DNA of 64,000 nt from an uncultured Ruminococcus sp. (GTDB taxonomy: Bacteria > Bacillota > Clostridia > Oscillospirales > CAG-272). The notes below the pieces were generated by a model, which did no database searches, was not told the DNA's origin, and saw only the letters and a list, made by a program, of their open reading frames with translations. This document shows, piece by piece, positions 1 through 64,000 of this stretch (positions are counted from its first letter, which is position 1; each line of letters starts with the position of its first letter). The position numbers were made by a program, and so were the translations under genes. Where the stretch lies: assembly GCA_902795355.1 (NCBI GenBank), contig CADBKZ010000006.1, positions 148,496 to 212,495 of the forward strand. Direction: 5' to 3'.

Positions 1-1
1 A

Positions 2-1462
2 ACCGAGGATTTTCAGGAACTTGACGACTATTGCGATTCGATCGGCATGGAGCTGATCCCCTGCATACAGACCTTGGCGCATCTCAACACCTTTTTCGGC
101 TGGCCGGCCGTCGTTGGAAAATACTGCGATTGCAAGGATATTCTGCTTGTGGACGACGAAAAGGTTTACGCGCTGATCGATTCCATGATTGCAACTATGC
201 GGAAGAACGTTCGGAGCCGCCGCATCCACATTGGCATGGACGAGGCCGGAATGCTCGGCAGAGGATCCTACCTCTCCAAGAACGGCTACCACCCCCCCAA
301 GGAACTGATGAAGCGGCACCTTGCCCGCGTTATGGAGATCTGCCGCAAATATGATTTCAAGCCCATGATATGGAGCGACATGTTCTTCCTGATGGGCCCG
401 AACGCCACCCATTATTACGACAAAAAAACACACATCACCGAGGATATTGCCGGCATTGTTCCCCCCGACCTCTCGCTTGTTTATTGGGATTACGACGGCG
501 TTGACCTTGCGAAATACGAACACATGTTTGCCGAACACTGCAAGTTCCACAATGAAATTGTTTGGGCGGGCGGCGCGCAAACATGGAGCGGCTTGGTCCC
601 GCTCAACCGCTATTCGGTCAATTCGGAACGGGCCGCGTTGAGCGTTGCCGAAAAATACCCCGTCCGGTTCGTGATTGTTACCATGTGGGGCGACGACGGC
701 GGAATGTGTTCCCCGTTCTCCGCAATTCCCACCCTGCAGCTTTTTGCGGAGAGCCAATGGGGGTGCGCCACGGACGACGACGCCCTGCGCGCGCGCATGC
801 GGGAATGCGCCGACGCGGACTACGACGCCTTTATGGACATGGAAGAAATTAACAATATTCCCGGGCGGCAGAAATTCGGATATACCGCCGAATTGCCCAC
901 GCGGTATATGTTCTATCAGGACATTCTGCTCGGCATGTTCGATAAGCACGTTTCCAAGGGATGCAACGCGCATTTTGCCGAATGCGCGGAGCGATTTGAG
1001 CGGTATTGCCACGGAAAATGGGAATATATCTTCCGCCCCATGCAGGCTCTCTGCCGCGTTCTTGCCCGCAAAGCCGAGCTGGGTCTTTTCCTCAAAGAGG
1101 CCTACGACCGCGGCGACCGCGAAGAATTGAAGCGGCTTGCCGAGGGCGTTCCGCAGATTGTGGAAGAAATTGAACGGCTCCATGAAGTGTTCCGCGAGCA
1201 ATGGATGCGCGATAACTGCCGCATCGGGTTCGAGGTGCAGGACATTCGTTTCGGGGCGTTGACCTTCCGGTTGAAGCAGGCGCAGCGCATTCTGCTCGAC
1301 TACGCGGAAGGAAAAATCGACCGGATCGAGGAATTGGAAGCGGATCGATTATACTATCGTCCCCCGCATGAAGGAGATGAAGAAAAGCTGACTTGCGTAC
1401 CGCTCCGCTATTGGGCAAAAATGCTGACTGCCAACCTGTTCACCAAGAGCCTTTATTACTGA
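2..1462 (+). CDS. GH20 beta-N-acetylhexosaminidase (5' partial)
   Basis: The reading frame is open from base 2, so the N-terminus lies outside the window. The product should release terminal GlcNAc or GalNAc from glycans. The stretch HIGMDEAGMLGRG contains the adjacent Asp (239-241) and Glu (242-244) that GH20 enzymes use for substrate-assisted catalysis: Asp orients the acetamido group and Glu is the acid. The motif resembles GcnA-type exo-hexosaminidases rather than chitobiases. A helical C-terminal region follows the barrel (from about base 950). It ends just before a strong hairpin that isolates it from the convergent sugar operon. Presence of a signal peptide cannot be judged. The family call is firm, the exact linkage is not. 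Confidence 0.85.
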   Translation, partial: TEDFQELDDYCDSIGMELIPCIQTLAHLNTFFGWPAVVGKYCDCKDILLVDDEKVYALIDSMIATMRKNVRSRRIHIGMDEAGMLGRGSYLSKNGYHPPKELMKRHLARVMEICRKYDFKPMIWSDMFFLMGPNATHYYDKKTHITEDIAGIVPPDLSLVYWDYDGVDLAKYEHMFAEHCKFHNEIVWAGGAQTWSGLVPLNRYSVNSERAALSVAEKYPVRFVIVTMWGDDGGMCSPFSAIPTLQLFAESQWGCATDDDALRARMRECADADYDAFMDMEEINNIPGRQKFGYTAELPTRYMFYQDILLGMFDKHVSKGCNAHFAECAERFERYCHGKWEYIFRPMQALCRVLARKAELGLFLKEAYDRGDREELKRLAEGVPQIVEEIERLHEVFREQWMRDNCRIGFEVQDIRFGALTFRLKQAQRILLDYAEGKIDRIEELEADRLYYRPPHEGDEEKLTCVPLRYWAKMLTANLFTKSLYY

Positions 1463-1505
1463 AAAACACCGCGGAATCTTCCGAAATTGCGATACGTGTC
1501 AACAA

Positions 1506-1544
1506 AAAAGCCCGTTTTTGTCCGCTGGACAAAAACGGGCTTTT
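1506..1544. terminator. Bidirectional rho-independent terminator
   Basis: A perfect 18-bp stem (1506-1523 with 1527-1544) and a 3-nt loop. The A/T ends give a U-tract in either direction. It sits between the convergent GH20 and aldolase genes. Confidence 0.85.
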
Positions 1545-1572
1545 GAATTTTCGGGGGTTGTTACCGTTCGCG

Positions 1573-2421
1573 TTACGGTTGCGGATCCCGTCCCCCGAAA
1601 ACCGCCATTGCGGATTTCGCGTTTTGCTTCATGGCTTCCGTCGCGGTAATTTCAATGTCGTGGAAAAACATTTGGTCGGAAAGTTCTTGAACCGCCGCGC
1701 CGCCCGCCTTGGCCATGTAGGTATAATAGTTGATTTTCCGTATGCCGAGCGAGATCACCTTTCGGTAATCATCCGTACTCACGCCCGAGCCGCCGTGCAT
1801 CACCAACGGAACGTTTACTATGGACCGGATCTTCGCCAACCGCTCAAAATCCAACTTGGGCTGTTTGACATACAGGCCATGGGCGGTGCCGAACGCGCAT
1901 GCCAGCGCGTCAACGCCCGTCCGGTTTACGAATGCTTCCGCATCCGCGGGATCCGTAAACAGGCTCTCGTCGGTGTTCCCCGAAACGGCAGACTCCCGCG
2001 CGCCCATGGAGCCGATCTCCGCTTCCAGCGAGGCTCCGCACCGCAGGGAAATTTCCCTTGCAATGCAGGTGTTGGCGCAGTTCGTTTCGGGGTCCAGCGC
2101 GGAGCCGTCGTACATCACCGAGGTACAGCCCAAATCAAGCCCCCATCGGAGATAGGAAAGGTCGGTTCCGTGGTCCAGATGCACGCACACCGGAACGCTC
2201 GCGCGGTCTGCAAGCAACCGCATTACGGGAACGATCTCTTCCATTTTGCAAAGCCCCATCTCCTCGTGAATCTGGGCGTGCATAACGACGACTGGTTCCC
2301 CGAGTTCTTCCGCCGCTTGGAGAACGGCGCGCAGGGTTGCCATGTTGGGGGTGTTGAACGACCCGACGGCACACCCTCTCGCCTCCGCAATTCTCAAAAT
2401 GTTTTTCAATGTTACAAGCAT
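1573..2421 (-). CDS. Class II ketose-bisphosphate aldolase (Fba/GatY-like)
   Basis: A 282-residue zinc-dependent class II aldolase, the family of fructose-1,6- and tagatose-1,6-bisphosphate aldolases. It carries the signature HLDHG (metal-binding His and catalytic Asp), the LEAEIGSMG strand, GTAHG and VMHGGSG, which together make the phosphate and metal site. It is the last gene of a minus-strand operon, 25 nt after a FGGY kinase and an L-fucose-isomerase-like gene, so it likely cleaves the phosphorylated ketose made by them into DHAP and an aldehyde. The usual fuculose or rhamnulose pathway uses a different aldolase fold (AraD-like), so the substrate here may be an unusual sugar phosphate. 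A ribosome site (AAAGGGA) precedes the ATG. Confidence 0.88.
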   Translation of the reverse strand: MLVTLKNILRIAEARGCAVGSFNTPNMATLRAVLQAAEELGEPVVVMHAQIHEEMGLCKMEEIVPVMRLLADRASVPVCVHLDHGTDLSYLRWGLDLGCTSVMYDGSALDPETNCANTCIAREISLRCGASLEAEIGSMGARESAVSGNTDESLFTDPADAEAFVNRTGVDALACAFGTAHGLYVKQPKLDFERLAKIRSIVNVPLVMHGGSGVSTDDYRKVISLGIRKINYYTYMAKAGGAAVQELSDQMFFHDIEITATEAMKQNAKSAMAVFGGRDPQP

Positions 2422-2446
2422 GGTTTTTCCCTTTCTTTCCGTTTTT

Positions 2447-3931
2447 TTATGCCTCGGAACATTCCCCCACGATCGGCCTGACGGCTTGGTAAATGTTGCG
2501 ATAGGCGTTATAATAGTTTCGGTAGGAGCGCGCGGCGGCAGGATCCGGCAGATAGGCGCGCTTCTCTTTTACAAATACGCGTTTGGCATGGAAAAAATCC
2601 CGATAAACCCCCAATGCCACGCCGCACAGCATGCAAGTTCCGCATGCGCCGACCTGTTTGGCGGAAAGCGACACCACCGACCGGTTCCAGACGTCCGCTT
2701 TGATTTGCAGCCATACGTCCGACGCCGCACCGCCGCCGGTTGCGTACACGGTTTCCGGCCGGATGCCGAACGATTCGAGCCGCTCCAGATTCACCGCCAT
2801 TTCGTAGCACGCGCCCTCCATAAGCGCCTTATAAAAATGTCCTGTCCCGTGTTCGAGCGTAAGCCCGAGAACGGCCGCGCGCGAGCCGGTATCCATATAG
2901 GGCGTGGCCGCTCCGGCAAAATGCGGAAGAACCAAAATCCCAGTTGGATCCTTCGGAACCGTTGCGTCAAGCTGCGCATACACATTCTCGCCATGGTATT
3001 GGGGCGCAAAGTTTTCCCGAAACCATTTCAGGACCGCACCGCCGGTGAAGGACAGCGCATAGCAAACATAAGAGCCGTCCCGCACATAGGGAACCACGGA
3101 ATATCCCTCGTTATAAAGCGCGGCTTCCTCGGGGATCCGATCGAACACGGGAATCAGACACTCCACCGTTCCGGTGCCGTCCACTGCCTCTCCGCACTGC
3201 AAAACCCCCGCGCCGAGCGTTGCGGCGATCTGATCGTGCGCACCGTTGACAACGGTGATTCCGGATGGAATCCCCAGCGTTTCCGCAAGTTCTTTCCGCA
3301 TAACGCCCGCAACGCTTCCCGAGGGAACGGGTGCGGACATAAGAGATGGGTTGATGCCCGCCGCCCCGAAGATCTCCTCGCTCCAACATTTCTTTTCAAT
3401 GTTGAAAGCCATAGTTCTTGCTGCAAGCGAATAATCAATCTGCGCAACGCCGCAAAGCATGTATACAATGTAATCTTCCATCAGCATCACGCGCTTGATT
3501 TTCCGAAAAATCTCCGGTTTCTGTTTTTTGATCCACATCAGTTTCGGGAGACTATACATGGAATGGGGTTTTACGCCGGCGATTTTGCGAATGGCGTCCG
3601 CTCCCATTGCGCGGCAGAGCAGATCGCATTCATCCGCCCCTCTCGGATCGGTATACAGCATGGACGGCAGAAGAACGCGGTCGTTTTCATCCAACGCCGC
3701 AAACGTTTCCCCGAACGACGTCACGCCGATCACATTCGGCATCGCGCGCGAGGCGGTTTCCCGAAGGACCTCGCAAACCGCCTTGAAAACGGTTTCCGCG
3801 CAAATTTCGTGACAGCCGTCCCGATGAACGGCATGATATTCCCGATAAGAATTACAAACAAACCCGCCGTCGTCCCGATAAACGGATAACTTACAGCCGG
3901 TCGTTCCGATATCCAACCCGCCGAGATACAT
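2447..3931 (-). CDS. FGGY-family carbohydrate kinase
   Basis: A 494-residue sugar kinase of the FGGY group (xylulose, fuculose and rhamnulose kinases). LDIGTTGCK at the N-terminus is the first phosphate-binding loop; GVTSFGE, NGAHDQ and GTGTVE are the sugar- and ATP-site segments expected from the family. I chose the ATG at 3931: it lies one base after the isomerase stop codon and has GAGGGA four bases upstream, whereas the in-frame TTG at 3943 would overlap the upstream gene. Tight coupling to the isomerase indicates that it phosphorylates the ketose that enzyme makes. Substrate specificity cannot be read from the sequence. Confidence 0.88.
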   Translation of the reverse strand: MYLGGLDIGTTGCKLSVYRDDGGFVCNSYREYHAVHRDGCHEICAETVFKAVCEVLRETASRAMPNVIGVTSFGETFAALDENDRVLLPSMLYTDPRGADECDLLCRAMGADAIRKIAGVKPHSMYSLPKLMWIKKQKPEIFRKIKRVMLMEDYIVYMLCGVAQIDYSLAARTMAFNIEKKCWSEEIFGAAGINPSLMSAPVPSGSVAGVMRKELAETLGIPSGITVVNGAHDQIAATLGAGVLQCGEAVDGTGTVECLIPVFDRIPEEAALYNEGYSVVPYVRDGSYVCYALSFTGGAVLKWFRENFAPQYHGENVYAQLDATVPKDPTGILVLPHFAGAATPYMDTGSRAAVLGLTLEHGTGHFYKALMEGACYEMAVNLERLESFGIRPETVYATGGGAASDVWLQIKADVWNRSVVSLSAKQVGACGTCMLCGVALGVYRDFFHAKRVFVKEKRAYLPDPAAARSYRNYYNAYRNIYQAVRPIVGECSEA

Positions 3932-3932
3932 C

Positions 3933-5336
3933 TTATCCCTCAATTTCGGTCAGTTCGTAACCGAGGTAAGTTCCTAACGCTTCATCCAAAACCGCTTTCA
4001 TATGCCCGACCCCAACGGTAGTATGGTGCTTGAAGCCCGTTTTCGCAAGCCTGATCAGCTTATCCTGTAAGTTCGGGATTTCCGCAACGCCGCCGCAGCC
4101 GAAGAACTGCGGTTCAATGGGATCATCGGTGATTTTTGCTTCCGCCGTGTAAATTTTCAATTTTCCGTTCTCGGTAAAGCAGTTGGAATAGGTCATGTCG
4201 AACGCGGCGATCCGCCCCTCGTTGCTTCCCCAGCCGCTCCCGGGATCTCCTTTGGCAAACATTTTGTGCTCGGTAACGGTTCCTTTGCCCGCCATCAACG
4301 TTTGCGCAACCGGCCCGCAATGGAACAGAATAACCTTGTTTTCATCCTCGCCGTAGTTATTATTCCAATCGAGGCAGGCGGTCGGCTTTCCCGACGCCAA
4401 TTGCATAGCGTGCATGGAAATGGCGCTGGTCAGATCGATCTCGCAGGAGCAGGCAATCCCCCTGTCGTTCAACTCGGAGATCAGAACGCAGGGGCAAACC
4501 CGAAGAATAGTTTCCATCTCGTTCCAACAGCGCAGAGTCAGCGCGTCCAGATGGTATTCGCGGATATATTCATCGATTACCACCGAAATTTTAGCGAGCG
4601 TATGCAGGTTTGCGGCGGGAACACGGCTGAAATCCGCGTAGTTCTCCAACCGTTCTTTTTTTGCCTGCACGGCGGGGTCGTCATCCGACTTTTTGCCCAC
4701 CTTCCAAATCAGCTCGGAAAGGTCGAAAGATTCCACATTGATTCCGTAGCGTTGCAGGGCCACTTCATCGAACCGAACGGTTTTGAATGCGGTTGTACGC
4801 GCGCCGATGCAACCGAGGTTGAATCGTTTCATTCCCTTAACAACGCGGCAAACCGCCGCAAAATCGTCCAGATTCCGGCGGAACGCCTCGGTGAGCGGAT
4901 GCACCGCATGCGGTTTCAGAACCGTAAACGGAATGCGGTACTGATAAAAAACGTCGGTGACGGAAAATTTCCCGCAGAAGGCGTCCCGACGGTGTTTGAA
5001 ATCCATTTTCCCGATCTCGTCGGGGTACGCCTGCATCAGAATCGGAACGCCGGCGTCCTGCAAAGCGGCAACGGCTCCGTTTTCGTCGATGAAGATCGGC
5101 ATGCAGAGGATTACGCCGTCGTATTCGCCCTCGTGCGATTTGAGCCAATCGTGATACAGCTGCCCCTCGTCCCGCGTCGCCACGGCTCCGTAGCGGGTGG
5201 CGCCCGCATCCATCATCAAATAGTCGAAACCCGCGTCCGTAACGGCTTTGGCCATATCCTGCCGCGCGCCCTCGATCAACTCCGCGGGCATAAAGCCGCG
5301 GTTTCCGAAATACAGCGCAAAGGTCTGTTTCTTCAT
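3933..5336 (-). CDS. L-fucose/arabinose isomerase-like protein
   Basis: A 467-residue protein resembling the L-fucose isomerase-like family (aldose-ketose isomerases with a Rossmann-like N-terminal half and a C-terminal beta domain). It is first in the isomerase-kinase-aldolase operon, the order expected for converting an aldose to a phosphorylated, cleavable ketose. The start at 5336 (MKKQTFAL) is preceded by GGGGGAG at good spacing; an upstream ATG at 5402 is ignored because it would span the promoter. There is no transporter gene in the operon. Length is shorter than E. coli FucI (about 590), as in the shorter FucI-like group, some of whose members have unknown substrates. Confidence 0.75.
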   Translation of the reverse strand: MKKQTFALYFGNRGFMPAELIEGARQDMAKAVTDAGFDYLMMDAGATRYGAVATRDEGQLYHDWLKSHEGEYDGVILCMPIFIDENGAVAALQDAGVPILMQAYPDEIGKMDFKHRRDAFCGKFSVTDVFYQYRIPFTVLKPHAVHPLTEAFRRNLDDFAAVCRVVKGMKRFNLGCIGARTTAFKTVRFDEVALQRYGINVESFDLSELIWKVGKKSDDDPAVQAKKERLENYADFSRVPAANLHTLAKISVVIDEYIREYHLDALTLRCWNEMETILRVCPCVLISELNDRGIACSCEIDLTSAISMHAMQLASGKPTACLDWNNNYGEDENKVILFHCGPVAQTLMAGKGTVTEHKMFAKGDPGSGWGSNEGRIAAFDMTYSNCFTENGKLKIYTAEAKITDDPIEPQFFGCGGVAEIPNLQDKLIRLAKTGFKHHTTVGVGHMKAVLDEALGTYLGYELTEIEG

Positions 5337-5358
5337 GGTATCTCCCCCTTTTTTCTTT

Positions 5359-5364
5359 ATTGTA
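5359..5364 (-). promoter_or_regulatory. Putative -10 box of the isomerase operon
   Basis: TACAAT on the minus strand, 23 nt before the start at 5336. No good -35 hexamer lies 17 nt upstream, which would fit activation by the divergent AraC-type regulator. Confidence 0.4.
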
Positions 5365-5449
5365 CCATACAGACGCCGCAAAAGATAGTGATGATCATAC
5401 AAATCACTGTAAAATCGTACACTTTTCCGAACATCTTTACAAAAACGGA

Positions 5450-5478
5450 TTGTTTTTTCGCAAAAGATATGATATAAT
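5450..5478 (+). promoter_or_regulatory. Promoter of the PocR-AraC regulator gene
   Basis: TTGTTT (5450-5455), a 17-bp spacer and TATAAT (5473-5478), 35 bp before the start codon. It is divergent from the isomerase operon. Confidence 0.7.
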
Positions 5479-5513
5479 CATTTCATACAAACGGGAAAGC
5501 GGGGGAACGGCGG

Positions 5514-6371
5514 ATGCTGCAAACGGCCGAATTGATGGAATTGCTGGAAGACTTTTATATTTCCACGGGGATGCGGATCGCTCTTTTTGACGAGCGTTTT
5601 TGCGAATTGTGCTCGTTTCCCGCGGGAAAAGACACGCTTTGCGCCTGCCTGCGCGCCTCGCCCGCGTTTGACCGGAAATGCAGAGAAAGCGACATGCGCG
5701 CATTCCTGAACGTTCAGAAAACGCGCTCCATCTCTATTTACCGCTGCCACGCGGGATTGATGGAAGCCACCGTTTCCATCTCCGAAAATGAACGGATCAT
5801 CGGTTATATGATGCTCGGGCAGATCACCGACCGAAAGAATCGGGAAGAGGTTGCCGCGCGCATGCGCGCGCTTTGCGGGCAATACGGGATTCCCGCAAGC
5901 GAGGAGCTGGAAGAAAAGGTCCGAAAGATCAGATATCAAAGCGAAAAACAGACCCGCGCCGCGGCAAAAATTCTGGAAGCCTGCGCCGCCTACGTCATCC
6001 TCAAAGACATCGTTCGCGCCTCGGAGAGAAGCCTTGTGGACCGGATAGAACGGTTTATTGACGACCATTTGAACGAAGATCTGACCGCGGCGTGGATCTG
6101 CGCGAAATTTCACATAGGGCGCACGCACCTTTATAATCTGCTGCGCCCCTATGCGGGCGGCGGCATTTCCGCTTTCATCAAGCGAAAGCGGCTGGCACGC
6201 GCGAAAGAACTGCTTAAAACCACCGCGTTGCCCGTCAGCGCGATTGCGGAAGCGGTGGGATTTGCCGACTACAACTATTTTCTGCGCTGTTTCAAAAAAG
6301 AATACGGGGTTTCATCAGGATACTACCGAACGCTCCCCGCCCCCAAAAAAGAGAACGCTCCCGCTCCATAA
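5514..6371 (+). CDS. AraC-family regulator with PocR sensor domain
   Basis: A 285-residue regulator. Residues 1 to about 165 resemble the PocR ligand-binding domain (Cys-rich stretch around FCELCSF and CACLRASPAF, and the later IGYMMLGQI strand). Residues about 180-280 form the double helix-turn-helix of AraC proteins, with SAIAEAVGFADYNYFLRCFK as the second recognition unit. PocR domains are known to sense small organic molecules, classically 1,2-propanediol with PocR itself. It is divergent from the isomerase-kinase-aldolase operon and probably activates it. Deoxysugar fermentation yields propanediol, so that ligand is a reasonable guess but only a guess. A GGGGGAA site precedes the ATG. 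Confidence 0.88.
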   Translation: MLQTAELMELLEDFYISTGMRIALFDERFCELCSFPAGKDTLCACLRASPAFDRKCRESDMRAFLNVQKTRSISIYRCHAGLMEATVSISENERIIGYMMLGQITDRKNREEVAARMRALCGQYGIPASEELEEKVRKIRYQSEKQTRAAAKILEACAAYVILKDIVRASERSLVDRIERFIDDHLNEDLTAAWICAKFHIGRTHLYNLLRPYAGGGISAFIKRKRLARAKELLKTTALPVSAIAEAVGFADYNYFLRCFKKEYGVSSGYYRTLPAPKKENAPAP

Positions 6372-6378
6372 ATAACAT

Positions 6379-6418
6379 CCCCCGAACGAACCGCCGAAAC
6401 GGCGGCATCATTCGGGGG
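6379..6418. terminator. Terminator between convergent genes
   Basis: An outer 8-bp stem (CCCCCGAA with TTCGGGGG) encloses a 6-bp CCGCCG/CGGCGG hairpin. The U-tract is weak. It lies between the AraC gene and the GH36 gene. Confidence 0.55.
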
Positions 6419-6455
6419 GTGCGTTTCTCCAATTCAGCGGGCGAAAAAGCAGGGT

Positions 6456-8471
6456 TCAAAACGCCTCGCGGACTTCCAGAACGGTTGCAAACGGAACGGA
6501 TTCGCCAATTTCCGTTTCCGGATCCGGAAGCAGGTTCCGAACGTCCTTAATTTTGTTTTTCATAGGGATAAAAACGGAATTTCCCGCGCCCAATCTCCAA
6601 ACGGCAAGATAGGTTCTTTCTCCCCGATATCCCGCGCAAAGCCAATTGCTGCCGTACTGCGGAATGCCCAGCGGGTAAAACGGGATGGATTTCGGAATGA
6701 AACTCCGCATTTCCCGATACAGTGCAATTCCCTTTTGGACCAATTCCAACTGCTCCCCGTTCAGGTTCAGGACCTCGCCCGAGAGATGAATCCGCAATGG
6801 CAGGGCGTTGACCAGATTGAGCCGGATCTCTTCCATGGAGTCCGTGGCCTTGGGATAGACCCAAACGGCCGCCTGCTCCGGCAGAACGGCGGTTGCGGCG
6901 GCCGCGGCGATCGGAGCCATTCGCACACAGTTTTCCTGATCGGATACAGATTGCAGAGCATGCTTGGAAAGCATGGCATAGTCCATCCGCATTCCGCCGC
7001 TGGAACAGTTTTCGAGAACGACGTTCGGATACCGACGATGGAGCTCCCCGATCCAAGAGAGATAGGCGCGGTTCATTTGCAGCAACCCGTCGCCGAAGCT
7101 ATCGCTTTCCGTTTCGGTTCCCGCGCCGATGTCGATATTATAGTCGATTTTGAAATAACCGATCCCGTAGTCCCGAACCAAGCGGTCAACCACGCCGTTC
7201 GCAAAGGCCCTGACTTCCTCGCTCCGAAAATCGAGTTGATACCGACCTTTGTCAATCACGCGCTTCCCGTGGCGACGGACAAAACTTTCCTCGCGGAACC
7301 GTCCGGCAAGCGGACAGCGAATCCCCATGTTCTCAATTTCCAGCCACAGCCCGGGAACCATGCCTGCCTTGCGGATTGCATGGAACACCTCGGAAATCCC
7401 GTTCGGAAATCTTTTTTCGGACGGAACCCAAGCTCCGATCGTATCCCACCAATTGTTTTCATCCGCATACCATCCCGCGTCCATGCAATAGTATTCGGCG
7501 CCGAGCTCCGCCGCGCGGCGGATGAGCGGAAGCTCCTTTTCGGCGGTGGGCTTGGCCCAAAGGCAATTCATATAATCATTGAAAATAACGGGCAGGTTCC
7601 GGTCGGCCGCAAACGGTTCGCGTATGCTTCTCCGATAGCGCGTTATCGCGGCCAATGCGTCGTCAAAATCACGCCCGAACGCCACCGCCGCTTTTACGCT
7701 TTCAAACCGCTCCCCCGCCTTCAAGCTCCGATACCATTGGTTTTCCGATTCGTTCGGCCCGCCGAGCAAAAGATAGAAAGGCCCGCCTTCATCGGAAATT
7801 TCCCATTGCCAAGAGCCGTTGTTTTCAATTTGCCAAAGAAGAGCGTCGGACGACCCGCGGAGCCATGCCCCCATGGGGAGATACTCCTTTGTTGACCACG
7901 ACCCTGTGTTGGAGAGAGAAATTCGCTTTGTGCTGTGCGTGCCGATCTTCTCCATGCCAAGCTCGGAAAGCGTGTATTCTTTCCAATCCGCTTCCCGCCG
8001 CCAAGCATTATGGGGAATCCATACCCGCACGTTGTTCGCTTCCTCGGCGGCGGCGATCCCCATTTGGCAAAAAGAGGATAGATATTCCACGCCGACGGGA
8101 GCCGGACCGTTGTTTTCAATCTCCGTCCACGCGCGCAAAACGGGAATGCCGCGATACAATCGGTAATGAACGGAAATGCGCAGTTGATCCCGCTCGAACC
8201 CGAAGATCAGGTGCGTTCCGTCTGGCATTTTCTCCCGCCGGAGTTCCGCAAACTTCCACGGTCCGACGCCGCTGACGCCGAAATGGCGATTGCCGCCCAT
8301 ATAGGATGTGGTTTCTCCGGTAAAACGAACGGAGAACGGGATACAACAATCGCGCTCGCCGGCCGGAACGCAAAACGATTCCCCTGCAAGCCCCCAACGC
8401 ATGGCCCGCAGGCTTCCGTCCCCCGCAATTTCATATAGCAATTCCAGCCCGTTTTCGGAATAACGCTCCAA
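6456..8471 (-). CDS. GH36-family alpha-galactosidase
   Basis: A 671-residue glycosidase of the GH36 group, which releases alpha-galactose from oligosaccharides. A beta-sandwich N-terminal domain is followed by a TIM barrel beginning near YYCMDAGWY. The catalytic nucleophile is the Asp in YFKIDYN and the acid/base is the Asp in SVSDQEN; NCSSGG also matches the family. The GLWLEIE segment departs slightly from the usual GLWFEPE. No signal peptide, so it acts in the cytoplasm. The start is a TTG at 8471 with GGAGGG upstream; no in-frame ATG fits better. It follows the HpcH-family aldolase by 56 nt on the same strand and is probably cotranscribed. Confidence 0.88.
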   Translation of the reverse strand: MERYSENGLELLYEIAGDGSLRAMRWGLAGESFCVPAGERDCCIPFSVRFTGETTSYMGGNRHFGVSGVGPWKFAELRREKMPDGTHLIFGFERDQLRISVHYRLYRGIPVLRAWTEIENNGPAPVGVEYLSSFCQMGIAAAEEANNVRVWIPHNAWRREADWKEYTLSELGMEKIGTHSTKRISLSNTGSWSTKEYLPMGAWLRGSSDALLWQIENNGSWQWEISDEGGPFYLLLGGPNESENQWYRSLKAGERFESVKAAVAFGRDFDDALAAITRYRRSIREPFAADRNLPVIFNDYMNCLWAKPTAEKELPLIRRAAELGAEYYCMDAGWYADENNWWDTIGAWVPSEKRFPNGISEVFHAIRKAGMVPGLWLEIENMGIRCPLAGRFREESFVRRHGKRVIDKGRYQLDFRSEEVRAFANGVVDRLVRDYGIGYFKIDYNIDIGAGTETESDSFGDGLLQMNRAYLSWIGELHRRYPNVVLENCSSGGMRMDYAMLSKHALQSVSDQENCVRMAPIAAAAATAVLPEQAAVWVYPKATDSMEEIRLNLVNALPLRIHLSGEVLNLNGEQLELVQKGIALYREMRSFIPKSIPFYPLGIPQYGSNWLCAGYRGERTYLAVWRLGAGNSVFIPMKNKIKDVRNLLPDPETEIGESVPFATVLEVREAF

Positions 8472-8527
8472 AATTTCAGCCCTCCGGTTTCAAAAAATCG
8501 CTTTGCAACCGCTCTCCGTCGCCGTTT

Positions 8528-9316
8528 TCATTGTTTTGGCTTGCCCGACCGAAGCTCTTTCGGAATCGAAGAAATGATTTTGCGGTTATATTCGTGAAGC
8601 GCGACGACGTCCGCCCCGATGTTGACGAATTGGTACCCCATTGCGGCAAGCTCGGAGATGTTCTCCGTTGAGCCGACGGTCCCCGCAAATTTATGGTGAC
8701 GTCGGGCGGCTTCCGCAATGCGTTTTCGGGTTTCAACCATCTCCCGATCGCCGAATTGGAACGGTTTTCCGATACCCTGACTGAAATCCGCGGGGCCGAA
8801 AAAGATCATGTCAATTCCCTGCAACGCGCAAATTTCATCCAGCTCCGCCAGCGGCTCCGGATCTTCAATCTGTACCACAACGAACCGTTCCTCGTTGGCG
8901 GTTCTGATGTAATCCATCATGTCGTCGCAAACATAGCCCGCGTCCGTATTCCCGCCATCCACCGGTCTCCGGCCGATCGGGTGGAACTTGGTATAGTATA
9001 CGATCTTTTTCGCATCTTCCAAACTCATCAAATGGGGGACCATAATCCCGCTGCTATCCGCTTCCAACGGGCGGATCATATCGCTGTACGAGCCTCTTGC
9101 AACGCGGGTCAGCACGTCGCAATCGTAAATTTTCGCGGCGCGGACAAATTCGCCGACGGTATGAATGGACGCCGGAACATGCTCCAAATCGATCCAGATG
9201 CAATCAAACCCGCACGCGGCCGCTATTTCAGCCTCTCTCGGATCTCCCAAATTGCATTTTGTGCTGACGGCAACGCCGCCCTCGCGCATAATTTTCAGTA
9301 CTCTGCTGTTTCTCAT
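8528..9316 (-). CDS. HpcH/HpaI aldolase family protein (RhmA/YfaU-like)
   Basis: A 262-residue member of the class II pyruvate aldolase family, which cleaves 2-keto-3-deoxy sugar acids to pyruvate and an aldehyde. WIDLEH, the VVVQIEDPEPL strand with the metal-binding Glu, and FFGPADFSQGIG with the metal-binding Asp match the family. Members include 2-keto-3-deoxy-L-rhamnonate aldolase and 2-dehydro-3-deoxyglucarate aldolase. The divergent AraC gene shares its operator with a rhamnosidase operon at 21.6 kb, which favours a rhamnonate or related deoxy-acid substrate; this is inference. No dehydratase or dehydrogenase of such a pathway is in the window. Confidence 0.83.
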   Translation of the reverse strand: MRNSRVLKIMREGGVAVSTKCNLGDPREAEIAAACGFDCIWIDLEHVPASIHTVGEFVRAAKIYDCDVLTRVARGSYSDMIRPLEADSSGIMVPHLMSLEDAKKIVYYTKFHPIGRRPVDGGNTDAGYVCDDMMDYIRTANEERFVVVQIEDPEPLAELDEICALQGIDMIFFGPADFSQGIGKPFQFGDREMVETRKRIAEAARRHHKFAGTVGSTENISELAAMGYQFVNIGADVVALHEYNRKIISSIPKELRSGKPKQ

Positions 9317-9391
9317 GTCTTTCCTCGTTTGTTTTATAAAAATTCGGTCCGTTCCGATCCGTTTTTGCTTTTTTCAACGCTTAAAAAGATA

Positions 9392-9433
9392 CAATTCGGC
9401 AAATATATAAAATAATGGTTCCGAATTGTTCTA
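9392..9433. promoter_or_regulatory. Inverted-repeat operator, copy 1
   Basis: CAATTCGG at 9392-9399 and its exact inverse CCGAATTG at 9421-9428, extended to TTCCGAATTGTTCTA (9419-9433). The same element, same 29-bp phasing and same distance to the -35 box recur at 21571-21612. It is likely the binding site of the AraC protein encoded at 9519. Confidence 0.72.
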
Positions 9434-9450
9434 TTTTTTTCAAAAGAACC

Positions 9451-9479
9451 TTTCAATCGGTTCGGATATGTGCTATAAT
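9451..9479 (+). promoter_or_regulatory. Promoter of the AraC gene at 9519
   Basis: TTTCAA (9451-9456), a 17-bp spacer and TATAAT (9474-9479). The -35 starts 18 bp after the end of the operator, as in the promoter at 21630. The poor -35 fits a regulated promoter. Confidence 0.65.
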
Positions 9480-9518
9480 ATCAATAGTCAATTTTTCTTT
9501 TGAGTGAGGTTTACGGGA

Positions 9519-10403
9519 ATGCCATTGTTTGAAAATGCCTTTGCGTTGCAAATTCCGGTTCGTGTAGACCGGCTCCATTTTTCCTTTTTCATCAACCAAA
9601 ACCTGTACACAATCAGCTCCGAGGTCAAATCGGTTCCCCACAACCACCACGATTTTGAGCTCCGCTTTGTTTGCACCGGTTTTTGCAACCAATTCATTGA
9701 CGGGAAGAAGTTTACTGTGGACGCGGGAAAATGCCTGATCATTCACCCCTTTGAATACCATTGGCAATCATGGGACGCAAAAAATCCCGACTCCACTCAA
9801 TACAATCTCCGTTTCTCCCTGAAAAAATCGGCTTCGGATTCCCACCTTACCGATGAAGCCAACCGCTCTATTGCGGCGATGCTGGGGAGTTTGCGGGTAG
9901 TGGAAATGAACCTTGACCGCATGGTTCCCCTTTTCCGGTTTTTGACGGACGAGATCTACCAGAAACGCCCCGGGTTCATTTACAACATTCAATCCATCTG
10001 TACCCAGATCATTGTGGAGTTGATCCGCTGCTCCGGAACCGACCTGAACTTTTTCGGTTTTGAAGAAAGCAGATACCTGAATTATGAAAGAACCAAAATC
10101 GACCAATTTTTCAGGCAGCGTTTTCTGAAAAGCGCTTCCATTCAGGAACTTGCAGACCAGATGCACGTATCGGTTCGGCAGGTGAATTACCTGATGCACC
10201 GGATGTACAACATGTCCTTTGTGGAAAAGCTGACCGAAATGCGGTTGCAACTCTCCCTGACGCATCTGGCGTATACCAATGACAGCATTCAGGAAGTGGC
10301 GCGTGCCTGCGCTTTTCAGAACCAAAACTATTTTTCCAGATGTTTCCGGCGCGCATTCGGACAAACTCCCACCCAATACCGGAAGCAGATGCAAAGAAAA
10401 TGA
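9519..10403 (+). CDS. AraC-family regulator with cupin sensor domain
   Basis: A 294-residue transcription regulator. The N-terminal half looks like an AraC-type sugar-binding cupin (HNHHDFELRFVC, then HPFEYHW). The C-terminal 100 residues hold two helix-turn-helix units, the second being SIQEVARACAFQNQNYFSRC. I use the ATG at 9519 with GAGTGAGG nine bases upstream; a GTG at 9504 is possible but overlaps that site. It is divergent from the HpcH aldolase and GH36 genes. The operator in front of it is duplicated before the rhamnosidase operon 12 kb away, so it probably regulates itself and both loci. Confidence 0.87.
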   Translation: MPLFENAFALQIPVRVDRLHFSFFINQNLYTISSEVKSVPHNHHDFELRFVCTGFCNQFIDGKKFTVDAGKCLIIHPFEYHWQSWDAKNPDSTQYNLRFSLKKSASDSHLTDEANRSIAAMLGSLRVVEMNLDRMVPLFRFLTDEIYQKRPGFIYNIQSICTQIIVELIRCSGTDLNFFGFEESRYLNYERTKIDQFFRQRFLKSASIQELADQMHVSVRQVNYLMHRMYNMSFVEKLTEMRLQLSLTHLAYTNDSIQEVARACAFQNQNYFSRCFRRAFGQTPTQYRKQMQRK

Positions 10404-10418
10404 ACGTCTTCCCGATTC

Positions 10419-10457
10419 CGGCCGAACGGAGAAAATTCTCCGTTCGGCCGATTTTTT
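10419..10457. terminator. Terminator after the AraC gene
   Basis: A 15-bp perfect stem (10419-10433 with 10436-10450) followed by a run of seven T residues on the plus strand. It also lies at the 3' end of the convergent lipoprotein gene. Confidence 0.82.
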
Positions 10458-13400
10458 TACCAGATGCCCACTTGGGAGAGCAGGAACGCTTCCCGTACCG
10501 CGTCCGGAGACGCGGTCAGATAGATCGCGCCGCGGTCGCTCTCTCTTGCGTAAACGCCGCAAAGATCGCACAGGTCTTTTACCGTAATCCAAACGCTTCC
10601 ATTCCGCTCAACCGGCGCGAAGGTCAGCGTTTTTTCCTCGCCGGCAAAGGTTGCTGCGGTACTTCCCGCCGTCAGCCGCAGGGCGTTGTTTCCAACGCGG
10701 ATAACGACCGAGTTTCCTTCCGCCGTTAATTGCCCGTTCAGGAACGCGGCGATCATCTCGGCGGAAATTTCGGTGCGCGTTCCGTTGATGTTGTCGGTTT
10801 CAAAGATGTTTCCCGATGCGTAAACCCGATTTCCCGAAGAAGAGATTGCCAATATTTGGTTGACGAAGAGATCCGCGCCGACGGGACTTTCGAGCGGATC
10901 GCTGAACGGCCCGTGCACTCCGTTGAACCGCGCCATGGGTTGCAGGCTGTTTTTGCCGATGCGAACGGTGTAATTATACCATTTTCCGTTGGCTTGCAGC
11001 CAAGAATGCGGCGGCAGCATTTTCCCAACGGTTACGTAGACGTGGTTTTGGGTCGTCCAAACGCCGATATTCCAGTGGGTAAACTCCAACGCCATCACCT
11101 TGTTCAGCTCGTCAATATCGCCGAGGTACTGCCATGTGGCCGCGTTATCGTAACTGACGGCCAGCCCGACCCGTGTGCGGGGATACTGAATGGCCTCGCT
11201 ATCGCAAATATTGTTGTATTCCCACGCGAAATAGATGGCTCCCGTTGCGGCATCTTTGGTAACGTTGAACGCACTGACCACCGAAACAAAGTTGGATTCT
11301 TTCAGATCCATGGTCCATGTTTTTCCGTTGTCGGTGGATTCGGAATAAAGCAGGAATCCGCTATCGGTGCGGGCATACATCCGGAGCAAGCCGTTCCCGA
11401 GTTCCACAACCGAACCTTCCTGAATATTGAGGCCGGTTGTTTGATAGTTAAATTCCGATCTGCTCTTTTTCCAAAGAACGCCGCCGTTATCCGAATAGTA
11501 GATCCACAGCGCGCCGTTGGCCTCATCCTCGGTTTCGCCGGAAACGAAGAAGATCCGGCCCGAGGAAGATTGCATCACCTTTCCGTTCATCGCCGTCCGG
11601 TAAGCGTTAACGTCCTCGTTGATGGGGTACGGCCCCTTGAAGGTTTTGCAGCCGTCCGAAGAAATGTAGGCGACAAAACGGCGGCTGGAATTGGTTCCCG
11701 TTCGGTGAATGGTTAAAACGTTTCCGGATTGCAGCACCAGCATGTTGATATTCCGGTGCGGAATATCCTCGATTCCGGTAAAGGTATAGCCGCCGTCCGT
11801 GGAGCGGAGCGAGCCACTCTCCGAGCACATATAAATCCCGTCCGGAAGCTCGAACATGCAAACCGTGTGCTGATCGGGAATCATGATGGTGGTGGTGTCT
11901 TTCAGGGGACTGCCGTCGCCCTCATAGGCAAAGGAGCGGAGAACCACGTTTGCGCCGGCGGAATGATAATAACCCGCGTAGCCCCAACCGTTGACATCGC
12001 GCGAACCCGTCAGATTGGCGGATGTGCTGACGACGGTATCGTGCGTCAGCACCAAATTCCCGTTGCAGAACAGCTGAACGGTCTGTCCGATCACCGTCAG
12101 CTTCAACACAACATTCCCCGCGGGCAGGGTTCCGGAAACTTTCTCCAACCTGTTGAGCGAGCCGCCCACGCGCCAGCACCCCTCGGAAAAATCATATCCC
12201 GCAAAAAGACCCTCGTTGGTGTATTCCTTTCCGTACCTTGCCGCCAGATAGAACGCGCCGGTAACGCCGCTTTCGGGAACCGTAAGCTCCGCGGTGATTT
12301 CGGTATCCTTGGAATAGAGTTTCAGGCATTTGCCGTAGGTATCGAACGAATTAGAAAAATATTGGTTCCAATCGTCGTCCGTCGGCGCGCCGCGGTAGAA
12401 GAACTTATCGTTGATCTCGCGGAACTGAAACCTGCCGAACCCGTTGCCCGAAAGGAAGAAGTTGCGCGGAGTGGACGTTTCGGGAAGCCGCCAAGAACCG
12501 ATCCACGCGTTGTTGCAATAGATCATGGCAATGCCGGCCGAAACATAGACACGATAAAGGGCGGTTCCCTCCCGAAGATCGGAGACCGTGCGGGTCACCG
12601 CGTTTCTCGCGGGCGCGGAGACCCCCGTCAGCGTGCCGTCCTCGGCAAAATCCAGATCGATCAGATACGCCCCGTCGGAATACACCAGCTCCGCGCGGTT
12701 TCCCTTGGTATATTCAAATTCCATGCAGAAATTGAACCCGAGGTTTCCGATGTCGCGGTTGATCTTTGCCGCCCCTTGGAACGTTTCGGACCAAAAGGTT
12801 CCGTTATGCGGCGCAACGACAAGACCCAAAACATTTCCCGCCACGGTTGCCGTCGCTTCGCAGGCGCGATACGGCAGAATGAACGAGCAAAGCATTTTCC
12901 CGTTCCGGTAAATCCATGCAACGCCGCCGTCCACAACCGCAATGTAGTCTCCCGTTCCGCCCCAAACCTTTTGTTCGCCGTCGGCGGTCTCGTAACTGAT
13001 TGCGGATTGGTTGAACGACAAGCGCAGGGGAGAAAGTCCGTCCCCCGCCGATACGCTTCCCGCGCCATCCACGGTAAACCGCAGGATATAGCTGCTTTCC
13101 AATGCCTGCTGCGTGGAATATGTCGCCTCTTTTCGGGGTTCGTCGCCCGCTTCGGCAACAACGAAAATTCGCTCTGCGGCGGCGCTATCCCCGCAGGCGG
13201 CGGTGAGCCGGTAGACCCCCGCGGTCAGGTTTTCAAACGTGACCGTCGGTTGCTCCACCGTGCTTTCTCCGGCGTTCACGCCGTTGAGTTTCCATTGGAT
13301 TGTTCCGGAGAGTCCGCTCCCCGCCGAGGCCGTTGCGGTAACGGTTGCGGTTCCGGTTCCAACGGTTTCGCCCCTTGCGGGGGAAAGAATCGTCAGCTCC

Positions 13401-14167
13401 TGATCCGTGATCGGCTGATAGGAAACATACTCCACTTCCATAATGGTTGGAACGGTTGGGTAGTTGGGGCAGGCGAACAGGGAGAAACGGTTTCCGCCGC
13501 TCCCGGGTTCGCACTCAAACGCGACCTGATAGACCCCGTCCAGATAGAGCATGGCCACCGAATCCCTGACAACAACGCGGTAGGTATGCCAATCCGACCC
13601 CACGTTGGTATAAACCATTTCGGGGCGGGGATAACCTTCCAGAATTCGTTCCATCCCCAAGCGGATCTTGGTTTCCAACAGATAAACGACCACGCGCTTA
13701 TCGCCGAAATTCAGGCAAAAACCGTTGTCGCTGCCGAAATGATCGACTTTGATCCGCGTTTCCACAATAAAATCCGTCGCGCCGTTGGCGCTGCGGTAAT
13801 AAAACGCCTCGTTGGTGTTATCGGAACAGGTCAGGATCAGTTTCCCGTCCCGATTTTCCACGGTTGCGCTCTCGTTTCCGGTCCAGAACGCGTTTCTGAC
13901 GCTGGAAAAGCTATCCAGCCAATACCCGTCGGGGCTGGTCCCCTTGGTGTCCTTTTTTTCATCATCCACCATTGCTTCAAAGGCAATGTCTTCATACCAT
14001 TCGTTCACCCAATCGTCCTCCTTCACGGGCGGTTCCGTGATTTCCGTTGATTCCGTTTCCGTTGCGGCGGTATTTTCCGGCGCGTTGGTTTTCTGAACGC
14101 AACCGAAAAGGCTCCCCGCAATTGTGGCTCCCGCCAAAAGAAACGCCGCTGTTTTTTTCCATTTCAT
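10457..14167 (-). CDS. Large modular lipoprotein with BNR sialidase-like propeller
   Basis: A 1236-residue surface protein. A signal peptide ends in the lipobox LFGC, followed by a Thr/Glu-rich linker. The N-terminal two thirds contain several concanavalin-like jelly-roll segments and an Ig-like segment (around TVTATASAGSGLSG). Roughly residues 760-1100 carry Asp-box repeats (STDGGYTF, SSDGCKTF, YSDNGGVLW, STDNGKTW), typical of sialidase-type propellers. The last 90 residues resemble the copper-amine-oxidase N-terminal 'stalk' domain (VWITVKDLCDLCGVY). It probably binds or cleaves host or plant glycans. I cannot confirm sialidase catalytic residues (an FRIP motif is not seen), so an enzymatic role is uncertain. 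It follows a GLUG protein gene by 122 nt. Confidence 0.72.
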   Translation of the reverse strand: MKWKKTAAFLLAGATIAGSLFGCVQKTNAPENTAATETESTEITEPPVKEDDWVNEWYEDIAFEAMVDDEKKDTKGTSPDGYWLDSFSSVRNAFWTGNESATVENRDGKLILTCSDNTNEAFYYRSANGATDFIVETRIKVDHFGSDNGFCLNFGDKRVVVYLLETKIRLGMERILEGYPRPEMVYTNVGSDWHTYRVVVRDSVAMLYLDGVYQVAFECEPGSGGNRFSLFACPNYPTVPTIMEVEYVSYQPITDQELTILSPARGETVGTGTATVTATASAGSGLSGTIQWKLNGVNAGESTVEQPTVTFENLTAGVYRLTAACGDSAAAERIFVVAEAGDEPRKEATYSTQQALESSYILRFTVDGAGSVSAGDGLSPLRLSFNQSAISYETADGEQKVWGGTGDYIAVVDGGVAWIYRNGKMLCSFILPYRACEATATVAGNVLGLVVAPHNGTFWSETFQGAAKINRDIGNLGFNFCMEFEYTKGNRAELVYSDGAYLIDLDFAEDGTLTGVSAPARNAVTRTVSDLREGTALYRVYVSAGIAMIYCNNAWIGSWRLPETSTPRNFFLSGNGFGRFQFREINDKFFYRGAPTDDDWNQYFSNSFDTYGKCLKLYSKDTEITAELTVPESGVTGAFYLAARYGKEYTNEGLFAGYDFSEGCWRVGGSLNRLEKVSGTLPAGNVVLKLTVIGQTVQLFCNGNLVLTHDTVVSTSANLTGSRDVNGWGYAGYYHSAGANVVLRSFAYEGDGSPLKDTTTIMIPDQHTVCMFELPDGIYMCSESGSLRSTDGGYTFTGIEDIPHRNINMLVLQSGNVLTIHRTGTNSSRRFVAYISSDGCKTFKGPYPINEDVNAYRTAMNGKVMQSSSGRIFFVSGETEDEANGALWIYYSDNGGVLWKKSRSEFNYQTTGLNIQEGSVVELGNGLLRMYARTDSGFLLYSESTDNGKTWTMDLKESNFVSVVSAFNVTKDAATGAIYFAWEYNNICDSEAIQYPRTRVGLAVSYDNAATWQYLGDIDELNKVMALEFTHWNIGVWTTQNHVYVTVGKMLPPHSWLQANGKWYNYTVRIGKNSLQPMARFNGVHGPFSDPLESPVGADLFVNQILAISSSGNRVYASGNIFETDNINGTRTEISAEMIAAFLNGQLTAEGNSVVIRVGNNALRLTAGSTAATFAGEEKTLTFAPVERNGSVWITVKDLCDLCGVYARESDRGAIYLTASPDAVREAFLLSQVGIW

Positions 14168-14242
14168 GTTGGGTCCCCCGTTCTTTTTCGCGTGTATTCC
14201 CCGTTTTTCGGGAAAAGGGATCGTTGTTTCCGTTTGGAATGC

Positions 14243-14273
14243 GGGCTGCCATGGAACGATCCAATGGCAGCCC
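14243..14273. terminator. Hairpin between two secreted-protein genes
   Basis: A 10-bp perfect stem GGGCTGCCAT/ATGGCAGCCC. On the minus (coding) strand no U-tract follows, so it may be an RNA-stability hairpin rather than a terminator. Confidence 0.4.
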
Positions 14274-14289
14274 TTCGTTCGTTATTTTC

Positions 14290-17200
14290 TTACTGTTCTT
14301 TTTTCGGGCGAACAGACCAACCCGCCAAGCCGACGCAAAGAAGCATGGCAAGGAGTCCGGCTCCCGCGGTGGAAGCGCAGCCTTTGCTTGCTTGGCTTGT
14401 TTCCGCGGATGCGGCGGCGGTATTGCTTTCGCCGGTTCCCGTTGTAACGGTCGAGGGCGTTTCCTCGGTTACGGGAGCCGTTGTGGAGGGTTTCGGAGCC
14501 TCGGTGGTCGCCGGTTCCGTTTCATCGTCGGTATCCTGCCGGAACAAAAGGTCGTGCGCCGCGTCGATGGCGGCGTAATCCGGAAACGCCGTAACAACGG
14601 CGGGGACCGAAGAAAGGGACTCATCGGTTTTGCCCGTTGCGTCGCAGTTGGAGGTCATCTGGTCGTATTCCAACAGGCTGTAAAGCCCGTACATCGGCCC
14701 AACGTCCTTGTTATCGGTGGTGCAGTTCAGCGCACCGTAGTTGGTGCAGCGGTCGATCCGGACCGAATCGCTGGATTCAATGGCAACCACGCCGCCCATG
14801 GTCCCGGGGCCTGCCAACGTACCGTTGTTGACGCAATTTCGGATGATAACGGTCTGGTTGGAAGAGGGTCTTGCAAAAATGCCGGCAATGCCGCGGTTGT
14901 TGGCCGCCGCGGCCTGATCCAACGTAATGGTTCCGGTGTTCCGGCAGTTCAGAACCTGCATGGGCCGGTTATAAAGATACGCGACGATGCCCGCTCCGTA
15001 TTCCTTGCTGGTAACGGGGCCTGCGTTGGTGCAGTTTTTCACGGTGCAGGGGTCGTTGTTGGTGTTGCTCTGCACGCTGCCGACAATGCCCGCGGCCGAG
15101 CGCGTTCCGCTGACCGAAGCCAACGAATAGCAGTTGTCGATAACCGTTTCATATCCCGTGTCGGCTTTGGCAAGGCGATATGCGATTCCCGCAATGCCGC
15201 CCGCGTAACCGGCTCCGGTTCCCGTATAGCTGAACGAACAGCCCGAGCCGAGAACCAGATTTCTGATGGTTGCGGATTTGAGAACGCCGAACAGGCCGAC
15301 CACAGCGGTTTGGCTATCCACCGAAACGTCGCTGGTCATCACCAAGTTATCAATTACATGCCCCTGTCCGTCGAACACGCCGCCGAAATAATTGACCGTG
15401 TTGATATTGGAGAACGAACCCGAGATGGGGGAGCCGATGGGCGCCATGGTTTTGCCGGCCATGTTAATGTCGTTTTCCAGATAGATGGTGTAGCCGCGGA
15501 AATCCGCGCTGGCGTTGACCATTTCCGCGAGATAAATAAGATCGGCCGGTGTGGAAATCTTATATTCCACAACATCCAGCGGCGCGTCCAAAAACGTGCA
15601 GATGGGGAGAACGTCGGTCAGGTCTTTGGCAACGATACGGCTCGCGTCGTAGCCGACGGTTTCCTCGTAGTCCACGGCGGCGGTCCGATACCCGTAGTAG
15701 GGTTCCAGATCGGTTACGCGCAGAGTTGCAAACGCGGGGAAGCAGGCGTCGTCCACCGCAACGGTCGTTCCGGAAAGAATTGCGCTCGGAACATTTGCGG
15801 CAACCGTTCCCACCATCTGGCAGGCGGACGCGCGCAGAACCGCTCCCGTGGAAACGGCGATTCCCGCGCCGGTGTTGGTTGCGGTAACGTCGGAATAGCA
15901 GATTACGTCGGTCAGATCCACTTCCCCGCCCGTCGCGTTGGCAATGGCGGCCGCGGCGGCAGCTTTGCCGCTGACCACGCCCGTAACGGTGACATGGCTG
16001 ACATGCGAAGCGACGGTCCCGCTCCCTGCAACCGAGCCGATCAGCGCGGCGGCATACCCCTCTTGGGCGGAAACCGAGGCGGCAACCGAAGCATTTTCAA
16101 TTGCGAAAACATGGGAATCGTCCGCCCAGACCGCGCCAACCAAAGCGGCGCGGGCGGTGGAAGAAGACCCCGCATAGGAGAAGGAGCAGGAACCTTCCAC
16201 AACCAGATTGCGGATCGTGAAACCGCAACCGGAGCCGATGAACGCCGCGGCGGTGTTTCCGCCCGCCGAGGAAGAAACGGCAAGATTTTTCAGGCTATGG
16301 CCCTGCCCATCCAGCGTTCCGCGGAAGCAGACCGCGTTTTCGGGGTTTGCGGAAGGATCCGCGCCGCTATCGGCAATCGGCTTCCATGAAACGCCCAAGC
16401 AGTCAATATCCTTGGCAAAGTAAACGGTTTTTCCGGCAAATCCGTAGTCTTTTCCCGCATTGGAGATTTTGGAGAGCAGTTGCAGGCCGGCCGCGTCGGT
16501 AATCTTCCATGCGGAACCCGCGGTATACGCGGCGACGTCAAAGCCCTGATCATTCTGCGCGGCAAGGGTGTTGATGTCGGCAACCGAGGAAAGGTCGACC
16601 GACGAAACCGCCTCCGCGGAATAGCCGTTGGCGGCAAAGGGCTGCTCCACTTGGTTGTTGATGTTTTTGGTGGGCGCGCCCTGCCCGTAAATATCATGTA
16701 CGTAGGTTCCCTTGGCGGCCAATTTCCCCTGCATTAGGTTGTTTTTGCAGAGCATGTTCCGCCCGCCTTCCATCCAGCAGGCGTAAATGCCGGCCGCGCC
16801 GGTTCCGCTTCCGGCAACCACGCCGAGGAAACTGCTGTTGCGGATTACCGCGAAATATCCGGTTGCGGCTCCGATATAGCCGACCAGACCGCCGACATAT
16901 CCTTTATAGCCGTCCTGATTGTTCAGCGTAACCACCGCGCTGCTTTGAACGTTTTCCACCATAACGGTAACTTCCATGGCGTCGCTGTCGGCCCAATCGT
17001 CCTTTTTCCCGTCCGAGCCGCTGGCGAACATCAGGCCGACCACCGAGGCAACGCTCACTTTATTGGAAGTTCCGGTGTAGGTGAACGAGCAGGATCGGTC
17101 GATGATGAGATTGCGGATGCAGCCGCCGCGAACCGCGCCGAAGAGCGCGACCGAGGTGCAATCGGCGGCTGTGGACGACATAACAAGGTTGCGGATGGTA

Positions 17201-17598
17201 TGTCCCTGCCCGTCGAAGGTTCCGGTGAAGCGGATTCCGCCGTTGAAAGCGGTAACGAACGCGGTTGTGAACGCGCTGTTGTAGGCAATGGGGGCAAAAT
17301 CGGTTACACCGGACATATCAATGTCGTTTGCGAGATAGATGGTTTTCCCCGCAAAATTATAAAGCTCGTTTGTGTTGCAGGTTACGGAGAGCTTTTTAAG
17401 GCCCGCCGCGTCGGTGATCTTCCATTCGGATGTGGCGGCATAGTTGTCGGAAGTCAGCGTTTTGATGTCGGCGACTTCAGAAAGATCCGCCGACGTAACC
17501 GCCGCGGCGGAATAGCCCACGCTATCCGCAAAGACGGGAAACGCGACCGAAGCCAGAATCAGCAATCCGCTCAACAGAATGCAAAGCGTTTTTTTCAT
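14290..17598 (-). CDS. GLUG-repeat secreted protein with GC-type C-terminal anchor
   Basis: A 1102-residue exported protein. The signal peptide runs to about residue 24 (SVAFPVFA). Three long modules each begin with a conserved unit (DLS-VADI-TL, WKITDAAGL, GKT-YLANDIDM, GTFDGQGHTIRNLV) and then show GLUG-type repeats (GYVGGLVGYIG, GAGIVAYLY). GLUG repeats form right-handed beta-solenoid-like stalks in surface adhesins. A Thr/Pro/Glu-rich linker leads to KGCAST, a hydrophobic segment and the basic tail RPKKEQ, a protein-sorting or membrane anchor. It is a paralogue of the genes at 18524 and 50027. A strong AAGGAGAT site precedes the start. Adhesion to glycan or mucin is plausible but not shown. 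Confidence 0.75.
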   Translation of the reverse strand: MKKTLCILLSGLLILASVAFPVFADSVGYSAAAVTSADLSEVADIKTLTSDNYAATSEWKITDAAGLKKLSVTCNTNELYNFAGKTIYLANDIDMSGVTDFAPIAYNSAFTTAFVTAFNGGIRFTGTFDGQGHTIRNLVMSSTAADCTSVALFGAVRGGCIRNLIIDRSCSFTYTGTSNKVSVASVVGLMFASGSDGKKDDWADSDAMEVTVMVENVQSSAVVTLNNQDGYKGYVGGLVGYIGAATGYFAVIRNSSFLGVVAGSGTGAAGIYACWMEGGRNMLCKNNLMQGKLAAKGTYVHDIYGQGAPTKNINNQVEQPFAANGYSAEAVSSVDLSSVADINTLAAQNDQGFDVAAYTAGSAWKITDAAGLQLLSKISNAGKDYGFAGKTVYFAKDIDCLGVSWKPIADSGADPSANPENAVCFRGTLDGQGHSLKNLAVSSSAGGNTAAAFIGSGCGFTIRNLVVEGSCSFSYAGSSSTARAALVGAVWADDSHVFAIENASVAASVSAQEGYAAALIGSVAGSGTVASHVSHVTVTGVVSGKAAAAAAIANATGGEVDLTDVICYSDVTATNTGAGIAVSTGAVLRASACQMVGTVAANVPSAILSGTTVAVDDACFPAFATLRVTDLEPYYGYRTAAVDYEETVGYDASRIVAKDLTDVLPICTFLDAPLDVVEYKISTPADLIYLAEMVNASADFRGYTIYLENDINMAGKTMAPIGSPISGSFSNINTVNYFGGVFDGQGHVIDNLVMTSDVSVDSQTAVVGLFGVLKSATIRNLVLGSGCSFSYTGTGAGYAGGIAGIAYRLAKADTGYETVIDNCYSLASVSGTRSAAGIVGSVQSNTNNDPCTVKNCTNAGPVTSKEYGAGIVAYLYNRPMQVLNCRNTGTITLDQAAAANNRGIAGIFARPSSNQTVIIRNCVNNGTLAGPGTMGGVVAIESSDSVRIDRCTNYGALNCTTDNKDVGPMYGLYSLLEYDQMTSNCDATGKTDESLSSVPAVVTAFPDYAAIDAAHDLLFRQDTDDETEPATTEAPKPSTTAPVTEETPSTVTTGTGESNTAAASAETSQASKGCASTAGAGLLAMLLCVGLAGWSVRPKKEQ

Positions 17599-17699
17599 GA
17601 TTTGATCTCCTTTTTATAAATTATAAAAAATCAATTCGTATGGGAATTTTGGGATAGAATAATTGGTTGTTGATGTTTCAAAGGATCAACGATTCAAAC

Positions 17700-18340
17700 A
17701 GGTGAAAAGGCATTTGCCTTTCCGCTTGTTTGTTGCCTGACCTCCTCCTTGGGGGAGGTGGCTTGGAGCGGAGCGACAAGTCGGTAGGAGTTACTCCTTC
17801 CACCGCTCGCCTGTTACTTCGCCTCGCCCGCGGGGAGAGGTGGATTGTCGCGAAGCGGCAAGACGGAGAGGGCTATCGCAATAGTCGCTTTTTACCCTCT
17901 CACTCGCTCCGCGAGAGCTCCCCCCGAGGGGGAGCCTTGAAGCAACTTCCCGTTAAAGGCCTCATCCGTCACCTATGGTGACACCTCCCCCCAAGGGGAA
18001 GGCTTCAAGTAACCACCCGACGGAAACTCCTTCCACCGCTCGCTTTCGCTCGCGGTCCCCCTCCCTCGGGAGGGAGGTTTCAAGTTACCATCCATTGGAA
18101 GAAATACGCATTTCCCATTTTCCCGATTGCTAACAACTTTTACCTCCTCCATCGGGGGAGGTGTCGCGCACGCTCGCGGGCGTGACGGAAGGAGTTTCGG
18201 GCGGAAAGTTACTCCAAACCTCGCCCTTGGGAAAATCGGCAAGCCGATAACAAGGCAGCGGTTCCCCACCCCGAAAGTGGAGATTTTGAGTACGTTCCCG
18301 TTGGGAAGCCGTTTCTCAAAAAGGGGGAAAGCCTTCCCCC
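17700..18340. repeat. REP-like GC-rich intergenic repeat array 1
   Basis: The gap 17599-18371 has no gene apart from the AT-rich leader of the 17598 gene. From about 17700 it is a mosaic of short palindromes: CCTCCTTGGGGGAGG, the block ACCCTCTCACTCGCT to GGGGGAGCCTT (about 17894-17937), and CCTCATCCGTCA to AGGGGAAGGCTT (about 17963-18005). The same blocks occur in array 2 at 60.8-61.6 kb. No transposase or long open frame with codon structure is present. Such arrays occur in many Clostridia intergenic regions. Confidence 0.75.
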
Positions 18341-18371
18341 TTTTTTTGAACGCAGGGCGATGTGGAAAAAA

Positions 18372-18503
18372 TCAGATTTCGCTCCACTTAACCACTTTTT
18401 CTTCGCCCTCTTTGTCGTAAGCCTGCGGTGCGGAAGTGGCAATTACATCCCCCGCCATAAGCTGCACAAATTCAATTCTCGGAAAATCGTAATTCTTTTT
18501 CAT
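18372..18503 (-). CDS. 43-residue conserved-looking peptide
   Basis: A short frame starting MKKNYDFPRIEF and ending VVKWSEI, with an excellent ribosome site (AAGGAGAT, nine bases before ATG). It lies 20 nt after the GLUG protein gene at 18524 on the same strand, so it is probably its operon partner. It is acidic and lysine-rich, has no signal peptide, cysteine or membrane segment, and a VQLMAGDVIATSAPQ centre. Short peptides of the form MKKxYxxPxxE-DVIxTS are a recurrent pattern in gut Clostridia and Bacteroidetes, in my recollection. Function unknown. The ribosome site and codon usage make translation likely. Confidence 0.62.
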   Translation of the reverse strand: MKKNYDFPRIEFVQLMAGDVIATSAPQAYDKEGEEKVVKWSEI

Positions 18504-18523
18504 GTTCGTTAATCTCCTTTTCC

Positions 18524-19909
18524 TTAAATTTGCGTGGAACCGTTAAAGGAAACGGTTGCCTGATCCAACGAAAGGGACGTTCCGTCGGACATGATGGCAT
18601 AGGTTTCAATGCGGAAATTCAGAACGCCGAGGTCGTCGGGAATGTCGGTCAGGGTCAGGCAGGCAATGTAGGTTCCGCCAAGTTCGCTTGCCGTGTAAAC
18701 GACATCCTCGCCGTCCACTTTGGCCCTGATGGACGTATAAACGCTGTTTACGATTTGCGTTGTGGATTTGACAACGGCTCCCGTGCTGTCCGTAACCGTC
18801 AGGCGGATGCCGATTTCATCATAGTTGTCCACGCTGTCAATCAGAGTGGAGAAGCGGAGCGAGAAGGCGCCGTCGCCCGCGCTTGCCTTTTGATAGGCTT
18901 TTACAAAGAAGCGGGGAGCGCTGATGTTGTTGACATTTGTATAAGTTCCGCCCGAACCGTGAATATTATTTTTCCAGCCTTTGTAGCTTGTGGCCAAGTT
19001 TTTCCCTGCAAAAGCGCAATTTTTGATAAGTAACTTCCGGCCTTCAACCCAACAACCGAAAATACCGCCACAGGCACGGACATTTGTTCCGGACACTTCG
19101 CCGGTGTAGGTGCAGTTTTTAATCACTTTGTAGTAATTAGTCGCTGCTCCAAGATAACCTACAAGCCCGCCCACAAACGGTCCTTTATCGTTGACATCAT
19201 AACCGTTCGTAGGGTTCAACGCAACATTTGCACTACTTTTGACGTTGACAACCGCACAGGAAACCTCGGCGGCATCTTCATCCGCCAAAGCAGACTTTAC
19301 CCCGTCGCTTCCAAATGCAAACATCAGTCCTGCTACGGACCCCACATTCACTTTCTTTGAAGTACCCGTATAAGTAAACGAGCAGGTGCTGTCAAGCACC
19401 AAATTGATAATTGCGCCGCTGCGAACCGCGCCGAAAAGGCCGAGGTTGCAGCAATCATCGTCCGTGTTGGTTACAACAAGGTTGCGGATGGTATGGCCTT
19501 GACCGTCAAAGAGACCGGAAAAACGGATTCCGCCGTTAAACGCGGTTACATAGGCCTGACCGAAACCGGTGTTATAGCAAATCGGCACAAAGTCGTCCAC
19601 ACCTTTCATATCAATGTCGTTGGCAAGGTAAACGGTTTTGCCCAAAAAGGTGTAGGTATCGCTGGTGTTGCTGACGGTGGAAAACGCTTGAAGCCCTGCG
19701 GCGTCGGTGATTTTCCATGCCGTACCCGCGGCATAGGTGGAGATATCGGCGGAAAGGGCCTTGATGTCCGGAACATCGGTCAGGTCCACTGCTTCAACAA
19801 GGGTGTCCGAATAGCCGTTAATCGCCACGGGATCGGTTGCATAAGTCGGGATTGCAAAAACGGCAAGAATTGCAATCATGGAGAGGAACGCGAAAATTCT
19901 TTTTTTCAT
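18524..19909 (-). CDS. GLUG-type secreted protein with C-terminal beta domain
   Basis: A 461-residue exported protein. The signal peptide (ILAVFAIPTYA) is followed by one module closely matching those of the 1102-residue protein downstream (WKITDAAGLQAFS, KTVYLANDIDMKG, FDGQGHTIRNLVV, GPFVGGLVGYLGAA). Unlike that paralogue it has no hydrophobic C-terminus. Instead the last 120 residues (from about PRFFVKAYQ) form a domain that also ends the protein at 62726 (shared features: YQ-S, S-RF, DS-D, VY-T, V-YTA-L-G-YI). It is probably secreted, perhaps held on the cell by that domain. Function unknown. Preceded by AGAAAGGA. Confidence 0.72.
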   Translation of the reverse strand: MKKRIFAFLSMIAILAVFAIPTYATDPVAINGYSDTLVEAVDLTDVPDIKALSADISTYAAGTAWKITDAAGLQAFSTVSNTSDTYTFLGKTVYLANDIDMKGVDDFVPICYNTGFGQAYVTAFNGGIRFSGLFDGQGHTIRNLVVTNTDDDCCNLGLFGAVRSGAIINLVLDSTCSFTYTGTSKKVNVGSVAGLMFAFGSDGVKSALADEDAAEVSCAVVNVKSSANVALNPTNGYDVNDKGPFVGGLVGYLGAATNYYKVIKNCTYTGEVSGTNVRACGGIFGCWVEGRKLLIKNCAFAGKNLATSYKGWKNNIHGSGGTYTNVNNISAPRFFVKAYQKASAGDGAFSLRFSTLIDSVDNYDEIGIRLTVTDSTGAVVKSTTQIVNSVYTSIRAKVDGEDVVYTASELGGTYIACLTLTDIPDDLGVLNFRIETYAIMSDGTSLSLDQATVSFNGSTQI

Positions 19910-19952
19910 GGGGGTCAGATCCTTTCTTTTTGATTTTGTTTTTTATAATAAA

Positions 19953-19970
19953 CTCCCTGACGGGAGATAT
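19953..19970 (-). terminator. Short hairpin after the binding-protein gene
   Basis: CTCCC/GGGAG stem followed by TTTATTAT on the minus strand, just past the stop at 19976. A weak terminator at best. Confidence 0.35.
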
Positions 19971-19975
19971 TACCG

Positions 19976-21454
19976 TTACGGCATATTGTTGGCGTATTCC
20001 AGAATTTGGTGGAACGCGTTGGAGTTGCCTTTGAGAATAACGGCAACGCTGGACGGGTTGCGGTTATCTACCACCGCTTTGGAAAGCATGTTGACGAAAA
20101 CTTCGCTTTCATCCAGCGTATAGCCGAAATCAAAGAACTTGCTGTTGTGGAGAAATTCGAGCATGTCGTAATCCTCTTGGCTCTCGGACATTCTGGCATG
20201 AATCACCACCTCGAAAAACGCTTGGCGCAGATATTGGTAGGAATACCCCGAGAGGAACTCCATGATAAGCGCGCTCTCCTCGGCGTTTGTGGTGATGTAC
20301 GGAATGGCATAGAAGCCCGAAGCGCAGATAACGCGGTATTCTTTTTGCGAATCGTTCAGCTTGGGCAGGGGCGCATAGCCCATTTTGAATTCCAGCCCTC
20401 TCAATTCCGAATAGCAACTGCCAACATCCCAATTGATAAACAGCCCGTGGCCGGCTTTGAAAAGCGAAACGTTCCGGCTGGTGGCGATTCCCGCGTTGTA
20501 GTAGAAATCCACTTGCACCGAATCGCCGTGGGTATACAGCAATTGATCGTAGGTCGCCGCAATTTGAGACATGTTCTTGGTGCTCAACCCGACCTCGAAA
20601 GATCCGTCGGCCTTCTTGACGAGCGTGGATTCCCCGAACGCGTAGGTCCAGCGATGGGACGGAGCCGCGTTGCAAAGAAACCCGTAGTTTTCATTTCCGA
20701 GGGGGTCGCCGTCCAATTCAAAGTCCGTAACCGTCAGAATTTCGTTGAACTTTTCCGCCGTCCATTCCCCTTGGTTCACAAGCTCGGTAACATCATCCGC
20801 AAAGTTGAACTGCGCGTAAAGCTCGCGGTTGTAAACCAAGCAGAAAAAGCCTTGGTTGGGAATGGAAATATCCGGCGTTACAATGTAAAGTTTGTTGCCT
20901 TGGGTGGTGTAGTTCTGCACTTGGGATTGGTTGTACCACGGTTTGGAGAGATCCATGTTTTGCAGATCGGTCAAATTGGCGTAATAGCCGGACGTCATGA
21001 TTGTTACCATGGAATCGGTTGGGTGCGGGAACACCAAATCGAAGCTCTTGTCGTTAGCCAAAGTTGCCGCCTGCAAAGAGGGATAAACGCTGCCTGACGC
21101 GTTGGAAATATAAAAGGACATATTATATTTATCCTCGGCAAGCATGGTGCGGCGGTAAATGGCGGTTTCCACCTTATCGCCGCTGTTCTCGGCTTCCAAC
21201 CAGCCCAAATCAAAGGACGACAGAACGGTGAAATCCCGATTGAGGTCTTTCGAGGGAATGTCCCGAACCGCGTCAAATTCGGCGGATTCGCCGCCGCTCT
21301 CAACGGCGTTCGTGGATTCGGCGGTTGTTACCGACGGCTTCCGGCTCCCCGAGCAGGCGGTAACAAACAGTACCGAAAGCAGGAGCAAGCACAGGAAAAC
21401 CGCCGTTGACCGAACGGTTCGCGACCGAACGCGGTCGCCTGTTTTTCGTTTCAT
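19976..21454 (-). CDS. Extracellular sugar-binding lipoprotein (ABC-type SBP)
   Basis: A 492-residue lipoprotein: Arg-rich N-region, hydrophobic core and lipobox VTAC. The mature part looks like family 1 carbohydrate-binding proteins of ABC importers (YCPFYISN-type hinge regions, GEWTAEKFNEIL, GHGLFINWDVGS, YRVICASGFYAIP). It is divergent from a GH43/130-like and two GH78 genes with a shared operator between them, so it may capture rhamnose-containing glycans. No permease or ATPase gene is adjacent; in other Clostridia a shared MsmK-type ATPase serves many importers, but permeases are also missing here. A paralogue is encoded at 51701. Confidence 0.82.
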   Translation of the reverse strand: MKRKTGDRVRSRTVRSTAVFLCLLLLSVLFVTACSGSRKPSVTTAESTNAVESGGESAEFDAVRDIPSKDLNRDFTVLSSFDLGWLEAENSGDKVETAIYRRTMLAEDKYNMSFYISNASGSVYPSLQAATLANDKSFDLVFPHPTDSMVTIMTSGYYANLTDLQNMDLSKPWYNQSQVQNYTTQGNKLYIVTPDISIPNQGFFCLVYNRELYAQFNFADDVTELVNQGEWTAEKFNEILTVTDFELDGDPLGNENYGFLCNAAPSHRWTYAFGESTLVKKADGSFEVGLSTKNMSQIAATYDQLLYTHGDSVQVDFYYNAGIATSRNVSLFKAGHGLFINWDVGSCYSELRGLEFKMGYAPLPKLNDSQKEYRVICASGFYAIPYITTNAEESALIMEFLSGYSYQYLRQAFFEVVIHARMSESQEDYDMLEFLHNSKFFDFGYTLDESEVFVNMLSKAVVDNRNPSSVAVILKGNSNAFHQILEYANNMP

Positions 21455-21537
21455 TCTGAATCGTTCATCCTTTCATAAAAATGTTGAAATACGGAATTTG
21501 CGCACACAACATTCCCCACCCTTGGAATGTTGTTTTC

Positions 21538-21566
21538 ATTATACACCACGCCCCGCGTTTTTTCAA
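21538..21566 (-). promoter_or_regulatory. Promoter of the binding-protein gene at 21454
   Basis: On the minus strand TTGAAA (complement of 21561-21566), a 17-bp spacer and TATAAT (complement of 21538-21543). The -35 box is 4 bp from the operator arm at 21571. Confidence 0.68.
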
Positions 21567-21570
21567 TGAA

Positions 21571-21612
21571 CAAATCGGCATAGAATTGCGCAAATACTTC
21601 CGAATTGTTCTA
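21571..21612. promoter_or_regulatory. Inverted-repeat operator, copy 2
   Basis: CAAATCGG at 21571-21578 and CCGAATTG at 21600-21607, extended to TTCCGAATTGTTCTA (21598-21612). It matches the operator at 9392-9433 with identical 29-bp arm spacing. It lies between divergent promoters of the binding protein and the rhamnosidase operon. Confidence 0.72.
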
Positions 21613-21629
21613 ATTTAGCTGATTTCCCC

Positions 21630-21658
21630 TTGTTTTTTCATGGAATCCGTGGTAAAAT
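21630..21658 (+). promoter_or_regulatory. Promoter of the GH43/130-GH78 operon
   Basis: TTGTTT (21630-21635), a 17-bp spacer and TAAAAT (21653-21658). The distance from operator end to -35 equals that at 9433/9451. Confidence 0.7.
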
Positions 21659-21689
21659 AAACAAAAATATCTCTTCCAGAGGAAAAAAC

Positions 21690-22700
21690 ATGATTCCGTT
21701 CGTCCGAAAAACGCAGCAAACCGTGGCTCCCGCGGAAATGCGGGAGATTTACGAGAAAATCAAAACGCCGGTCAAACACGGTGCGGTGATTAAATGGGAT
21801 CGGTTCCTGACCGACAGCCCATCGGTGTTCCTTTATCGGGGGCACTTCTACATGTATTTTATCGCCATTTCCAAAGACACGAGCGTTTCGGGCTACGAAA
21901 CGCACTTGGCGAAATCCGACGATCTTTTGCATTGGGAGTATGTCGGTCCGATTTTTTGCAGGAACAACGAAAACCGCTGGGACAGCAAGCAGTGCGCCGC
22001 ATACGCGGCCTTTCCCGAAATTCGTTGGGGAATGCCGCCCGAACTGCAGCCGATTAACGGGAGCTATATGGTCTCCTATCTGGCGGGAAACAGCGACGGC
22101 TACGAGCCGGACCCGCTTTCCATGGGTCTAGCACAAACCGCCGACCCGACCGACAAAAACGCTTTCCGCCGTTTTCCCGACCCCATCCTCTCCCCCGCCG
22201 ACCCCGACGGGCGGCCGTTTGAGGAACGAACGCTTTACAAAAGTTACCTGTTCCGCGACCCGCTCCTTTCCACGGGGCATCCCTATGTAAACTGCTACAA
22301 CGCGCGTTCCAACCAGCTGACGGAGCGGATCTTCCTTGCGGTTTCGGACGACGGCATTCATTGGGAACGCTACGGCGACAGAGCCGTGATCGACCTGATT
22401 TCGGGGCATGCGGGGGAGATCATTTGCGGCGATCCGCAGATTATTCTGATGGGAGATACCTATGTAATGTTCTTTTTCCGTTGGCGGGAAGGCGGAAAAG
22501 CCTACAACACCTTTGCCGCTTCCAAAAACCTTGCCGATTGGACGGTTTGGGACGGGAAACCGCTCGTTGAGAGCGAACACGAATGGGAAAACGTTCACGC
22601 CCACAAATCTTGGTTCGTTCGCTGCGGGGAAAAGAACTACCATTTTTACTGCGCGGTAAACTCCGCGCAGGAGCGTTTCATTGCGCTCGCCACCAACTGA
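21690..22700 (+). CDS. GH43/GH130-like five-bladed propeller glycosidase
   Basis: A 336-residue cytoplasmic protein with the repeating blade pattern of the five-bladed propeller glycosidases and phosphorylases (DSPSVFLYRGHFYMYF, HLAKSDDLLHWEYVG, IFLAVSDDGIHWERYG, FAASKNLADWTVW). The first-blade Asp and later acidic residues could be catalytic, but I cannot separate hydrolase from phosphorylase. It is first in an operon with two GH78-type genes, so it probably removes a sugar next to rhamnose. The start at 21690 has AGAGGAAAAAAC in front; upstream in-frame ATG codons lie before the promoter and are ignored. Confidence 0.68.
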   Translation: MIPFVRKTQQTVAPAEMREIYEKIKTPVKHGAVIKWDRFLTDSPSVFLYRGHFYMYFIAISKDTSVSGYETHLAKSDDLLHWEYVGPIFCRNNENRWDSKQCAAYAAFPEIRWGMPPELQPINGSYMVSYLAGNSDGYEPDPLSMGLAQTADPTDKNAFRRFPDPILSPADPDGRPFEERTLYKSYLFRDPLLSTGHPYVNCYNARSNQLTERIFLAVSDDGIHWERYGDRAVIDLISGHAGEIICGDPQIILMGDTYVMFFFRWREGGKAYNTFAASKNLADWTVWDGKPLVESEHEWENVHAHKSWFVRCGEKNYHFYCAVNSAQERFIALATN

Positions 22701-22713
22701 CGCGGGAGAGACC

Positions 22714-24915
22714 ATGGAAAAACATTTTATCAAGCCGGATCTTCCTTTTGAAGCGGGATTCCGTCGGGAAGACCACGCGCCTCTGTTCCGCAAGCGGTTT
22801 CTTTGGAACGGAACCGCGCGCGAGGCGAAAATCCGGATTTGCGCGCTGGGCGTCGGCTATTGCTACCTCAACGGCCGGCGCATTTCGGCCGACCTGTTCA
22901 CCGCCCCCGTGAGCGACTACGCAAAAACGCTTTGGTACAACACCTACGATGTTTCAAACCTACTGCAAAGCGGCGAAAACATTCTTGCCGTTCATTGCGG
23001 GAACGGCTGGTACAACGAGAGCTTCCGAACGGTTTGGAAAGCTCCCGATTACCGCCCCGACCTGCCGAAGGTAACGCTCTCTCTTGAAATTGACGGAGTC
23101 GAAGTCCTCACCACGGACGGAACGTGGAAATGCTTGCCCGACAGCGCGACCCGATTCAACCAACTGCGCAGCGGCGAGTGGTTTGACGCGACCCGATACG
23201 ACCCCGCATGGACCGATCTTTCGTTTGACGACTCCGCTTGGCCGTTTGCCAAGCCGGACGACGCTCCGCCGTCGGGTATTTTGCGGGAATGCCCCTGCGA
23301 ACCCATCCGGGAATTTGAAATTGCCGCGCCGCAGCGGATCCTGAAAACGGGAGAACGGACGTTTGTGTTCGATATGGGAGTCAACCGCTCGGGCTACATC
23401 CGCCTGACCGCCGCCGGCGTTCGCGGGCAAACGATTGCCATCCGATATGCGGAGAGCCTGAACGACGACGGAAGTCTTTGCGTTTACGGTCTCTCCCGCT
23501 TCTACCCCGAAAGCGAGTTCCAGACCGACCGCTTTACCTGCTCGGGAGAGGAGATTCCGTGGTCGCCGTCGTTTGCCTATCACGGATTCCGCTATATTGA
23601 GCTTTCGGGAATCTCTTCTCCGGACGAGGTAACGGTTCGGGCGGTTTTCGTGCATCAGGCGGTTGCGAAAAGAACGTCCTTCCGTTGCTCGGATCCGTTT
23701 TTGAACCGCTTGTTCGCCGCGGGACAAACATCCTGCCTTTCCAACATGTTCTATTTGTTTTCCGATTGCCCGACGCGGGAAAAAATGGGTTGGACGGACG
23801 ATGCCCAAATGTCCGCCGAGCAAATGTTTACGGATTTTGCCGTGGAAAAACTCGCGGAAAAATGGATGCAGGATATTTACGACGCCATGCGCGGGGACGG
23901 TATGCTCCCCGGGGTGATTCCAACCAAAGGCTGGGGCTACGAATGGGGAAACGGTCCGCTTTCGGACGGCGTTCTCTTCGAGCTTCCCTACCGCTATTAC
24001 CTGCATACGGGAAAACCCGATCTACTTGCGGCGTCGCTTCCCTGCTTCCGGCGCTATCTCTCCTTTTTGCAAAGCAAGGAAAACGAAGAGGGGCTGATCC
24101 CCGATTTCGGCCTTGGAGATTGGGCCACCGCGGGAAACCCGAAAGATATACCGGTCGCGTTCGTCAACCTTGCGTTGGCCGCAAACTTCTATCGGATCGC
24201 CGCCCTTGCGGAACGTCTTTCGGGCAATGCCGAAAACGCGGAAGAATCGGAACATCTCTTCGCGAAGAAGAAAAGCTTGCTCGGGAAAACGTTTCTGCGC
24301 GGGGACGGAACCTGCGCGATCGATAAAATGTCCGCCGTCGCCATAATCGTCGCGCTGGATCTGTATGATAACATCCAACCCCTTTCGCGCCAACTGAAAC
24401 GGTTGACCGAAGAGAACGGCTGCCGCCACGATTGCGGGATTCTCGGTTTGCGCTGCCTTTACCACGCGCTTTCCAAATGCGGACTGCAAGAGAATGCGTA
24501 CCGGATCCTGACCGCCTCGGGCTTCCCTTCGTACCGCTTTTGGTTCGAGCACGACGCCACTTCCCTTTGGGAATACTTTACGGAAACCATTCCAAACGGG
24601 GAATATGTGTCGAAAAACCACCACATGTATTCCGATTTCATGTCGTGGATCGTTAAAAACATCCTCGGCATTACGCACGACCGGCGCAACCCGAACGCCC
24701 CCGAATTTACCGCTCGGCCCTTCTTTTTCAGCGAACTGTCGTTCGCAGAGGGCGAATATGAAACCGACCGAGGAAAAATCCGCCTGAAATGGGAAAAGCA
24801 ACCGGATCGGTCCGTCAAAGTGGAAATTCGGGTGGACGGGCGCACCGCCGCGAATTATCGGGGCAGGATATTAACGGCCGGAAACTATGTGTTTTCCGAG
24901 AACATATTGACGTGA
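22714..24915 (+). CDS. GH78-family alpha-L-rhamnosidase (1)
   Basis: A 733-residue enzyme that should release terminal alpha-L-rhamnose from plant or bacterial glycans. An N-terminal beta-sandwich (LWYNTYDVSNLLQSGEN) is followed by a jelly-roll (VFDMGVNRSGYI, IRYAESLNDDG) and the alpha/alpha barrel with DCPTREKMGWTDDAQM, the family's acidic catalytic stretch. No signal peptide, so uptake of the substrate is needed first. The start at 22714 has GGGAGAG seven bases upstream and is 13 nt after the preceding stop. The next gene is a second member of the same clan. Confidence 0.87.
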   Translation: MEKHFIKPDLPFEAGFRREDHAPLFRKRFLWNGTAREAKIRICALGVGYCYLNGRRISADLFTAPVSDYAKTLWYNTYDVSNLLQSGENILAVHCGNGWYNESFRTVWKAPDYRPDLPKVTLSLEIDGVEVLTTDGTWKCLPDSATRFNQLRSGEWFDATRYDPAWTDLSFDDSAWPFAKPDDAPPSGILRECPCEPIREFEIAAPQRILKTGERTFVFDMGVNRSGYIRLTAAGVRGQTIAIRYAESLNDDGSLCVYGLSRFYPESEFQTDRFTCSGEEIPWSPSFAYHGFRYIELSGISSPDEVTVRAVFVHQAVAKRTSFRCSDPFLNRLFAAGQTSCLSNMFYLFSDCPTREKMGWTDDAQMSAEQMFTDFAVEKLAEKWMQDIYDAMRGDGMLPGVIPTKGWGYEWGNGPLSDGVLFELPYRYYLHTGKPDLLAASLPCFRRYLSFLQSKENEEGLIPDFGLGDWATAGNPKDIPVAFVNLALAANFYRIAALAERLSGNAENAEESEHLFAKKKSLLGKTFLRGDGTCAIDKMSAVAIIVALDLYDNIQPLSRQLKRLTEENGCRHDCGILGLRCLYHALSKCGLQENAYRILTASGFPSYRFWFEHDATSLWEYFTETIPNGEYVSKNHHMYSDFMSWIVKNILGITHDRRNPNAPEFTARPFFFSELSFAEGEYETDRGKIRLKWEKQPDRSVKVEIRVDGRTAANYRGRILTAGNYVFSENILT

Positions 24916-24934
24916 GAAAGCGAGGGATACGACT

Positions 24935-27088
24935 TTGCATTCTTGGATCTGCGGTGAGGACAGACCGTCCCGCTCCAAATTTTACCTGTTTCAAAAAACA
25001 TTCGAGGCATGCTCCGGCGCAAGCCTCTCCGTGAAAGTGTGCGCCGACAGCCGCTACCGCCTGTTTCTGAACGGAAAAGAAGTCTGCTCCGGCCCCTGCC
25101 AAGGGTCCGAGCATGTGCGCTATTACGAAGAAGCGGACCTCTCCCCCTACCTCAAAGCCGGAGAAAACCGATTGGAAGCAAGGGTTCTTTTCGTAACCGA
25201 AGAGGTGATGATCACCGTTTTCCGTTACGCCCGCCCCGCCCTTTGGATCAGCGGAACGCTGACCCAAAACGGGAAGCAAACCGAATTTGGAACCGACCCG
25301 AGTTGGAGTTGCTGCCGAGAGGATGCGGTAGAGCTGTTTCGCGGGTGCGCCGAGGTGCAGGAAGCGGTCGCCCCCTTTGAGCGGGTCCTCGGGGAATCCC
25401 GCCTGACGCCGATTGAAGTGGTTCGGTTTGAAACGCCGCATTTTGAAAGGCACGGGTTCGAGCCATACGGTTTACGGGATGTTTACCCGCTCGCCCCTCG
25501 CCCCATTCCCCCCATGTCCATCGGCGAACCGACCGCGTTCCGGATCGTTCGCCGCGGCGACGACTACGTAGATCTGGACGCCGGTTGCTACACCTCGGCC
25601 TTGGTGGACTTTACCTTGCAGGCTCCCGCCGGAACACGCGTGGATTTGATTTACGGAGAATGCTACGGAAAAGCGAACCGACACGGGCGGACCGTGGAAA
25701 AAGGCATACGCGACGCCTGCCGGGACCCCGACCTTTACATTTGCGGCGCTTTTGATACGGTGATCTGCACGGGAGCGCCCCTGCATTTCCGCAGTTTCTG
25801 GTACCGCGCGTTCCGGTATATTCGGGTCTCGTTTCCAAAGGGAATCAAGCCGGAGCTGCTTTCCGCGTTCTTCCAGACCGAGCATTACCCCCTAAACGGC
25901 GGAAATTTCACCTGCTCCGATCCCATTCTGAACCGGATCTGGGAAGTCAGCAAAACGACCGTTCTCTGCTGTTCCCACGAACAGTATTTGGATTGCCCGT
26001 ACTTTGAGCAGCGGCAATATGATATGGATTCCGCCTTGGAAATGATGTTTGCGTTCCGTCTTTCCTCGGATCCGCGCTTATCCCGAAAAGCCCTTTTGGA
26101 ATTGGCGGATTCTCAAATCCCCGACGGCATGATACGCGCCCATTATCCATCAACCCGCGTGCAGATAATCCCGAATTTCACGCTTTTCTGGATTCTGATG
26201 GCAAAAGATTACCTGCTCTACACCGGCGATACGGAAACAATCCGAACCGTGTTTCCCGCGCTGGTAAAAGCCTTGGAATGCTTCTCCGCGCTGCGGACTT
26301 CCGAGGGGTTGATCCGCCCCACGCATTATTGGAACTTTGTGGATTGGGTCCCGTCTTGGGAGCGGGGCGTTCCGCCCATGGCGGACGAGGAACCCGCCGC
26401 CGTAACTTCCCTGATGGCGGCGGCCGCGTTCCGCGCCGGAGCCGCGCTTGCCGAAGGCCTCGGAAACGCGGTTCGGGCAAAAGAGTATCAAAAAACGGCG
26501 GAAATGATCTCCGCCGCCGTTCGGAAAACCTGTTATGAAAGCTCGGTCGGTCTTTTTCGGGATACCCCGAGCAGCCGCACATTCTGTCAGCATACCTCGC
26601 TTTGGGCGGTTCTATCCGAAACCGTGGTCGGCAAGGACGCCGAAACGCTGATCGACCATACCTTCCATTGCGCAAAAACCGTTGAAAAATGTACCTTTTC
26701 CATGAATTATTATCTCTTCCGCGCCTTGGAGAAAGCCAACCGGTATTGCTATGCCGCTTCCCTGTTTGAGGGTTGGAAAACCATGTTGAATCTGCATTGC
26801 ACCACGTGGTGCGAGAACCCCGACAACGCACGAAGCGAATGCCATGGTTGGAGTTCCGCACCGATTTACGAGTTTTCCGGTATACTCCTCGGCGTTCAAC
26901 CGGCGTCAAACGGATTTCAAAGCGCGATCATTCAACCCCATCCGGAATATTTCGGCGTAGACCGCGCGAGCGGCGATGTTCCCACCCCCTACGGCCCGAT
27001 CCATGTGGATGTTCGGAGAGAGGGAGACCATACTGTTTTTCAATACGAGGCGCCGCCCGAAATTCGGGTCGAATCCGCCATGCAGTAG
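24935..27088 (+). CDS. GH78-like alpha-L-rhamnosidase (2)
   Basis: A 717-residue second rhamnosidase-clan protein, 19 nt after the first. It shares the family layout: an N-terminal domain (RYRLFLNGKEVCSGPCQGS), a jelly-roll (VDLIYGECYGKANRHG) and a helical barrel. The catalytic stretch is altered to DCPYFEQRQYDMDS, as in a divergent GH78 subgroup. ARSECHGWSSAPIYEF near the C-terminus is typical of the family's barrel. It starts with TTG at 24935, preceded by GAGGGA. It may act on a different rhamnosyl linkage or on unsaturated rhamnogalacturonan products. A terminator follows. Confidence 0.8.
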   Translation: MHSWICGEDRPSRSKFYLFQKTFEACSGASLSVKVCADSRYRLFLNGKEVCSGPCQGSEHVRYYEEADLSPYLKAGENRLEARVLFVTEEVMITVFRYARPALWISGTLTQNGKQTEFGTDPSWSCCREDAVELFRGCAEVQEAVAPFERVLGESRLTPIEVVRFETPHFERHGFEPYGLRDVYPLAPRPIPPMSIGEPTAFRIVRRGDDYVDLDAGCYTSALVDFTLQAPAGTRVDLIYGECYGKANRHGRTVEKGIRDACRDPDLYICGAFDTVICTGAPLHFRSFWYRAFRYIRVSFPKGIKPELLSAFFQTEHYPLNGGNFTCSDPILNRIWEVSKTTVLCCSHEQYLDCPYFEQRQYDMDSALEMMFAFRLSSDPRLSRKALLELADSQIPDGMIRAHYPSTRVQIIPNFTLFWILMAKDYLLYTGDTETIRTVFPALVKALECFSALRTSEGLIRPTHYWNFVDWVPSWERGVPPMADEEPAAVTSLMAAAAFRAGAALAEGLGNAVRAKEYQKTAEMISAAVRKTCYESSVGLFRDTPSSRTFCQHTSLWAVLSETVVGKDAETLIDHTFHCAKTVEKCTFSMNYYLFRALEKANRYCYAASLFEGWKTMLNLHCTTWCENPDNARSECHGWSSAPIYEFSGILLGVQPASNGFQSAIIQPHPEYFGVDRASGDVPTPYGPIHVDVRREGDHTVFQYEAPPEIRVESAMQ

Positions 27089-27098
27089 CCGAAAACCG

Positions 27099-27129
27099 AC
27101 AGCCGCGGGAATCCCGCGGCTGTTTTTTT
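27099..27129 (+). terminator. Terminator of the rhamnosidase operon
   Basis: ACAGCCGCGGGA paired with TCCCGCGGCTGT, then seven T residues. Confidence 0.85.
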
Positions 27130-27203
27130 CTCGCCTTGCCGCGCATTCTCGCGGCCTTGCCGCCCTGCCGTTGGAAATTTTTTCAAAAAAATGAAAAAAC
27201 CAC

Positions 27204-27232
27204 TTGACAAATTATGTCGTATGCGATATAAT
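27204..27232 (+). promoter_or_regulatory. Consensus promoter with MarR-type operator
   Basis: TTGACA (27204-27209), a 17-bp spacer and TATAAT (27227-27232). Within it is an imperfect palindrome, TATGTCG (27213-27219) and CGATATA (27224-27230), placed so a bound dimer would block RNA polymerase. Autoregulation by the MarR protein just downstream is likely. Confidence 0.8.
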
Positions 27233-27301
27233 ATAGTCAAGGCGATTTCTCGAAAGCCGCTGGTTGCGCGGGTGTTGCCGCCTTAACAAGGGGGTGAGAA
27301 C

Positions 27302-27739
27302 ATGAACGATCCATACGAATTGCTCTTGCTGGAAAACCAATTGTGCTTTCCGACCTACGCCGCCGCGAACAAAATTATCCGCCGGTACCAGCCGCTCCTG
27401 AAAGACCTTGACCTGACCTACACGCAGTATCTCGTTATGATGGTTCTGTGGGAGAGGAAAACCGTTCGCGAAAAGGATTTAGTCGCCTGTCTGTATCTCA
27501 AAGCGAACACGCTCGCCCCCCTGCTGAAAAAGCTGACCGCAAAGGGGTATCTCGCAATCGTTCGCGATCCCACGGACAAGCGGAACATCATCATTTCGCT
27601 GACCGACGCGGGCGACCGCCTGAAAGAACGCGCGGTCCATGTTCCGAAAACGCTGGCGGAAGAGCCGTGGTTTACGGATGAAGAAGCGCAGATCTACCGA
27701 AAATTACTCTATAAAATCTTAAACGACGGAAAGGAATAA
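27302..27739 (+). CDS. MarR/OhrR-family redox-sensing repressor
   Basis: A 145-residue winged-helix repressor. Near the N-terminus [11 protein letters not shown] matches the single reactive cysteine site of OhrR (organic peroxide sensor; ENQLCF is diagnostic). The wing region [16 protein letters not shown] is typical MarR. It is the first gene of an operon of rubredoxin, ferritin-like and flavodoxin proteins, so it probably releases its own promoter when the Cys is oxidised. No ohr gene is nearby. GGGGGTGAG precedes the ATG. Confidence 0.88.
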
Positions 27740-27743
27740 ACCA

Positions 27744-28685
27744 ATGATCATCAAAGCAGTCAAATTCAGAAAAGACGGGTTCTACACGCAGCCGTTTGTC
27801 TTCGGCGGAACAGAGGGCATGGAAAAGTTCGATCGGAACATCCGGTATCGCGGAAGCCTGCAAAACTACCTGATCGACACGGGCGACGAGGTAATTCTGG
27901 TGGACACCGGACTCCCCGCCGGAACGCCGGAAGAAAAGCCGGATGAAAACAGCCTCGGATATACGGGCAAGGATATTTGCAGCTACATGGAAGCGTTTGC
28001 CACGCTCGGCTACAAACCCGAACAGGTCACAAAAATACTCCTTACGCACAAGCACTCCGACCATTCGGGAGAATTGAGGTCTTTCCCGAACGCGAAAATT
28101 TACGTCAACGCGGACGAACTGTCCGCCGCGGAACTGCAAGGGATCCCGAATCTCGTCCCCGTAACCTTTACGGACGGCGCGTATGAGAATTTCCCCGAAA
28201 GCCAGAAGATCCGCGATGGGGTCACCTTCATCAAGGCAAAGGGCCACACCAACGGAAACAGCCTTGTAATTGTGGAAAAAGACGGCCTGTTCTATATGAT
28301 CCACGGCGACATTACCTATGTGGACGAAGCCCTGTACGAAAACAAACTTTCGGTGGTATACGACGATATGTCCGCGGCAAGAGCCACGCTCGACCGCGTG
28401 CGCGAATTTGTCCGCAACCATCCAACCGTTTATTGCGGAACGCATACGCCGCAGGGATACGAAAATCTGGAAGCGAACCGCGTAATGGATCTGGACCATC
28501 CGGTGGAAACCGTTCTTGCCGAAGTGAATTTTGCGGAACAAACGGCAACGGGCAAATACGTTTGCTCGATCTGCGGATACGTGTATGATCCGGCGGAACA
28601 CGACGGCGTTGCGTTTGAGGACCTGCCCGACGATTGGCGCTGCCCCAGATGCAAACAGCCCAAAGAAAAATTCAATCCGGCATAA
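27744..28685 (+). CDS. Metallo-beta-lactamase-fold hydrolase fused to rubredoxin
   Basis: A 313-residue fusion. Residues about 1-265 are a metallo-beta-lactamase fold ([43 protein letters not shown]) with an HxHxDH metal site. Residues about 268-313 are a complete rubredoxin ([10 protein letters not shown], then [11 protein letters not shown]), which binds one Fe(Cys)4. It differs from flavodiiron proteins because no flavodoxin domain is attached; a separate flavodoxin gene is in the operon. It may be an oxygen- or peroxide-scavenging or electron-transfer enzyme. It starts four bases after the MarR gene. Confidence 0.85.
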
Positions 28686-28721
28686 AAACAAAAATATATA
28701 AAACAAAAAAGGAGACAAAAA

Positions 28722-29170
28722 ATGAAAAAACAGAACTCTTGAAAGAATTTGCAAAAGGCTGGTTCGGCAATTCGCAGCAACACTCCATTCACGCGCAGCT
28801 TCTGAAACAAAGGGGCTTCGGGAAACTCGGCGACAAGATTATGGCGGAATCCGACGAGGAATGGGAAGAAGCCAAAAAGGTCAACGCCCGCTTGATTGAG
28901 CTTGGAGAAACCCCCGTTGTTGCAATTCAGGAATATCCCGTTATCACCGACATCAGAGAGATGCTCGCATACGATTGCAAGGACAGCGAAGAAGCCCTCC
29001 CCATGATGAGCAAGTCGCTCGCTTTGTTTGACGACGATTATGTGTCCAAAAACATGATCCAGCAATTCATCGTGGACGAACAAGAACATTACAATTGGGT
29101 AAAACAACACCTGAACCTGATTCAGGAAATCGGATACGAGAACTATCTGATCGAGCAATTGGGGGAATAA
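28722..29170 (+). pseudogene. Ferritin-like di-iron protein, frameshifted at its start
   Basis: Bases 28739-29170 encode a ferritin/bacterioferritin-like four-helix protein (QQHSIHAQLLKQRGFG, and VDEQEHYNWVKQHL with the Glu-x-x-His of a di-iron site). The ATG at 28722 has a perfect ribosome site (AAGGAGA) but its frame stops after six codons. Adding one A to the six-A run after ATG gives MKKTELLKEFAKGW and joins the frames. So either the run lost one A, or it is a sequencing error, or the gene is switched by slippage. A TTG at 28739 has no ribosome site. The product probably stores iron or scavenges peroxide. Confidence 0.65.
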
Positions 29171-29174
29171 GACC

Positions 29175-29360
29175 ATGGCAAACGAAAAAGAATTGATTTT
29201 GGACGCTATGAAAAAAGCGGGCGAACCGGTCAGCGCGGGAAAAGTTTCGGAGCTTACCGGACTTGACAGAAAAACGGTTGACAAGGCCTTTGCAGAAATG
29301 AAAAAAGACGGCTCGATCGTCTCCCCTGTCAGATGCAAGTGGGAGCCTGCCGCGAAATAA
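29175..29360 (+). CDS. Small winged-helix protein (61 residues)
   Basis: A 61-residue protein with a helix-turn-helix pattern (AGKVSELTGLDRKTVDKAFAE) and a short wing (SIVSPVRCKWEP). It starts four bases after the ferritin-like gene and sits in the oxidative-stress operon. Such small winged-helix proteins occur next to rubredoxin and rubrerythrin genes in Clostridia. It may bind DNA or a protein partner. One Cys near the C-terminus. Confidence 0.68.
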   Translation: MANEKELILDAMKKAGEPVSAGKVSELTGLDRKTVDKAFAEMKKDGSIVSPVRCKWEPAAK

Positions 29361-29405
29361 CATATAAAATTACAAATTAAAAAGCATAAAAAAGGAGATC
29401 AGGCC

Positions 29406-29822
29406 ATGAAAATCGCGATCCGGTATTTCACCAAATCCAAAAAAGGAAACACCAAAAAACTTGCGGACGCCGTTGCCGCCGCCGTTTCTGCGGAAGCGAT
29501 TGACGTTTCGGTCGATCTTGCCGAAAAGGTGGATCGGTTGTTCCTCGTCAACGCCATGTACGCCGCAAATATCGACAAAGAGGTAAAAGAGTTTCTCGCA
29601 AGGAACAAGGAAAAAATCGGCGAGGTCGTCAATCTGAACACCTCTGCCTCGGGCAAATCGACATGGAAAACCGTTCGGAAAACGACCGACGCGCTCGGAA
29701 TCGCTTTGAACGAAAAAGAATTTCACTGCGCCGGTTCGTGGATCTTCATCAACAAAGGCCGCCCCACCGAGGAAGATCTTGCCCGCGCGGGCGCGTTTGC
29801 GGCTTCCATGGTCGGCGAATAA
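29406..29822 (+). CDS. Flavodoxin-like protein
   Basis: A 138-residue FMN-binding protein of the flavodoxin fold. FTKSKKGNTKKLADAV is the phosphate-binding loop (T-x-x-x-G-N-T). A Gly-rich end segment and AGSWIFINKG complete the fold. It could pass electrons to the rubredoxin domain two genes upstream, which would rebuild a flavodiiron-type electron path from separate proteins; that is inference. Strong AAAAAGGAGAT site. It is the last gene of the operon before a separate thioredoxin promoter. Confidence 0.78.
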   Translation: MKIAIRYFTKSKKGNTKKLADAVAAAVSAEAIDVSVDLAEKVDRLFLVNAMYAANIDKEVKEFLARNKEKIGEVVNLNTSASGKSTWKTVRKTTDALGIALNEKEFHCAGSWIFINKGRPTEEDLARAGAFAASMVGE

Positions 29823-29851
29823 AAAAATTCCGCCGTTTTCCGTATGATTCT

Positions 29852-29880
29852 TGACATTTCGGGAAATCTATGGTAGAATA
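29852..29880 (+). promoter_or_regulatory. Promoter of the thioredoxin gene
   Basis: TTGACA (29852-29857), a 17-bp spacer and TAGAAT (29875-29880). Confidence 0.82.
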
Positions 29881-29923
29881 AAGTATCAACCGCCGCAAAG
29901 GCGGGCAAAGGAGGTCGGTCAAT

Positions 29924-30232
29924 ATGGCGGAAATCAAAATTACCGCGGAAAACTTCGACGAGGAAGTGCTCGGCTCGGATATTCCCGTTCTCGTGGACTT
30001 CTGGGCGCAATGGTGCGGTCCCTGCCGCATGCTCTCCCCCATTCTTCAAACGATTGACGAAGAGCAGGCGGGCAAACTGAAAATCGGCAAAATCAATGTG
30101 GATGAAGAACCTGCGTTGGCTTCCCGTTTCGGCATTATGAACATTCCCACGCTGTTGGTATTCAAGAACGGCGAAATTACGGCAAAATCGGTTGGTTTTC
30201 AGCTGAAAGAGAAGATCGAAGCGTTGCTCTGA
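29924..30232 (+). CDS. trxA: Thioredoxin
   Basis: A 102-residue thioredoxin with the active site WCGPC, preceded by VLVDFWAQ, and the cis-Pro loop [11 protein letters not shown]. It reduces protein disulfides in the cytoplasm; its reductase is not in the window. It has its own consensus promoter and the site AAAGGAGGT. Between redox genes on both sides it clearly belongs to the stress block. Confidence 0.95.
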
Positions 30233-30280
30233 ACGGTCGAAAACTTCATATTTCGCACATACGGGGCGCAAATTTTCCCC

Positions 30281-30342
30281 AATTCTCTCCTTTCTCGGCA
30301 GGTACATCGCAATTTGCGATTCTGTTGAAAAAGGAGAGAATT
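30281..30342 (+). promoter_or_regulatory. Inverted repeat that can sequester the rubrerythrin ribosome site
   Basis: AATTCTCTCCTTT (30281-30293) is the exact reverse complement of AAAGGAGAGAATT (30330-30342), with a 36-nt loop. The second arm contains the Shine-Dalgarno sequence of the gene at 30346, so pairing would hide it. Confidence 0.65.
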
Positions 30343-30345
30343 TTT

Positions 30346-30990
30346 ATGAAACAGCAAGGCCAGAACGAAACGCAGAACGGAACGGAAATTCCCATGGGAG
30401 AGGACGTGGTTTTTTCGGTCTGCTCCCCCGACGGAAAGCAACTGAACATTCCCGCCAACCGCTATGCCGGAACCAACACCGAAAAAGCCCTGCTCGCCGC
30501 GTTTGCCGCCGAATCGCAGGCGAGAAACAAGTACACCTTTTATTCCTACAAAGCAAAGGAAGAGGGCTACGAGCAGATCGCCGACCTGTTCCTGACAACC
30601 GCCGACAACGAGCGCGAACACGCCGAAATGTGGTTTAAGGAACTGAACGCCAACGCAACCACCGAAAAAAATCTGACAGCGGCGGCCGACAGCGAAAACT
30701 ACGAATGGAACGACATGTACGAAGAATTTGCGGCAACTGCCGAGCGCGACGGCTTTCCCGATCTTGCGCAGAAGTTCCGCGATGTGGGCGAAATTGAAAA
30801 GCGGCATGAAGAACGTTACCGCGCCCTGCTCCGCAATGTGGAAACCGCGCAGGTGTTCGAGCGCAGCGAGGTTAAGGTTTGGGAATGCCGGAGCTGCGGC
30901 CATATCGTAACCGGAACCAAAGCCCCCGAAACCTGCCCCGTTTGCGGCTACCGGCAGGCCTATTTCCAACTCCACGCCGACAATTATTGA
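30346..30990 (+). CDS. Rubrerythrin
   Basis: A 214-residue rubrerythrin, which reduces peroxide in anaerobes. The ferritin-like di-iron domain ([39 protein letters not shown]) is followed by a C-terminal rubredoxin-like site (CRSCGH, CPVCGY). A 45-residue leader before the di-iron domain is longer than usual. The ATG at 30346 has AAGGAGAG upstream, which lies in a 13-bp inverted repeat. Physiological electrons may come from the rubredoxin and flavodoxin encoded just upstream. Confidence 0.92.
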
Positions 30991-31002
30991 CCCGTTCCCA
31001 AG

Positions 31003-31036
31003 AAAAAGGACGCTTTTCAGCGTCCTTTTTTTCTGA
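31003..31036. terminator. Terminator between rubrerythrin and MATE genes
   Basis: A 12-bp stem (31003-31014 with 31019-31030), T-run on the plus strand and A-rich start giving U-tract on the minus strand. Confidence 0.85.
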
Positions 31037-31069
31037 AAATTTGCGGTGCGTGTATGCGAAAATCGGTTT

Positions 31070-32470
31070 TTATTGCGTTTTTGCGGCCCGCAGCTGCCGG
31101 TAGGTTGCGGCAATGATTCCGGCGGAAACGATCGCGGTCAAAAAATCCGATACGGGCATCGACCACAAAACGCCGTCCAGCCCCCAAAACAGCGGCAGGA
31201 GAAGCGCAAAACCAACGCCGAACACAATTTCCCGAACCATGGAAAGCGCGGTGGAAGCAAAGGCTTTTCCCATGGCCTGCAAAAAAATGAACGTGGCTTT
31301 GTTCACGCATGCGAAAATCATCATGCAAAGGTATATGCGGAACGCCTTCAAGGCAAATTCGGTGTAGTAAACACTCTCGTTCGCCGCGCCGAAAATTCCG
31401 ATCAGGAAGCGCGGGAACGCTTCCACAACCAAAAGCGCGGCCGCGCCCACCGCCGCTTCCGCAATCAACAACCGCGTAAAGAGCGAACGCACGCGGTCGG
31501 GGCGTCCCGCACCCATGTTATACCCAACAAGGGGGATGCACCCCGCCGCCATTCCCACCACCACGGAAATCACGATCTGGAAAAACTTCATCACGATCCC
31601 CACCACGGCCATCGGGATTTGCGCGTATTCCTCGCGGCCGAAAATTTCGTCGCGCGCGCCGTATTTGCGGATCATGTTGTTAATGGCCGCCATGGCCGCC
31701 ACCAGCGAGATCTGCGAGAGAAAACTGCAAATGCCGAGCGCGAGCATCCGGCGGATGATCCGCCCGTTCGGCAGAAACGCTCCCCGCCCCATGCGAACGC
31801 TTTTGATGTGGAACAGATACCACACCGCCAACGCCGCCGTTAACACCTGCCCGATTACGGTTGCAACCGCGGCCCCCATCATGCCCCAGCGGAACGCGTA
31901 GATAAAAACGGGGTCAAGGATCAGGTTTGCCGCCGCGCCCGCAAGCGTGGAAGCCATGGCAAACCGCGGGCTTCCGTCCGCGCGGATCACGGGGTTCATC
32001 GCCTGCCCGAACAGATAAAACGGCACGCCGAGCGCGATATAAAAGAAGTATTCGCGCGAGAGGCGAAACGTTTCGTCGTTCACGGTTCCGCCGAACACGG
32101 TGATCAGCGGCGTCTGCAAGGCGAGATAAACGCCGCCGAGCAACACCCCGCAAAGCGCGGAGAGCCAAACTGCGTTTCCAAACGCGCGTTCGGCGTCGTC
32201 GGTCTTTCCCGAGCCGAGGCATCCGCTCACCAGCGCACAACAGCCGTCCCCGATGCAAACAGCAATCGCCAGCGCGATCACCGTCAGCGGAAAGACGACC
32301 GTGTTTGCGGCGTTTCCGTAGGACCCGAGGTAGGTCGCATTTGCAATGAAAATCTGATCGACGATGTTATACAGCGCGCCGACCAACAAAGAGATGATGC
32401 AGGGAACGGCGTATTTCCGCATCAATCGGCCGATCTTTTCCTCGGCAAGATAGGTTTGTGTTGATTCCAC
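31070..32470 (-). CDS. MATE-family multidrug exporter
   Basis: A 466-residue membrane protein with about 12 hydrophobic helices (for example ISLLVGALYNIVDQIFIA, VVFPLTVIALAIAVCIGDG, GVPFYLFGQAMNPVIRADG), typical of MepA/NorM-like cation-coupled drug exporters. The start is GTG at 32470 with AGGGTG upstream. It has a perfect sigma-70-type promoter but a strong terminator hairpin lies between promoter and start, so expression probably depends on attenuation. An HxlR regulator is encoded further away, divergent from the ACGX locus, with no clear link. Confidence 0.9.
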   Translation of the reverse strand: MESTQTYLAEEKIGRLMRKYAVPCIISLLVGALYNIVDQIFIANATYLGSYGNAANTVVFPLTVIALAIAVCIGDGCCALVSGCLGSGKTDDAERAFGNAVWLSALCGVLLGGVYLALQTPLITVFGGTVNDETFRLSREYFFYIALGVPFYLFGQAMNPVIRADGSPRFAMASTLAGAAANLILDPVFIYAFRWGMMGAAVATVIGQVLTAALAVWYLFHIKSVRMGRGAFLPNGRIIRRMLALGICSFLSQISLVAAMAAINNMIRKYGARDEIFGREEYAQIPMAVVGIVMKFFQIVISVVVGMAAGCIPLVGYNMGAGRPDRVRSLFTRLLIAEAAVGAAALLVVEAFPRFLIGIFGAANESVYYTEFALKAFRIYLCMMIFACVNKATFIFLQAMGKAFASTALSMVREIVFGVGFALLLPLFWGLDGVLWSMPVSDFLTAIVSAGIIAATYRQLRAAKTQ

Positions 32471-32506
32471 TTTGATTCACCCTGTTGAAAAAATTTGCAA
32501 AAAAAG

Positions 32507-32537
32507 AATGCGTAAGTCCCGTTCGGACTTACGCATT
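32507..32537 (-). promoter_or_regulatory. Leader terminator (attenuator) of the MATE gene
   Basis: A 13-bp perfect stem (AATGCGTAAGTCC with GGACTTACGCATT, 5-nt loop). On the minus strand it is followed by a run of T residues, between the promoter at 32559-32587 and the GTG at 32470. A short ATG frame (MLSSRK...) starts just before it. Confidence 0.7.
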
Positions 32538-32558
32538 TTCTGCTGCTCAACATGGTTG

Positions 32559-32587
32559 ATTATACCACTTTCGGGGCGATTTGTCAA
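32559..32587 (-). promoter_or_regulatory. Perfect consensus promoter of the MATE gene
   Basis: On the minus strand TTGACA (complement of 32582-32587), a 17-bp spacer and TATAAT (complement of 32559-32564). Confidence 0.85.
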
Positions 32588-32682
32588 GCGAAAATCGCAA
32601 AACTTTTTCGGAACGGATTAAAAACCACCCGCGTCGGCAACAATGAAAGCAGCCCGAAATATCGAAAACACGAGGTGCGAAT

Positions 32683-34188
32683 ATGGCGAAAATTCTGATT
32701 GTTGGCGGCGGGGTCTCCGGCCTTTCCGCCGGTATTTACGCGCAGCTGAACGGCTTGGAAGCAACCGTTTGCGAAAGCCGCGGAACGGCGGGCGGAAACC
32801 TGACGGGTTGGCGGCGCGGAGACTATTTCATTGACAATTGCGTTCACTGGCTCACGGGGACGCACCCCGAAACCGAAACCTACCGGATGTGGCGCGACCT
32901 CGGCGCGCTCGGGGACGGTAAAACCGTTCAAACGGAGTCGCTCTACACCTGCGAGCAAAACGGGCGTCGGCTTTCGCTTTGGCGGGATCTTTCGCGGCTG
33001 GAAGCCGACCTGCTCGCCCGCTCCCCGCGCGACGAGCGCGAGATCCGCTCGCTTCTCTCGGCGGTGCGCGGCGTTATCCGGTTTCTCGGGATCCGAAAAA
33101 CCGATTCCGGCGAGCCTGTGGGGCGGTTTGCCCTGCTCCGCGCCGTTCCCGCCCTGCTCCGATACCACCGCCTTTCCGTCGGAGACCTTGCCGACCGCTT
33201 TTACGACCCCTTGATCCGATCCTTTTTGAGCGGTTTTCTGGGGGATGATTTCGCGTCGCTCGCGCTGATCGCCGTTATGGCGACCTATTGCAGCGGCAAC
33301 GGCGATCTCCCGCGCGGCGGTTCGCTTGCCATGAGCGAACGAATGGCGGGGCGGTTGACCGACCTCGGCGGCAAACTGCTCCTCGGCAAAACGGTTTCGG
33401 AAATTTCCTGCGAAAACGGGCGCGCCGTGGCGGCCCTCTGCGCTGACGGAGAGCGGTTGGAAGCCGACTACGTGATTCTGACGGCCGACCCCGCCGTCCT
33501 GTTTCCGCGGCTTCTGCGTCGCCCCGTTCCGCGTTCCGTTGCCAAGTTCGGCGCCAAGGCCGGCGTGGGGCGTTTTTCGGCTTGGCATTGCGCGTTTGCC
33601 TGCGATCTTTCCGCGCTTCCGTTCCGCGGGGAATACGTTTTGCCGCTTTCCCCCGCCGATTGTGCGGAAACCGGATCCGACCGGATGATCCTGCGGGAAT
33701 TTTCCCATGAACCGTCCTTTGCCCCGCGCGGAAAAACGGTTCTGCAAACCATGGTGTTCTGCAACGAGCCGGCCGCCCGCGCTTTTATCGCGCTGCGCGA
33801 AACGCCCGACGTTTACCGCGAATACAAGCAACAGTTGGGAAGAACCGCGGAGCGGTTGATTGCCGAACGGTTTCCGACCTTGGCGGGGCGATTGACCTGC
33901 CTCGACGTTTGGACGCCGGCAACCTATCGCCGCTATACGTCGTCGGAAATCGGGTCTTTCATGGGGTACGCGCTCCCGCCGCGCATCATTCCGCGCCGAC
34001 TCCCCAATCGGGTCCCGGGGCTGCGCAACGTCGTTTTGGCAACGCAATGGCTCCACGCGCCCGGGGGCCTTCCGTTTGCCGCCGAGAGCGGCATGCAGGC
34101 CGTTTTAACGGTTCTGCGCGCCGAGCAACGCCAAAAGCGCGTCCCCGCGGAAGAACAGCCCTACCGCCCCGAAACCGTTTCCCCATAG
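32683..34188 (+). CDS. CrtI/phytoene-desaturase-like FAD oxidoreductase
   Basis: A 501-residue flavoprotein. The dinucleotide-binding motif ILIVGGGVSGLSAGIYAQ is followed by GGNLTGWRRGDYFIDNCVHW, as in the CrtI/retinol-saturase family. PRGGSLAMSERMAGRLTDLGG and the C-terminal ATQWLHAPGGLPFAAESG complete the FAD site. Members isomerise or saturate polyenes, but many clostridial ones act on unknown substrates; no other carotenoid gene is present, so I do not propose carotenoid synthesis. It starts with ATG after GAGGTG. It is divergent from the MATE gene. Confidence 0.85.
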   Translation: MAKILIVGGGVSGLSAGIYAQLNGLEATVCESRGTAGGNLTGWRRGDYFIDNCVHWLTGTHPETETYRMWRDLGALGDGKTVQTESLYTCEQNGRRLSLWRDLSRLEADLLARSPRDEREIRSLLSAVRGVIRFLGIRKTDSGEPVGRFALLRAVPALLRYHRLSVGDLADRFYDPLIRSFLSGFLGDDFASLALIAVMATYCSGNGDLPRGGSLAMSERMAGRLTDLGGKLLLGKTVSEISCENGRAVAALCADGERLEADYVILTADPAVLFPRLLRRPVPRSVAKFGAKAGVGRFSAWHCAFACDLSALPFRGEYVLPLSPADCAETGSDRMILREFSHEPSFAPRGKTVLQTMVFCNEPAARAFIALRETPDVYREYKQQLGRTAERLIAERFPTLAGRLTCLDVWTPATYRRYTSSEIGSFMGYALPPRIIPRRLPNRVPGLRNVVLATQWLHAPGGLPFAAESGMQAVLTVLRAEQRQKRVPAEEQPYRPETVSP

Positions 34189-34192
34189 CGAA

Positions 34193-34287
34193 AACGCAAG
34201 CGGCAGCAGTCCCCTCGCCGCTTGCGTTCCGGAACGCTTGCGCTATCATAAAAACAGCCCCCGACGGGATTTATTTGCCCGTCGGGG
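34193..34287. terminator. Two hairpins between convergent genes
   Basis: A 12-bp stem (34193-34204 with 34217-34228) and a 10-bp stem (CCCCGACGGG, 34259-34268, with 34278-34287). They separate the CrtI-like gene from the HxlR gene. U-tracts are short. Confidence 0.6.
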
Positions 34288-34295
34288 ACTTCTGT

Positions 34296-34625
34296 TCAAG
34301 TCAAGCGGGCTTTGTATTCTTTGCCCCATGTTTGCATCGCGTCAAGAATCGGGCGCATGGATTCCCCCAATTCCGAGAGTGCGTACTCCACGCGCGGCGG
34401 GACCTCGGGATATACAGTGCGGGTAATAATGCCGTCCGCTTCGAGCGACCGCAAGCTCTCTGTCAATACCTTTTGGCTGATACCGTCCAAGCTCTTGTGC
34501 AGTTCGTTGAACCGCCACGGGCGCGCGAGCAGATTCCGCAGGATCAACAGCTTCCATTTGTTTCCAATCAACTGAACGGTGGTGGCAACGGGGCAATCGG
34601 GCAATTCCTCTTTTGTTTTCATCAT
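34296..34625 (-). CDS. HxlR-family transcription regulator
   Basis: A 109-residue winged-helix regulator of the HxlR group. CPVATTVQLIGNKWKLLIL, RFNELHKSLDGISQKVL and RVEYALSELGES are its standard segments. The N-terminal CPV Cys is the residue that senses electrophiles or redox change in members such as HypR and YodB. It is divergent from the ACGX peptide gene, so that locus may be its target. Start ATG with TGGAGA upstream and its own TTGAAA/TATAAT promoter. Confidence 0.9.
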   Translation of the reverse strand: MMKTKEELPDCPVATTVQLIGNKWKLLILRNLLARPWRFNELHKSLDGISQKVLTESLRSLEADGIITRTVYPEVPPRVEYALSELGESMRPILDAMQTWGKEYKARLT

Positions 34626-34662
34626 ACGTCTCCATAAGTTTCTTTTTGAATGTTACATTCCG

Positions 34663-34691
34663 ATTATACCATAATACAGATGTTTTTTCAA
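34663..34691 (-). promoter_or_regulatory. Promoter of the HxlR gene
   Basis: On the minus strand TTGAAA (complement of 34686-34691), 17-bp spacer, TATAAT (complement of 34663-34668). Confidence 0.75.
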
Positions 34692-34751
34692 GTGGGAAAG
34701 CGCGTTTTCTCAATTTTTTTCAAAAAACGGCAGTTACAAAAAAGTGCGTAC

Positions 34752-34780
34752 TTGCAAAGATGAAAAAAGTTTGGTATGAT
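34752..34780 (+). promoter_or_regulatory. Promoter of the ACGX peptide gene
   Basis: TTGCAA (34752-34757), 17-bp spacer, TATGAT (34775-34780), 54 bp before the precursor start. Confidence 0.7.
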
Positions 34781-34834
34781 AAAAGCACAGAGCGCGGAAG
34801 CGACCTGAATTTCAGAAAAAGGAGAATGGTTCCC

Positions 34835-35062
34835 ATGGCACTTTCCGATCTTTACGCTTGGAGCGCGAAAGAAACCGCCGCCGCTTGCGGCGCTGCCTGC
34901 GGCGCGGCTGACAAGCCTGCTGAAAAGCCCGCTGCCTGCGGCGCGGCCGACAAGCCCGCTGAAAAGCCCGCCGCCTGCGGCGCGGCCGACAAGCCCGCTG
35001 AAAAGCCCGCCGAGAAACCTGCCGCTTGCGGTTCTGCCTGCGGCGCAGGGGATAAGCAATAA
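34835..35062 (+). CDS. ACGX-repeat RiPP precursor peptide
   Basis: A 75-residue peptide. A short leader (MALSDLYAWSAKETAA) is followed by a core with six ACG[A/S] motifs, each holding the only cysteines, separated by ADKPAEKPA spacers repeated three times. At DNA level the spacer units are near-identical 39-bp tandem repeats. This is the hallmark of ACGX-system precursors, known from comparative genomics to pair with a dedicated radical SAM/SPASM protein, which is the next gene. The ATG at 34835 has AAAGGAGA upstream; longer upstream frames lack support. Modification probably targets the Cys or its neighbours, but the product is not known. Confidence 0.85.
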   Translation: MALSDLYAWSAKETAAACGAACGAADKPAEKPAACGAADKPAEKPAACGAADKPAEKPAEKPAACGSACGAGDKQ

Positions 35063-35075
35063 CATCCCCGAAACG

Positions 35076-35114
35076 CACATCCGAAGAGAGCCTGTGCGGT
35101 TCCCTTCGGATGTG
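35076..35114 (+). terminator. Hairpin between precursor and maturase
   Basis: An 11-bp perfect stem (CACATCCGAAG with CTTCGGATGTG, 17-nt loop) without a U-tract. It may reduce readthrough so the precursor exceeds the maturase. Confidence 0.5.
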
Positions 35115-35146
35115 TCCGTTGAAAAAACAGTAATGTTGAGGTTTTT

Positions 35147-36244
35147 ATGAATCCGTATTTTTCTTTTCAATGGCACATCACCGACGAATGCGATCAACGG
35201 TGCAAGCATTGTTATATTTTTTCAGGCGATCAATGTAAGGTCCCGGATTCCATGGCATGGAAACAATTGCAGGACACCTTTTATAATTGCCTTGATTTTT
35301 GCGAGGTGTACCGCCGTTCTCCCTATTTTTATCTCACCGGCGGCGATCCCATCCTGCATCCCGATTTCTGGCGGTTGCTCGGCCTTTTGAGGGAATATCA
35401 GATCCCGTTTACGGTTATGGGCAATCCATTCCATCTCAACGATCAGGTCTGCCTTGAATTGAAAGCCTACGGATGCCAGAAATACCAGCTTTCCCTCGAC
35501 GGCCTGCGCGAAACGCACGATTGGTTCCGCAAGCGGGGGTCTTTTGATTGCACGTTGGAGAAAATCGGGTGCATCAACCGCGCGGGGATCCGCTCGGTCG
35601 TTATGTCAACGGTTTCCAAAACCAACCTTGCGGAAGTACCCGGGATCATCGACGCCGCGGTAGGCGCGGGCGCAAATGTTTTCGCGTTTTCGCGGTACGT
35701 CCCGTCCGGCGGCGATCTCGACGCGTCCATCACGCCGTCCGAATATCGGGAATTGCTCGCCGTGTGCGACCGGAAATTCAAGGAATACGAGACCGAAGGC
35801 TGCGAAACCTATTTTAACAAAAAGGATCATCTTTGGACGCTTTATGAATACGAAACGGGAGAATTTCAAATTCCCGCTTATGCCTGCGACGGCAAAATTT
35901 ACGGCGGCTGCAACTGCGGTAACTGCCACCTGACCATTCTCCCAACGGGCGACGTTTACGCCTGCCGCCGCGTTGCGGGGAGCAAAATCGGCAACGCGTT
36001 GGAAGATCGGTTGGCCGACGTTTGGATTACAACGGCGGAGGAATACCGCCGATTCGACCGGTTTGGCAAATGCTCTCGCTGCAAACTGTTGCAGTTTTGC
36101 CGCGGTTGCCCCGCCGTTGCCAACGGAACAAGCGGCGATTTTTACGGCGAGGATCCGCAATGCTGGGCAAGCGAAAAAAACGGCTTATTAAAGCCGGAAT
36201 CAAAGGAGACCGAGGATGAAAACCATGAAAGCCGTTCTGCTTGA
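35147..36244 (+). CDS. Radical SAM/SPASM maturase of the ACGX system
   Basis: A 365-residue radical SAM enzyme. The cluster motif CDQRCKHC (Cys15, Cys19, Cys22) binds the SAM-cleaving [4Fe-4S]. The GGDP segment (LTGGDPILHPD) follows. The C-terminal SPASM-type region has Cys-rich blocks (CDGKIYGGCNCGNC, CSRCKLLQFCRGCP, DPQCW) for auxiliary clusters. It lies 84 nt after the ACGX precursor and should modify it. Its end overlaps the start of the MDR gene by 29 nt, so the genes are translationally coupled. Confidence 0.88.
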   Translation: MNPYFSFQWHITDECDQRCKHCYIFSGDQCKVPDSMAWKQLQDTFYNCLDFCEVYRRSPYFYLTGGDPILHPDFWRLLGLLREYQIPFTVMGNPFHLNDQVCLELKAYGCQKYQLSLDGLRETHDWFRKRGSFDCTLEKIGCINRAGIRSVVMSTVSKTNLAEVPGIIDAAVGAGANVFAFSRYVPSGGDLDASITPSEYRELLAVCDRKFKEYETEGCETYFNKKDHLWTLYEYETGEFQIPAYACDGKIYGGCNCGNCHLTILPTGDVYACRRVAGSKIGNALEDRLADVWITTAEEYRRFDRFGKCSRCKLLQFCRGCPAVANGTSGDFYGEDPQCWASEKNGLLKPESKETEDENHESRSA

Positions 36245-37172
36245 ACACGTGACCGAGGCAAAAGACATCCGCCTCGTTGAGCTTCCCGTTCCCGCGGTGC
36301 GCGCGGGGTGGGTATTGGTACGGGTCAGGGCGTTCGGAATGAACCATTCCGAGCAGATCCTGCGCCGCTCGGAGATCGAGGCGGACTACATCCGAAAACC
36401 CATCATTCTCGGCATTGAATGCGTGGGGGAAATTGCCGATCCGTCCGATAGCGGTCTTTCGGTCGGGCAGAAAGTCGTCGCACTGATGGGCGGCATGGGG
36501 CGCAGCTTCCACGGCAGCTATGCCGAATACGCGCTGCTTCCCGCGCACCATGTATTTCCGATTCAAAGCGACCTGCCTTGGATCGCTCTCGGCGCGGTTC
36601 CCGAAACCTATTTTACGGCGTGGGGTTCCCTGTTTGAGTGCCTGCGGTTACAACCGGACGATACGCTCCTGATCCGCGGGGCGACCTGCGCCTTGGGGTA
36701 TGCTTCCCTGCAAATTGCCAAAGCGGTCGGATGCCGCGTAATTTCCACCACCCATAGAGCGGAAAAACTCCCTTTCCTTGCCAATGCGGACGAGGCGATT
36801 CTGGACGACGGCCGGCTGACGGGACGGTTGCATGGCGTAACCAAAGCGCTGGACCTCGTCGGCCCCCGAAACCTGCGCGATACGCTCACCGCCGTGGAAA
36901 GCGGCGGCATTGTCTGCAACACGGGCATTCTCGGCGGCGTGTATGCGCTCAACGGGTTCGACCCGATCAAGGAGATTCCCAACGGGGTCTACTTAACAGG
37001 GTTCTTTTCCAACAATCCAACGCAATCGGTTATGGATGAAATTTTCGCGTTTCTGAACTCGAAGCGGCTGGTCCCTGTTTGCGGAAAAACGTTTGATTTC
37101 TCGGAAATTCGCAAAGCGGTCGCCGCACAGGACGCGGGAACCGTAAACGGAAAAATCGTGGTCAGAATGTGA
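36216..37172 (+). CDS. MDR-family quinone oxidoreductase-like protein
   Basis: A 318-residue zinc-independent medium-chain reductase of the quinone oxidoreductase group. It has the GroES-like N-terminal domain (GMNHSEQILRRSE, ILGIECVGEI) and the Rossmann fold (LLIRGATCALGYASLQIAKA). The family reduces quinones or enones with NADPH. The start overlaps the maturase gene by 29 nt and has AAAGGAGA in front. Its role in the ACGX pathway is uncertain: it could reduce a modified product or belong to a general redox response. Confidence 0.83.
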   Translation: MKTMKAVLLEHVTEAKDIRLVELPVPAVRAGWVLVRVRAFGMNHSEQILRRSEIEADYIRKPIILGIECVGEIADPSDSGLSVGQKVVALMGGMGRSFHGSYAEYALLPAHHVFPIQSDLPWIALGAVPETYFTAWGSLFECLRLQPDDTLLIRGATCALGYASLQIAKAVGCRVISTTHRAEKLPFLANADEAILDDGRLTGRLHGVTKALDLVGPRNLRDTLTAVESGGIVCNTGILGGVYALNGFDPIKEIPNGVYLTGFFSNNPTQSVMDEIFAFLNSKRLVPVCGKTFDFSEIRKAVAAQDAGTVNGKIVVRM

Positions 37173-37182
37173 GGAAAAAGCG

Positions 37183-37803
37183 ATGAACGCGCAAACCTGT
37201 ATTGAAAAACTCGGCTATGTGGGGGTTCTCAATTTTGCGACTGTGGACGCGGACGGCGCGCCGCAAGTGCGCAACATCAGCGCCATCCATTATGAAGGAA
37301 CCGACCTCTATTTTCTGACCGCGCGCGGCAAACCTTTCGCGCGCCAGCTGTTGCGCGACGGGCGGGTCCAGATTTCGGGGTATACCCGTTTCAAAGAAAC
37401 CATTCGTCTTTCCGGACGCGCGCTTCCCGTTCCCGAAGCCGAACAAATCCGTTGGCGCAATGTGATTTACGCCGAACAACCTTACCTTGAAAACGTTTAC
37501 CCGGGAGAAACCAAAAATATTGACACCATATTTGTAATTAAGGACTATACCATTGAGTATTTTTGCCTCTCCACCCGACCGATCACCCGCGAATATTTTG
37601 CCGTTGGAAACGCGGAGATTCGTCCGAAAGGATATGAAATTGACGAATTGCTTTGCGTTGCCTGCGGGACCTGCGCGGGCGTTTGCCCGCAATCGGCCGT
37701 TGCGGCGGGAGAAACCTACCGCATTCTCCCGAACCATTGCCTGCATTGCGGGAACTGCTTTGAGCATTGCCCAACGGGGGCGGTTCAACCGTTGGGAGAA
37801 TAA
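37183..37803 (+). CDS. PNPOx-like flavin domain fused to 2[4Fe-4S] ferredoxin (1)
   Basis: A 206-residue fusion. The N-terminal 135 residues look like the pyridoxamine-5'-phosphate-oxidase-like split-barrel, which binds FMN (YVGVLNFATVDADGAPQVRNIS, YFLTARGKPFARQL). The C-terminal 65 residues have two ferredoxin motifs (CVACGTCAGVCP and CLHCGNCFEHCP), giving two [4Fe-4S] clusters. The gap from the MDR gene is 10 nt. A paralogue is encoded at 37910. It may pass electrons from ferredoxin to FMN, possibly serving the radical SAM maturase, but this is inference. Confidence 0.8.
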   Translation: MNAQTCIEKLGYVGVLNFATVDADGAPQVRNISAIHYEGTDLYFLTARGKPFARQLLRDGRVQISGYTRFKETIRLSGRALPVPEAEQIRWRNVIYAEQPYLENVYPGETKNIDTIFVIKDYTIEYFCLSTRPITREYFAVGNAEIRPKGYEIDELLCVACGTCAGVCPQSAVAAGETYRILPNHCLHCGNCFEHCPTGAVQPLGE

Positions 37804-37863
37804 GAATGGCCGATTTCTCCGAAGCTGTCGGCTCCGACGGCCTCGGTTTTTCCGAAAAAAGAC

Positions 37864-37892
37864 TTGACATTCCGCGCGTTTTCCTGTATCAT
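37864..37892 (+). promoter_or_regulatory. Promoter of the second flavin-ferredoxin operon
   Basis: TTGACA (37864-37869), a 17-bp spacer and TATCAT (37887-37892). Confidence 0.78.
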
Positions 37893-37909
37893 AAATAGGG
37901 GGTGAGAAC

Positions 37910-38530
37910 ATGACCGCAACCGAATATCTTTCCTATCTTGTGCGCGAAATCCACACCGTTGTGGCAGCCACGACCGATGAAAACGGCCTTCCCGCGACCG
38001 CCGCGATTGATATGATGGCCGCCGACGAAAACGGGCTGTATTTTCTGACGGCGAAAGGCAAACGTTTTTACGAACGGCTGACCCGAACGGGGTACCTCGC
38101 GCTTACGGGCATAAAAGGCGACGACACCATGCACCGCGTCGCCGTCTCGATGCGCGGTCGGGTACGGGAAGCGGGCGTCGGCCTATTGCCGCGTTTCATG
38201 GCCGATTATCCGTACATGTTTGAGATTTACCCCTCCGAAGCGTCCCGCCGCGCCCTGACCGTTTTCTGCCTGTACGCGGGTGCGGGAGAATGGTTTGACC
38301 TCTCCAAAAAGCCCATCGAACGGGTCTCGTTTTCCTTTGGCGGCGAGGCGGACCGGAGCGCGGAATACCGAATTACCGACCGCTGTATCGGTTGCGGATC
38401 CTGCGCTTCCGTTTGCCCGCAGGCATGTATCGATTTGAGCCGCACGCCCGCCGCGATCCGTCCGCAAAACTGCCTGCATTGCGGAAACTGTTTCGATATT
38501 TGCCCTGTTGGGGCTGTGGAAAGAGGGTGA
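37910..38530 (+). CDS. PNPOx-like flavin domain fused to 2[4Fe-4S] ferredoxin (2)
   Basis: A 206-residue paralogue of the gene at 37183, same length and architecture. The FMN split-barrel has IHTVVAATTDENGLPATAAI and YFLTAKGKRFYERL; the C-terminus has two cluster motifs (CIGCGSCASVCP and CLHCGNCFDICP). It has its own promoter and heads an operon with the macrodomain and SirTM genes (5-nt gap). In staphylococcal and streptococcal SirTM operons a flavin-dependent oxidoreductase often accompanies the pair, so an oxidative-stress link fits. GGGGGTGAG precedes the ATG. Confidence 0.8.
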   Translation: MTATEYLSYLVREIHTVVAATTDENGLPATAAIDMMAADENGLYFLTAKGKRFYERLTRTGYLALTGIKGDDTMHRVAVSMRGRVREAGVGLLPRFMADYPYMFEIYPSEASRRALTVFCLYAGAGEWFDLSKKPIERVSFSFGGEADRSAEYRITDRCIGCGSCASVCPQACIDLSRTPAAIRPQNCLHCGNCFDICPVGAVERG

Positions 38531-38535
38531 CGTCC

Positions 38536-39318
38536 ATGAACCAATCCGAACGTCGGCAATTCCTGATCCGTGCGTTGCTCCGCGAGCAGCCGCAACTCGG
38601 AATTGCGGAAATTCCGCGGGGTGAAACGGCGCAAAAGAATCTGCTGCGCTCCCTGTTCAACATTCGCCCCCCGCGGGAAGCGGATCCGGCCTTTCTTGAT
38701 GTGCAAAACGCTTACCTGTGCGAGGAAATCCGCCGAAAAGGGATTACCGACCTCGCCGATCTGACGCCGATCGCCCGCCCAAACCTTTACCTTTGGCAGG
38801 GCGATATTACCACCCTGCGCTGCGACGCAACCGTGAACGCCGCGAACAACCAACTGCTCGGTTGCTTCTGCCCCTGCCACGGGTGCATCGACAACGCGAT
38901 TCACACCTTTTCCGGCATACAATTGCGTACCGTGTGTGCGAAAATCATGCAAAAGCAGGGGCGCGAGGAACCAACGGGAACGGCAAAAATCACGCCCGCG
39001 TTCAACCTGCCCTGCCGGTATATCATCCATACGGTCGGCCCCATTGTAATGGGAAGGCTGACCGAAGAGCACGAACGCCAGCTCGCTTCCTGCTACCGCT
39101 CCTGCCTCGCTCTGGCGGCGGAAAACGGCGCGGAAAGCATTGCGTTCTGCTGTATTTCCACAGGCGAATTTCATTTTCCGAACCGGCGCGCCGCCGAAAT
39201 TGCGGTTGCAACCGTTCGGCAATATCTGCAAGAAAGCAACAACCGATTGAAGGTGATTTTCAATGTTTTCAAAGAAACCGACAGACAAATCTACCAAGAA
39301 CTCCTCGCGGGAAATTGA
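38536..39318 (+). CDS. Zinc-type macrodomain protein-ADP-ribose hydrolase
   Basis: A 260-residue macrodomain protein. TPIARPNLYLWQGDITTLRC and ATVNAANNQLLGC are the ADP-ribose site. GCFCPCHGCIDNAIHTFSGIQLR is the zinc-binding insert typical of macrodomains linked to SirTM, which remove ADP-ribose from proteins. A helical N-terminal extension of about 90 residues precedes the domain, as in that subgroup. The start has GAGGGTGACG upstream. It overlaps the SirTM gene by 56 nt, showing coupled translation of writer and eraser. Confidence 0.88.
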   Translation: MNQSERRQFLIRALLREQPQLGIAEIPRGETAQKNLLRSLFNIRPPREADPAFLDVQNAYLCEEIRRKGITDLADLTPIARPNLYLWQGDITTLRCDATVNAANNQLLGCFCPCHGCIDNAIHTFSGIQLRTVCAKIMQKQGREEPTGTAKITPAFNLPCRYIIHTVGPIVMGRLTEEHERQLASCYRSCLALAAENGAESIAFCCISTGEFHFPNRRAAEIAVATVRQYLQESNNRLKVIFNVFKETDRQIYQELLAGN

Positions 39319-40138
39319 GCGGCTGAAACAGGCCATAGCGGACGCCGACGCCATTGTGATCGGCGCGGGCGCGGGACTTTCCACCTCGGCGGGGTTCACA
39401 TACAGCGGGGCGCGGTTTGAACAACACTTTTCCGACTTTGAGGAAAAATACGGTTTTCACGACATGTACTCCGGCGGGTTTTACCCCTACCGCACGCCCG
39501 AGGAATCGTGGGCGTTCTGGAGCCGCTATGTAATGGTCAACCGCTATGCCGACCCGCCCAAGCCCGTTTACCGCAACCTGCTGGCTCTTGTGGACGGCAA
39601 GGACTACTTTGTTCTGACCACCAATGTGGACCACTGTTTTCAGAAAGCGGGCTTCGATAAAAAACGCCTGTTTTACACGCAGGGGGATTACGGCCTGTTC
39701 CAATGCTCCGAGCCCTGCCGGCAGGAGACCTACGACAACGAGGACATTATTCGCATGATGTACGCGGAGCAAAAGGACATGAAGATCCCGTCCTATCTGG
39801 TCCCATCCTGCCCGCATTGCGGAAAGCCGCTGACCATGAACCTGCGCTCGGACGACCGCTTTGTTCAGGACGAGGGATGGCACCTCGCCGCGGAACGCTA
39901 CTCCGCGTTTCTGCGCGCAAGAGAAGGGCAGAAAATTCTGTTTCTCGAGCTTGGGGTGGGGTACAACACGCCCGTGATCATCAAGTATCCGTTCTGGAAC
40001 ATGACCGCGAAGAACCCGAAGGCCACGTATGCCTGCGTTAATTTTGACCACGCAATTTGCCCCGACGAGATCCGCCGCCGTTCCATTTGCCTGAACGGCG
40101 ACATTGGCGAGGCGTTGGTGCAACTGCAAAACGCTTGA
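39263..40138 (+). CDS. SirTM macrodomain-linked sirtuin (protein ADP-ribosyltransferase)
   Basis: A 291-residue sirtuin of the SirTM class. GAGAGLSTSAGF is the NAD-binding loop. TNVDHCFQKAGF corresponds to the catalytic NxD and the region where classical sirtuins have the His; SirTMs lack deacetylase activity and instead ADP-ribosylate lipoylated GcvH-like proteins. Zn-ribbon cysteines: CSEPCRQ and CPHCGKPL. The macrodomain partner overlaps upstream. The usual GcvH-L and LplA2 genes are not next to it. The start at 39263 has AAGGTG in front. Confidence 0.88.
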   Translation: MFSKKPTDKSTKNSSREIERLKQAIADADAIVIGAGAGLSTSAGFTYSGARFEQHFSDFEEKYGFHDMYSGGFYPYRTPEESWAFWSRYVMVNRYADPPKPVYRNLLALVDGKDYFVLTTNVDHCFQKAGFDKKRLFYTQGDYGLFQCSEPCRQETYDNEDIIRMMYAEQKDMKIPSYLVPSCPHCGKPLTMNLRSDDRFVQDEGWHLAAERYSAFLRAREGQKILFLELGVGYNTPVIIKYPFWNMTAKNPKATYACVNFDHAICPDEIRRRSICLNGDIGEALVQLQNA

Positions 40139-40165
40139 CCTGCGAACCGATCCGATCCGCCGCAA

Positions 40166-40217
40166 AAGCCGAAGGGCTTCCCGCAAACGGTTGCGGGAAG
40201 CCCTTCGGCTTTTTTTG
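40166..40217. terminator. Terminator of the SirTM operon
   Basis: A 21-bp perfect stem (40166-40186 with 40191-40211, 4-nt loop) followed by T residues. Confidence 0.9.
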
Positions 40218-40287
40218 CTCCAACCCCGATTTGCGCGGGAAGGGCGGGTTTGTCGGTTTCTTTTTTTGATTGAAAACAGTTCTTATT

Positions 40288-41187
40288 CTAAATAAGGTCG
40301 CTTTTCTGTCGGTCCGCAACCGGTTCTATGGCATAGAACAGCGTTTCGGCATGGTTCGGCGCAAGGCGGAACATGGCGTTTTTCTTGGCAAGATCGTCGA
40401 TCCGGCCGTTCATGGAAGGCAATCCCGCCCACGGCTCAATGCAAAGGTACGGCGCGTTGGTACGCGGCGCGTGCCAAATGCCGAGGTACGGAAAATCGGG
40501 GAAACGCACCGAGAGGCGGCATCCGCTTTTTTCGGAGCAAAGCGTCGCCGCGCCGCCGCACCCTTCAAAAAAGAGCGCGTCCACATCGAACAGGCTATGG
40601 CGCAACGGGAGCCGATTGCCGCTTTCCAGCGGGTAAGGGGCGCGTTTTCCGGTATCAAAGCAAGTGTCGGTAAATTCCAGCAATCGCAGGTTGGCGGCGG
40701 CAGGGAACACAAGGCTGTAATCCGAAAAATCTTTGCCCGCCGCCAAGGGTACGCGGAAGCCCGGGTGCGCTCCGAACGCAAACGGGAGCGTTTCGGTTCC
40801 CGTGTTTTCCACGCGGGATGTCACTTCCAGCGCGCGCTCGGTTAAGCGGTAGGTAATGGAAAGGCGAAAATCAAACGGGTAACAGCCGCGCGTTTCGGAA
40901 TCCGATTCCAATATCATGGTAATTTCGTCGTCCCGCAGCTCCGACGGCCGGAATGCGCGGAACCGCGCAAACCCGTGGATCGGCATTTCGTAGGCGGTTT
41001 TGCGATAGGTGTACCGCCCCCCGAACAGCCGGCCGCAAATGGGAAACAGCACCGGCGCGCGCTCCGCCCAATAGGCGGGGTCGCCCTGCCAGAGAAATTC
41101 GCAGCCGCCGCGCCGGATCGAGAGAAGCTCCGCTCCAACGTCCTTGACCCGAACGGAAAGGTCTCCTTTTTTCAATTCATAAATCAT
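40288..41187 (-). CDS. Aldose 1-epimerase-family protein
   Basis: A 299-residue galactose mutarotase-like protein of the aldose 1-epimerase family (IRRGGCEFLWQGDPAYWAERAP, FGAHPGFRVPL, ICIEPWAG). It interconverts sugar anomers in the cytoplasm. I use the ATG at 41187 with AAAGGA 11 bases ahead; the GTG at 41196 is too close to that site. It is the last gene of the mannose operon, after the SGNH esterase. Confidence 0.82.
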   Translation of the reverse strand: MIYELKKGDLSVRVKDVGAELLSIRRGGCEFLWQGDPAYWAERAPVLFPICGRLFGGRYTYRKTAYEMPIHGFARFRAFRPSELRDDEITMILESDSETRGCYPFDFRLSITYRLTERALEVTSRVENTGTETLPFAFGAHPGFRVPLAAGKDFSDYSLVFPAAANLRLLEFTDTCFDTGKRAPYPLESGNRLPLRHSLFDVDALFFEGCGGAATLCSEKSGCRLSVRFPDFPYLGIWHAPRTNAPYLCIEPWAGLPSMNGRIDDLAKKNAMFRLAPNHAETLFYAIEPVADRQKSDLI

Positions 41188-41209
41188 GGAATGCACCGTC
41201 CTTTTTGGG

Positions 41210-41255
41210 GGAAAGCCGGTCTCTCTCCCGTTTCGGGGGACACGACCGGCTTTCC
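41210..41255 (-). terminator. Inverted repeat after the SGNH gene
   Basis: GGAAAGCCGGTC (41210-41221) pairs with GACCGGCTTTCC (41244-41255). No clear U-tract; probably a processing or partial termination hairpin. Confidence 0.4.
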
Positions 41256-41256
41256 G

Positions 41257-42543
41257 TTAATCCAGCGAAATAAAGTACGAATTGGTTGTGCCGTTCAGAT
41301 AGGCCCGAACCGCCGCGGCGATCTCGTTCGCCATAATCACATAGCCCGCATCGTTCGGGTGGAGCGAATCGGGGAAGTTTGCGGAGCCGATCTTATCCTG
41401 CGACAGGGTGTGCATATCGTAGAGCGCGAGCGAGTAGCCTTTTTGCAGCATCTTTTTGGCGGTTTGCGTTTGCAACGCCACCACATGCGGCGAGGCGGGA
41501 ACGCCCGTTTCGCCCGACCGATAGCACTTGGGGCAATTCATCATCAGCACTTTCATATCGGGGCTCATGGCCTTGATGCCGCGAAGGATATGATGGCAGC
41601 TTGTAATAAACCGGTCGTCGGCGGTGGTGGTCCAAGTTCCGCTGTCGCGCGAGCTGTCGTTGGTGCCGAGCATCAGAAGAACCAGATCAAACGGCTCGGG
41701 ATTGGCGATCAGGTCGGCATAGGTCGTGGTTTTGTAGTAGGAATCGGCAAGGTCGTCGCGCATGGTTTTCCCGCCGTTGCCGTAGTTGGTAACAATGGCG
41801 TCCTTCCACAAAACGCGTTGCAGGTTGGCGGGGTACGAGGTGTATTCGCGATCGGTCGCGCCGGTTCCCGCCGTAATGGAGTCGCCAACGCAGGCAATGC
41901 GCGTTAAATGGTGCGTTCCCGCAACGTTTGCCGCGGCGGTGAAATCCGCGGCGGTTTTTCGCTCCGCTTCCTGCCCTTCCAACCATGCTTCCAGCGCGTC
42001 AATCGCATGCCATGTGGTTCCGTAGGCTCCGCCGCAGATCACCAGCTTTCTTTCGTTGGTGGTCAGGCGAACCTCAAACTGATCGGCGGCGAGGTCGGCG
42101 GTGTGCAGGTTGCGGTTGGTGTTGCCGATCAGAATTTCATGCGCGCCCGGGGTTTTGACGTTGGAATCCTGTTTGACTTCCAACGCCACGCCGAACCGCT
42201 CTTTCAGCAGCGCGGCCAACCGTTCCGCGGTCAGGCGGTCGAAATCATAGTCGTTGACGATCAGCTTTTGCGTGTTATTGTTGAATTGGTTGATTACCTT
42301 ATAGTAGCTGTTCCGCGCGTAGATGATGGTAAACTCGGAGAGCGCTTCGCCGCCTACGGTAAGCTGCTCCAACTTGATTTCCGGTTGCGGAGAAGCGGAT
42401 GTCTCTTCGTCCGGCGCGGACGAGGCGATTGTTTCGCGTGTTTCGGTCGCTGTATCCGCCGGCGTTTTTCCGCCGCCGCAGGCGGAAAGCAAGGGAGCGA
42501 GCAGCAGGCACAAAACCAGCAGGAAAGCAACCGTTTTTTTCAT
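41257..42543 (-). CDS. SGNH/GDSL-family esterase lipoprotein
   Basis: A 428-residue lipoprotein (lipobox LSAC). Residues about 60-200 form an N-terminal domain of unknown role. From about residue 210 it is an SGNH hydrolase: CVGDSITAG (block I Ser), YGNGGKTM (Gly), LGTNDS (Asn) and DSLHPND (Asp and His). Such enzymes remove acetyl or other acyl groups from glycans at the cell surface. It follows the GH38 mannosidase by 23 nt, so it may strip acyl groups from mannose-rich glycan. Confidence 0.85.
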   Translation of the reverse strand: MKKTVAFLLVLCLLLAPLLSACGGGKTPADTATETRETIASSAPDEETSASPQPEIKLEQLTVGGEALSEFTIIYARNSYYKVINQFNNNTQKLIVNDYDFDRLTAERLAALLKERFGVALEVKQDSNVKTPGAHEILIGNTNRNLHTADLAADQFEVRLTTNERKLVICGGAYGTTWHAIDALEAWLEGQEAERKTAADFTAAANVAGTHHLTRIACVGDSITAGTGATDREYTSYPANLQRVLWKDAIVTNYGNGGKTMRDDLADSYYKTTTYADLIANPEPFDLVLLMLGTNDSSRDSGTWTTTADDRFITSCHHILRGIKAMSPDMKVLMMNCPKCYRSGETGVPASPHVVALQTQTAKKMLQKGYSLALYDMHTLSQDKIGSANFPDSLHPNDAGYVIMANEIAAAVRAYLNGTTNSYFISLD

Positions 42544-42566
42544 GGCATTCTTCCTTTCGCCGCGAT

Positions 42567-45500
42567 TCAGCGGACTTTCAACGTAATGATTTCATACGGC
42601 TTTGCAACCAGCTCCACCGCGCCGTTTCTGACCGGAAGCGTTTCCAATTCGTTCTCTTGCAGGTCGCATACCGAAACCGACTCCGCGGGCAGACCGAACG
42701 CAATGCGGCACGGGGTGCGGCTGTTGGCCGTTTCATAGAAGCGGAAGATCGTTCCGTCCCCGTTCTCGGCCTGCTTGACCGTTTCGGCAACCACGTTCTC
42801 CCGATCCACCGAGACCAGCGAGAACCGCTCGGGCAGGCAGCCTTTCTGCGCGGGAAGCTCCACCGCCGGAAGCGGCTGATTGAGCGCATAGGAAAGCGCG
42901 ACGGTATCCGATTCGTTCAGCGTTCCCGCATGGGGGTAGAGCGAATAGACAAATTCATGCTCGCCAATATCGGCAACGGGGTTGGGGTCGGTGGCGCATT
43001 TGATCAGCGAAAGCGTAATCGTTCCATCGTGAATGCCGTAGCCGTATTTGCAATCGTTCATCAGCGCAACGCCGTAATTGCCCTCGGAAAGGTCGGCGAA
43101 TTTATGCGCGCAGACCTCGAACCGAGCGGTATCCCAAGAGGTGTTTTGAACGGTGGGGCGTTCCAAATTGCCGAATTGGATGTTGTATGTGGCGCGCGCG
43201 GCGTGAACGTCGGTATCGAACAGGGTTTTGACCAGCAGATGATGTTCCTGCCAATTCGCGCGCGTTTCAAAATCAATGATCGGGATGTCCTCGTAGAGCC
43301 AGATGTCCTGCGAAATAACACTGCCAAGGAATTTGCGCTCCACGCGAATGCCGCTTCGCACGCCGTCGTGAAGCACGGTTACGGACGACACGTCGTCGAT
43401 TTCCCATGATTTTTCCACATAATATTCGGTAATCTCCCAAGCGTCGTAGTCCCTCGGGAAATCCTCGTAGGCAACCAAGCGGTTTCCTTTTCCGCCCGCG
43501 CGGAGAACCTCGCGGCCGTTTTTCTTATCGTAAAGACGGGTGATTACATAATGTTCGTCGAACTCCACCGCGTAGAACCGGTTTTCCATGCGGCGGCCGT
43601 TCACCGTAACGCTCCCGTCCGTCCGTTTGGGCGTTACCACCGCCCAGCCCTTGGACGGCAAGCCGCTCACATGGACCAACTCGTTCCCCACGCGCACATT
43701 CGCCTCGCGAACGGCCGCATGCGGGTTATAGACCAACACGCCGCCCGCCGTTTGGACCTGACCCGCAAGGGCGGAAAGGTATTTCTTCTCCAATTCGCGC
43801 CCCTGACGGCCGATGCGTTCATAGTCGGCGTCGCTGACGGCATAGACCTCGGGAATGGACGACCCCGGGATAATATCATGGAATTGGTTGGTGCAAATGG
43901 TGGTCCAAGCGTCGTCAAAGACCGCTTTCGGGTATTCCGCGCCGAGGAGTTTTTGGTTCAGAACGGCAAGCTGTTCCGCGTTTTGCCAGAGAAATTCGGA
44001 TTTCCGGTTGTTGCGCTTGTTTTTGGCAATGGAAGTCAGCGTTCCGCGGTGAAGCTCGAAGTACAGCTCGCCTTCCCATGTGGGAACGCGCGGGTTGTTC
44101 TTGTTTTTTTCGAAAAGCGATTCCAGAAAATCCACCACGCGCCCCATTTTGGCGTTGGGGCAGGTGCGGATTCCTTTTTCGAAGCGGCGGAGATATTCCA
44201 GATGCTCGCGGGTGGGTCCCCCGCCGCCGTCCCCGTAGCCGAACGCAAGCAAAACCTCGTCGGTCAACGCCTTCTGTTGCAACCGCTCGGCGGTTCCCTT
44301 GACGTACTTGGCCGAGATCCGCGCGTTGTAGTTGGTCCGATTTTCGTAGCCGGCCGCGTTGCGGTTATATTCCTGCGAGGTCAGGAAATAGGCGTTGACC
44401 TCGGAGCCGTCGATCCCGCGCCACTTGAAAATATCATAGGGCATGCGGTTCTTTTCGTTCCAGCTCAACTTGGACGTTATGAAATAATCCACGCCGCTCT
44501 TTTTGAGAATCTGCGGGAGCGCGGCCGAATAGCCGAACACGTCGGGCACCCAGAACAGGCGGCTCTCCACGCCGAGTTCCTCGCGGAAAAACCGTTTTCC
44601 GAGCAGAAGCTGACGGACAAAGGATTCGCCCGACGGCAGATTGCAATCGGATTCCACCCACATGGCGCCCTCGGCTTCCCACGCGCCCGAACGGACCTTT
44701 TCCTTGATTCCCTCGTAGACCTCGGGAGCCTCTTCTTTGATATACTGATACAAAAGCGGCTGGGATTGGAAGAATTTGTATTCGGGATATTCCGCCATAT
44801 TGGTGAGCACATTGGAGAACGAACGCTGCACCTTTTCGCGCGTTTGCTCCAACGTCCATTTCCAAGCGCAGTCAATGTGCGTGTGGCCGATGCAGATCAG
44901 CGAGGTTTCCTGCGTATGGCAGTATCCGTGGTAAAATTCCCGATCCAGATACGCTTCGGCCTCGGCAAGCGAACGGCGGAAATTTTCGTCGGGCGCGCGG
45001 CGCAGATCCAGAAAGTTAACGGCGCGGTCGAGGTATTCCACCATGTCGGCATACTCTTTGGAAAGCGGATTCAGGCATTCCAACACCTCGTGGGGAACTT
45101 GAATATCATAATAGACCTTTTCGCAAAGCTCGTCGGTGACATAGACGCTCGGCAGAAAGCGGAGATCGACAGGCTGGGACCCCGAATAGGCATACAGGTG
45201 CAGGTCGTATTCGTCGTCCGTTCCGAGCAGAACGCTGGTGTGGTTCACATCCAGCCCCTGCCGCAGCTCGCCGTTGACATACACGATGAACTGCGGGTTT
45301 TGCACGTTCCAGCCGTGCTTTCCGGTTTGCACTTGCAGGCGGACGGGACGCCCGCGCATTTCCGCGGGGATCTCCACATGCCGATAAAACCACGCGTGCG
45401 TATCCGGCGCGATGTTCCAATATTCGCCCTCGAAAAAGGGCGCGTCCGAAAGATCCGGCAGGGCGTTCCCTTTTTTATAGGGGCATTCCCGATAGCGGAA

Positions 45501-45584
45501 CCCGCTTAATCTGCGGCTGGAAAGCTTGCGGAATCCGTTCAGCTTTTCCAAGGTGATCTTAATTTTTTCTTTCAAGAAATCCAT
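42567..45584 (-). CDS. GH38 alpha-mannosidase
   Basis: A 1005-residue retaining alpha-mannosidase. IGHTHIDCAWKW holds zinc-binding His and Asp, and MWVESDCNLPSGES has the nucleophile Asp. A large C-terminal beta domain follows (ITRLYDKKNGREVL and onward). Family length and layout are complete. No signal peptide, so it acts on imported mannosides. It precedes the SGNH gene and follows two EEP-fold genes in the same operon as mannose-6-phosphate isomerase, which points to N-glycan or mannan use. Confidence 0.92.
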   Translation of the reverse strand: MDFLKEKIKITLEKLNGFRKLSSRRLSGFRYRECPYKKGNALPDLSDAPFFEGEYWNIAPDTHAWFYRHVEIPAEMRGRPVRLQVQTGKHGWNVQNPQFIVYVNGELRQGLDVNHTSVLLGTDDEYDLHLYAYSGSQPVDLRFLPSVYVTDELCEKVYYDIQVPHEVLECLNPLSKEYADMVEYLDRAVNFLDLRRAPDENFRRSLAEAEAYLDREFYHGYCHTQETSLICIGHTHIDCAWKWTLEQTREKVQRSFSNVLTNMAEYPEYKFFQSQPLLYQYIKEEAPEVYEGIKEKVRSGAWEAEGAMWVESDCNLPSGESFVRQLLLGKRFFREELGVESRLFWVPDVFGYSAALPQILKKSGVDYFITSKLSWNEKNRMPYDIFKWRGIDGSEVNAYFLTSQEYNRNAAGYENRTNYNARISAKYVKGTAERLQQKALTDEVLLAFGYGDGGGGPTREHLEYLRRFEKGIRTCPNAKMGRVVDFLESLFEKNKNNPRVPTWEGELYFELHRGTLTSIAKNKRNNRKSEFLWQNAEQLAVLNQKLLGAEYPKAVFDDAWTTICTNQFHDIIPGSSIPEVYAVSDADYERIGRQGRELEKKYLSALAGQVQTAGGVLVYNPHAAVREANVRVGNELVHVSGLPSKGWAVVTPKRTDGSVTVNGRRMENRFYAVEFDEHYVITRLYDKKNGREVLRAGGKGNRLVAYEDFPRDYDAWEITEYYVEKSWEIDDVSSVTVLHDGVRSGIRVERKFLGSVISQDIWLYEDIPIIDFETRANWQEHHLLVKTLFDTDVHAARATYNIQFGNLERPTVQNTSWDTARFEVCAHKFADLSEGNYGVALMNDCKYGYGIHDGTITLSLIKCATDPNPVADIGEHEFVYSLYPHAGTLNESDTVALSYALNQPLPAVELPAQKGCLPERFSLVSVDRENVVAETVKQAENGDGTIFRFYETANSRTPCRIAFGLPAESVSVCDLQENELETLPVRNGAVELVAKPYEIITLKVR

Positions 45585-45618
45585 AACGGTGTTTTCCTTT
45601 CTGTGTATGGAAGTGCAA

Positions 45619-46467
45619 TCAGAATGAAAGCTGCGCCCAAACGGCGTTGTGATCCGAAAGGAACGGGCCGTAGGGGCAGAGGTTGGTTGCGGTGCAGATC
45701 ATGCCGTACCGCTCCGCGCGGACGTTCGGGCTGACGAAGATATAATCGATCACGTGTCCGCGTCGGGAAAGATCGGCCGCGGAGCCGCACCAATGAAACC
45801 CGGGGCTGGTGCAAAGATCGGCCGGCAGCGTTTCGGCCGCCGCGGCGCGGGCGTTGCAAAGCCGCTCCGTATAAAGCCGGTAAACTTCCGAATCGGGCGT
45901 GGAGTTCATGTCGCCCACGAGGATCACGGGGCAATCGGCCGCGCCGAACTCTTTTTCCGCGCGCTCCCGCAAGGCCCCGATGCGGGAAAGAACGGTTTGC
46001 GCTTGGTTCGGCCTTGCGGCCTTTCCTTCATGGTCCAGATGCGTATCCAGCATCAGAAACCGTTTTCCGCTCGGCAACGCCTCGAAAAGCGCGTAGGTGC
46101 AAATGCGGTCGAAACGGGCGTCCCAACCGACCGTCGGGGTCTCGGGCGCGCCGTCCGCCAACCAAAAAACGCCGCTGAACAGGGGGCGGTAACGGCCGGA
46201 CCGGTAGAAAATGAATCCCGCTTCCCCCGTATTTTCGGTATGCCCGCCGACCATGCCGTAGCCCGAAACGGGATGATCCCGTAGCCAATCGCGCCATGGC
46301 GGCGAAAGCTCCTGAAAACCGATCAGGTCCGGATTCTCCCCCGCGATCAGCCGTTCCAGACCGGCCGCGCGGGTCGCCACCGTTGCGTCGGCCATAACGT
46401 TTTCGTTTCCTCTGACCGGCATTTGCGGCGCATTTTTGCTTAATACATTCCAAGATAAAACTTTCAT
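45619..46467 (-). CDS. Endonuclease/exonuclease/phosphatase (EEP) family protein, cytoplasmic
   Basis: A 282-residue EEP-fold (DNase I-like) metal-dependent phosphodiesterase. SWNVLSKNAPQM, LIGFQELSP (Glu ligand), LDTHLDHEG, VGDMNSTP (Asp-Asn) and SDHNAVWA (catalytic Asp-His) are all present, so it should be active. There is no signal peptide, unlike its two lipoprotein paralogues. It lies in the mannose operon. Possible substrates are phosphodiester or sugar-phosphate bonds in glycans or nucleic acid; unresolved. Confidence 0.85.
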   Translation of the reverse strand: MKVLSWNVLSKNAPQMPVRGNENVMADATVATRAAGLERLIAGENPDLIGFQELSPPWRDWLRDHPVSGYGMVGGHTENTGEAGFIFYRSGRYRPLFSGVFWLADGAPETPTVGWDARFDRICTYALFEALPSGKRFLMLDTHLDHEGKAARPNQAQTVLSRIGALRERAEKEFGAADCPVILVGDMNSTPDSEVYRLYTERLCNARAAAAETLPADLCTSPGFHWCGSAADLSRRGHVIDYIFVSPNVRAERYGMICTATNLCPYGPFLSDHNAVWAQLSF

Positions 46468-46505
46468 TGGGGAACCCTTTCAAAGTGGAATTTCGGATAC
46501 ACGCC

Positions 46506-47585
46506 CTAAAAATACAGGTCGGCGATTACGGCGTTATGATCCGAAAGATACGCGCCGTAGGGGCAGAGGTTGGTGGAAGTATGCACCATCCAATAGTTCG
46601 TAACTTTCACGGCATGCGAAACGAAAATATAGTCGATCCTGTGCCCGTTCGCAACATAATCCGCTTCCGTGTTGCAATGGCTGTACCACGGGCTTGTGGA
46701 AATTTGGGAAGAAACCGTGGTTCCCTGCGACATATCCCGCGAATCGCGCAGATAGGAAATCAACAGCGGATAGGCATTGCTGCTCGGCGTGGAGTTCATG
46801 TCCCCAACGAGAATTTCGGGGAGCGTGTAGGAGAGTTCGTATTTCTGTTTCAGCTCGGTGCGGAGCGATTCGATCCGCTCGGAGAGGACCTTGGCCTGCT
46901 TTTCGGCGGCGGAGCTGTTGGTATCCAGATGCGTATCGCAGAAGATGAAATAATTTCCGGTAGCCTTTTCCTGAAACAGCGCCCATGTGCAGGTGCGATC
47001 CCAATTGCTATCCGAATACTGGTTGGTTGCCGCGCTTTTCCATTTTGCAGGGGTTCCCTCTATCAGCCAGAACATCCCGTTCTCCACGGGCGTAAAGCGG
47101 GATTTGAGATAAAGCACCGCGCCGCCCTCTTGCGTTCCGTGCGTGTAATAAACCACAATGCCGTATTTCGAATCGGCGTGGCTATCCCACCACGTTCCCC
47201 AAACGTCGCTTTTCCATTCCTGCAAGCCGGCAATGTCAATCGCCTCTCCGCGGAGCAGTTGGCGGAATTTCGGGCCGCGGGTGGCAACCGTTGCGTCCAC
47301 TTCCTCCTCAATGCCCGTGGTTCCCCCGTTGCCGTACTCCATGGTTGAGGTTTTCCGGTTCATGCCGTGAATATTGAACGACATCACCCGCACGCTGATC
47401 CGCTCGCGCGCGGCGGGAAGATCGACCGCGGTCGTCTCTTCCTCGGTGGTAACGGGAGCGGCGGTCTCGGTTTCGGCCGCCGAAGCGGGTTCGGAAGCGG
47501 GGACCGGAACCGTTCCCCCGCCGCAGGAGACCAGCACGGCCGAGCACAGAAACAACGCGAACAAAATTTTTCCGATTTTCATCAT
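46506..47585 (-). CDS. EEP-family lipoprotein
   Basis: A 359-residue lipoprotein (lipobox LVSC) with a Thr/Ala-rich linker and an EEP domain from about residue 75. Catalytic segments: MSFNIHGMN, IAGLQEWKS, CDTHLDTNS, VGDMNSTPS, SDHNAVIA. Start at 47585 (ATG with GGAGGTG five bases ahead), overlapping the stop of the mannose-6-phosphate isomerase gene by four bases, so they are coupled. It acts outside the membrane, on phosphodiester substrates not yet identified. Confidence 0.86.
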   Translation of the reverse strand: MMKIGKILFALFLCSAVLVSCGGGTVPVPASEPASAAETETAAPVTTEEETTAVDLPAARERISVRVMSFNIHGMNRKTSTMEYGNGGTTGIEEEVDATVATRGPKFRQLLRGEAIDIAGLQEWKSDVWGTWWDSHADSKYGIVVYYTHGTQEGGAVLYLKSRFTPVENGMFWLIEGTPAKWKSAATNQYSDSNWDRTCTWALFQEKATGNYFIFCDTHLDTNSSAAEKQAKVLSERIESLRTELKQKYELSYTLPEILVGDMNSTPSSNAYPLLISYLRDSRDMSQGTTVSSQISTSPWYSHCNTEADYVANGHRIDYIFVSHAVKVTNYWMVHTSTNLCPYGAYLSDHNAVIADLYF

Positions 47586-48646
47586 TTTTTCACCTCCGGC
47601 GGTATGCAAACGATGATTTCCATCTGTTCGCGGCTCTCGATGGCAAACTGCCCTTTGAGACAATGCGGCAGGAAGAAGTAGTCGCCTTTCCGGAGCGGCG
47701 CGGAACCGTTCGGATAGGAAACGGTTCCCGACCCGTTCGTTACCACATAGACCGCGGGAGCTTCGGTATCGGTTACGGCTCCTCCGTTCAGGGTAACGCG
47801 GCGAACCGCGAAACACGGGGTATCCGAAAAGCGGATCAGCATTTCGTTTCTGACCTGCCCGTTATCCGAAACCAGAACCGGCTCCCTGCGCCCCGCCGCT
47901 ATGGCGGCCTCGCCGGAAATGGCGTAGTTGAAGCAATCGAGCGCGACCCGCGGCTCCAAGCCGAGGTACATCTGCTCGGGGGTGAGTTTCACATCCCCGC
48001 ACCAATATTCCGGCTGAATGGTAAAATCGGTGGGTTCCTGCGTTTCGAGCAACAGGCACCCCGCGCCAATGGCATGGATCATGCGCGCGCCGATGAAATA
48101 GACGTCTCCTTTTTTTACGGGGATGCGGTTGAGAAGCGAGGACATGGCCTCGGGGTTCCGCTCGCTTTCCGCAACGGCCTTTTCAAATTCCGCCCGCGTA
48201 AGCCGGTTGCGGAAGCCGAAATAGATGCAGGCGTTCTCGCGGGTTTCCAGAATTACCCACGATTCGGCTTTCCCGTGCGTGGAGTTCAGATACCGCTCGG
48301 AATACGCGCGGTCGGGGTGGCACTGCACGGGCAGGCGGATGGCGCTATCCAGCAGCTTGACCAAAATGCCAAGTTCGGCGCGATCGCCCAAAAGCTCCCC
48401 GCGGTATTCCCGAAGCAGGTCGGTGAACAAAACGCCGGTTCCGCGCACCACCGAAATCCCCTCGTTCGGCCTTCCGTTCTCGCCGTTCAGGGCGAGAACG
48501 TCCGAACTTACCCATTCTTCTGGATAAAGGCTATCCTCGGGCGCGTCGCCGAAGAATCCCGAAAACAGCTTTCCGCCTTTATATACACGCCATACCCGAT
48601 TTCGTTCAAAAAAAATCGGTTTTCTGACATTCATTTTCAAATCCAT
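47582..48646 (-). CDS. manA: Mannose-6-phosphate isomerase (class I)
   Basis: A 354-residue cupin-type zinc enzyme that interconverts mannose-6-phosphate and fructose-6-phosphate. Key segments: VQCHPDRAYSE (QxHP metal site), KAESWVIL (KxE), GARMIHAIGAGC (His ligand), and GDYFFLPHCLKG. Start at 48646 (ATG) with GGAAGGA about 13 bases upstream; an ATG at 48634 is an alternative. It heads an operon of mannosidase, EEP, esterase and mutarotase genes, feeding mannose to glycolysis. Divergent from the ROK regulator. Confidence 0.88.
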   Translation of the reverse strand: MDLKMNVRKPIFFERNRVWRVYKGGKLFSGFFGDAPEDSLYPEEWVSSDVLALNGENGRPNEGISVVRGTGVLFTDLLREYRGELLGDRAELGILVKLLDSAIRLPVQCHPDRAYSERYLNSTHGKAESWVILETRENACIYFGFRNRLTRAEFEKAVAESERNPEAMSSLLNRIPVKKGDVYFIGARMIHAIGAGCLLLETQEPTDFTIQPEYWCGDVKLTPEQMYLGLEPRVALDCFNYAISGEAAIAAGRREPVLVSDNGQVRNEMLIRFSDTPCFAVRRVTLNGGAVTDTEAPAVYVVTNGSGTVSYPNGSAPLRKGDYFFLPHCLKGQFAIESREQMEIIVCIPPEVKK

Positions 48647-48708
48647 GGATTTACAGGTTCCTTCCGAAAAAATCATCAAAAAATAATTCAAAAATCGAAC
48701 AAAATCAC

Positions 48709-48736
48709 TTTACATTCGTCAAATTTATGGTATAAT
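48709..48736 (+). promoter_or_regulatory. Promoter and direct repeat of the ROK regulator gene
   Basis: TTTACA (48709-48714), 16-bp spacer, TATAAT (48731-48736). Immediately after, AATAGAACT is repeated (bases 48735-48752), suggesting an operator. Confidence 0.68.
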
Positions 48737-48781
48737 AGAACTAATAGAACTATAAAAACAAAAAGCAAGGAAAAACGGTCT

Positions 48782-49930
48782 ATGAAAACCTATCCGCACA
48801 ACGTTAAAACCATTAAAAGCGAAAACCGTGCGCTCATCTTTAACTACCTGCGGCGGAAACCGACTTCCCGCGCGGAAATCTCCAAGGGATCCGGCATGTC
48901 CAAATCCGCCGTTACCATGATTACCAACGAGCTGATCCACGACGGGCAGATTGTGGAAACCAACTCCGCCCCCTCGGCGCGCGGCCGGAAGTCCATCCTG
49001 CTCGACATTGTGGCCGATTACCGCGTGGCGGCGGGCATTTCCCTGCACCGCAAGCATATTTACGTTTGCATTGTGGATCTGAAATCGCGCATCCTCGCCT
49101 ACGCCAGCCACAAAACCTCGGATTGGAACAACCCCTACCGCCTGATGGACGACGCCTATCGGGAAATTTGCGGTTTTCTGGAAGAGCTGAACATTCCGAA
49201 GGAGCGTTGCCTCGGCATCGGCGTCAGCGCGCCGGGGCCGCTGGACTATGTTTCGGGCGTTATGATGTCCTCTCCCGAGTTTGAGTTATTTCACAATGTG
49301 GACGTTCGCTCCTACCTGCAAAACAAATCGGGAATGCCCGTTATGCTCGATAACAACGCCGTTCTGCTTGCCATGCAGCAATCGCTCTCCAACCAATACC
49401 CCTACAAAAACTTCATTTTTGTGGTGGTTTCCAACGGGATCGGCTCGGCCGTGATCAACAACGGCACCGTTTACCGCGGGTTCCGCGGGTTTGCGGGGGA
49501 GCTGGGACACACCAGCATTCACGCAAACGGCATTCCCTGCTCCTGCGGGAACGCGGGGTGCTTGGAAAAATACATTTCCATTCAGGCGTTGCAGGAAAAA
49601 TTCGGGATCCCGTCCTACGAAAAAGTGGTGGACGACGCCTACATGGGCGACCACGAGGCCAACCGGATTCTCGAATACATCGCGGATGAATTTTCCTGCG
49701 CGCTCGGAAACGCGATTAACCTGTTTGACCCCGACGGCGTGATTATTTACGGGCAGTTCTCCTACCGCCCCGAAAAGCTGTTTGCCCTTTTGCAGGAAAA
49801 GGTGAACCGCCGCTCGGTGATCACCCGCACGCATCCGGTGGAAATTTCCTACTCCCGCATGCAGCCGGACGAGGCGAGCGCTTCGGTTTGCTCCGCCATT
49901 ATCAACCGCTATTTCGAGCAAAAGCTCTGA
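48782..49930 (+). CDS. ROK-family transcription repressor
   Basis: A 382-residue ROK repressor. Residues 1-80 are a winged helix (NRALIFNYLRRKPTSRAEIS, GMSKSAVTMITNELI). The rest is a kinase-like sugar-binding fold with the ROK zinc motif CSCGNAGCLEKY and GVSAPGPLD. No adjacent sugar kinase gene. Family members bind sugars or sugar phosphates and release operators. It is divergent from the mannose-6-phosphate isomerase operon and probably represses it. The ATG at 48782 is preceded by AGCAAGGAAAAA. Confidence 0.9.
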   Translation: MKTYPHNVKTIKSENRALIFNYLRRKPTSRAEISKGSGMSKSAVTMITNELIHDGQIVETNSAPSARGRKSILLDIVADYRVAAGISLHRKHIYVCIVDLKSRILAYASHKTSDWNNPYRLMDDAYREICGFLEELNIPKERCLGIGVSAPGPLDYVSGVMMSSPEFELFHNVDVRSYLQNKSGMPVMLDNNAVLLAMQQSLSNQYPYKNFIFVVVSNGIGSAVINNGTVYRGFRGFAGELGHTSIHANGIPCSCGNAGCLEKYISIQALQEKFGIPSYEKVVDDAYMGDHEANRILEYIADEFSCALGNAINLFDPDGVIIYGQFSYRPEKLFALLQEKVNRRSVITRTHPVEISYSRMQPDEASASVCSAIINRYFEQKL

Positions 49931-49971
49931 CGCGCGGCAGGCGGCTCTCCCCGCCCGAAAACCGAACTTTT

Positions 49972-50010
49972 CCAAACATCCCCGAGGCGGATCGCCTCGG
50001 GGATGTTTGG
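49972..50010. terminator. Hairpin between ROK and GLUG-like genes
   Basis: An 18-bp perfect stem (49972-49989 with 49993-50010, 3-nt loop) between convergent genes; no strong T-run. Confidence 0.7.
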
Positions 50011-50026
50011 CTTTCGGGACGAAAGA

Positions 50027-51625
50027 TTATTCTTCTTCCTTGCGGCGAACGGCAAGAACCGCTCCGCCGAGGATGGCGACAATTACGGCAACTCCGCCGC
50101 CGATTACGCTTTTGCATCCGCCACTTTCAGCAGGTGCGGAAGCCTCGGTTGTGGGAGCTTCGGTTGTGGGAGCCTCGGTTCCGGTGGCGGGAGCCGCAGT
50201 TGCAGTAGTTGCGGGAGCGGCCGAGGTTTCCGGAGCGGTTGCCGACGTGGCTGGCTCGTCGCTCTCGGCGGGCTTGGCGATCTCGTCCTCGCTGACAGGC
50301 TCGGCGGGAACTTCGCTATCGGCAAGCGCAATCGGGTAGGTCGCGTCGCCCGAGAGCTTGAAACCGCTGCCCAACTTGGTAATCATCGCCTCGGAAGCGA
50401 ACTCCGTTGCGGTAACAAAGGTTCCGCTGTATTGGTCAACCATGTTTCCTGCGACCTCAACGGTGGATTTTTCGTTCTTCTTGTTGTTCGAATGTTCCAG
50501 CCAAACGGAAGTATCGGTGTATTCCCCGTTATGTTCCTGTTGGTATTTCCAAAGCGTATTTTCCAACGTATAGCAGTTGGTGAAAATTTCGGTGGTGAGT
50601 TTGTCGGTGGATTTGAAGTATGCGATCATGCCGCCGATCTGACCGGACAAATAGTTCGTCACCAGATTGCCTGCGTTGAAGCAATTGGTAATGCGGGCGT
50701 TCTCGTTCGCGTCCTCGCTGGAAGAGATCATACCGCCCACTTTCGCATCCGCGTTGGTTGCGGTGGCGGCGGTTCTCCAAGAGGTGATCAATCCGTAGTT
50801 GCCGCAGTTGGTGATAACAAATGCGCCGCGGTCGGAGCAGGCAATGCCGCTCGCACGGGACTGGTGCGCGACAATGGTGGCGAAATTGAGGCAGTTGCTG
50901 ACGGTTCCGCCGTTCAATTGCGAGGTAATACCGGCAACATGGAAGTTGGATTCAACAAGCCCTTTGGAAACGCAATGATCCACCGTTGCTCCGGCGCGTA
51001 CATAACCCACAATGCCGGAAGCGCGGTCGCCGTTGCCTTTTACGGTTCCATCGAATGTCAGATAGCTCATTTTCCCGTAGTTATCATACGAAACGCCCGA
51101 CGCGTCGATTCCCGTGCTGGTAACTTCCATATTCTTGAACTCGCAGTTGATCATTTCACCGGTTGCGGAGAGCTTATAAATAACGCCCGCCGCTTTTTCC
51201 TTTGTGGAAACTTTTCCGCCGTCGATGTTGACGTTATAGACCTTGCCTTGAATGTCGTTGGCAAAAATGGCGACTTCTTTCGTGGCAGTGGCGTTGACAA
51301 CCTCGGCGTTGACAAAGGTGATGTTCTTGACGATGCCGAACATATCCAGCGTGTCGATCATCGGGCCGCTCGATTTGTAGTTGATAATCTTGTGGCCGTT
51401 GCCGTTCAGAACGCCTTCAAAGTAGTCCATCGTGACCCAATCCTTGGTAAGCGTAATGTCGGCGGTGAGCAGGTAGACGCCATCGTCTTCCATGTTGATC
51501 AGTTCCTCTTCGGTTCCGATCGGGGTGTAGGCGGAGAAGTCTTTCTCCTCGTCGGCAAAGGATGCAACCGTAAACAGGCTTGCAAGCATTGCCATGCAGA
51601 GCAAAAGGGTAAGCGCTTTTTTCAT
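50027..51625 (-). CDS. GLUG-like secreted protein with GGC-type C-terminal anchor
   Basis: A 532-residue exported protein. The signal peptide (MLASLFTVASFA) is followed by beta-solenoid-like repeats (YFEGVLNGNGHKI, GIVGYVRAGATVD, GGMISSSEDAN, GQIGGMIAYFK) like those of the GLUG proteins. A Thr/Ala/Pro-rich linker leads to SGGCKS, a hydrophobic helix and the tail RRKEEE. The anchor has the same GC-x-S start as the protein at 14290. Probably a cell-surface adhesin or enzyme scaffold. A promoter region lies in the 75-nt gap from the binding-protein gene. Start with AGGAAGGAT upstream. Confidence 0.72.
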   Translation of the reverse strand: MKKALTLLLCMAMLASLFTVASFADEEKDFSAYTPIGTEEELINMEDDGVYLLTADITLTKDWVTMDYFEGVLNGNGHKIINYKSSGPMIDTLDMFGIVKNITFVNAEVVNATATKEVAIFANDIQGKVYNVNIDGGKVSTKEKAAGVIYKLSATGEMINCEFKNMEVTSTGIDASGVSYDNYGKMSYLTFDGTVKGNGDRASGIVGYVRAGATVDHCVSKGLVESNFHVAGITSQLNGGTVSNCLNFATIVAHQSRASGIACSDRGAFVITNCGNYGLITSWRTAATATNADAKVGGMISSSEDANENARITNCFNAGNLVTNYLSGQIGGMIAYFKSTDKLTTEIFTNCYTLENTLWKYQQEHNGEYTDTSVWLEHSNNKKNEKSTVEVAGNMVDQYSGTFVTATEFASEAMITKLGSGFKLSGDATYPIALADSEVPAEPVSEDEIAKPAESDEPATSATAPETSAAPATTATAAPATGTEAPTTEAPTTEASAPAESGGCKSVIGGGVAVIVAILGGAVLAVRRKEEE

Positions 51626-51700
51626 GGTAAAATCCTTCCTTTCGTTTTGTTTTTTATGTGTTTGGGTTTACCATTCGGAAAATGATTGGAAACGCGGGCG

Positions 51701-53239
51701 TTACGCGTTTTGTTCGAGCTTGGCGACAAGATCTTCCAACAGCGTTCCGATTACGTTCTTCTGCTTTTTGAACGTGGTAGCCGTGGATTGCGAGGTTACG
51801 GTATCGCGGAAGATGTTATGAACGGAGTTGAGCGAATTGCCCCAAGCAAAGGCGAAATCAATGTAAACGCTGTCGTGGATCAGGTCCACCATGCGCGAGG
51901 AATCGGGGTCTCTGGAATACTTATAGTGGAGCGTTTCATCGTAGTACACTTTGCGCACGGTCTTATAGGAGAGCGCAGCCATCAGTTCAAGCGTTGCGGC
52001 CGAGGCGGGAATGGTATCGCCGGTGGCCATCAGACCGAAGAGCGTGCAGCCGTCGTGAATGCCCGTGCGGTAGTTTTCCTGCGCCGCGTTCAGCTTCGGC
52101 GAGGGGATAATGCCGTAGTTCTCGAACTCGCCGAGGTAGTTTTCGGCTTGGTACACCTTATCGTGAACGAACAGGGTCCTTCCCGTGTTGAAAATTTCGA
52201 ACGCCTTGGCGGAATGGTTGTGGGGAATCACGTAATACGCGCCGTCGCCTTCATAGAACATGCGGTACATTTTCTGCGCAAATTCCACGGCCGCTTGGTT
52301 CAGCGCGGTGTCGGTAATGGCGATCTGAACGTTGCCTTCGCTGTCGGTCGTGCTCCATACCACGCCCGCGCCGACCGCCATGCCGTCCAGCATGTCGTTC
52401 TTCTCCACCACAAGGCCGAGGCGGTCTCCCGCGCTCGTTCCGGTGGCTCCGCCGGATTCGTTCTCGTCAAGGTCCATATACGCCTCGCGGGACATTTCTT
52501 CGAGCGTATCCAACGTCCACGCCCCGTCGTCCACCAAGTCGTAAATGCTTCCGTGCTTGGTCAGCATTACGTCGTTGTAGAGCTGGAGATTGACAAAGGT
52601 GCAGTACATGCCGCCGAGATACCGCAGGGCAAGGTCGCCGGTAATCCAATACATGCTCCCTTTGTAGGCCAGCGCGTTGTCGTACTGTTGCGACCAATAC
52701 GGCTTCTCGAACCCGATGTAATCTGCGCCGTACTCGCCGAGCTTGTTCAGGTTCATCACAATTCCCTGCTGCGCCAGCGCAATGTCCCATGCCTGATAGC
52801 CGCCGAGAATATCAAACGCCGATTCTCCCGAAAGAAGGTCGTTCATCAGCGTGTTCTTAATGATCGCGTCGTTGATCGCGCGGCAGAGGATGGTGACGTT
52901 GAGCTGGTCTTCCACCTGCATGTTGCGGGAGTAAACCGCGTAGTCCACTTTTGCGTCGGGATCGAAATCTTCGAGCATAATGGATCGTTCGGTAAAGGTT
53001 CCGCCTTTGTTGGCGCTCGGTTCGCCGATCAAAAACGAAATTTCGGGGTCGTTGAAGCGCAGGTCGGACGGAAGATCGGTTTCATCATCCGCCGGCGGTT
53101 CGGCACTTTGGGTCTCCTGTGCGCTCGTATCTCCGGTGGCCGGCTGCGGTTTCTTGCCCTGCCCGCAGCCAACGGCCGCAAGAGCCATGGCAAACAACAG
53201 CAGAACCACGAGAAAACGAACATACATTTTCAGTTTCAT
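51701..53239 (-). CDS. Extracellular sugar-binding lipoprotein (ABC-type SBP) 2
   Basis: A 512-residue lipoprotein (lipobox AVGC). It resembles the carbohydrate-binding protein at 19976: GAWTLDTLEEMSREAYMDLD, GDGAYYVIPHNHSAKAFE, YGIIPSPKLNAAQENY. It binds an oligosaccharide or monosaccharide for import, but no permease genes are in the window. It is divergent from the glycyl-radical enzyme cluster and shares palindromic operators with it, so it probably supplies that pathway. AAGGAGAAAA site before the ATG. Confidence 0.84.
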   Translation of the reverse strand: MKLKMYVRFLVVLLLFAMALAAVGCGQGKKPQPATGDTSAQETQSAEPPADDETDLPSDLRFNDPEISFLIGEPSANKGGTFTERSIMLEDFDPDAKVDYAVYSRNMQVEDQLNVTILCRAINDAIIKNTLMNDLLSGESAFDILGGYQAWDIALAQQGIVMNLNKLGEYGADYIGFEKPYWSQQYDNALAYKGSMYWITGDLALRYLGGMYCTFVNLQLYNDVMLTKHGSIYDLVDDGAWTLDTLEEMSREAYMDLDENESGGATGTSAGDRLGLVVEKNDMLDGMAVGAGVVWSTTDSEGNVQIAITDTALNQAAVEFAQKMYRMFYEGDGAYYVIPHNHSAKAFEIFNTGRTLFVHDKVYQAENYLGEFENYGIIPSPKLNAAQENYRTGIHDGCTLFGLMATGDTIPASAATLELMAALSYKTVRKVYYDETLHYKYSRDPDSSRMVDLIHDSVYIDFAFAWGNSLNSVHNIFRDTVTSQSTATTFKKQKNVIGTLLEDLVAKLEQNA

Positions 53240-53320
53240 GCTTTTTCTCCTTTTTATAATTATAATAGAATGCGGGCGGTTCGGGACTTTTTCCGGATCG
53301 TTTCTTCCCCTTTCGGTAAG

Positions 53321-53335
53321 TGGAAAGTGTTTCCA
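53321..53335. promoter_or_regulatory. LacI-like palindrome
   Basis: TGGAAAGTGTTTCCA, perfect 6-3-6 palindrome, in the leader of the binding-protein gene. LacI-family sites have this form, though the central CG is missing. Confidence 0.55.
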
Positions 53336-53339
53336 ATTC

Positions 53340-53354
53340 GTTCAAGTCTTGAAC
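53340..53354. promoter_or_regulatory. Palindromic operator GTTCAAG-N-CTTGAAC, copy 1
   Basis: Perfect 15-bp palindrome just downstream of the minus-strand promoter at 53369. A near-identical copy overlaps the -35 box of the divergent activase promoter (53513). Confidence 0.65.
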
Positions 53355-53368
53355 CAAATGTCAAGTAC

Positions 53369-53397
53369 ATTATACAACTTTGCAGGCCTTTTGTCAA
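53369..53397 (-). promoter_or_regulatory. Promoter of the binding-protein gene at 53239
   Basis: On the minus strand TTGACA (complement of 53392-53397), 17-bp spacer, TATAAT (complement of 53369-53374). Confidence 0.82.
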
Positions 53398-53512
53398 TGG
53401 AAAACAGGCAAAAATCCTATTTTTGTAACTTTATAACAACTTTCACCCCCGAAAATTGGTGAAAACGCGAAAGAACGGGCGCGATCCGCCGAAAAAACAA
53501 AAAGATTTTTTA

Positions 53513-53527
53513 GTTCAAGGCTTGACA
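53513..53527. promoter_or_regulatory. Palindromic operator, copy 2
   Basis: GTTCAAG-G-CTTGACA: differs from the perfect palindrome at one or two end positions. It overlaps TTGACA of the promoter at 53522, ideal for repression. Confidence 0.62.
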
Positions 53528-53550
53528 CAAATAAAGTCTTGTGCTATAAT
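53522..53550 (+). promoter_or_regulatory. Promoter of the glycyl-radical cluster
   Basis: TTGACA (53522-53527), 17-bp spacer, TATAAT (53545-53550), perfect consensus. Confidence 0.87.
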
Positions 53551-53601
53551 AGAATGTGATCTCGGAACGCGCGCTCCGAAATCCGTTTCAAAGGAGAAAT
53601 C

Positions 53602-54336
53602 ATGGATCGAAAAACGCTCGTATATTTCCAAAAAGGCTTCAATTTTTCGCAGGACGGCCCCGGGAATCGCTTGGTTTACCATTTATACGGCTGCAACCTG
53701 CGTTGCCCGTGGTGCTCCAACCCCGAATGCTTCGCGAAAGACGCCAAAACGCAAACGCAAAGCGTGGAAGAGATTGCCGATGAAATTCTCCGCTCCCGCC
53801 CCATGTTTTTCTCGGGCGGCGGCGTAACCTTTACCGGCGGCGAACCCACCCTGCAATTCGACGCGCTGCGGGAGCTTTTGCAAATATTAAAAAAGGAAGG
53901 CGTTCACACCGCCCTTGAAAACAACGGAACGCACCCCCGCCTGCCGGAGCTTTTCCCCTTTCTGGACTACCTGATAACCGACCTCAAACACCCGTTTTCC
54001 GAGGAACACCGGCGCATCACCGGCGCGGGAAACGAAACGATCCTCTCCAACCTGCGCGCGGCGGCCGAAACCCGCCAACTTGCCCTGCGCATCCCGCTGA
54101 TCCACGGGTACAACACCTCGCCCGCGTGCGTCGCGGGGTTCGTCTCGTTCCTCTCGTCCCTGCCCCGCCGACCGGATTTCACTCTGGAGCTTCTGCGCTA
54201 CCATGAATACGGTCGGGTCAAATGGGAGCGGCACGGCATGCCCTACCGCGTGAGCGGCGGGTTTGTTTCCCCCGAGGAATTTTCCGCGATCCGCGGCGCG
54301 TTTCTCGGCGCGGGAATCCCTTTGATCAACACGTAA
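53602..54336 (+). CDS. Radical SAM glycyl-radical-enzyme activase
   Basis: A 244-residue activating enzyme. GCNLRCPWC gives Cys31, Cys35 and Cys38, the CxxxCxxC cluster motif. GGVTFTGGEPTLQ is the SAM-binding segment. It lacks the ferredoxin-like double-cluster insert found in most glycyl-radical activases other than PflA, so it is the short PflA-like type. It creates the glycyl radical on the enzyme encoded 24 nt downstream. CAAAGGAGA precedes the ATG. Confidence 0.9.
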   Translation: MDRKTLVYFQKGFNFSQDGPGNRLVYHLYGCNLRCPWCSNPECFAKDAKTQTQSVEEIADEILRSRPMFFSGGGVTFTGGEPTLQFDALRELLQILKKEGVHTALENNGTHPRLPELFPFLDYLITDLKHPFSEEHRRITGAGNETILSNLRAAAETRQLALRIPLIHGYNTSPACVAGFVSFLSSLPRRPDFTLELLRYHEYGRVKWERHGMPYRVSGGFVSPEEFSAIRGAFLGAGIPLINT

Positions 54337-54360
54337 AACAATGATAGAAAGGCACACATC

Positions 54361-56733
54361 ATGAACCAAAACGCAAAACACACCGTTGAACTCGCGAAAG
54401 CCCTGTTCCGCGAGGAACGGAGCATCAAAAAACTGACCGGCTGGTTCCGGATCCGCGAAACCGCCGCGCGCGAGGAGCAAAAATACCGCTCCCTTTCCGC
54501 CGAGCGCGCAACCGCCGCCCTGCTCCGCGAGGAGTTGACCGCCCTGCCGCTCTCCATTTCGGAAAACGCCGTTTTCGCGGGTACGCAGCGCGACGCGTTC
54601 GCGCGCACCTACGCGCTCATCAACCCCTCGTTCCGCGTGGAGACCTTCGCGGGCTACTGCGACCCGACCGCGGTGTTCGGCGACATTGACCCCGACGAGG
54701 AGTTCCCGAAAGAGCGCATTGAAAAACTTCGCCAATATACCCTGAACACCCCCTACGTCCGCGAGCTTACGGCCATGTACAAGGCCGCCGAAAGCTACAC
54801 GGGCGAGGTGATCTACTTTGTGGAGCAGGTCACGGGGCATCTGATTCCCGAGTTTGGAACCGCCCTGCAATACGGCACGCTCGATCTGATCCGCACCGCA
54901 AAAGAGAAAGCGGCCGCCGAGACCGACCCCGAGCGCGCCGACAACCTGCTGGCCTTTGCCGACGCGCTGGATTGCGCGGGGCTTCTGGCCGACCGCTACC
55001 GCGCCATTGCCGCCCAAAAACAGGCGGCCGCCGAAAAAACGGGCGACGCGGAAAAAGCGTCCCGTTTCGGCCGCATTGCCGCGGCGTTGACCCGCGTTCC
55101 GCGCTACGGCGCGCGCGACCTTTACGAGGCCATTCAGAGCTTCATGATCCTGTGGGAAATCATGTGCATCGAGCAAGCTCCCAACCCCTATGCCTTCTCC
55201 GTCGGCAACGCGGACCGCATCTTCGAGCCTTACCGCCACGGCCTCTCGCGCGAGGACGCCGCCGCGCTCTTCTGCCATTTTCTGGTGTTCTTCAACGTGG
55301 CCGACCGCAGCTGGGCGATCTCGCAGAACCTGCTGGTGGGCGGGCGCGACATTGACGGGAACGACCTGACCAACCCCACGTCCTATTCGCTCCTCGACGC
55401 CTACTATGAAATGAACCTGCCCCAGCCGATCCTTTCGGTCAAGCTCCATAAAAACACTCCCGACCGCCTTTACGCGGAGCTTGGGCGGTTCTTCTTCTCC
55501 CCCGGGGTTCTCACGCCGTCGCTCTTCAACGACGATTCGCTCTTCACCATCCTCGCCGAGAAAGGCGTTGCGCCCGAGGACATTGAAGCCGCCAGCGTTG
55601 CCGGCTGTCAGGAACCGCTGATTCGCGGCAAGGACAACGCCAACACCACCAACAGCTGGCTCAACCTCGGCAAAATTCTGGAATTGACGCTCACGGGCGG
55701 CGTTTCCACCGTTACGGGCAAAAAGCTCTGCGATTTTGAAAAAATCCCCGCGAAGGATCTTCTGCCGCGCCTGCGCGAGCAATTCTACAAAAACATGGAA
55801 ACCGCCGTTGGCTGGATGGTGGATTCCGCGAACGGCGCGTCCCGCGCGCTCTCCCATTTGCGCGTTCCCTTCCTCTCTTCCTTTATGGGCGGGCTGGACT
55901 ACGGCTACGACACGCGCGACACCGACCGGCAGGGGACGAAATACAACGGCTCCGGCTGCTTGATTCACGGGCTTTCGGTGGTGGCCGATTCGTTCGTTGC
56001 CGTGGATCACCTGCTCCGCGAACGCCCCGAGGACGCCGACCGCCTGCTCGACGCGCTCCGCACCGACTTCAAGGACGATCCCGAACTGCGCGAATATCTG
56101 CTCTCCTGCCCCAAATTCGGCAACAATCTGCCCGAGCCGGACCAAGAGGCGGCGGAAATTGCCAACCGCGTTTCCGACATGGTGAACCGCTCCCTGAACT
56201 ACCTCGGCAACCCGTTCCGCGCCGATTGGAGCTCCCCAACCACGCACCTGACCTACGGCTATTGGGTGGGCGCGATGCCCTCGGGCAGAAAATCGCGCGA
56301 TATGCTCAACTACGGCGTGGATCCGCTTTACGGAAGCGCTGAAAGCGGGCTTGGCATGCGGATGCTCTCCAACATGCAGCTTCCGTTCTGCAAAATGTGC
56401 GGCGGCTACGCCTCGCACCTCGGCATTGATCCCAAATATTTCCCCGCGCCCGATTTTGAGGGCAAGGGTCTGCAATTCAAGGAGCGCGTAATCGAGCCGC
56501 TCTTCTTCAACCCCGCCGTCAAGGGCGTTTCCCCGTTCTATCTCTACGTCAACGTCACCACGCCCGAAACGCTCCGCAAACTGCTCAAAAATCCGAAAAA
56601 GTACGCGCCGAGCGGCGTTTACATCGTTCGGATCCACGGAACCTTCGTCAACTTCCTCGACCTCTCCCCCGACGTTCAGGAAGACATCATCCGCCGTCTG
56701 GATCCCGCGTCCACGGCGGACATCGGAGCGTAA
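54361..56733 (+). CDS. Glycyl-radical enzyme (PFL/dehydratase family), divergent
   Basis: A 790-residue glycyl-radical enzyme, full length for the family. Active-site Cys416 and Glu418 lie in AGCQEP, where dehydratases and lyases have GCVEP. GHLIPEF matches the GHxxPxY segment near the N-terminal third. The radical loop should read RV(S/A)G(Y/F); here it is VRIHGT, with Gly760 retained 30 residues from the end and LDLSPDVQEDII following normally. So the Gly is kept but its neighbours are replaced. Substrate unknown: it does not match PFL, CutC or propanediol dehydratase loops. The kinase, GH76-like lipoprotein and binding protein point to a sugar-derived substrate. Confidence 0.86.
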   Translation: MNQNAKHTVELAKALFREERSIKKLTGWFRIRETAAREEQKYRSLSAERATAALLREELTALPLSISENAVFAGTQRDAFARTYALINPSFRVETFAGYCDPTAVFGDIDPDEEFPKERIEKLRQYTLNTPYVRELTAMYKAAESYTGEVIYFVEQVTGHLIPEFGTALQYGTLDLIRTAKEKAAAETDPERADNLLAFADALDCAGLLADRYRAIAAQKQAAAEKTGDAEKASRFGRIAAALTRVPRYGARDLYEAIQSFMILWEIMCIEQAPNPYAFSVGNADRIFEPYRHGLSREDAAALFCHFLVFFNVADRSWAISQNLLVGGRDIDGNDLTNPTSYSLLDAYYEMNLPQPILSVKLHKNTPDRLYAELGRFFFSPGVLTPSLFNDDSLFTILAEKGVAPEDIEAASVAGCQEPLIRGKDNANTTNSWLNLGKILELTLTGGVSTVTGKKLCDFEKIPAKDLLPRLREQFYKNMETAVGWMVDSANGASRALSHLRVPFLSSFMGGLDYGYDTRDTDRQGTKYNGSGCLIHGLSVVADSFVAVDHLLRERPEDADRLLDALRTDFKDDPELREYLLSCPKFGNNLPEPDQEAAEIANRVSDMVNRSLNYLGNPFRADWSSPTTHLTYGYWVGAMPSGRKSRDMLNYGVDPLYGSAESGLGMRMLSNMQLPFCKMCGGYASHLGIDPKYFPAPDFEGKGLQFKERVIEPLFFNPAVKGVSPFYLYVNVTTPETLRKLLKNPKKYAPSGVYIVRIHGTFVNFLDLSPDVQEDIIRRLDPASTADIGA

Positions 56734-56734
56734 C

Positions 56735-58051
56735 ATGGGAACCTATATTCTCGGGATCGACATTGGAACCACATCAATCTGCGCGCTCGCGCTGGAAGCG
56801 GGCACGGGCGTTGTCCTCGCCTCGCAAACCGTTCCGAACGCCGCCGCCATCGTCTCGTCGCAATCTTTCGCCCGCATGCAGGACCCCCAAACGATCCTCG
56901 CCGCGGCAACCAATCTGCGCGACGGCATCATCGCGCGGTTCGGGCTTCCCGCCGCCGTCGGCGTTACAGGGCAAATGCACGGGATCCTCTATCTTGACGG
57001 GAACGGCGCCCCCGTCAGCCCGCTTTACACGTGGCAGGATCTGCGCGCGGCCGAACAAACGCCGGCGGGTGAGACCTACCTCGAACAAATCAATCGCGTA
57101 ACGGGCTATTCCGTTTCCGCGGGATACGGCCTTGCCACGCATGTTTACAACCTGCAAAACGGCTTGGTCCCCGCCTCGGCCGCCAAGCTCTGCACCATTC
57201 ACGATTGCCTTGCCATGAAGCTCGCCGGTCTTTCCGCTCCCGTAATGCACGTCTCGGACGCGGCAAGCCTCGGGCTGTTTGATCTTGCAAACGGTCGCTT
57301 CGATGCGGAAGCGACCCGAAAACTCGGAATCGATCCGTCCATTCTCCCCGCCGTCGCCGCCCGAACCGAGCCGATCGGGCTGTTTGCGGGAAAGGTTCCC
57401 GTCTGCCCCGCCATCGGCGATAATCAGGCGAGCTTTTTCGGCAGCGTGGGCATGGGCGAGGGAAAAGTGTTGGTCAATGTGGGAACAGGCAGTCAGGTGT
57501 CGGTCATCGGCTCGCTCGGGAAAACCGCCGCGGGCATTGAATGCCGCCCGTTCCTTGACGGAAAATTTCTGCTTGTGGGCAGTTCGCTCTGCGGCGGGCG
57601 CGCCTACGCGGTATTGGAAAAGTTCTTCCGCGAGGTCGCCAACCTCTGCGGCGCGGACATCCGCTCCGCCTACCCGATGATGGACGCGCTGATGGCGACC
57701 TACGCCGGAACCGCGGAGCCGCTCTCGGTTTCCACCCTGTTTGACGGAACGCGCGAAAACCCCGCCTTGCGCGGCAGAATTGACGGCATTTCGGTTTCCA
57801 ACCTGACCCCCGCCGCTCTGATGGAAGGGTTTATGCGCGGAATTTCCGAAGAGCTTTGTTCGCTCTACCGCGGAATGGCGCCGCACCTGCGCGAAACGCC
57901 CGAAGAGATGGTCGGTTCGGGCAACGGCCTGCGCGTCAATCCCGTTCTTTGCAGAATGATGGAAGAGACCTTCGGTCTCCCGCTCCGCCTTTCGGAAAGC
58001 CGCGAGGAAGCCGCGCTCGGCGCGGCGGGCTATGCCGCGCGGGAACGATAA
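56735..58051 (+). CDS. FGGY-family carbohydrate kinase (sedoheptulokinase-like)
   Basis: A 438-residue kinase of the FGGY superfamily. LGIDIGTTS is the phosphate loop, GVTGQMHGILYLDG and LYTWQDLRA resemble sedoheptulokinase and related ketose kinases, and GTGSQVSVIG is the ATP-site strand. Shorter than the kinase at 2447. It starts one base after the glycyl-radical enzyme stop, so it is translationally coupled. It may phosphorylate a product or precursor of the radical enzyme's reaction. Confidence 0.85.
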   Translation: MGTYILGIDIGTTSICALALEAGTGVVLASQTVPNAAAIVSSQSFARMQDPQTILAAATNLRDGIIARFGLPAAVGVTGQMHGILYLDGNGAPVSPLYTWQDLRAAEQTPAGETYLEQINRVTGYSVSAGYGLATHVYNLQNGLVPASAAKLCTIHDCLAMKLAGLSAPVMHVSDAASLGLFDLANGRFDAEATRKLGIDPSILPAVAARTEPIGLFAGKVPVCPAIGDNQASFFGSVGMGEGKVLVNVGTGSQVSVIGSLGKTAAGIECRPFLDGKFLLVGSSLCGGRAYAVLEKFFREVANLCGADIRSAYPMMDALMATYAGTAEPLSVSTLFDGTRENPALRGRIDGISVSNLTPAALMEGFMRGISEELCSLYRGMAPHLRETPEEMVGSGNGLRVNPVLCRMMEETFGLPLRLSESREEAALGAAGYAARER

Positions 58052-58069
58052 ACGAAAAAAGGATTTGAC

Positions 58070-59509
58070 ATGAAAAAAGATCTGTTCGGGGGTCGTCTCC
58101 CCGCCCTGCTCCTGCTGGCGGCGTTGCTGCTTGCCGCCTGCGGGAGAGCGGCCGCCCCCGCCGAAACGGAAACGCGGCCGGAAGAATCCGCACCGCCCGC
58201 CGAAACCACCGAAACGGCCGAAACGACCGCGGAAAATTCCGAGGTCCGGCAGTTGGAAGATTTCCGCACATGGGCGGATACCGCCGTGGAAAACCTGTAC
58301 GCGGCGTTCTGGAACGACGCCGAGGGGCATTTTCTCCGCACCACCGAGGGGCAACCCGACCCCAACGCCACGTGGATCTGGGAGTTCGGCCAATCCGTGT
58401 TCGCTCTGGAAACCTACTACCAAGCCACCAAAAGCGAGGACGCGCTCCGGCATTTGCGGCGGCAATGGGCCTACCTGCGCTCGTCCGCCTACGATCAGGA
58501 GAAGCTCAAAGGAAACAAGGATTTGAGCGGGGATTGCTACCACGCGCAGGACGACGCCGCATGGGGCGCCATGGAATTTATGGCGTTCTGGCGCGCCACG
58601 GGCGACGAAATTGCGCTGACCTACGCGCACGACCTGCTTGTAAACTCCTACCGCCATTGGGGTACGGGAGAGGTGCAAACCTTTGCGGGAACGCAGCTGC
58701 CCGACCTTTCGGAAGGCCTGTACTACACCAAAAATCTGGAAACGGGCGAATCGCCGTTCAAATCCATTTACGCCGCGCCCATGGCCGCGGCCGCGCTGGA
58801 ATACTGCATGGCGGTCTGCCCCGCCGACCCGATGTCGGTCGATCTCTACCAACCCACCGCAAACCTGATTTCATGGTTGGAAACGAACATGTGCCGCAAA
58901 GCTCCCGCGGTTTACCGGAACTACCGCGGGGACGGAGCCGACCTGACCGTTACCTATGCGGATAACCTCTACTATGTGGATTACGGCCGCTTCGGGGAAA
59001 ACGGCCCCACGGGCGCGGATAACCCCGGGCGCATCGAGGTAAACGGGAGCAACACCGCGCTCTTCGGCAACATGGCAATGGCGGTTTGCCATGCCATGCT
59101 CCACCGCATTACGGGCGAGCAGGCCGAGCTGGAAGCGGCGCGGCGCACGGCAAGGGCCATTCGCAGCAAGGAGACCCACCCGCTCACGCTCCCCACCTAC
59201 ATCAACGACCGCGATCAAGGTACCAACGCTTCCATGGTCGGCTATTTCGTCCGCTACGTCCTCTCGCTGGACGAACCGGCGACCCGCGAACGCAAAATTC
59301 TGCTGAACACCGCAAAGGTGATTGCCACCAAAGGCCGCGTGGCGGATACCCCCTATTATTACACGGTTTGGGACTCGGACCCCGCTTCCCACACCGTTTA
59401 CTACCCGAACAACAGCCGCACCTTGGCCTACACCTGCCAGCCCCGCCTTGCCAACTGCGTTCACATGATTACCGCGGCATTGCTGATGATTCAACTCGGA
59501 ATCGACTGA
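58070..59509 (+). CDS. Six-hairpin glycosidase-like lipoprotein (GH76-like)
   Basis: A 479-residue lipoprotein (lipobox LLAAC) with a Thr/Glu-rich linker. The main domain has repeating helices of an alpha/alpha barrel (ALETYYQATKSEDAL, AMEFMAFWRATGDEI, AVCHAMLHRITGEQ). CYHAQDDAAWGAMEF resembles the paired Asp motif of GH76 alpha-1,6-mannanases; the match is partial. It is the last gene of the glycyl-radical operon, 18 nt after the kinase. It may release from a surface polysaccharide the sugar the pathway consumes. Confidence 0.6.
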   Translation: MKKDLFGGRLPALLLLAALLLAACGRAAAPAETETRPEESAPPAETTETAETTAENSEVRQLEDFRTWADTAVENLYAAFWNDAEGHFLRTTEGQPDPNATWIWEFGQSVFALETYYQATKSEDALRHLRRQWAYLRSSAYDQEKLKGNKDLSGDCYHAQDDAAWGAMEFMAFWRATGDEIALTYAHDLLVNSYRHWGTGEVQTFAGTQLPDLSEGLYYTKNLETGESPFKSIYAAPMAAAALEYCMAVCPADPMSVDLYQPTANLISWLETNMCRKAPAVYRNYRGDGADLTVTYADNLYYVDYGRFGENGPTGADNPGRIEVNGSNTALFGNMAMAVCHAMLHRITGEQAELEAARRTARAIRSKETHPLTLPTYINDRDQGTNASMVGYFVRYVLSLDEPATRERKILLNTAKVIATKGRVADTPYYYTVWDSDPASHTVYYPNNSRTLAYTCQPRLANCVHMITAALLMIQLGID

Positions 59510-59516
59510 AAAATAA

Positions 59517-59575
59517 GACATACGGCGGGCGTTTTCCCTTTTCGGGAACGCCCGCCGTATGTCCTTTTCTTTTTG
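59517..59575. terminator. Terminator of the glycyl-radical operon
   Basis: A 17-bp perfect stem (59517-59533 with 59547-59563) and a T-rich tract after it; it also ends the convergent EEP gene. Confidence 0.88.
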
Positions 59576-59577
59576 CT

Positions 59578-60711
59578 TTACGCCGGAATGATCTCGGCGA
59601 TTACGCAATTGTGATCGGAAATATATTCTCCGTAAGCGCAAAGGTTGGTGGCGGTGTGGAGCATGGTATAATTCTTTACCGTACAATTCCGGCTGACGAA
59701 CACGTAGTCGATAATCCAGCCGTTCTTGCAAACGTTGTTCTCGCTTTTGCCCGCGTACCAGAACCCCGGGGACGTGGCAAATTCATCCGCCACGGTAGAG
59801 CCGACCGACGCTTTTCGCGAATCGGAGAGCACGCCCGAGAGCGTCGCATAGCCCCGTTGCGCGGGCGAGGAGTTCATATCCCCCGTCAACGCTATGGAAA
59901 AGCGCGAATAGGACGAATATTTCGTTTTCAGCTCCTCGATCTTTGCAAGAATCGCTTTGGCCTGCGCCTCGCGGACCAGATCGTCGTTTTCGTTCTTTTG
60001 CAGGTGGTGCAAATGCGTATCCAGAACGATGATGTATTGGTCGGTGTTCTTCAGGTGCAGAACCACCCATGTCAGTATGCGGTCGTGCGTTGGGTATTCG
60101 GAAGGCTGCACCTCGTTCCCGTTCGCGTCCTTGCCCAGCGCGGGAAGCGTGATTCTCCCGTAGGAATCCGCAACCTGCTCCAATTTCTCTTTGCGGAAGA
60201 GGATATACCCGCCCTCGCCCGAGGACGAGGTTTTGTCGCCCACCATGTCAAAATCGGAAAAGCCGCGCAGTTTCGCTTTCCATGCGGATGTGGCTTCCTG
60301 CACGCCGAGAATATCAATCCCCTCTCCGGCGAGGAGCGATTCCAACTTCGGGGCGCGGGTGTCGATGGTTGCGTCGAAGGTAATGGAGCTGTTGTTCTTT
60401 GCGCTTCCCTGCTGATCCCAATAAAAAATGTTGAAGGACACCACTTTCAGCGTTTCGGGTTGGGGCTGCGGCTCCGGTTCCGGCGCGGCGGTGGTTGCGG
60501 GAGCAGTCGTAACGGGAGCGGCGGTTGCGGCTTCGGACGGCGTTTCGGATGCGGCGGCAGATTCCGCGTCGGTTGCGGCGGCCGACGTTTCGGGCGCGAC
60601 GGGCGACGTTTCGGGCGCGACGGGCGACCCCGCTCCACAGCCGACAACGGCGGTTAAAAGAGAAAACAGCAGCAAAACGGCCGCAAGATGCAAGATAGTT
60701 TTTTGTTTCAT
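59578..60711 (-). CDS. EEP-family lipoprotein (2)
   Basis: A 377-residue lipoprotein (lipobox AVVGC) with a long Thr/Ala/Pro/Glu linker holding a tandem repeat (SPVAPET twice, from a 21-bp DNA repeat near 60589-60629). The EEP domain from about residue 90 has SFNIFYWD, ILGVQEATS, LDTHLHHLQ, TGDMNSSPA and SDHNCVIA. It is convergent with the glycyl-radical operon and next to a repeat array. Substrate unknown; extracellular phosphodiesterase or nuclease are the options. Confidence 0.86.
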   Translation of the reverse strand: MKQKTILHLAAVLLLFSLLTAVVGCGAGSPVAPETSPVAPETSAAATDAESAAASETPSEAATAAPVTTAPATTAAPEPEPQPQPETLKVVSFNIFYWDQQGSAKNNSSITFDATIDTRAPKLESLLAGEGIDILGVQEATSAWKAKLRGFSDFDMVGDKTSSSGEGGYILFRKEKLEQVADSYGRITLPALGKDANGNEVQPSEYPTHDRILTWVVLHLKNTDQYIIVLDTHLHHLQKNENDDLVREAQAKAILAKIEELKTKYSSYSRFSIALTGDMNSSPAQRGYATLSGVLSDSRKASVGSTVADEFATSPGFWYAGKSENNVCKNGWIIDYVFVSRNCTVKNYTMLHTATNLCAYGEYISDHNCVIAEIIPA

Positions 60712-60780
60712 TGATGTTCTCCTGAAAAAAAGTGATTATACCGTTAAACGGCACGAAAAACGCTTTATAACGAGTTATAT

Positions 60781-61610
60781 TGGAAGCCTTTCCCGAGAGA
60801 GAATGGGGGAAAACGGCCAAGGCCTTGTGGATGAAGCCTTTGAGCCTTCCCCTTGGGGGAAGGTGCCGAGCTTGCGAGGCGGATGAGGCTTCCGATTGCC
60901 TGTTTCTTCGCCTCGCCCTTTGGGAGAGGTGGCAGGCGACGCAGGAGCCTGACGGAGAGGGCTTTTGCAGTAATCGCAATTTTTTACCCTCTCACTCGCT
61001 TCGCGAGAGCTCCCCCCGAGGGGGAGCCTTACAGTAACGGCCCGTCGGAAAGCCTCATCCGTCAGACAATCGAGGCTTGCCCGCCTCTCTGTCTGACACC
61101 TTCTCCGAAGGGAGAAGGCTCATGATGTTTGCGGACAGCAAAAAGAAAGCAAAAACAATTTATTTCCAACGAATAGTTGCTTGAAGCCTTCCCCTTGGGG
61201 GAATGGTGCCAAAGCCGCAAGCGACTTATGGATGAGGCTTTCCATTTGCCTGTTTCTTTACCTCCTCCATCGGGGGAGGTGGCTTGGAGCGGAGCGACAA
61301 GTCGGAAGGAGTTAACTCCTTCCACCGTTCGCTCCCGCTCACGGTCCGGCTGCTAGGAATCAACGCTTTGAGCAGGATAAAAGGCGTTCGCTCTTCCGCT
61401 TGCCTGTTTCTTTGCCTCGCCCTTTGGGAGAGGTGGCAGGCGAGCTTGCGAGCCTGACGGAGAGGGCTATTTACCACCCTCTCACTCGCTTCGCGAGAGC
61501 TCCCCCCGAGGGGGAGCCTTGAAGCTACTGCCCGTTGGAAAGCCTCATCCATAAGTCGCTTGCGACTTTGACACCATTCCCCCAAGGGGAAGGCTTATGA
61601 TGTTCGCAAA
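60781..61610. repeat. REP-like GC-rich intergenic repeat array 2
   Basis: The gap 60712-61684 holds no supportable gene. It is a mosaic of the modules also found at 17.7-18.3 kb. The block ACCCTCTCACTCGCT to GGGGGAGCCTT occurs at about 60986-61030 and 61477-61520. The block GCCTCGCCCTTTGGGAGAGG to GACGGAGAGGG occurs at about 60910-60961 and 61414-61467. GAAGCCTTCCCCTTGGGGGAA to GATGAGGCTTTCC (about 61183-61252) is inverted at 61539-61595, making a large inverted repeat around the array. No transposase. Confidence 0.78.
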
Positions 61611-61684
61611 CAGCGGGAAAAGGCTCAAAATTGCCTTCCCGTGGGGTGGGGATAAAAACACCGCACATTCACGCGCAAAACGCA

Positions 61685-61727
61685 CCGTTCCGCGGCTCAA
61701 ATTGTGCCTGCGGAACGGCGCGGTTTT
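61685..61727. terminator. Terminator of the EEP gene at 61761
   Basis: CCGTTCCGC (61685-61693) pairs with GCGGAACGG (61710-61718), with a T-run on the plus strand; U-rich on the minus strand only weakly. Confidence 0.5.
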
Positions 61728-61760
61728 TTCGGATGGCTCCCCGAACCTTTTTTCCATCCC

Positions 61761-62726
61761 TTACCCGATGAAAACCTCGGCGATTACGCAGTTGTGGTCG
61801 GAAATATAGGCTCCGTATGGGCAGATGTTGGTGGACGTATGGACCATCCGGTAGTTCTGCACGTCCATATTTCCCACAAAAACGAAATCAATAATCCAAC
61901 CGTCGGCGTGGCAGCGGTAGGCGGGATGTTCGGGATCGGCAATGTAGGTAAACTCGGGAGAGGAATCGAGGTCGGTTCCCAGCGTTTCCCCGCGCGAAAC
62001 CAGCCGCGAATCGGACAGCGCGGATGTAAACACAGGGTAAGCCGCCATGCTGCGGGTGGAGTTCATATCCCCCGTCAGCATTACCGAAACCTCGGTTTTT
62101 CCCTCGTTGCGGAGAGCTTCCAGCTTTTCGTTCAGAAACGCCACGATTTCAACGGCCTGACGGCGGCGGATTTCATCGTCGTTCGCGCCGCAGTGCCATT
62201 GGTGCAAATGCGTATCCAGCGCGAGCACATAGCGGTCCGAATCCTTGATTTGCAGGAGAGCCCAGCCGCAAACGCGGTCATGGTAGGTACCCGTCGGGTT
62301 TCCGTTGTTGTCCGTGGCGGAAGCGGTCAGAATCACGTTTCCCTGCGCGTCCTTTTCCTCGTAGAACAGGGCGAAGGAACCGCCATCGGAGAGGTCGAAG
62401 CGCGACTTTTTATAAAGGATGTAGCCGCCTTCGCCGTCAATCTTTTTCCCGCCGCCGGCATAACCGTAGTCGTCCAACCCCGAAATCAGGGGCAACCAAT
62501 TGTTGTTTGCTTCCTGCAAGCCCACAATATCCAGCGATTCCCCGCGGATCATGGCCATCATTTTGGCAAACCGCTCGGGAACGCCGCGCTGAATATTGGC
62601 TTCCTGCTCCGCGGTAACGTCGGTGCGCGGGGCGTTGTTCGCGCTGCTCGGGTATTGGTAGATCTTATAGTTGTTCGCGCCGCCCAGAACGTTGAACGAG
62701 GCGATCCGGTAGGTATGCGAGGCCAT
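61761..62726 (-). CDS. EEP-family protein, probably the C-terminal half of the 62726 protein
   Basis: A 321-residue EEP domain (IASFNVLGG, IVGLQEANN, LDTHLHQWH, TGDMNSTRS, SDHNCVIA, all catalytic segments present). It lacks a signal peptide although its paralogues are lipoproteins. Its ATG overlaps the stop of the upstream gene (62726). Upstream of the ATG, codons in the same frame read FYGSEL, which would follow the upstream protein's VVN naturally if one T were added to a TTTT run. So one exported multidomain protein may have been split by a one-base deficit. Confidence 0.78.
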   Translation of the reverse strand: MASHTYRIASFNVLGGANNYKIYQYPSSANNAPRTDVTAEQEANIQRGVPERFAKMMAMIRGESLDIVGLQEANNNWLPLISGLDDYGYAGGGKKIDGEGGYILYKKSRFDLSDGGSFALFYEEKDAQGNVILTASATDNNGNPTGTYHDRVCGWALLQIKDSDRYVLALDTHLHQWHCGANDDEIRRRQAVEIVAFLNEKLEALRNEGKTEVSVMLTGDMNSTRSMAAYPVFTSALSDSRLVSRGETLGTDLDSSPEFTYIADPEHPAYRCHADGWIIDFVFVGNMDVQNYRMVHTSTNICPYGAYISDHNCVIAEVFIG

Positions 62727-64000
62727 CAGCTCGCTGCCGTAAAATTTACGACCTGTTGCTCCATATAGACCTTTGCGCCGTCGCGGACCACAAAGGGCTT
62801 GACGGTAAAGGCAATGTCCACCGCCGGAACGTTCTGAATGATCAGAGCGTAAATATAGCTGCCGTCAAGGTCGTCCGCGGTGTACGTTACCATCGCGCCG
62901 TCGGCGTATGCGTTGAGCGTGGTATAAACCGTGGTTCCCGTATGGTCGAAGAGCTTGGGTTCGGCCTCGCCGTAGTCGGCCGAAATTTCAAAGCCGACGC
63001 CCTCAAAATCAAGGCTGTCCAGCACGCCGACAAAGCGAATGCTCAATTTTTCGTCCGCAATGGCCGATTCCTGATAGCCGTAGAGGCGGAAATCGGGCTT
63101 GGCGGTATAGCTGAACGAAAGGTTGTCAACGGCGTAGGGGGTGAGGTAGTTGTTATCGCAGCGGAAGAAGGTGAACGCCGGAACCGCGTCGAAGCTCCCC
63201 GAGGCAAGGTTGACCTGCCCCGCAACGGTATCGTTGGAAAGTGCGATGTCCTGATCGATCACACGCGGAGAGGCGAGCGTTCCACCGCTGAACGCGATGT
63301 TCACATGGATCAAGCCGGATTTGTAGGTATGCGAAACGGTAACGGCGGCTTTGTTGCCGTAAGCGGACGCGCCGCCCCAACCGTCAGCCAATTGGCTGTT
63401 ATTGATATACACCTGATGAATGTTCTGCCAAACGTTGTTCAGCTCCCGTTTGCCGAGGCGAATCCGCATTTTCGCGCCCGAAACCACAAACTCGGTTTCC
63501 ACAAAGCTGTTTTCGGGGTAGTCCAGAAAATCAATGTCGTAGGAGAAAGAATAACCGCCCGTGGTGCCCGCCAACGTGGGGGTATAGGTCGCTTTCTTGG
63601 AAGCGTTCCGCAAATCGTCCACCATGCCGGACGCTACGGAAGCGGTGGTTGTGGTGGCAACGTCCACCGTCCAGCAGTTGTTGCCGTTCAGGAATTGGAA
63701 ATCCGCATAGTTGAAGCAGGAAACGGCGTTGGCCTCGGAAGTTCCCACCGCAAAGCCGGTGATAGAATAGGATCCTTTCACCGCGTTAGACGCATAAAGA
63801 GAAACTTTCGTGATCCGATCCTGACCGAATACATATGTGGCGTCAGTACCCGAAAGCACAAAGAAATCCCCCTTTTCCGCATCAGCAAACGAAACGCGCG
63901 CAATAAACTGATTATTCAAATAGCCCACGGTCAAGCGATAATCGCTGTTTCCCTGCAACTTGCTCTGGATGTCAGAGGACAGGTTGTTTGACCAAACATC
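62726..64000 (-). CDS. Concanavalin-like secreted protein (5' partial)
   Basis: The frame is open to the right edge, so the N-terminus (and probably the signal peptide) is outside. The visible 424 residues have jelly-roll or LamG-like segments (GYSFSYDIDFLDYPENSFVE, VTVSHTYKSGLIHVNIAFSGG) and a C-terminal 120-residue domain that matches the one ending the GLUG protein at 18524. It ends VVNFTAAS, where the homologue has VSFNGSTQI; a one-base shift gives VVNFYGSEL instead, in frame with the EEP gene. Confidence 0.72.
   Translation of the reverse strand, partial: DVWSNNLSSDIQSKLQGNSDYRLTVGYLNNQFIARVSFADAEKGDFFVLSGTDATYVFGQDRITKVSLYASNAVKGSYSITGFAVGTSEANAVSCFNYADFQFLNGNNCWTVDVATTTTASVASGMVDDLRNASKKATYTPTLAGTTGGYSFSYDIDFLDYPENSFVETEFVVSGAKMRIRLGKRELNNVWQNIHQVYINNSQLADGWGGASAYGNKAAVTVSHTYKSGLIHVNIAFSGGTLASPRVIDQDIALSNDTVAGQVNLASGSFDAVPAFTFFRCDNNYLTPYAVDNLSFSYTAKPDFRLYGYQESAIADEKLSIRFVGVLDSLDFEGVGFEISADYGEAEPKLFDHTGTTVYTTLNAYADGAMVTYTADDLDGSYIYALIIQNVPAVDIAFTVKPFVVRDGAKVYMEQQVVNFTAAS

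Follow-up and report, generated by a model that had tools for sequence, protein, structure and literature searches.

Glycyl-radical enzymes (GREs) whose radical loop reads RIHGT are a real, previously uncharacterized subgroup of their superfamily, and they are encoded next to a radical SAM activase and an FGGY-family sugar kinase wherever the flanks of the gene can be read. The window analyzed here, a stretch of 64,000 nucleotides, encodes one of them (Table 1). Few stretches of GREs are as conserved as the radical loop, which is what the activases recognize. Thus, a clade with a fixed RIHGT that nevertheless keeps the Gly, the Cys, the Glu, and a dedicated activase offers a natural test of the roles of the loop residues. 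The fixed kinase partner, in turn, is a direct handle on the product of the GRE, and the enzyme suggests that Clostridia of the rumen and gut degrade sugar by an anaerobic step not yet described.

Table 1. Features of the window, with coordinates counted from its first nucleotide (L numbers denote individual GRE loci)
Feature	Position	Strand	Remarks
Aldose 1-epimerase-like protein	40288..41196	-	Also in L085, L090
GDSL esterase-like lipoprotein, 3' of GH38	41257..42543	-	GDSL genes also in L081, L090 operons
GH38 alpha-mannosidase, 1005 aa	42567..45584	-	Sole GH38 in host genome; no evident signal peptide
Divergent class I phosphomannose-isomerase-like Zn cupin (PMI-like)	47582..48691	-	Partner in 21/33 loci
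ROK-family regulator, divergent from PMI-like gene	48737..49930	+	Partner in 11/33 loci
Cognate GRE activase, radical SAM, 244 aa	53602..54336	+	CNLRCPWC; compact, PflA-like
GRE of the RIHGT subgroup, 790 aa	54361..56733	+	Translation, Pfam, NCBIfam, PDB, tree
Active-site motif G-C416-Q-E418-P	55603..55617	+	Clade-invariant
Radical loop Y748-P770, including insertion S751-V753	56602..56670	+	Translation, alignment
FGGY-family sugar kinase, 438 aa	56735..58051	+	GQMHG as in xylulokinase
Lipoprotein, 3' of kinase	58070..59509	+	No family match; closest relatives only; membership uncertain

The window protein combines the features of the superfamily, namely, a PFL-like barrel, a C-terminal radical Gly, the active-site Cys416, and a cognate radical SAM activase. 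The PF02901 (PFL-like) domain covers residues 18-633 (E 5e-94), and the C-terminus including Gly760 aligns with GrcA, PFL, and glycerol dehydratase in NCBIfam and PDB searches; a direct alignment places Gly760 in the same column as the radical residue of glycerol dehydratase (GDH), YbiW, PflD, and PflB. On translation, residues 748-770 read YAPSGVYIVRIHGTFVNFLDLSP, and the protein ends in ...YAPSGVYIVRIHG(760)TFVNFLDLSP. Gly760 therefore occupies the radical position within an otherwise normal C-terminal context, as the initial annotation had it, and that annotation was equally right in taking Cys416 and Glu418 to be intact: the active site is C416-Q417-E418 in VAGCQEP, with both residues invariant in the clade. 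The loop itself (R757-I758-H759-G760-T761) does not follow the consensus R-V-x-G-[YFW]; the Arg and Gly are kept, whereas the Val, the small residue, and the aromatic residue are replaced. An AlphaFold model from a 13-sequence alignment (mean pLDDT 66, below 50 in the core) confirms the GRE fold alone.

A scan of GTDB genome contigs, together with profile searches covering some 1,500 genomes, recovered 38 distinct full-length homologs that are 56-83% identical to the window GRE. Every one of them, like every fragment covering the loop, reads exactly RIHGTFVNFLDLSP, in the context APxGxYI[VM]RIHGTFVNFLDLSP (the flank being, in detail, AP[SN]G[VI]YI[VM]), and all 38 share the Cys motif [VI]AGCQEP. 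Just before the loop lies a three-residue insertion (SGV in the window GRE) that is absent from all other GREs aligned. The loop being common to 38 distinct homologs, a local mutation, a sequencing error, or chance is ruled out as its source; absence of HGT from close homologs had been named as a refuting outcome, and no close homolog lacking it was seen. The loops of other GREs among the relatives are RV[ASG]G[YF], RVCGWN, RVSGWN, RIWGWS, and RLGGF. The form RV(S/A)G(Y/F), at first given as the norm, is thus too narrow, since RVGG[YF] and the last four types also occur, but the singularity of HGT stands: a His before and a Thr after the radical Gly are confined to this clade among all GREs seen here. 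Because both are invariant, a function is proposed for H759 and T761, be it in loop structure or tuning, in recognition by the activase, or in catalysis. Conservation also suggests that the GRE with RIHGT is a functional enzyme with a dedicated activase and kinase.

Outside the clade, identity to other GREs falls to about 25-28%, without intermediates, and the loops there are of canonical type. A maximum-likelihood tree of the 38 members, other GREs of related genomes, glycerol dehydratase, and the E. coli proteins YbiW, PflD, and PflB (computed by a quick method, with weak deep forks) recovered the members as one clade (SH-aLRT 100) whose stem measures 2.79 changes per site; glycerol dehydratase falls elsewhere, in a group with YbiW and PflD. 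None of the curated GRE equivalogs in NCBIfam (HypD, CutC, HpsG/HpfG, PFL, decarboxylases) was reached, all scores being far below their cut-offs. The best NCBIfam match, TIGR01774 (PFL2-3 subfamily; formate C-acetyltransferase/glycerol dehydratase family GRE), spans residues 147-780 with 197 bits versus a cut-off of 678. Against choline TMA-lyase CutC, the score is 119 bits versus an equivalog cut-off of 1050, and there are no choline or microcompartment genes nearby. PflB shares the GRE fold, and its PflA is compact like the activase of the window; however, the score is 57 bits versus a cut-off of 994, and in alignment the PFL double cysteine (ACCVSP) is missing, a single Cys with a Glu (GCQEP) standing in its stead. 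By both sequence and fold, the best PDB match is glycerol dehydratase. The B12-independent glycerol/1,2-propanediol dehydratases (PDB 1r8w, 9rco, 5i2g) resemble the window GRE in their barrel and Cys-x-Glu, but they are only about 22-25% identical to it, have RVAGY in place of RIHGT and its insertion, and fall in a separate clade, whereas the RIHGT GRE has an obligate sugar-kinase partner. Together, the NCBIfam cut-offs, the PDB identities, and the tree rule out membership in a characterized subgroup, in agreement with the original statement that no function could be assigned. Literature searches returned no description of an RIHGT group, and no paper in the library searched joins a glycyl-radical enzyme with an FGGY kinase. 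The separate cluster with a conserved HGT and a conserved kinase neighbor that had been set as a test is what we found: clade support is 100, HGT is invariant, and kinase and activase are present in 33 of 33 well-flanked loci. As a separate matter, GREs with a Trp after the radical Gly (RVSGWN, RIWGWS, RVCGWN) in L002, L003 (own genome), L013, L014, L027, and L033 branch in the tree as a weak sister group of the HGT clade and appear to be further groups without assignment.

The active site also sets the protein apart from the dehydratases. His160, which is invariant across the clade, as are His536, His629, and His686, aligns with GDH His164; however, the position of GDH Asp447 is taken by Thr430, and the textbook diol-dehydratase pair is therefore absent. 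This Asp, 14 residues past the Cys in both the glycerol/propanediol dehydratases and PflD, is thus a Thr here. The preceding Thr429, at Cys+13, has a counterpart in YbiW, and it matches the spacing of CutC Thr502, the residue exchanged in a CutC T502A mutant structure.

The neighborhood was surveyed in the 33 loci with at least 3 kb of flank on both sides of the GRE. The activase and the FGGY kinase are both present in all 33, so that the adjoining activase gene and the coupled kinase of the initial annotation are well founded. In the window, the activase stop lies 24 bp 5' of the GRE start, and the kinase begins 1 bp after the GRE stop; with such gaps, the three genes look like one transcription unit. 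The activase scores 165.9 bits against TIGR02494, slightly under the cut-off of 174. The kinase shares its GQMHG motif with E. coli XylB and differs from the GlpK motif; it reaches only about 23% identity with any FGGY kinase of E. coli and scores 105 bits versus the XylB equivalog cut-off of 380. Activases of the clade come in two sizes, about 235-245 aa (as in the window) and about 290 aa with an extra Cys-rich segment (as in L043:7111-7983), next to GREs with near-identical loops. In two loci (L091:6025-6858, L092:5972-6805), the kinase is followed by another radical SAM gene of GRE-activase-like type (277 aa), with no second GRE beside it.

Around this fixed core, other sugar-related genes recur in part of the loci. 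The PMI-like protein keeps the Zn-site motifs QxHP, GKxE, and HAIG, and scores 70 bits versus the manA cut-off of 116. A gene of the D-lyxose isomerase family (Lyx_isomer; D-lyxose/D-mannose isomerase) is found in L085 and close by in L109. Regulators other than the ROK type are of the AraC (n = 7) and GntR (n = 3) families, and a DUF2961 gene occurs in L081. Two loci, L075 and L108, carry a transaldolase-type gene between the GRE and the kinase. The functional meaning of the Gln/Tyr residues of fructose-6-phosphate aldolases of the FSA type, as opposed to the Glu/Phe of transaldolases, is established. At the positions of FsaA Gln59/Tyr131, the L075 protein has Glu/Phe, as does TalB, and the L108 homolog is 66% identical to it; an FSA-type aldolase like that adjoining ybiW was accordingly rejected for L075. 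Ordinary GREs of the YbiW kind from the same order (L010, L031), in contrast, adjoin FSA-type Gln/Tyr genes. Though the two loci are few, the Glu/Phe pair argues against a simple copy of the YbiW/PflD pathway. Elsewhere in these neighborhoods, a methyltransferase-like gene of the MtaA/URO-D type (L106:7463-8521) separates the GntR regulator from the kinase within the module of a spirochaete. In L042:3088-7140, a second, unrelated GRE (736 aa, RVTGF, and GCNW without the Glu of Cys-x-Glu) lies directly upstream of the HGT module, accompanied by its own activase and a GH88 gene.

Glycosidases in the neighborhood point toward mannose. A GH38 gene lies inside or adjoins the operon at three loci (L074, L082, L107), and the window has one nearby, its protein being 43% identical to the GH38 within the L074 operon; GH92 is seen in L114 and GH130 in L046. 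Across 23 carrier genomes with about 71 GH38 domains (our sum), three GH38 genes lie within a few kilobases of the GRE (G175, G176, G1320), versus about 0.3 expected at random as estimated from genome sizes. The GH38 of the host is about 9 kb from the GRE, an arrangement shared by the same-genus genomes G028 and G004, the three counting as one event. The window GH38 has no evident signal peptide, as would fit an enzyme that cleaves an imported mannoside inside the cell. However, most loci have no mannosidase, such neighbors being limited to about 6 of 33 loci and varied in kind, and GH32 (L039, L107), GH172, and GH2 are found as well; the mannose link is hence suggestive, not conclusive. The closest NCBIfam name of the window GH38 is mannosylglycerate hydrolase, with 134 bits versus a cut-off of 1138, and a mannosylglycerate pathway is thus unsupported. 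In L074:6334-9732, a single ORF encodes a GH38 alpha-mannosidase and, after it, an aldo/keto reductase-like domain, an arrangement that may be a true fusion or an assembly artifact. The sugar connection drawn originally is strengthened by the PMI-like isomerase, the transaldolase, the D-lyxose/mannose isomerase, and the mannosidase neighbors, but two of the clues first offered for it were dropped. Neither the "glycosidase-like" lipoprotein 3' of the kinase nor the "sugar-binding protein" (51701-53239) has a Pfam match, and both recur only in the closest relatives.

Taken together, these observations fit best, in a tentative account that we place slightly short of an even balance, with a functional, undescribed GRE subgroup that serves a kinase-coupled anaerobic sugar pathway, probably one related to mannose. 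The most likely reaction would cleave a C-O bond in an unphosphorylated sugar or polyol and leave a keto-sugar, the lyase or dehydratase activity of the initial annotation being likewise putative. The cognate activase would generate the radical at Gly760 of the RIHGT loop, as conservation implies, and from there the radical would pass to Cys416, whose thiyl form would take a hydrogen from a carbinol carbon of the unphosphorylated substrate. Glu418, His160, and Thr429/Thr430 may then help the neighboring C-O bond to leave, by dehydration or ring opening, to yield the carbonyl. The FGGY kinase would phosphorylate this keto-sugar, or a ketose supplied by the PMI-like isomerase, and the product may enter central metabolism via aldol-type cleavage or a transaldolase, the kinase presumably acting after the GRE. 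Against this account stand the replacement of the dehydratase/PflD Asp (Cys+14) by Thr430, the transaldolase-type Glu/Phe (FsaA: Gln/Tyr), which misfits a 1-deoxyketose product of the YbiW/PflD kind, and the few and varied mannosidases. A bolder version, which we regard as rather unlikely, is that RIHGT is the signature of a GRE acting by a new reaction on a free mannose-type sugar or polyol, that His759 is catalytic and not merely structural, and that kinase, isomerase, and transaldolase form an undescribed anaerobic pathway.

The nearest precedent is provided by YbiW and PflD, sugar GREs seen with bound 1,5-anhydroglucitol-6-P (PDB 8id7) and 1,5-anhydromannitol-6-P (PDB 8id0), respectively, the product of their pathway being 1-deoxyfructose 6-phosphate (PMC12441222). 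They too have their own activase and aldolase-family or sugar uptake genes nearby; the RIHGT module has no adjoining PTS but an FGGY kinase and a PMI-like isomerase instead. A distant analog of these enzymes would be a C-O lyase that opens the ring of a free or kinase-phosphorylated anhydro-alditol, such as 1,5-anhydromannitol, to a 1-deoxyketose (phosphate); the FGGY kinase would stand in for the PTS step, and an aldolase would act downstream. Such chemistry exists in the superfamily (PMC12441222; PDB 8id7, 8id0), the kinase and aldolase-family gene beside the GRE in L075 and L108 mirror ybiW-ybiY-fsaA, and YbiW similarly lacks the +14 Asp and has a Thr at +13. We nonetheless consider it unlikely: the RIHGT clade lies outside the YbiW/PflD group, its aldolase-family neighbor has transaldolase residues where the YbiW-kind GREs of L010 and L031 adjoin Gln/Tyr genes, and the PMI-like isomerase of the module is left unexplained.

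A comparably low probability attaches to a division of labor in which the isomerase and kinase process mannose, via fructose, to fructose 6-phosphate, while the GRE handles the aglycone of the same imported mannoside. It would account for the GH38, GH92, and GH130 neighbors next to mannose-type isomerases, and the best name of the GH38, mannosylglycerate hydrolase, is in line with it, though far below cut-off. However, the GRE and kinase are always paired (33/33) and the isomerase is missing from about a third of the loci, which ties the kinase to the GRE and not to the isomerase.

More doubtful is a C-C lyase or sugar-acid decarboxylase that would deliver a lyxo- or manno-type aldose for conversion by the PMI-like or D-lyxose isomerase to a ketose and by the FGGY kinase into the pentose-phosphate pathway, for example from D-mannuronate via D-lyxose and D-xylulose to xylulose 5-phosphate. 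Decarboxylases and C-C lyases are both known among GREs, which counts in its favor; isomerase, xylulokinase-like kinase, and transaldolase would follow the classical order of an aldose pathway, and both the isomerase and the transaldolase would be accounted for. Yet GH38, GH92, and GH130 mannosidases yield mannose, not mannuronate, and the known GRE decarboxylases use arylacetates. Finally, a degenerate or non-catalytic GRE with a lost loop function is strongly disfavored: the loop does differ from the consensus of characterized activases (RVSGY type), but loop, Cys, Glu, and C-terminus are perfectly conserved down to 56% identity, the activase adjoins as well, and a fixed new motif is not expected from decay.

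The carriers are mostly MAGs of rumen and gut Clostridia, joined by two spirochaete genomes, one of them from groundwater. The RIHGT GRE was found in 14 of 391 genomes in the class sample, 9 of 394 in the order, 8 of 95 in another order, and 2 of 198 in the spirochaete sample; the host itself was the sole match in a 249-genome phylum sample, and a search of viral contigs returned no relatives. This sporadic distribution suggests lateral transfer or repeated loss.

Several further genes of the window deserve mention. Four paralogous Exo_endo_phos proteins flank the GRE locus (45619-46467, 46506-47816, 59578-60711, and 61761-62726, all on the minus strand), some with lipoprotein-like N-termini, and L035 and L040 have relatives of them next to this locus. 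These two loci also have, at the corresponding position, relatives of a secreted protein (50027-51625, minus strand) with a Thr/Ala-rich stalk, a hydrophobic C-terminus, and no Pfam match. A separate sugar operon (1573-5402, minus strand) encodes, as judged by eye, a class II aldolase-like protein, a second FGGY kinase, and a fucose/arabinose-isomerase-like protein; its kinase is 26% identical to the GRE-linked one, and an alpha-galactosidase-like gene (6456-8471) adjoins it.
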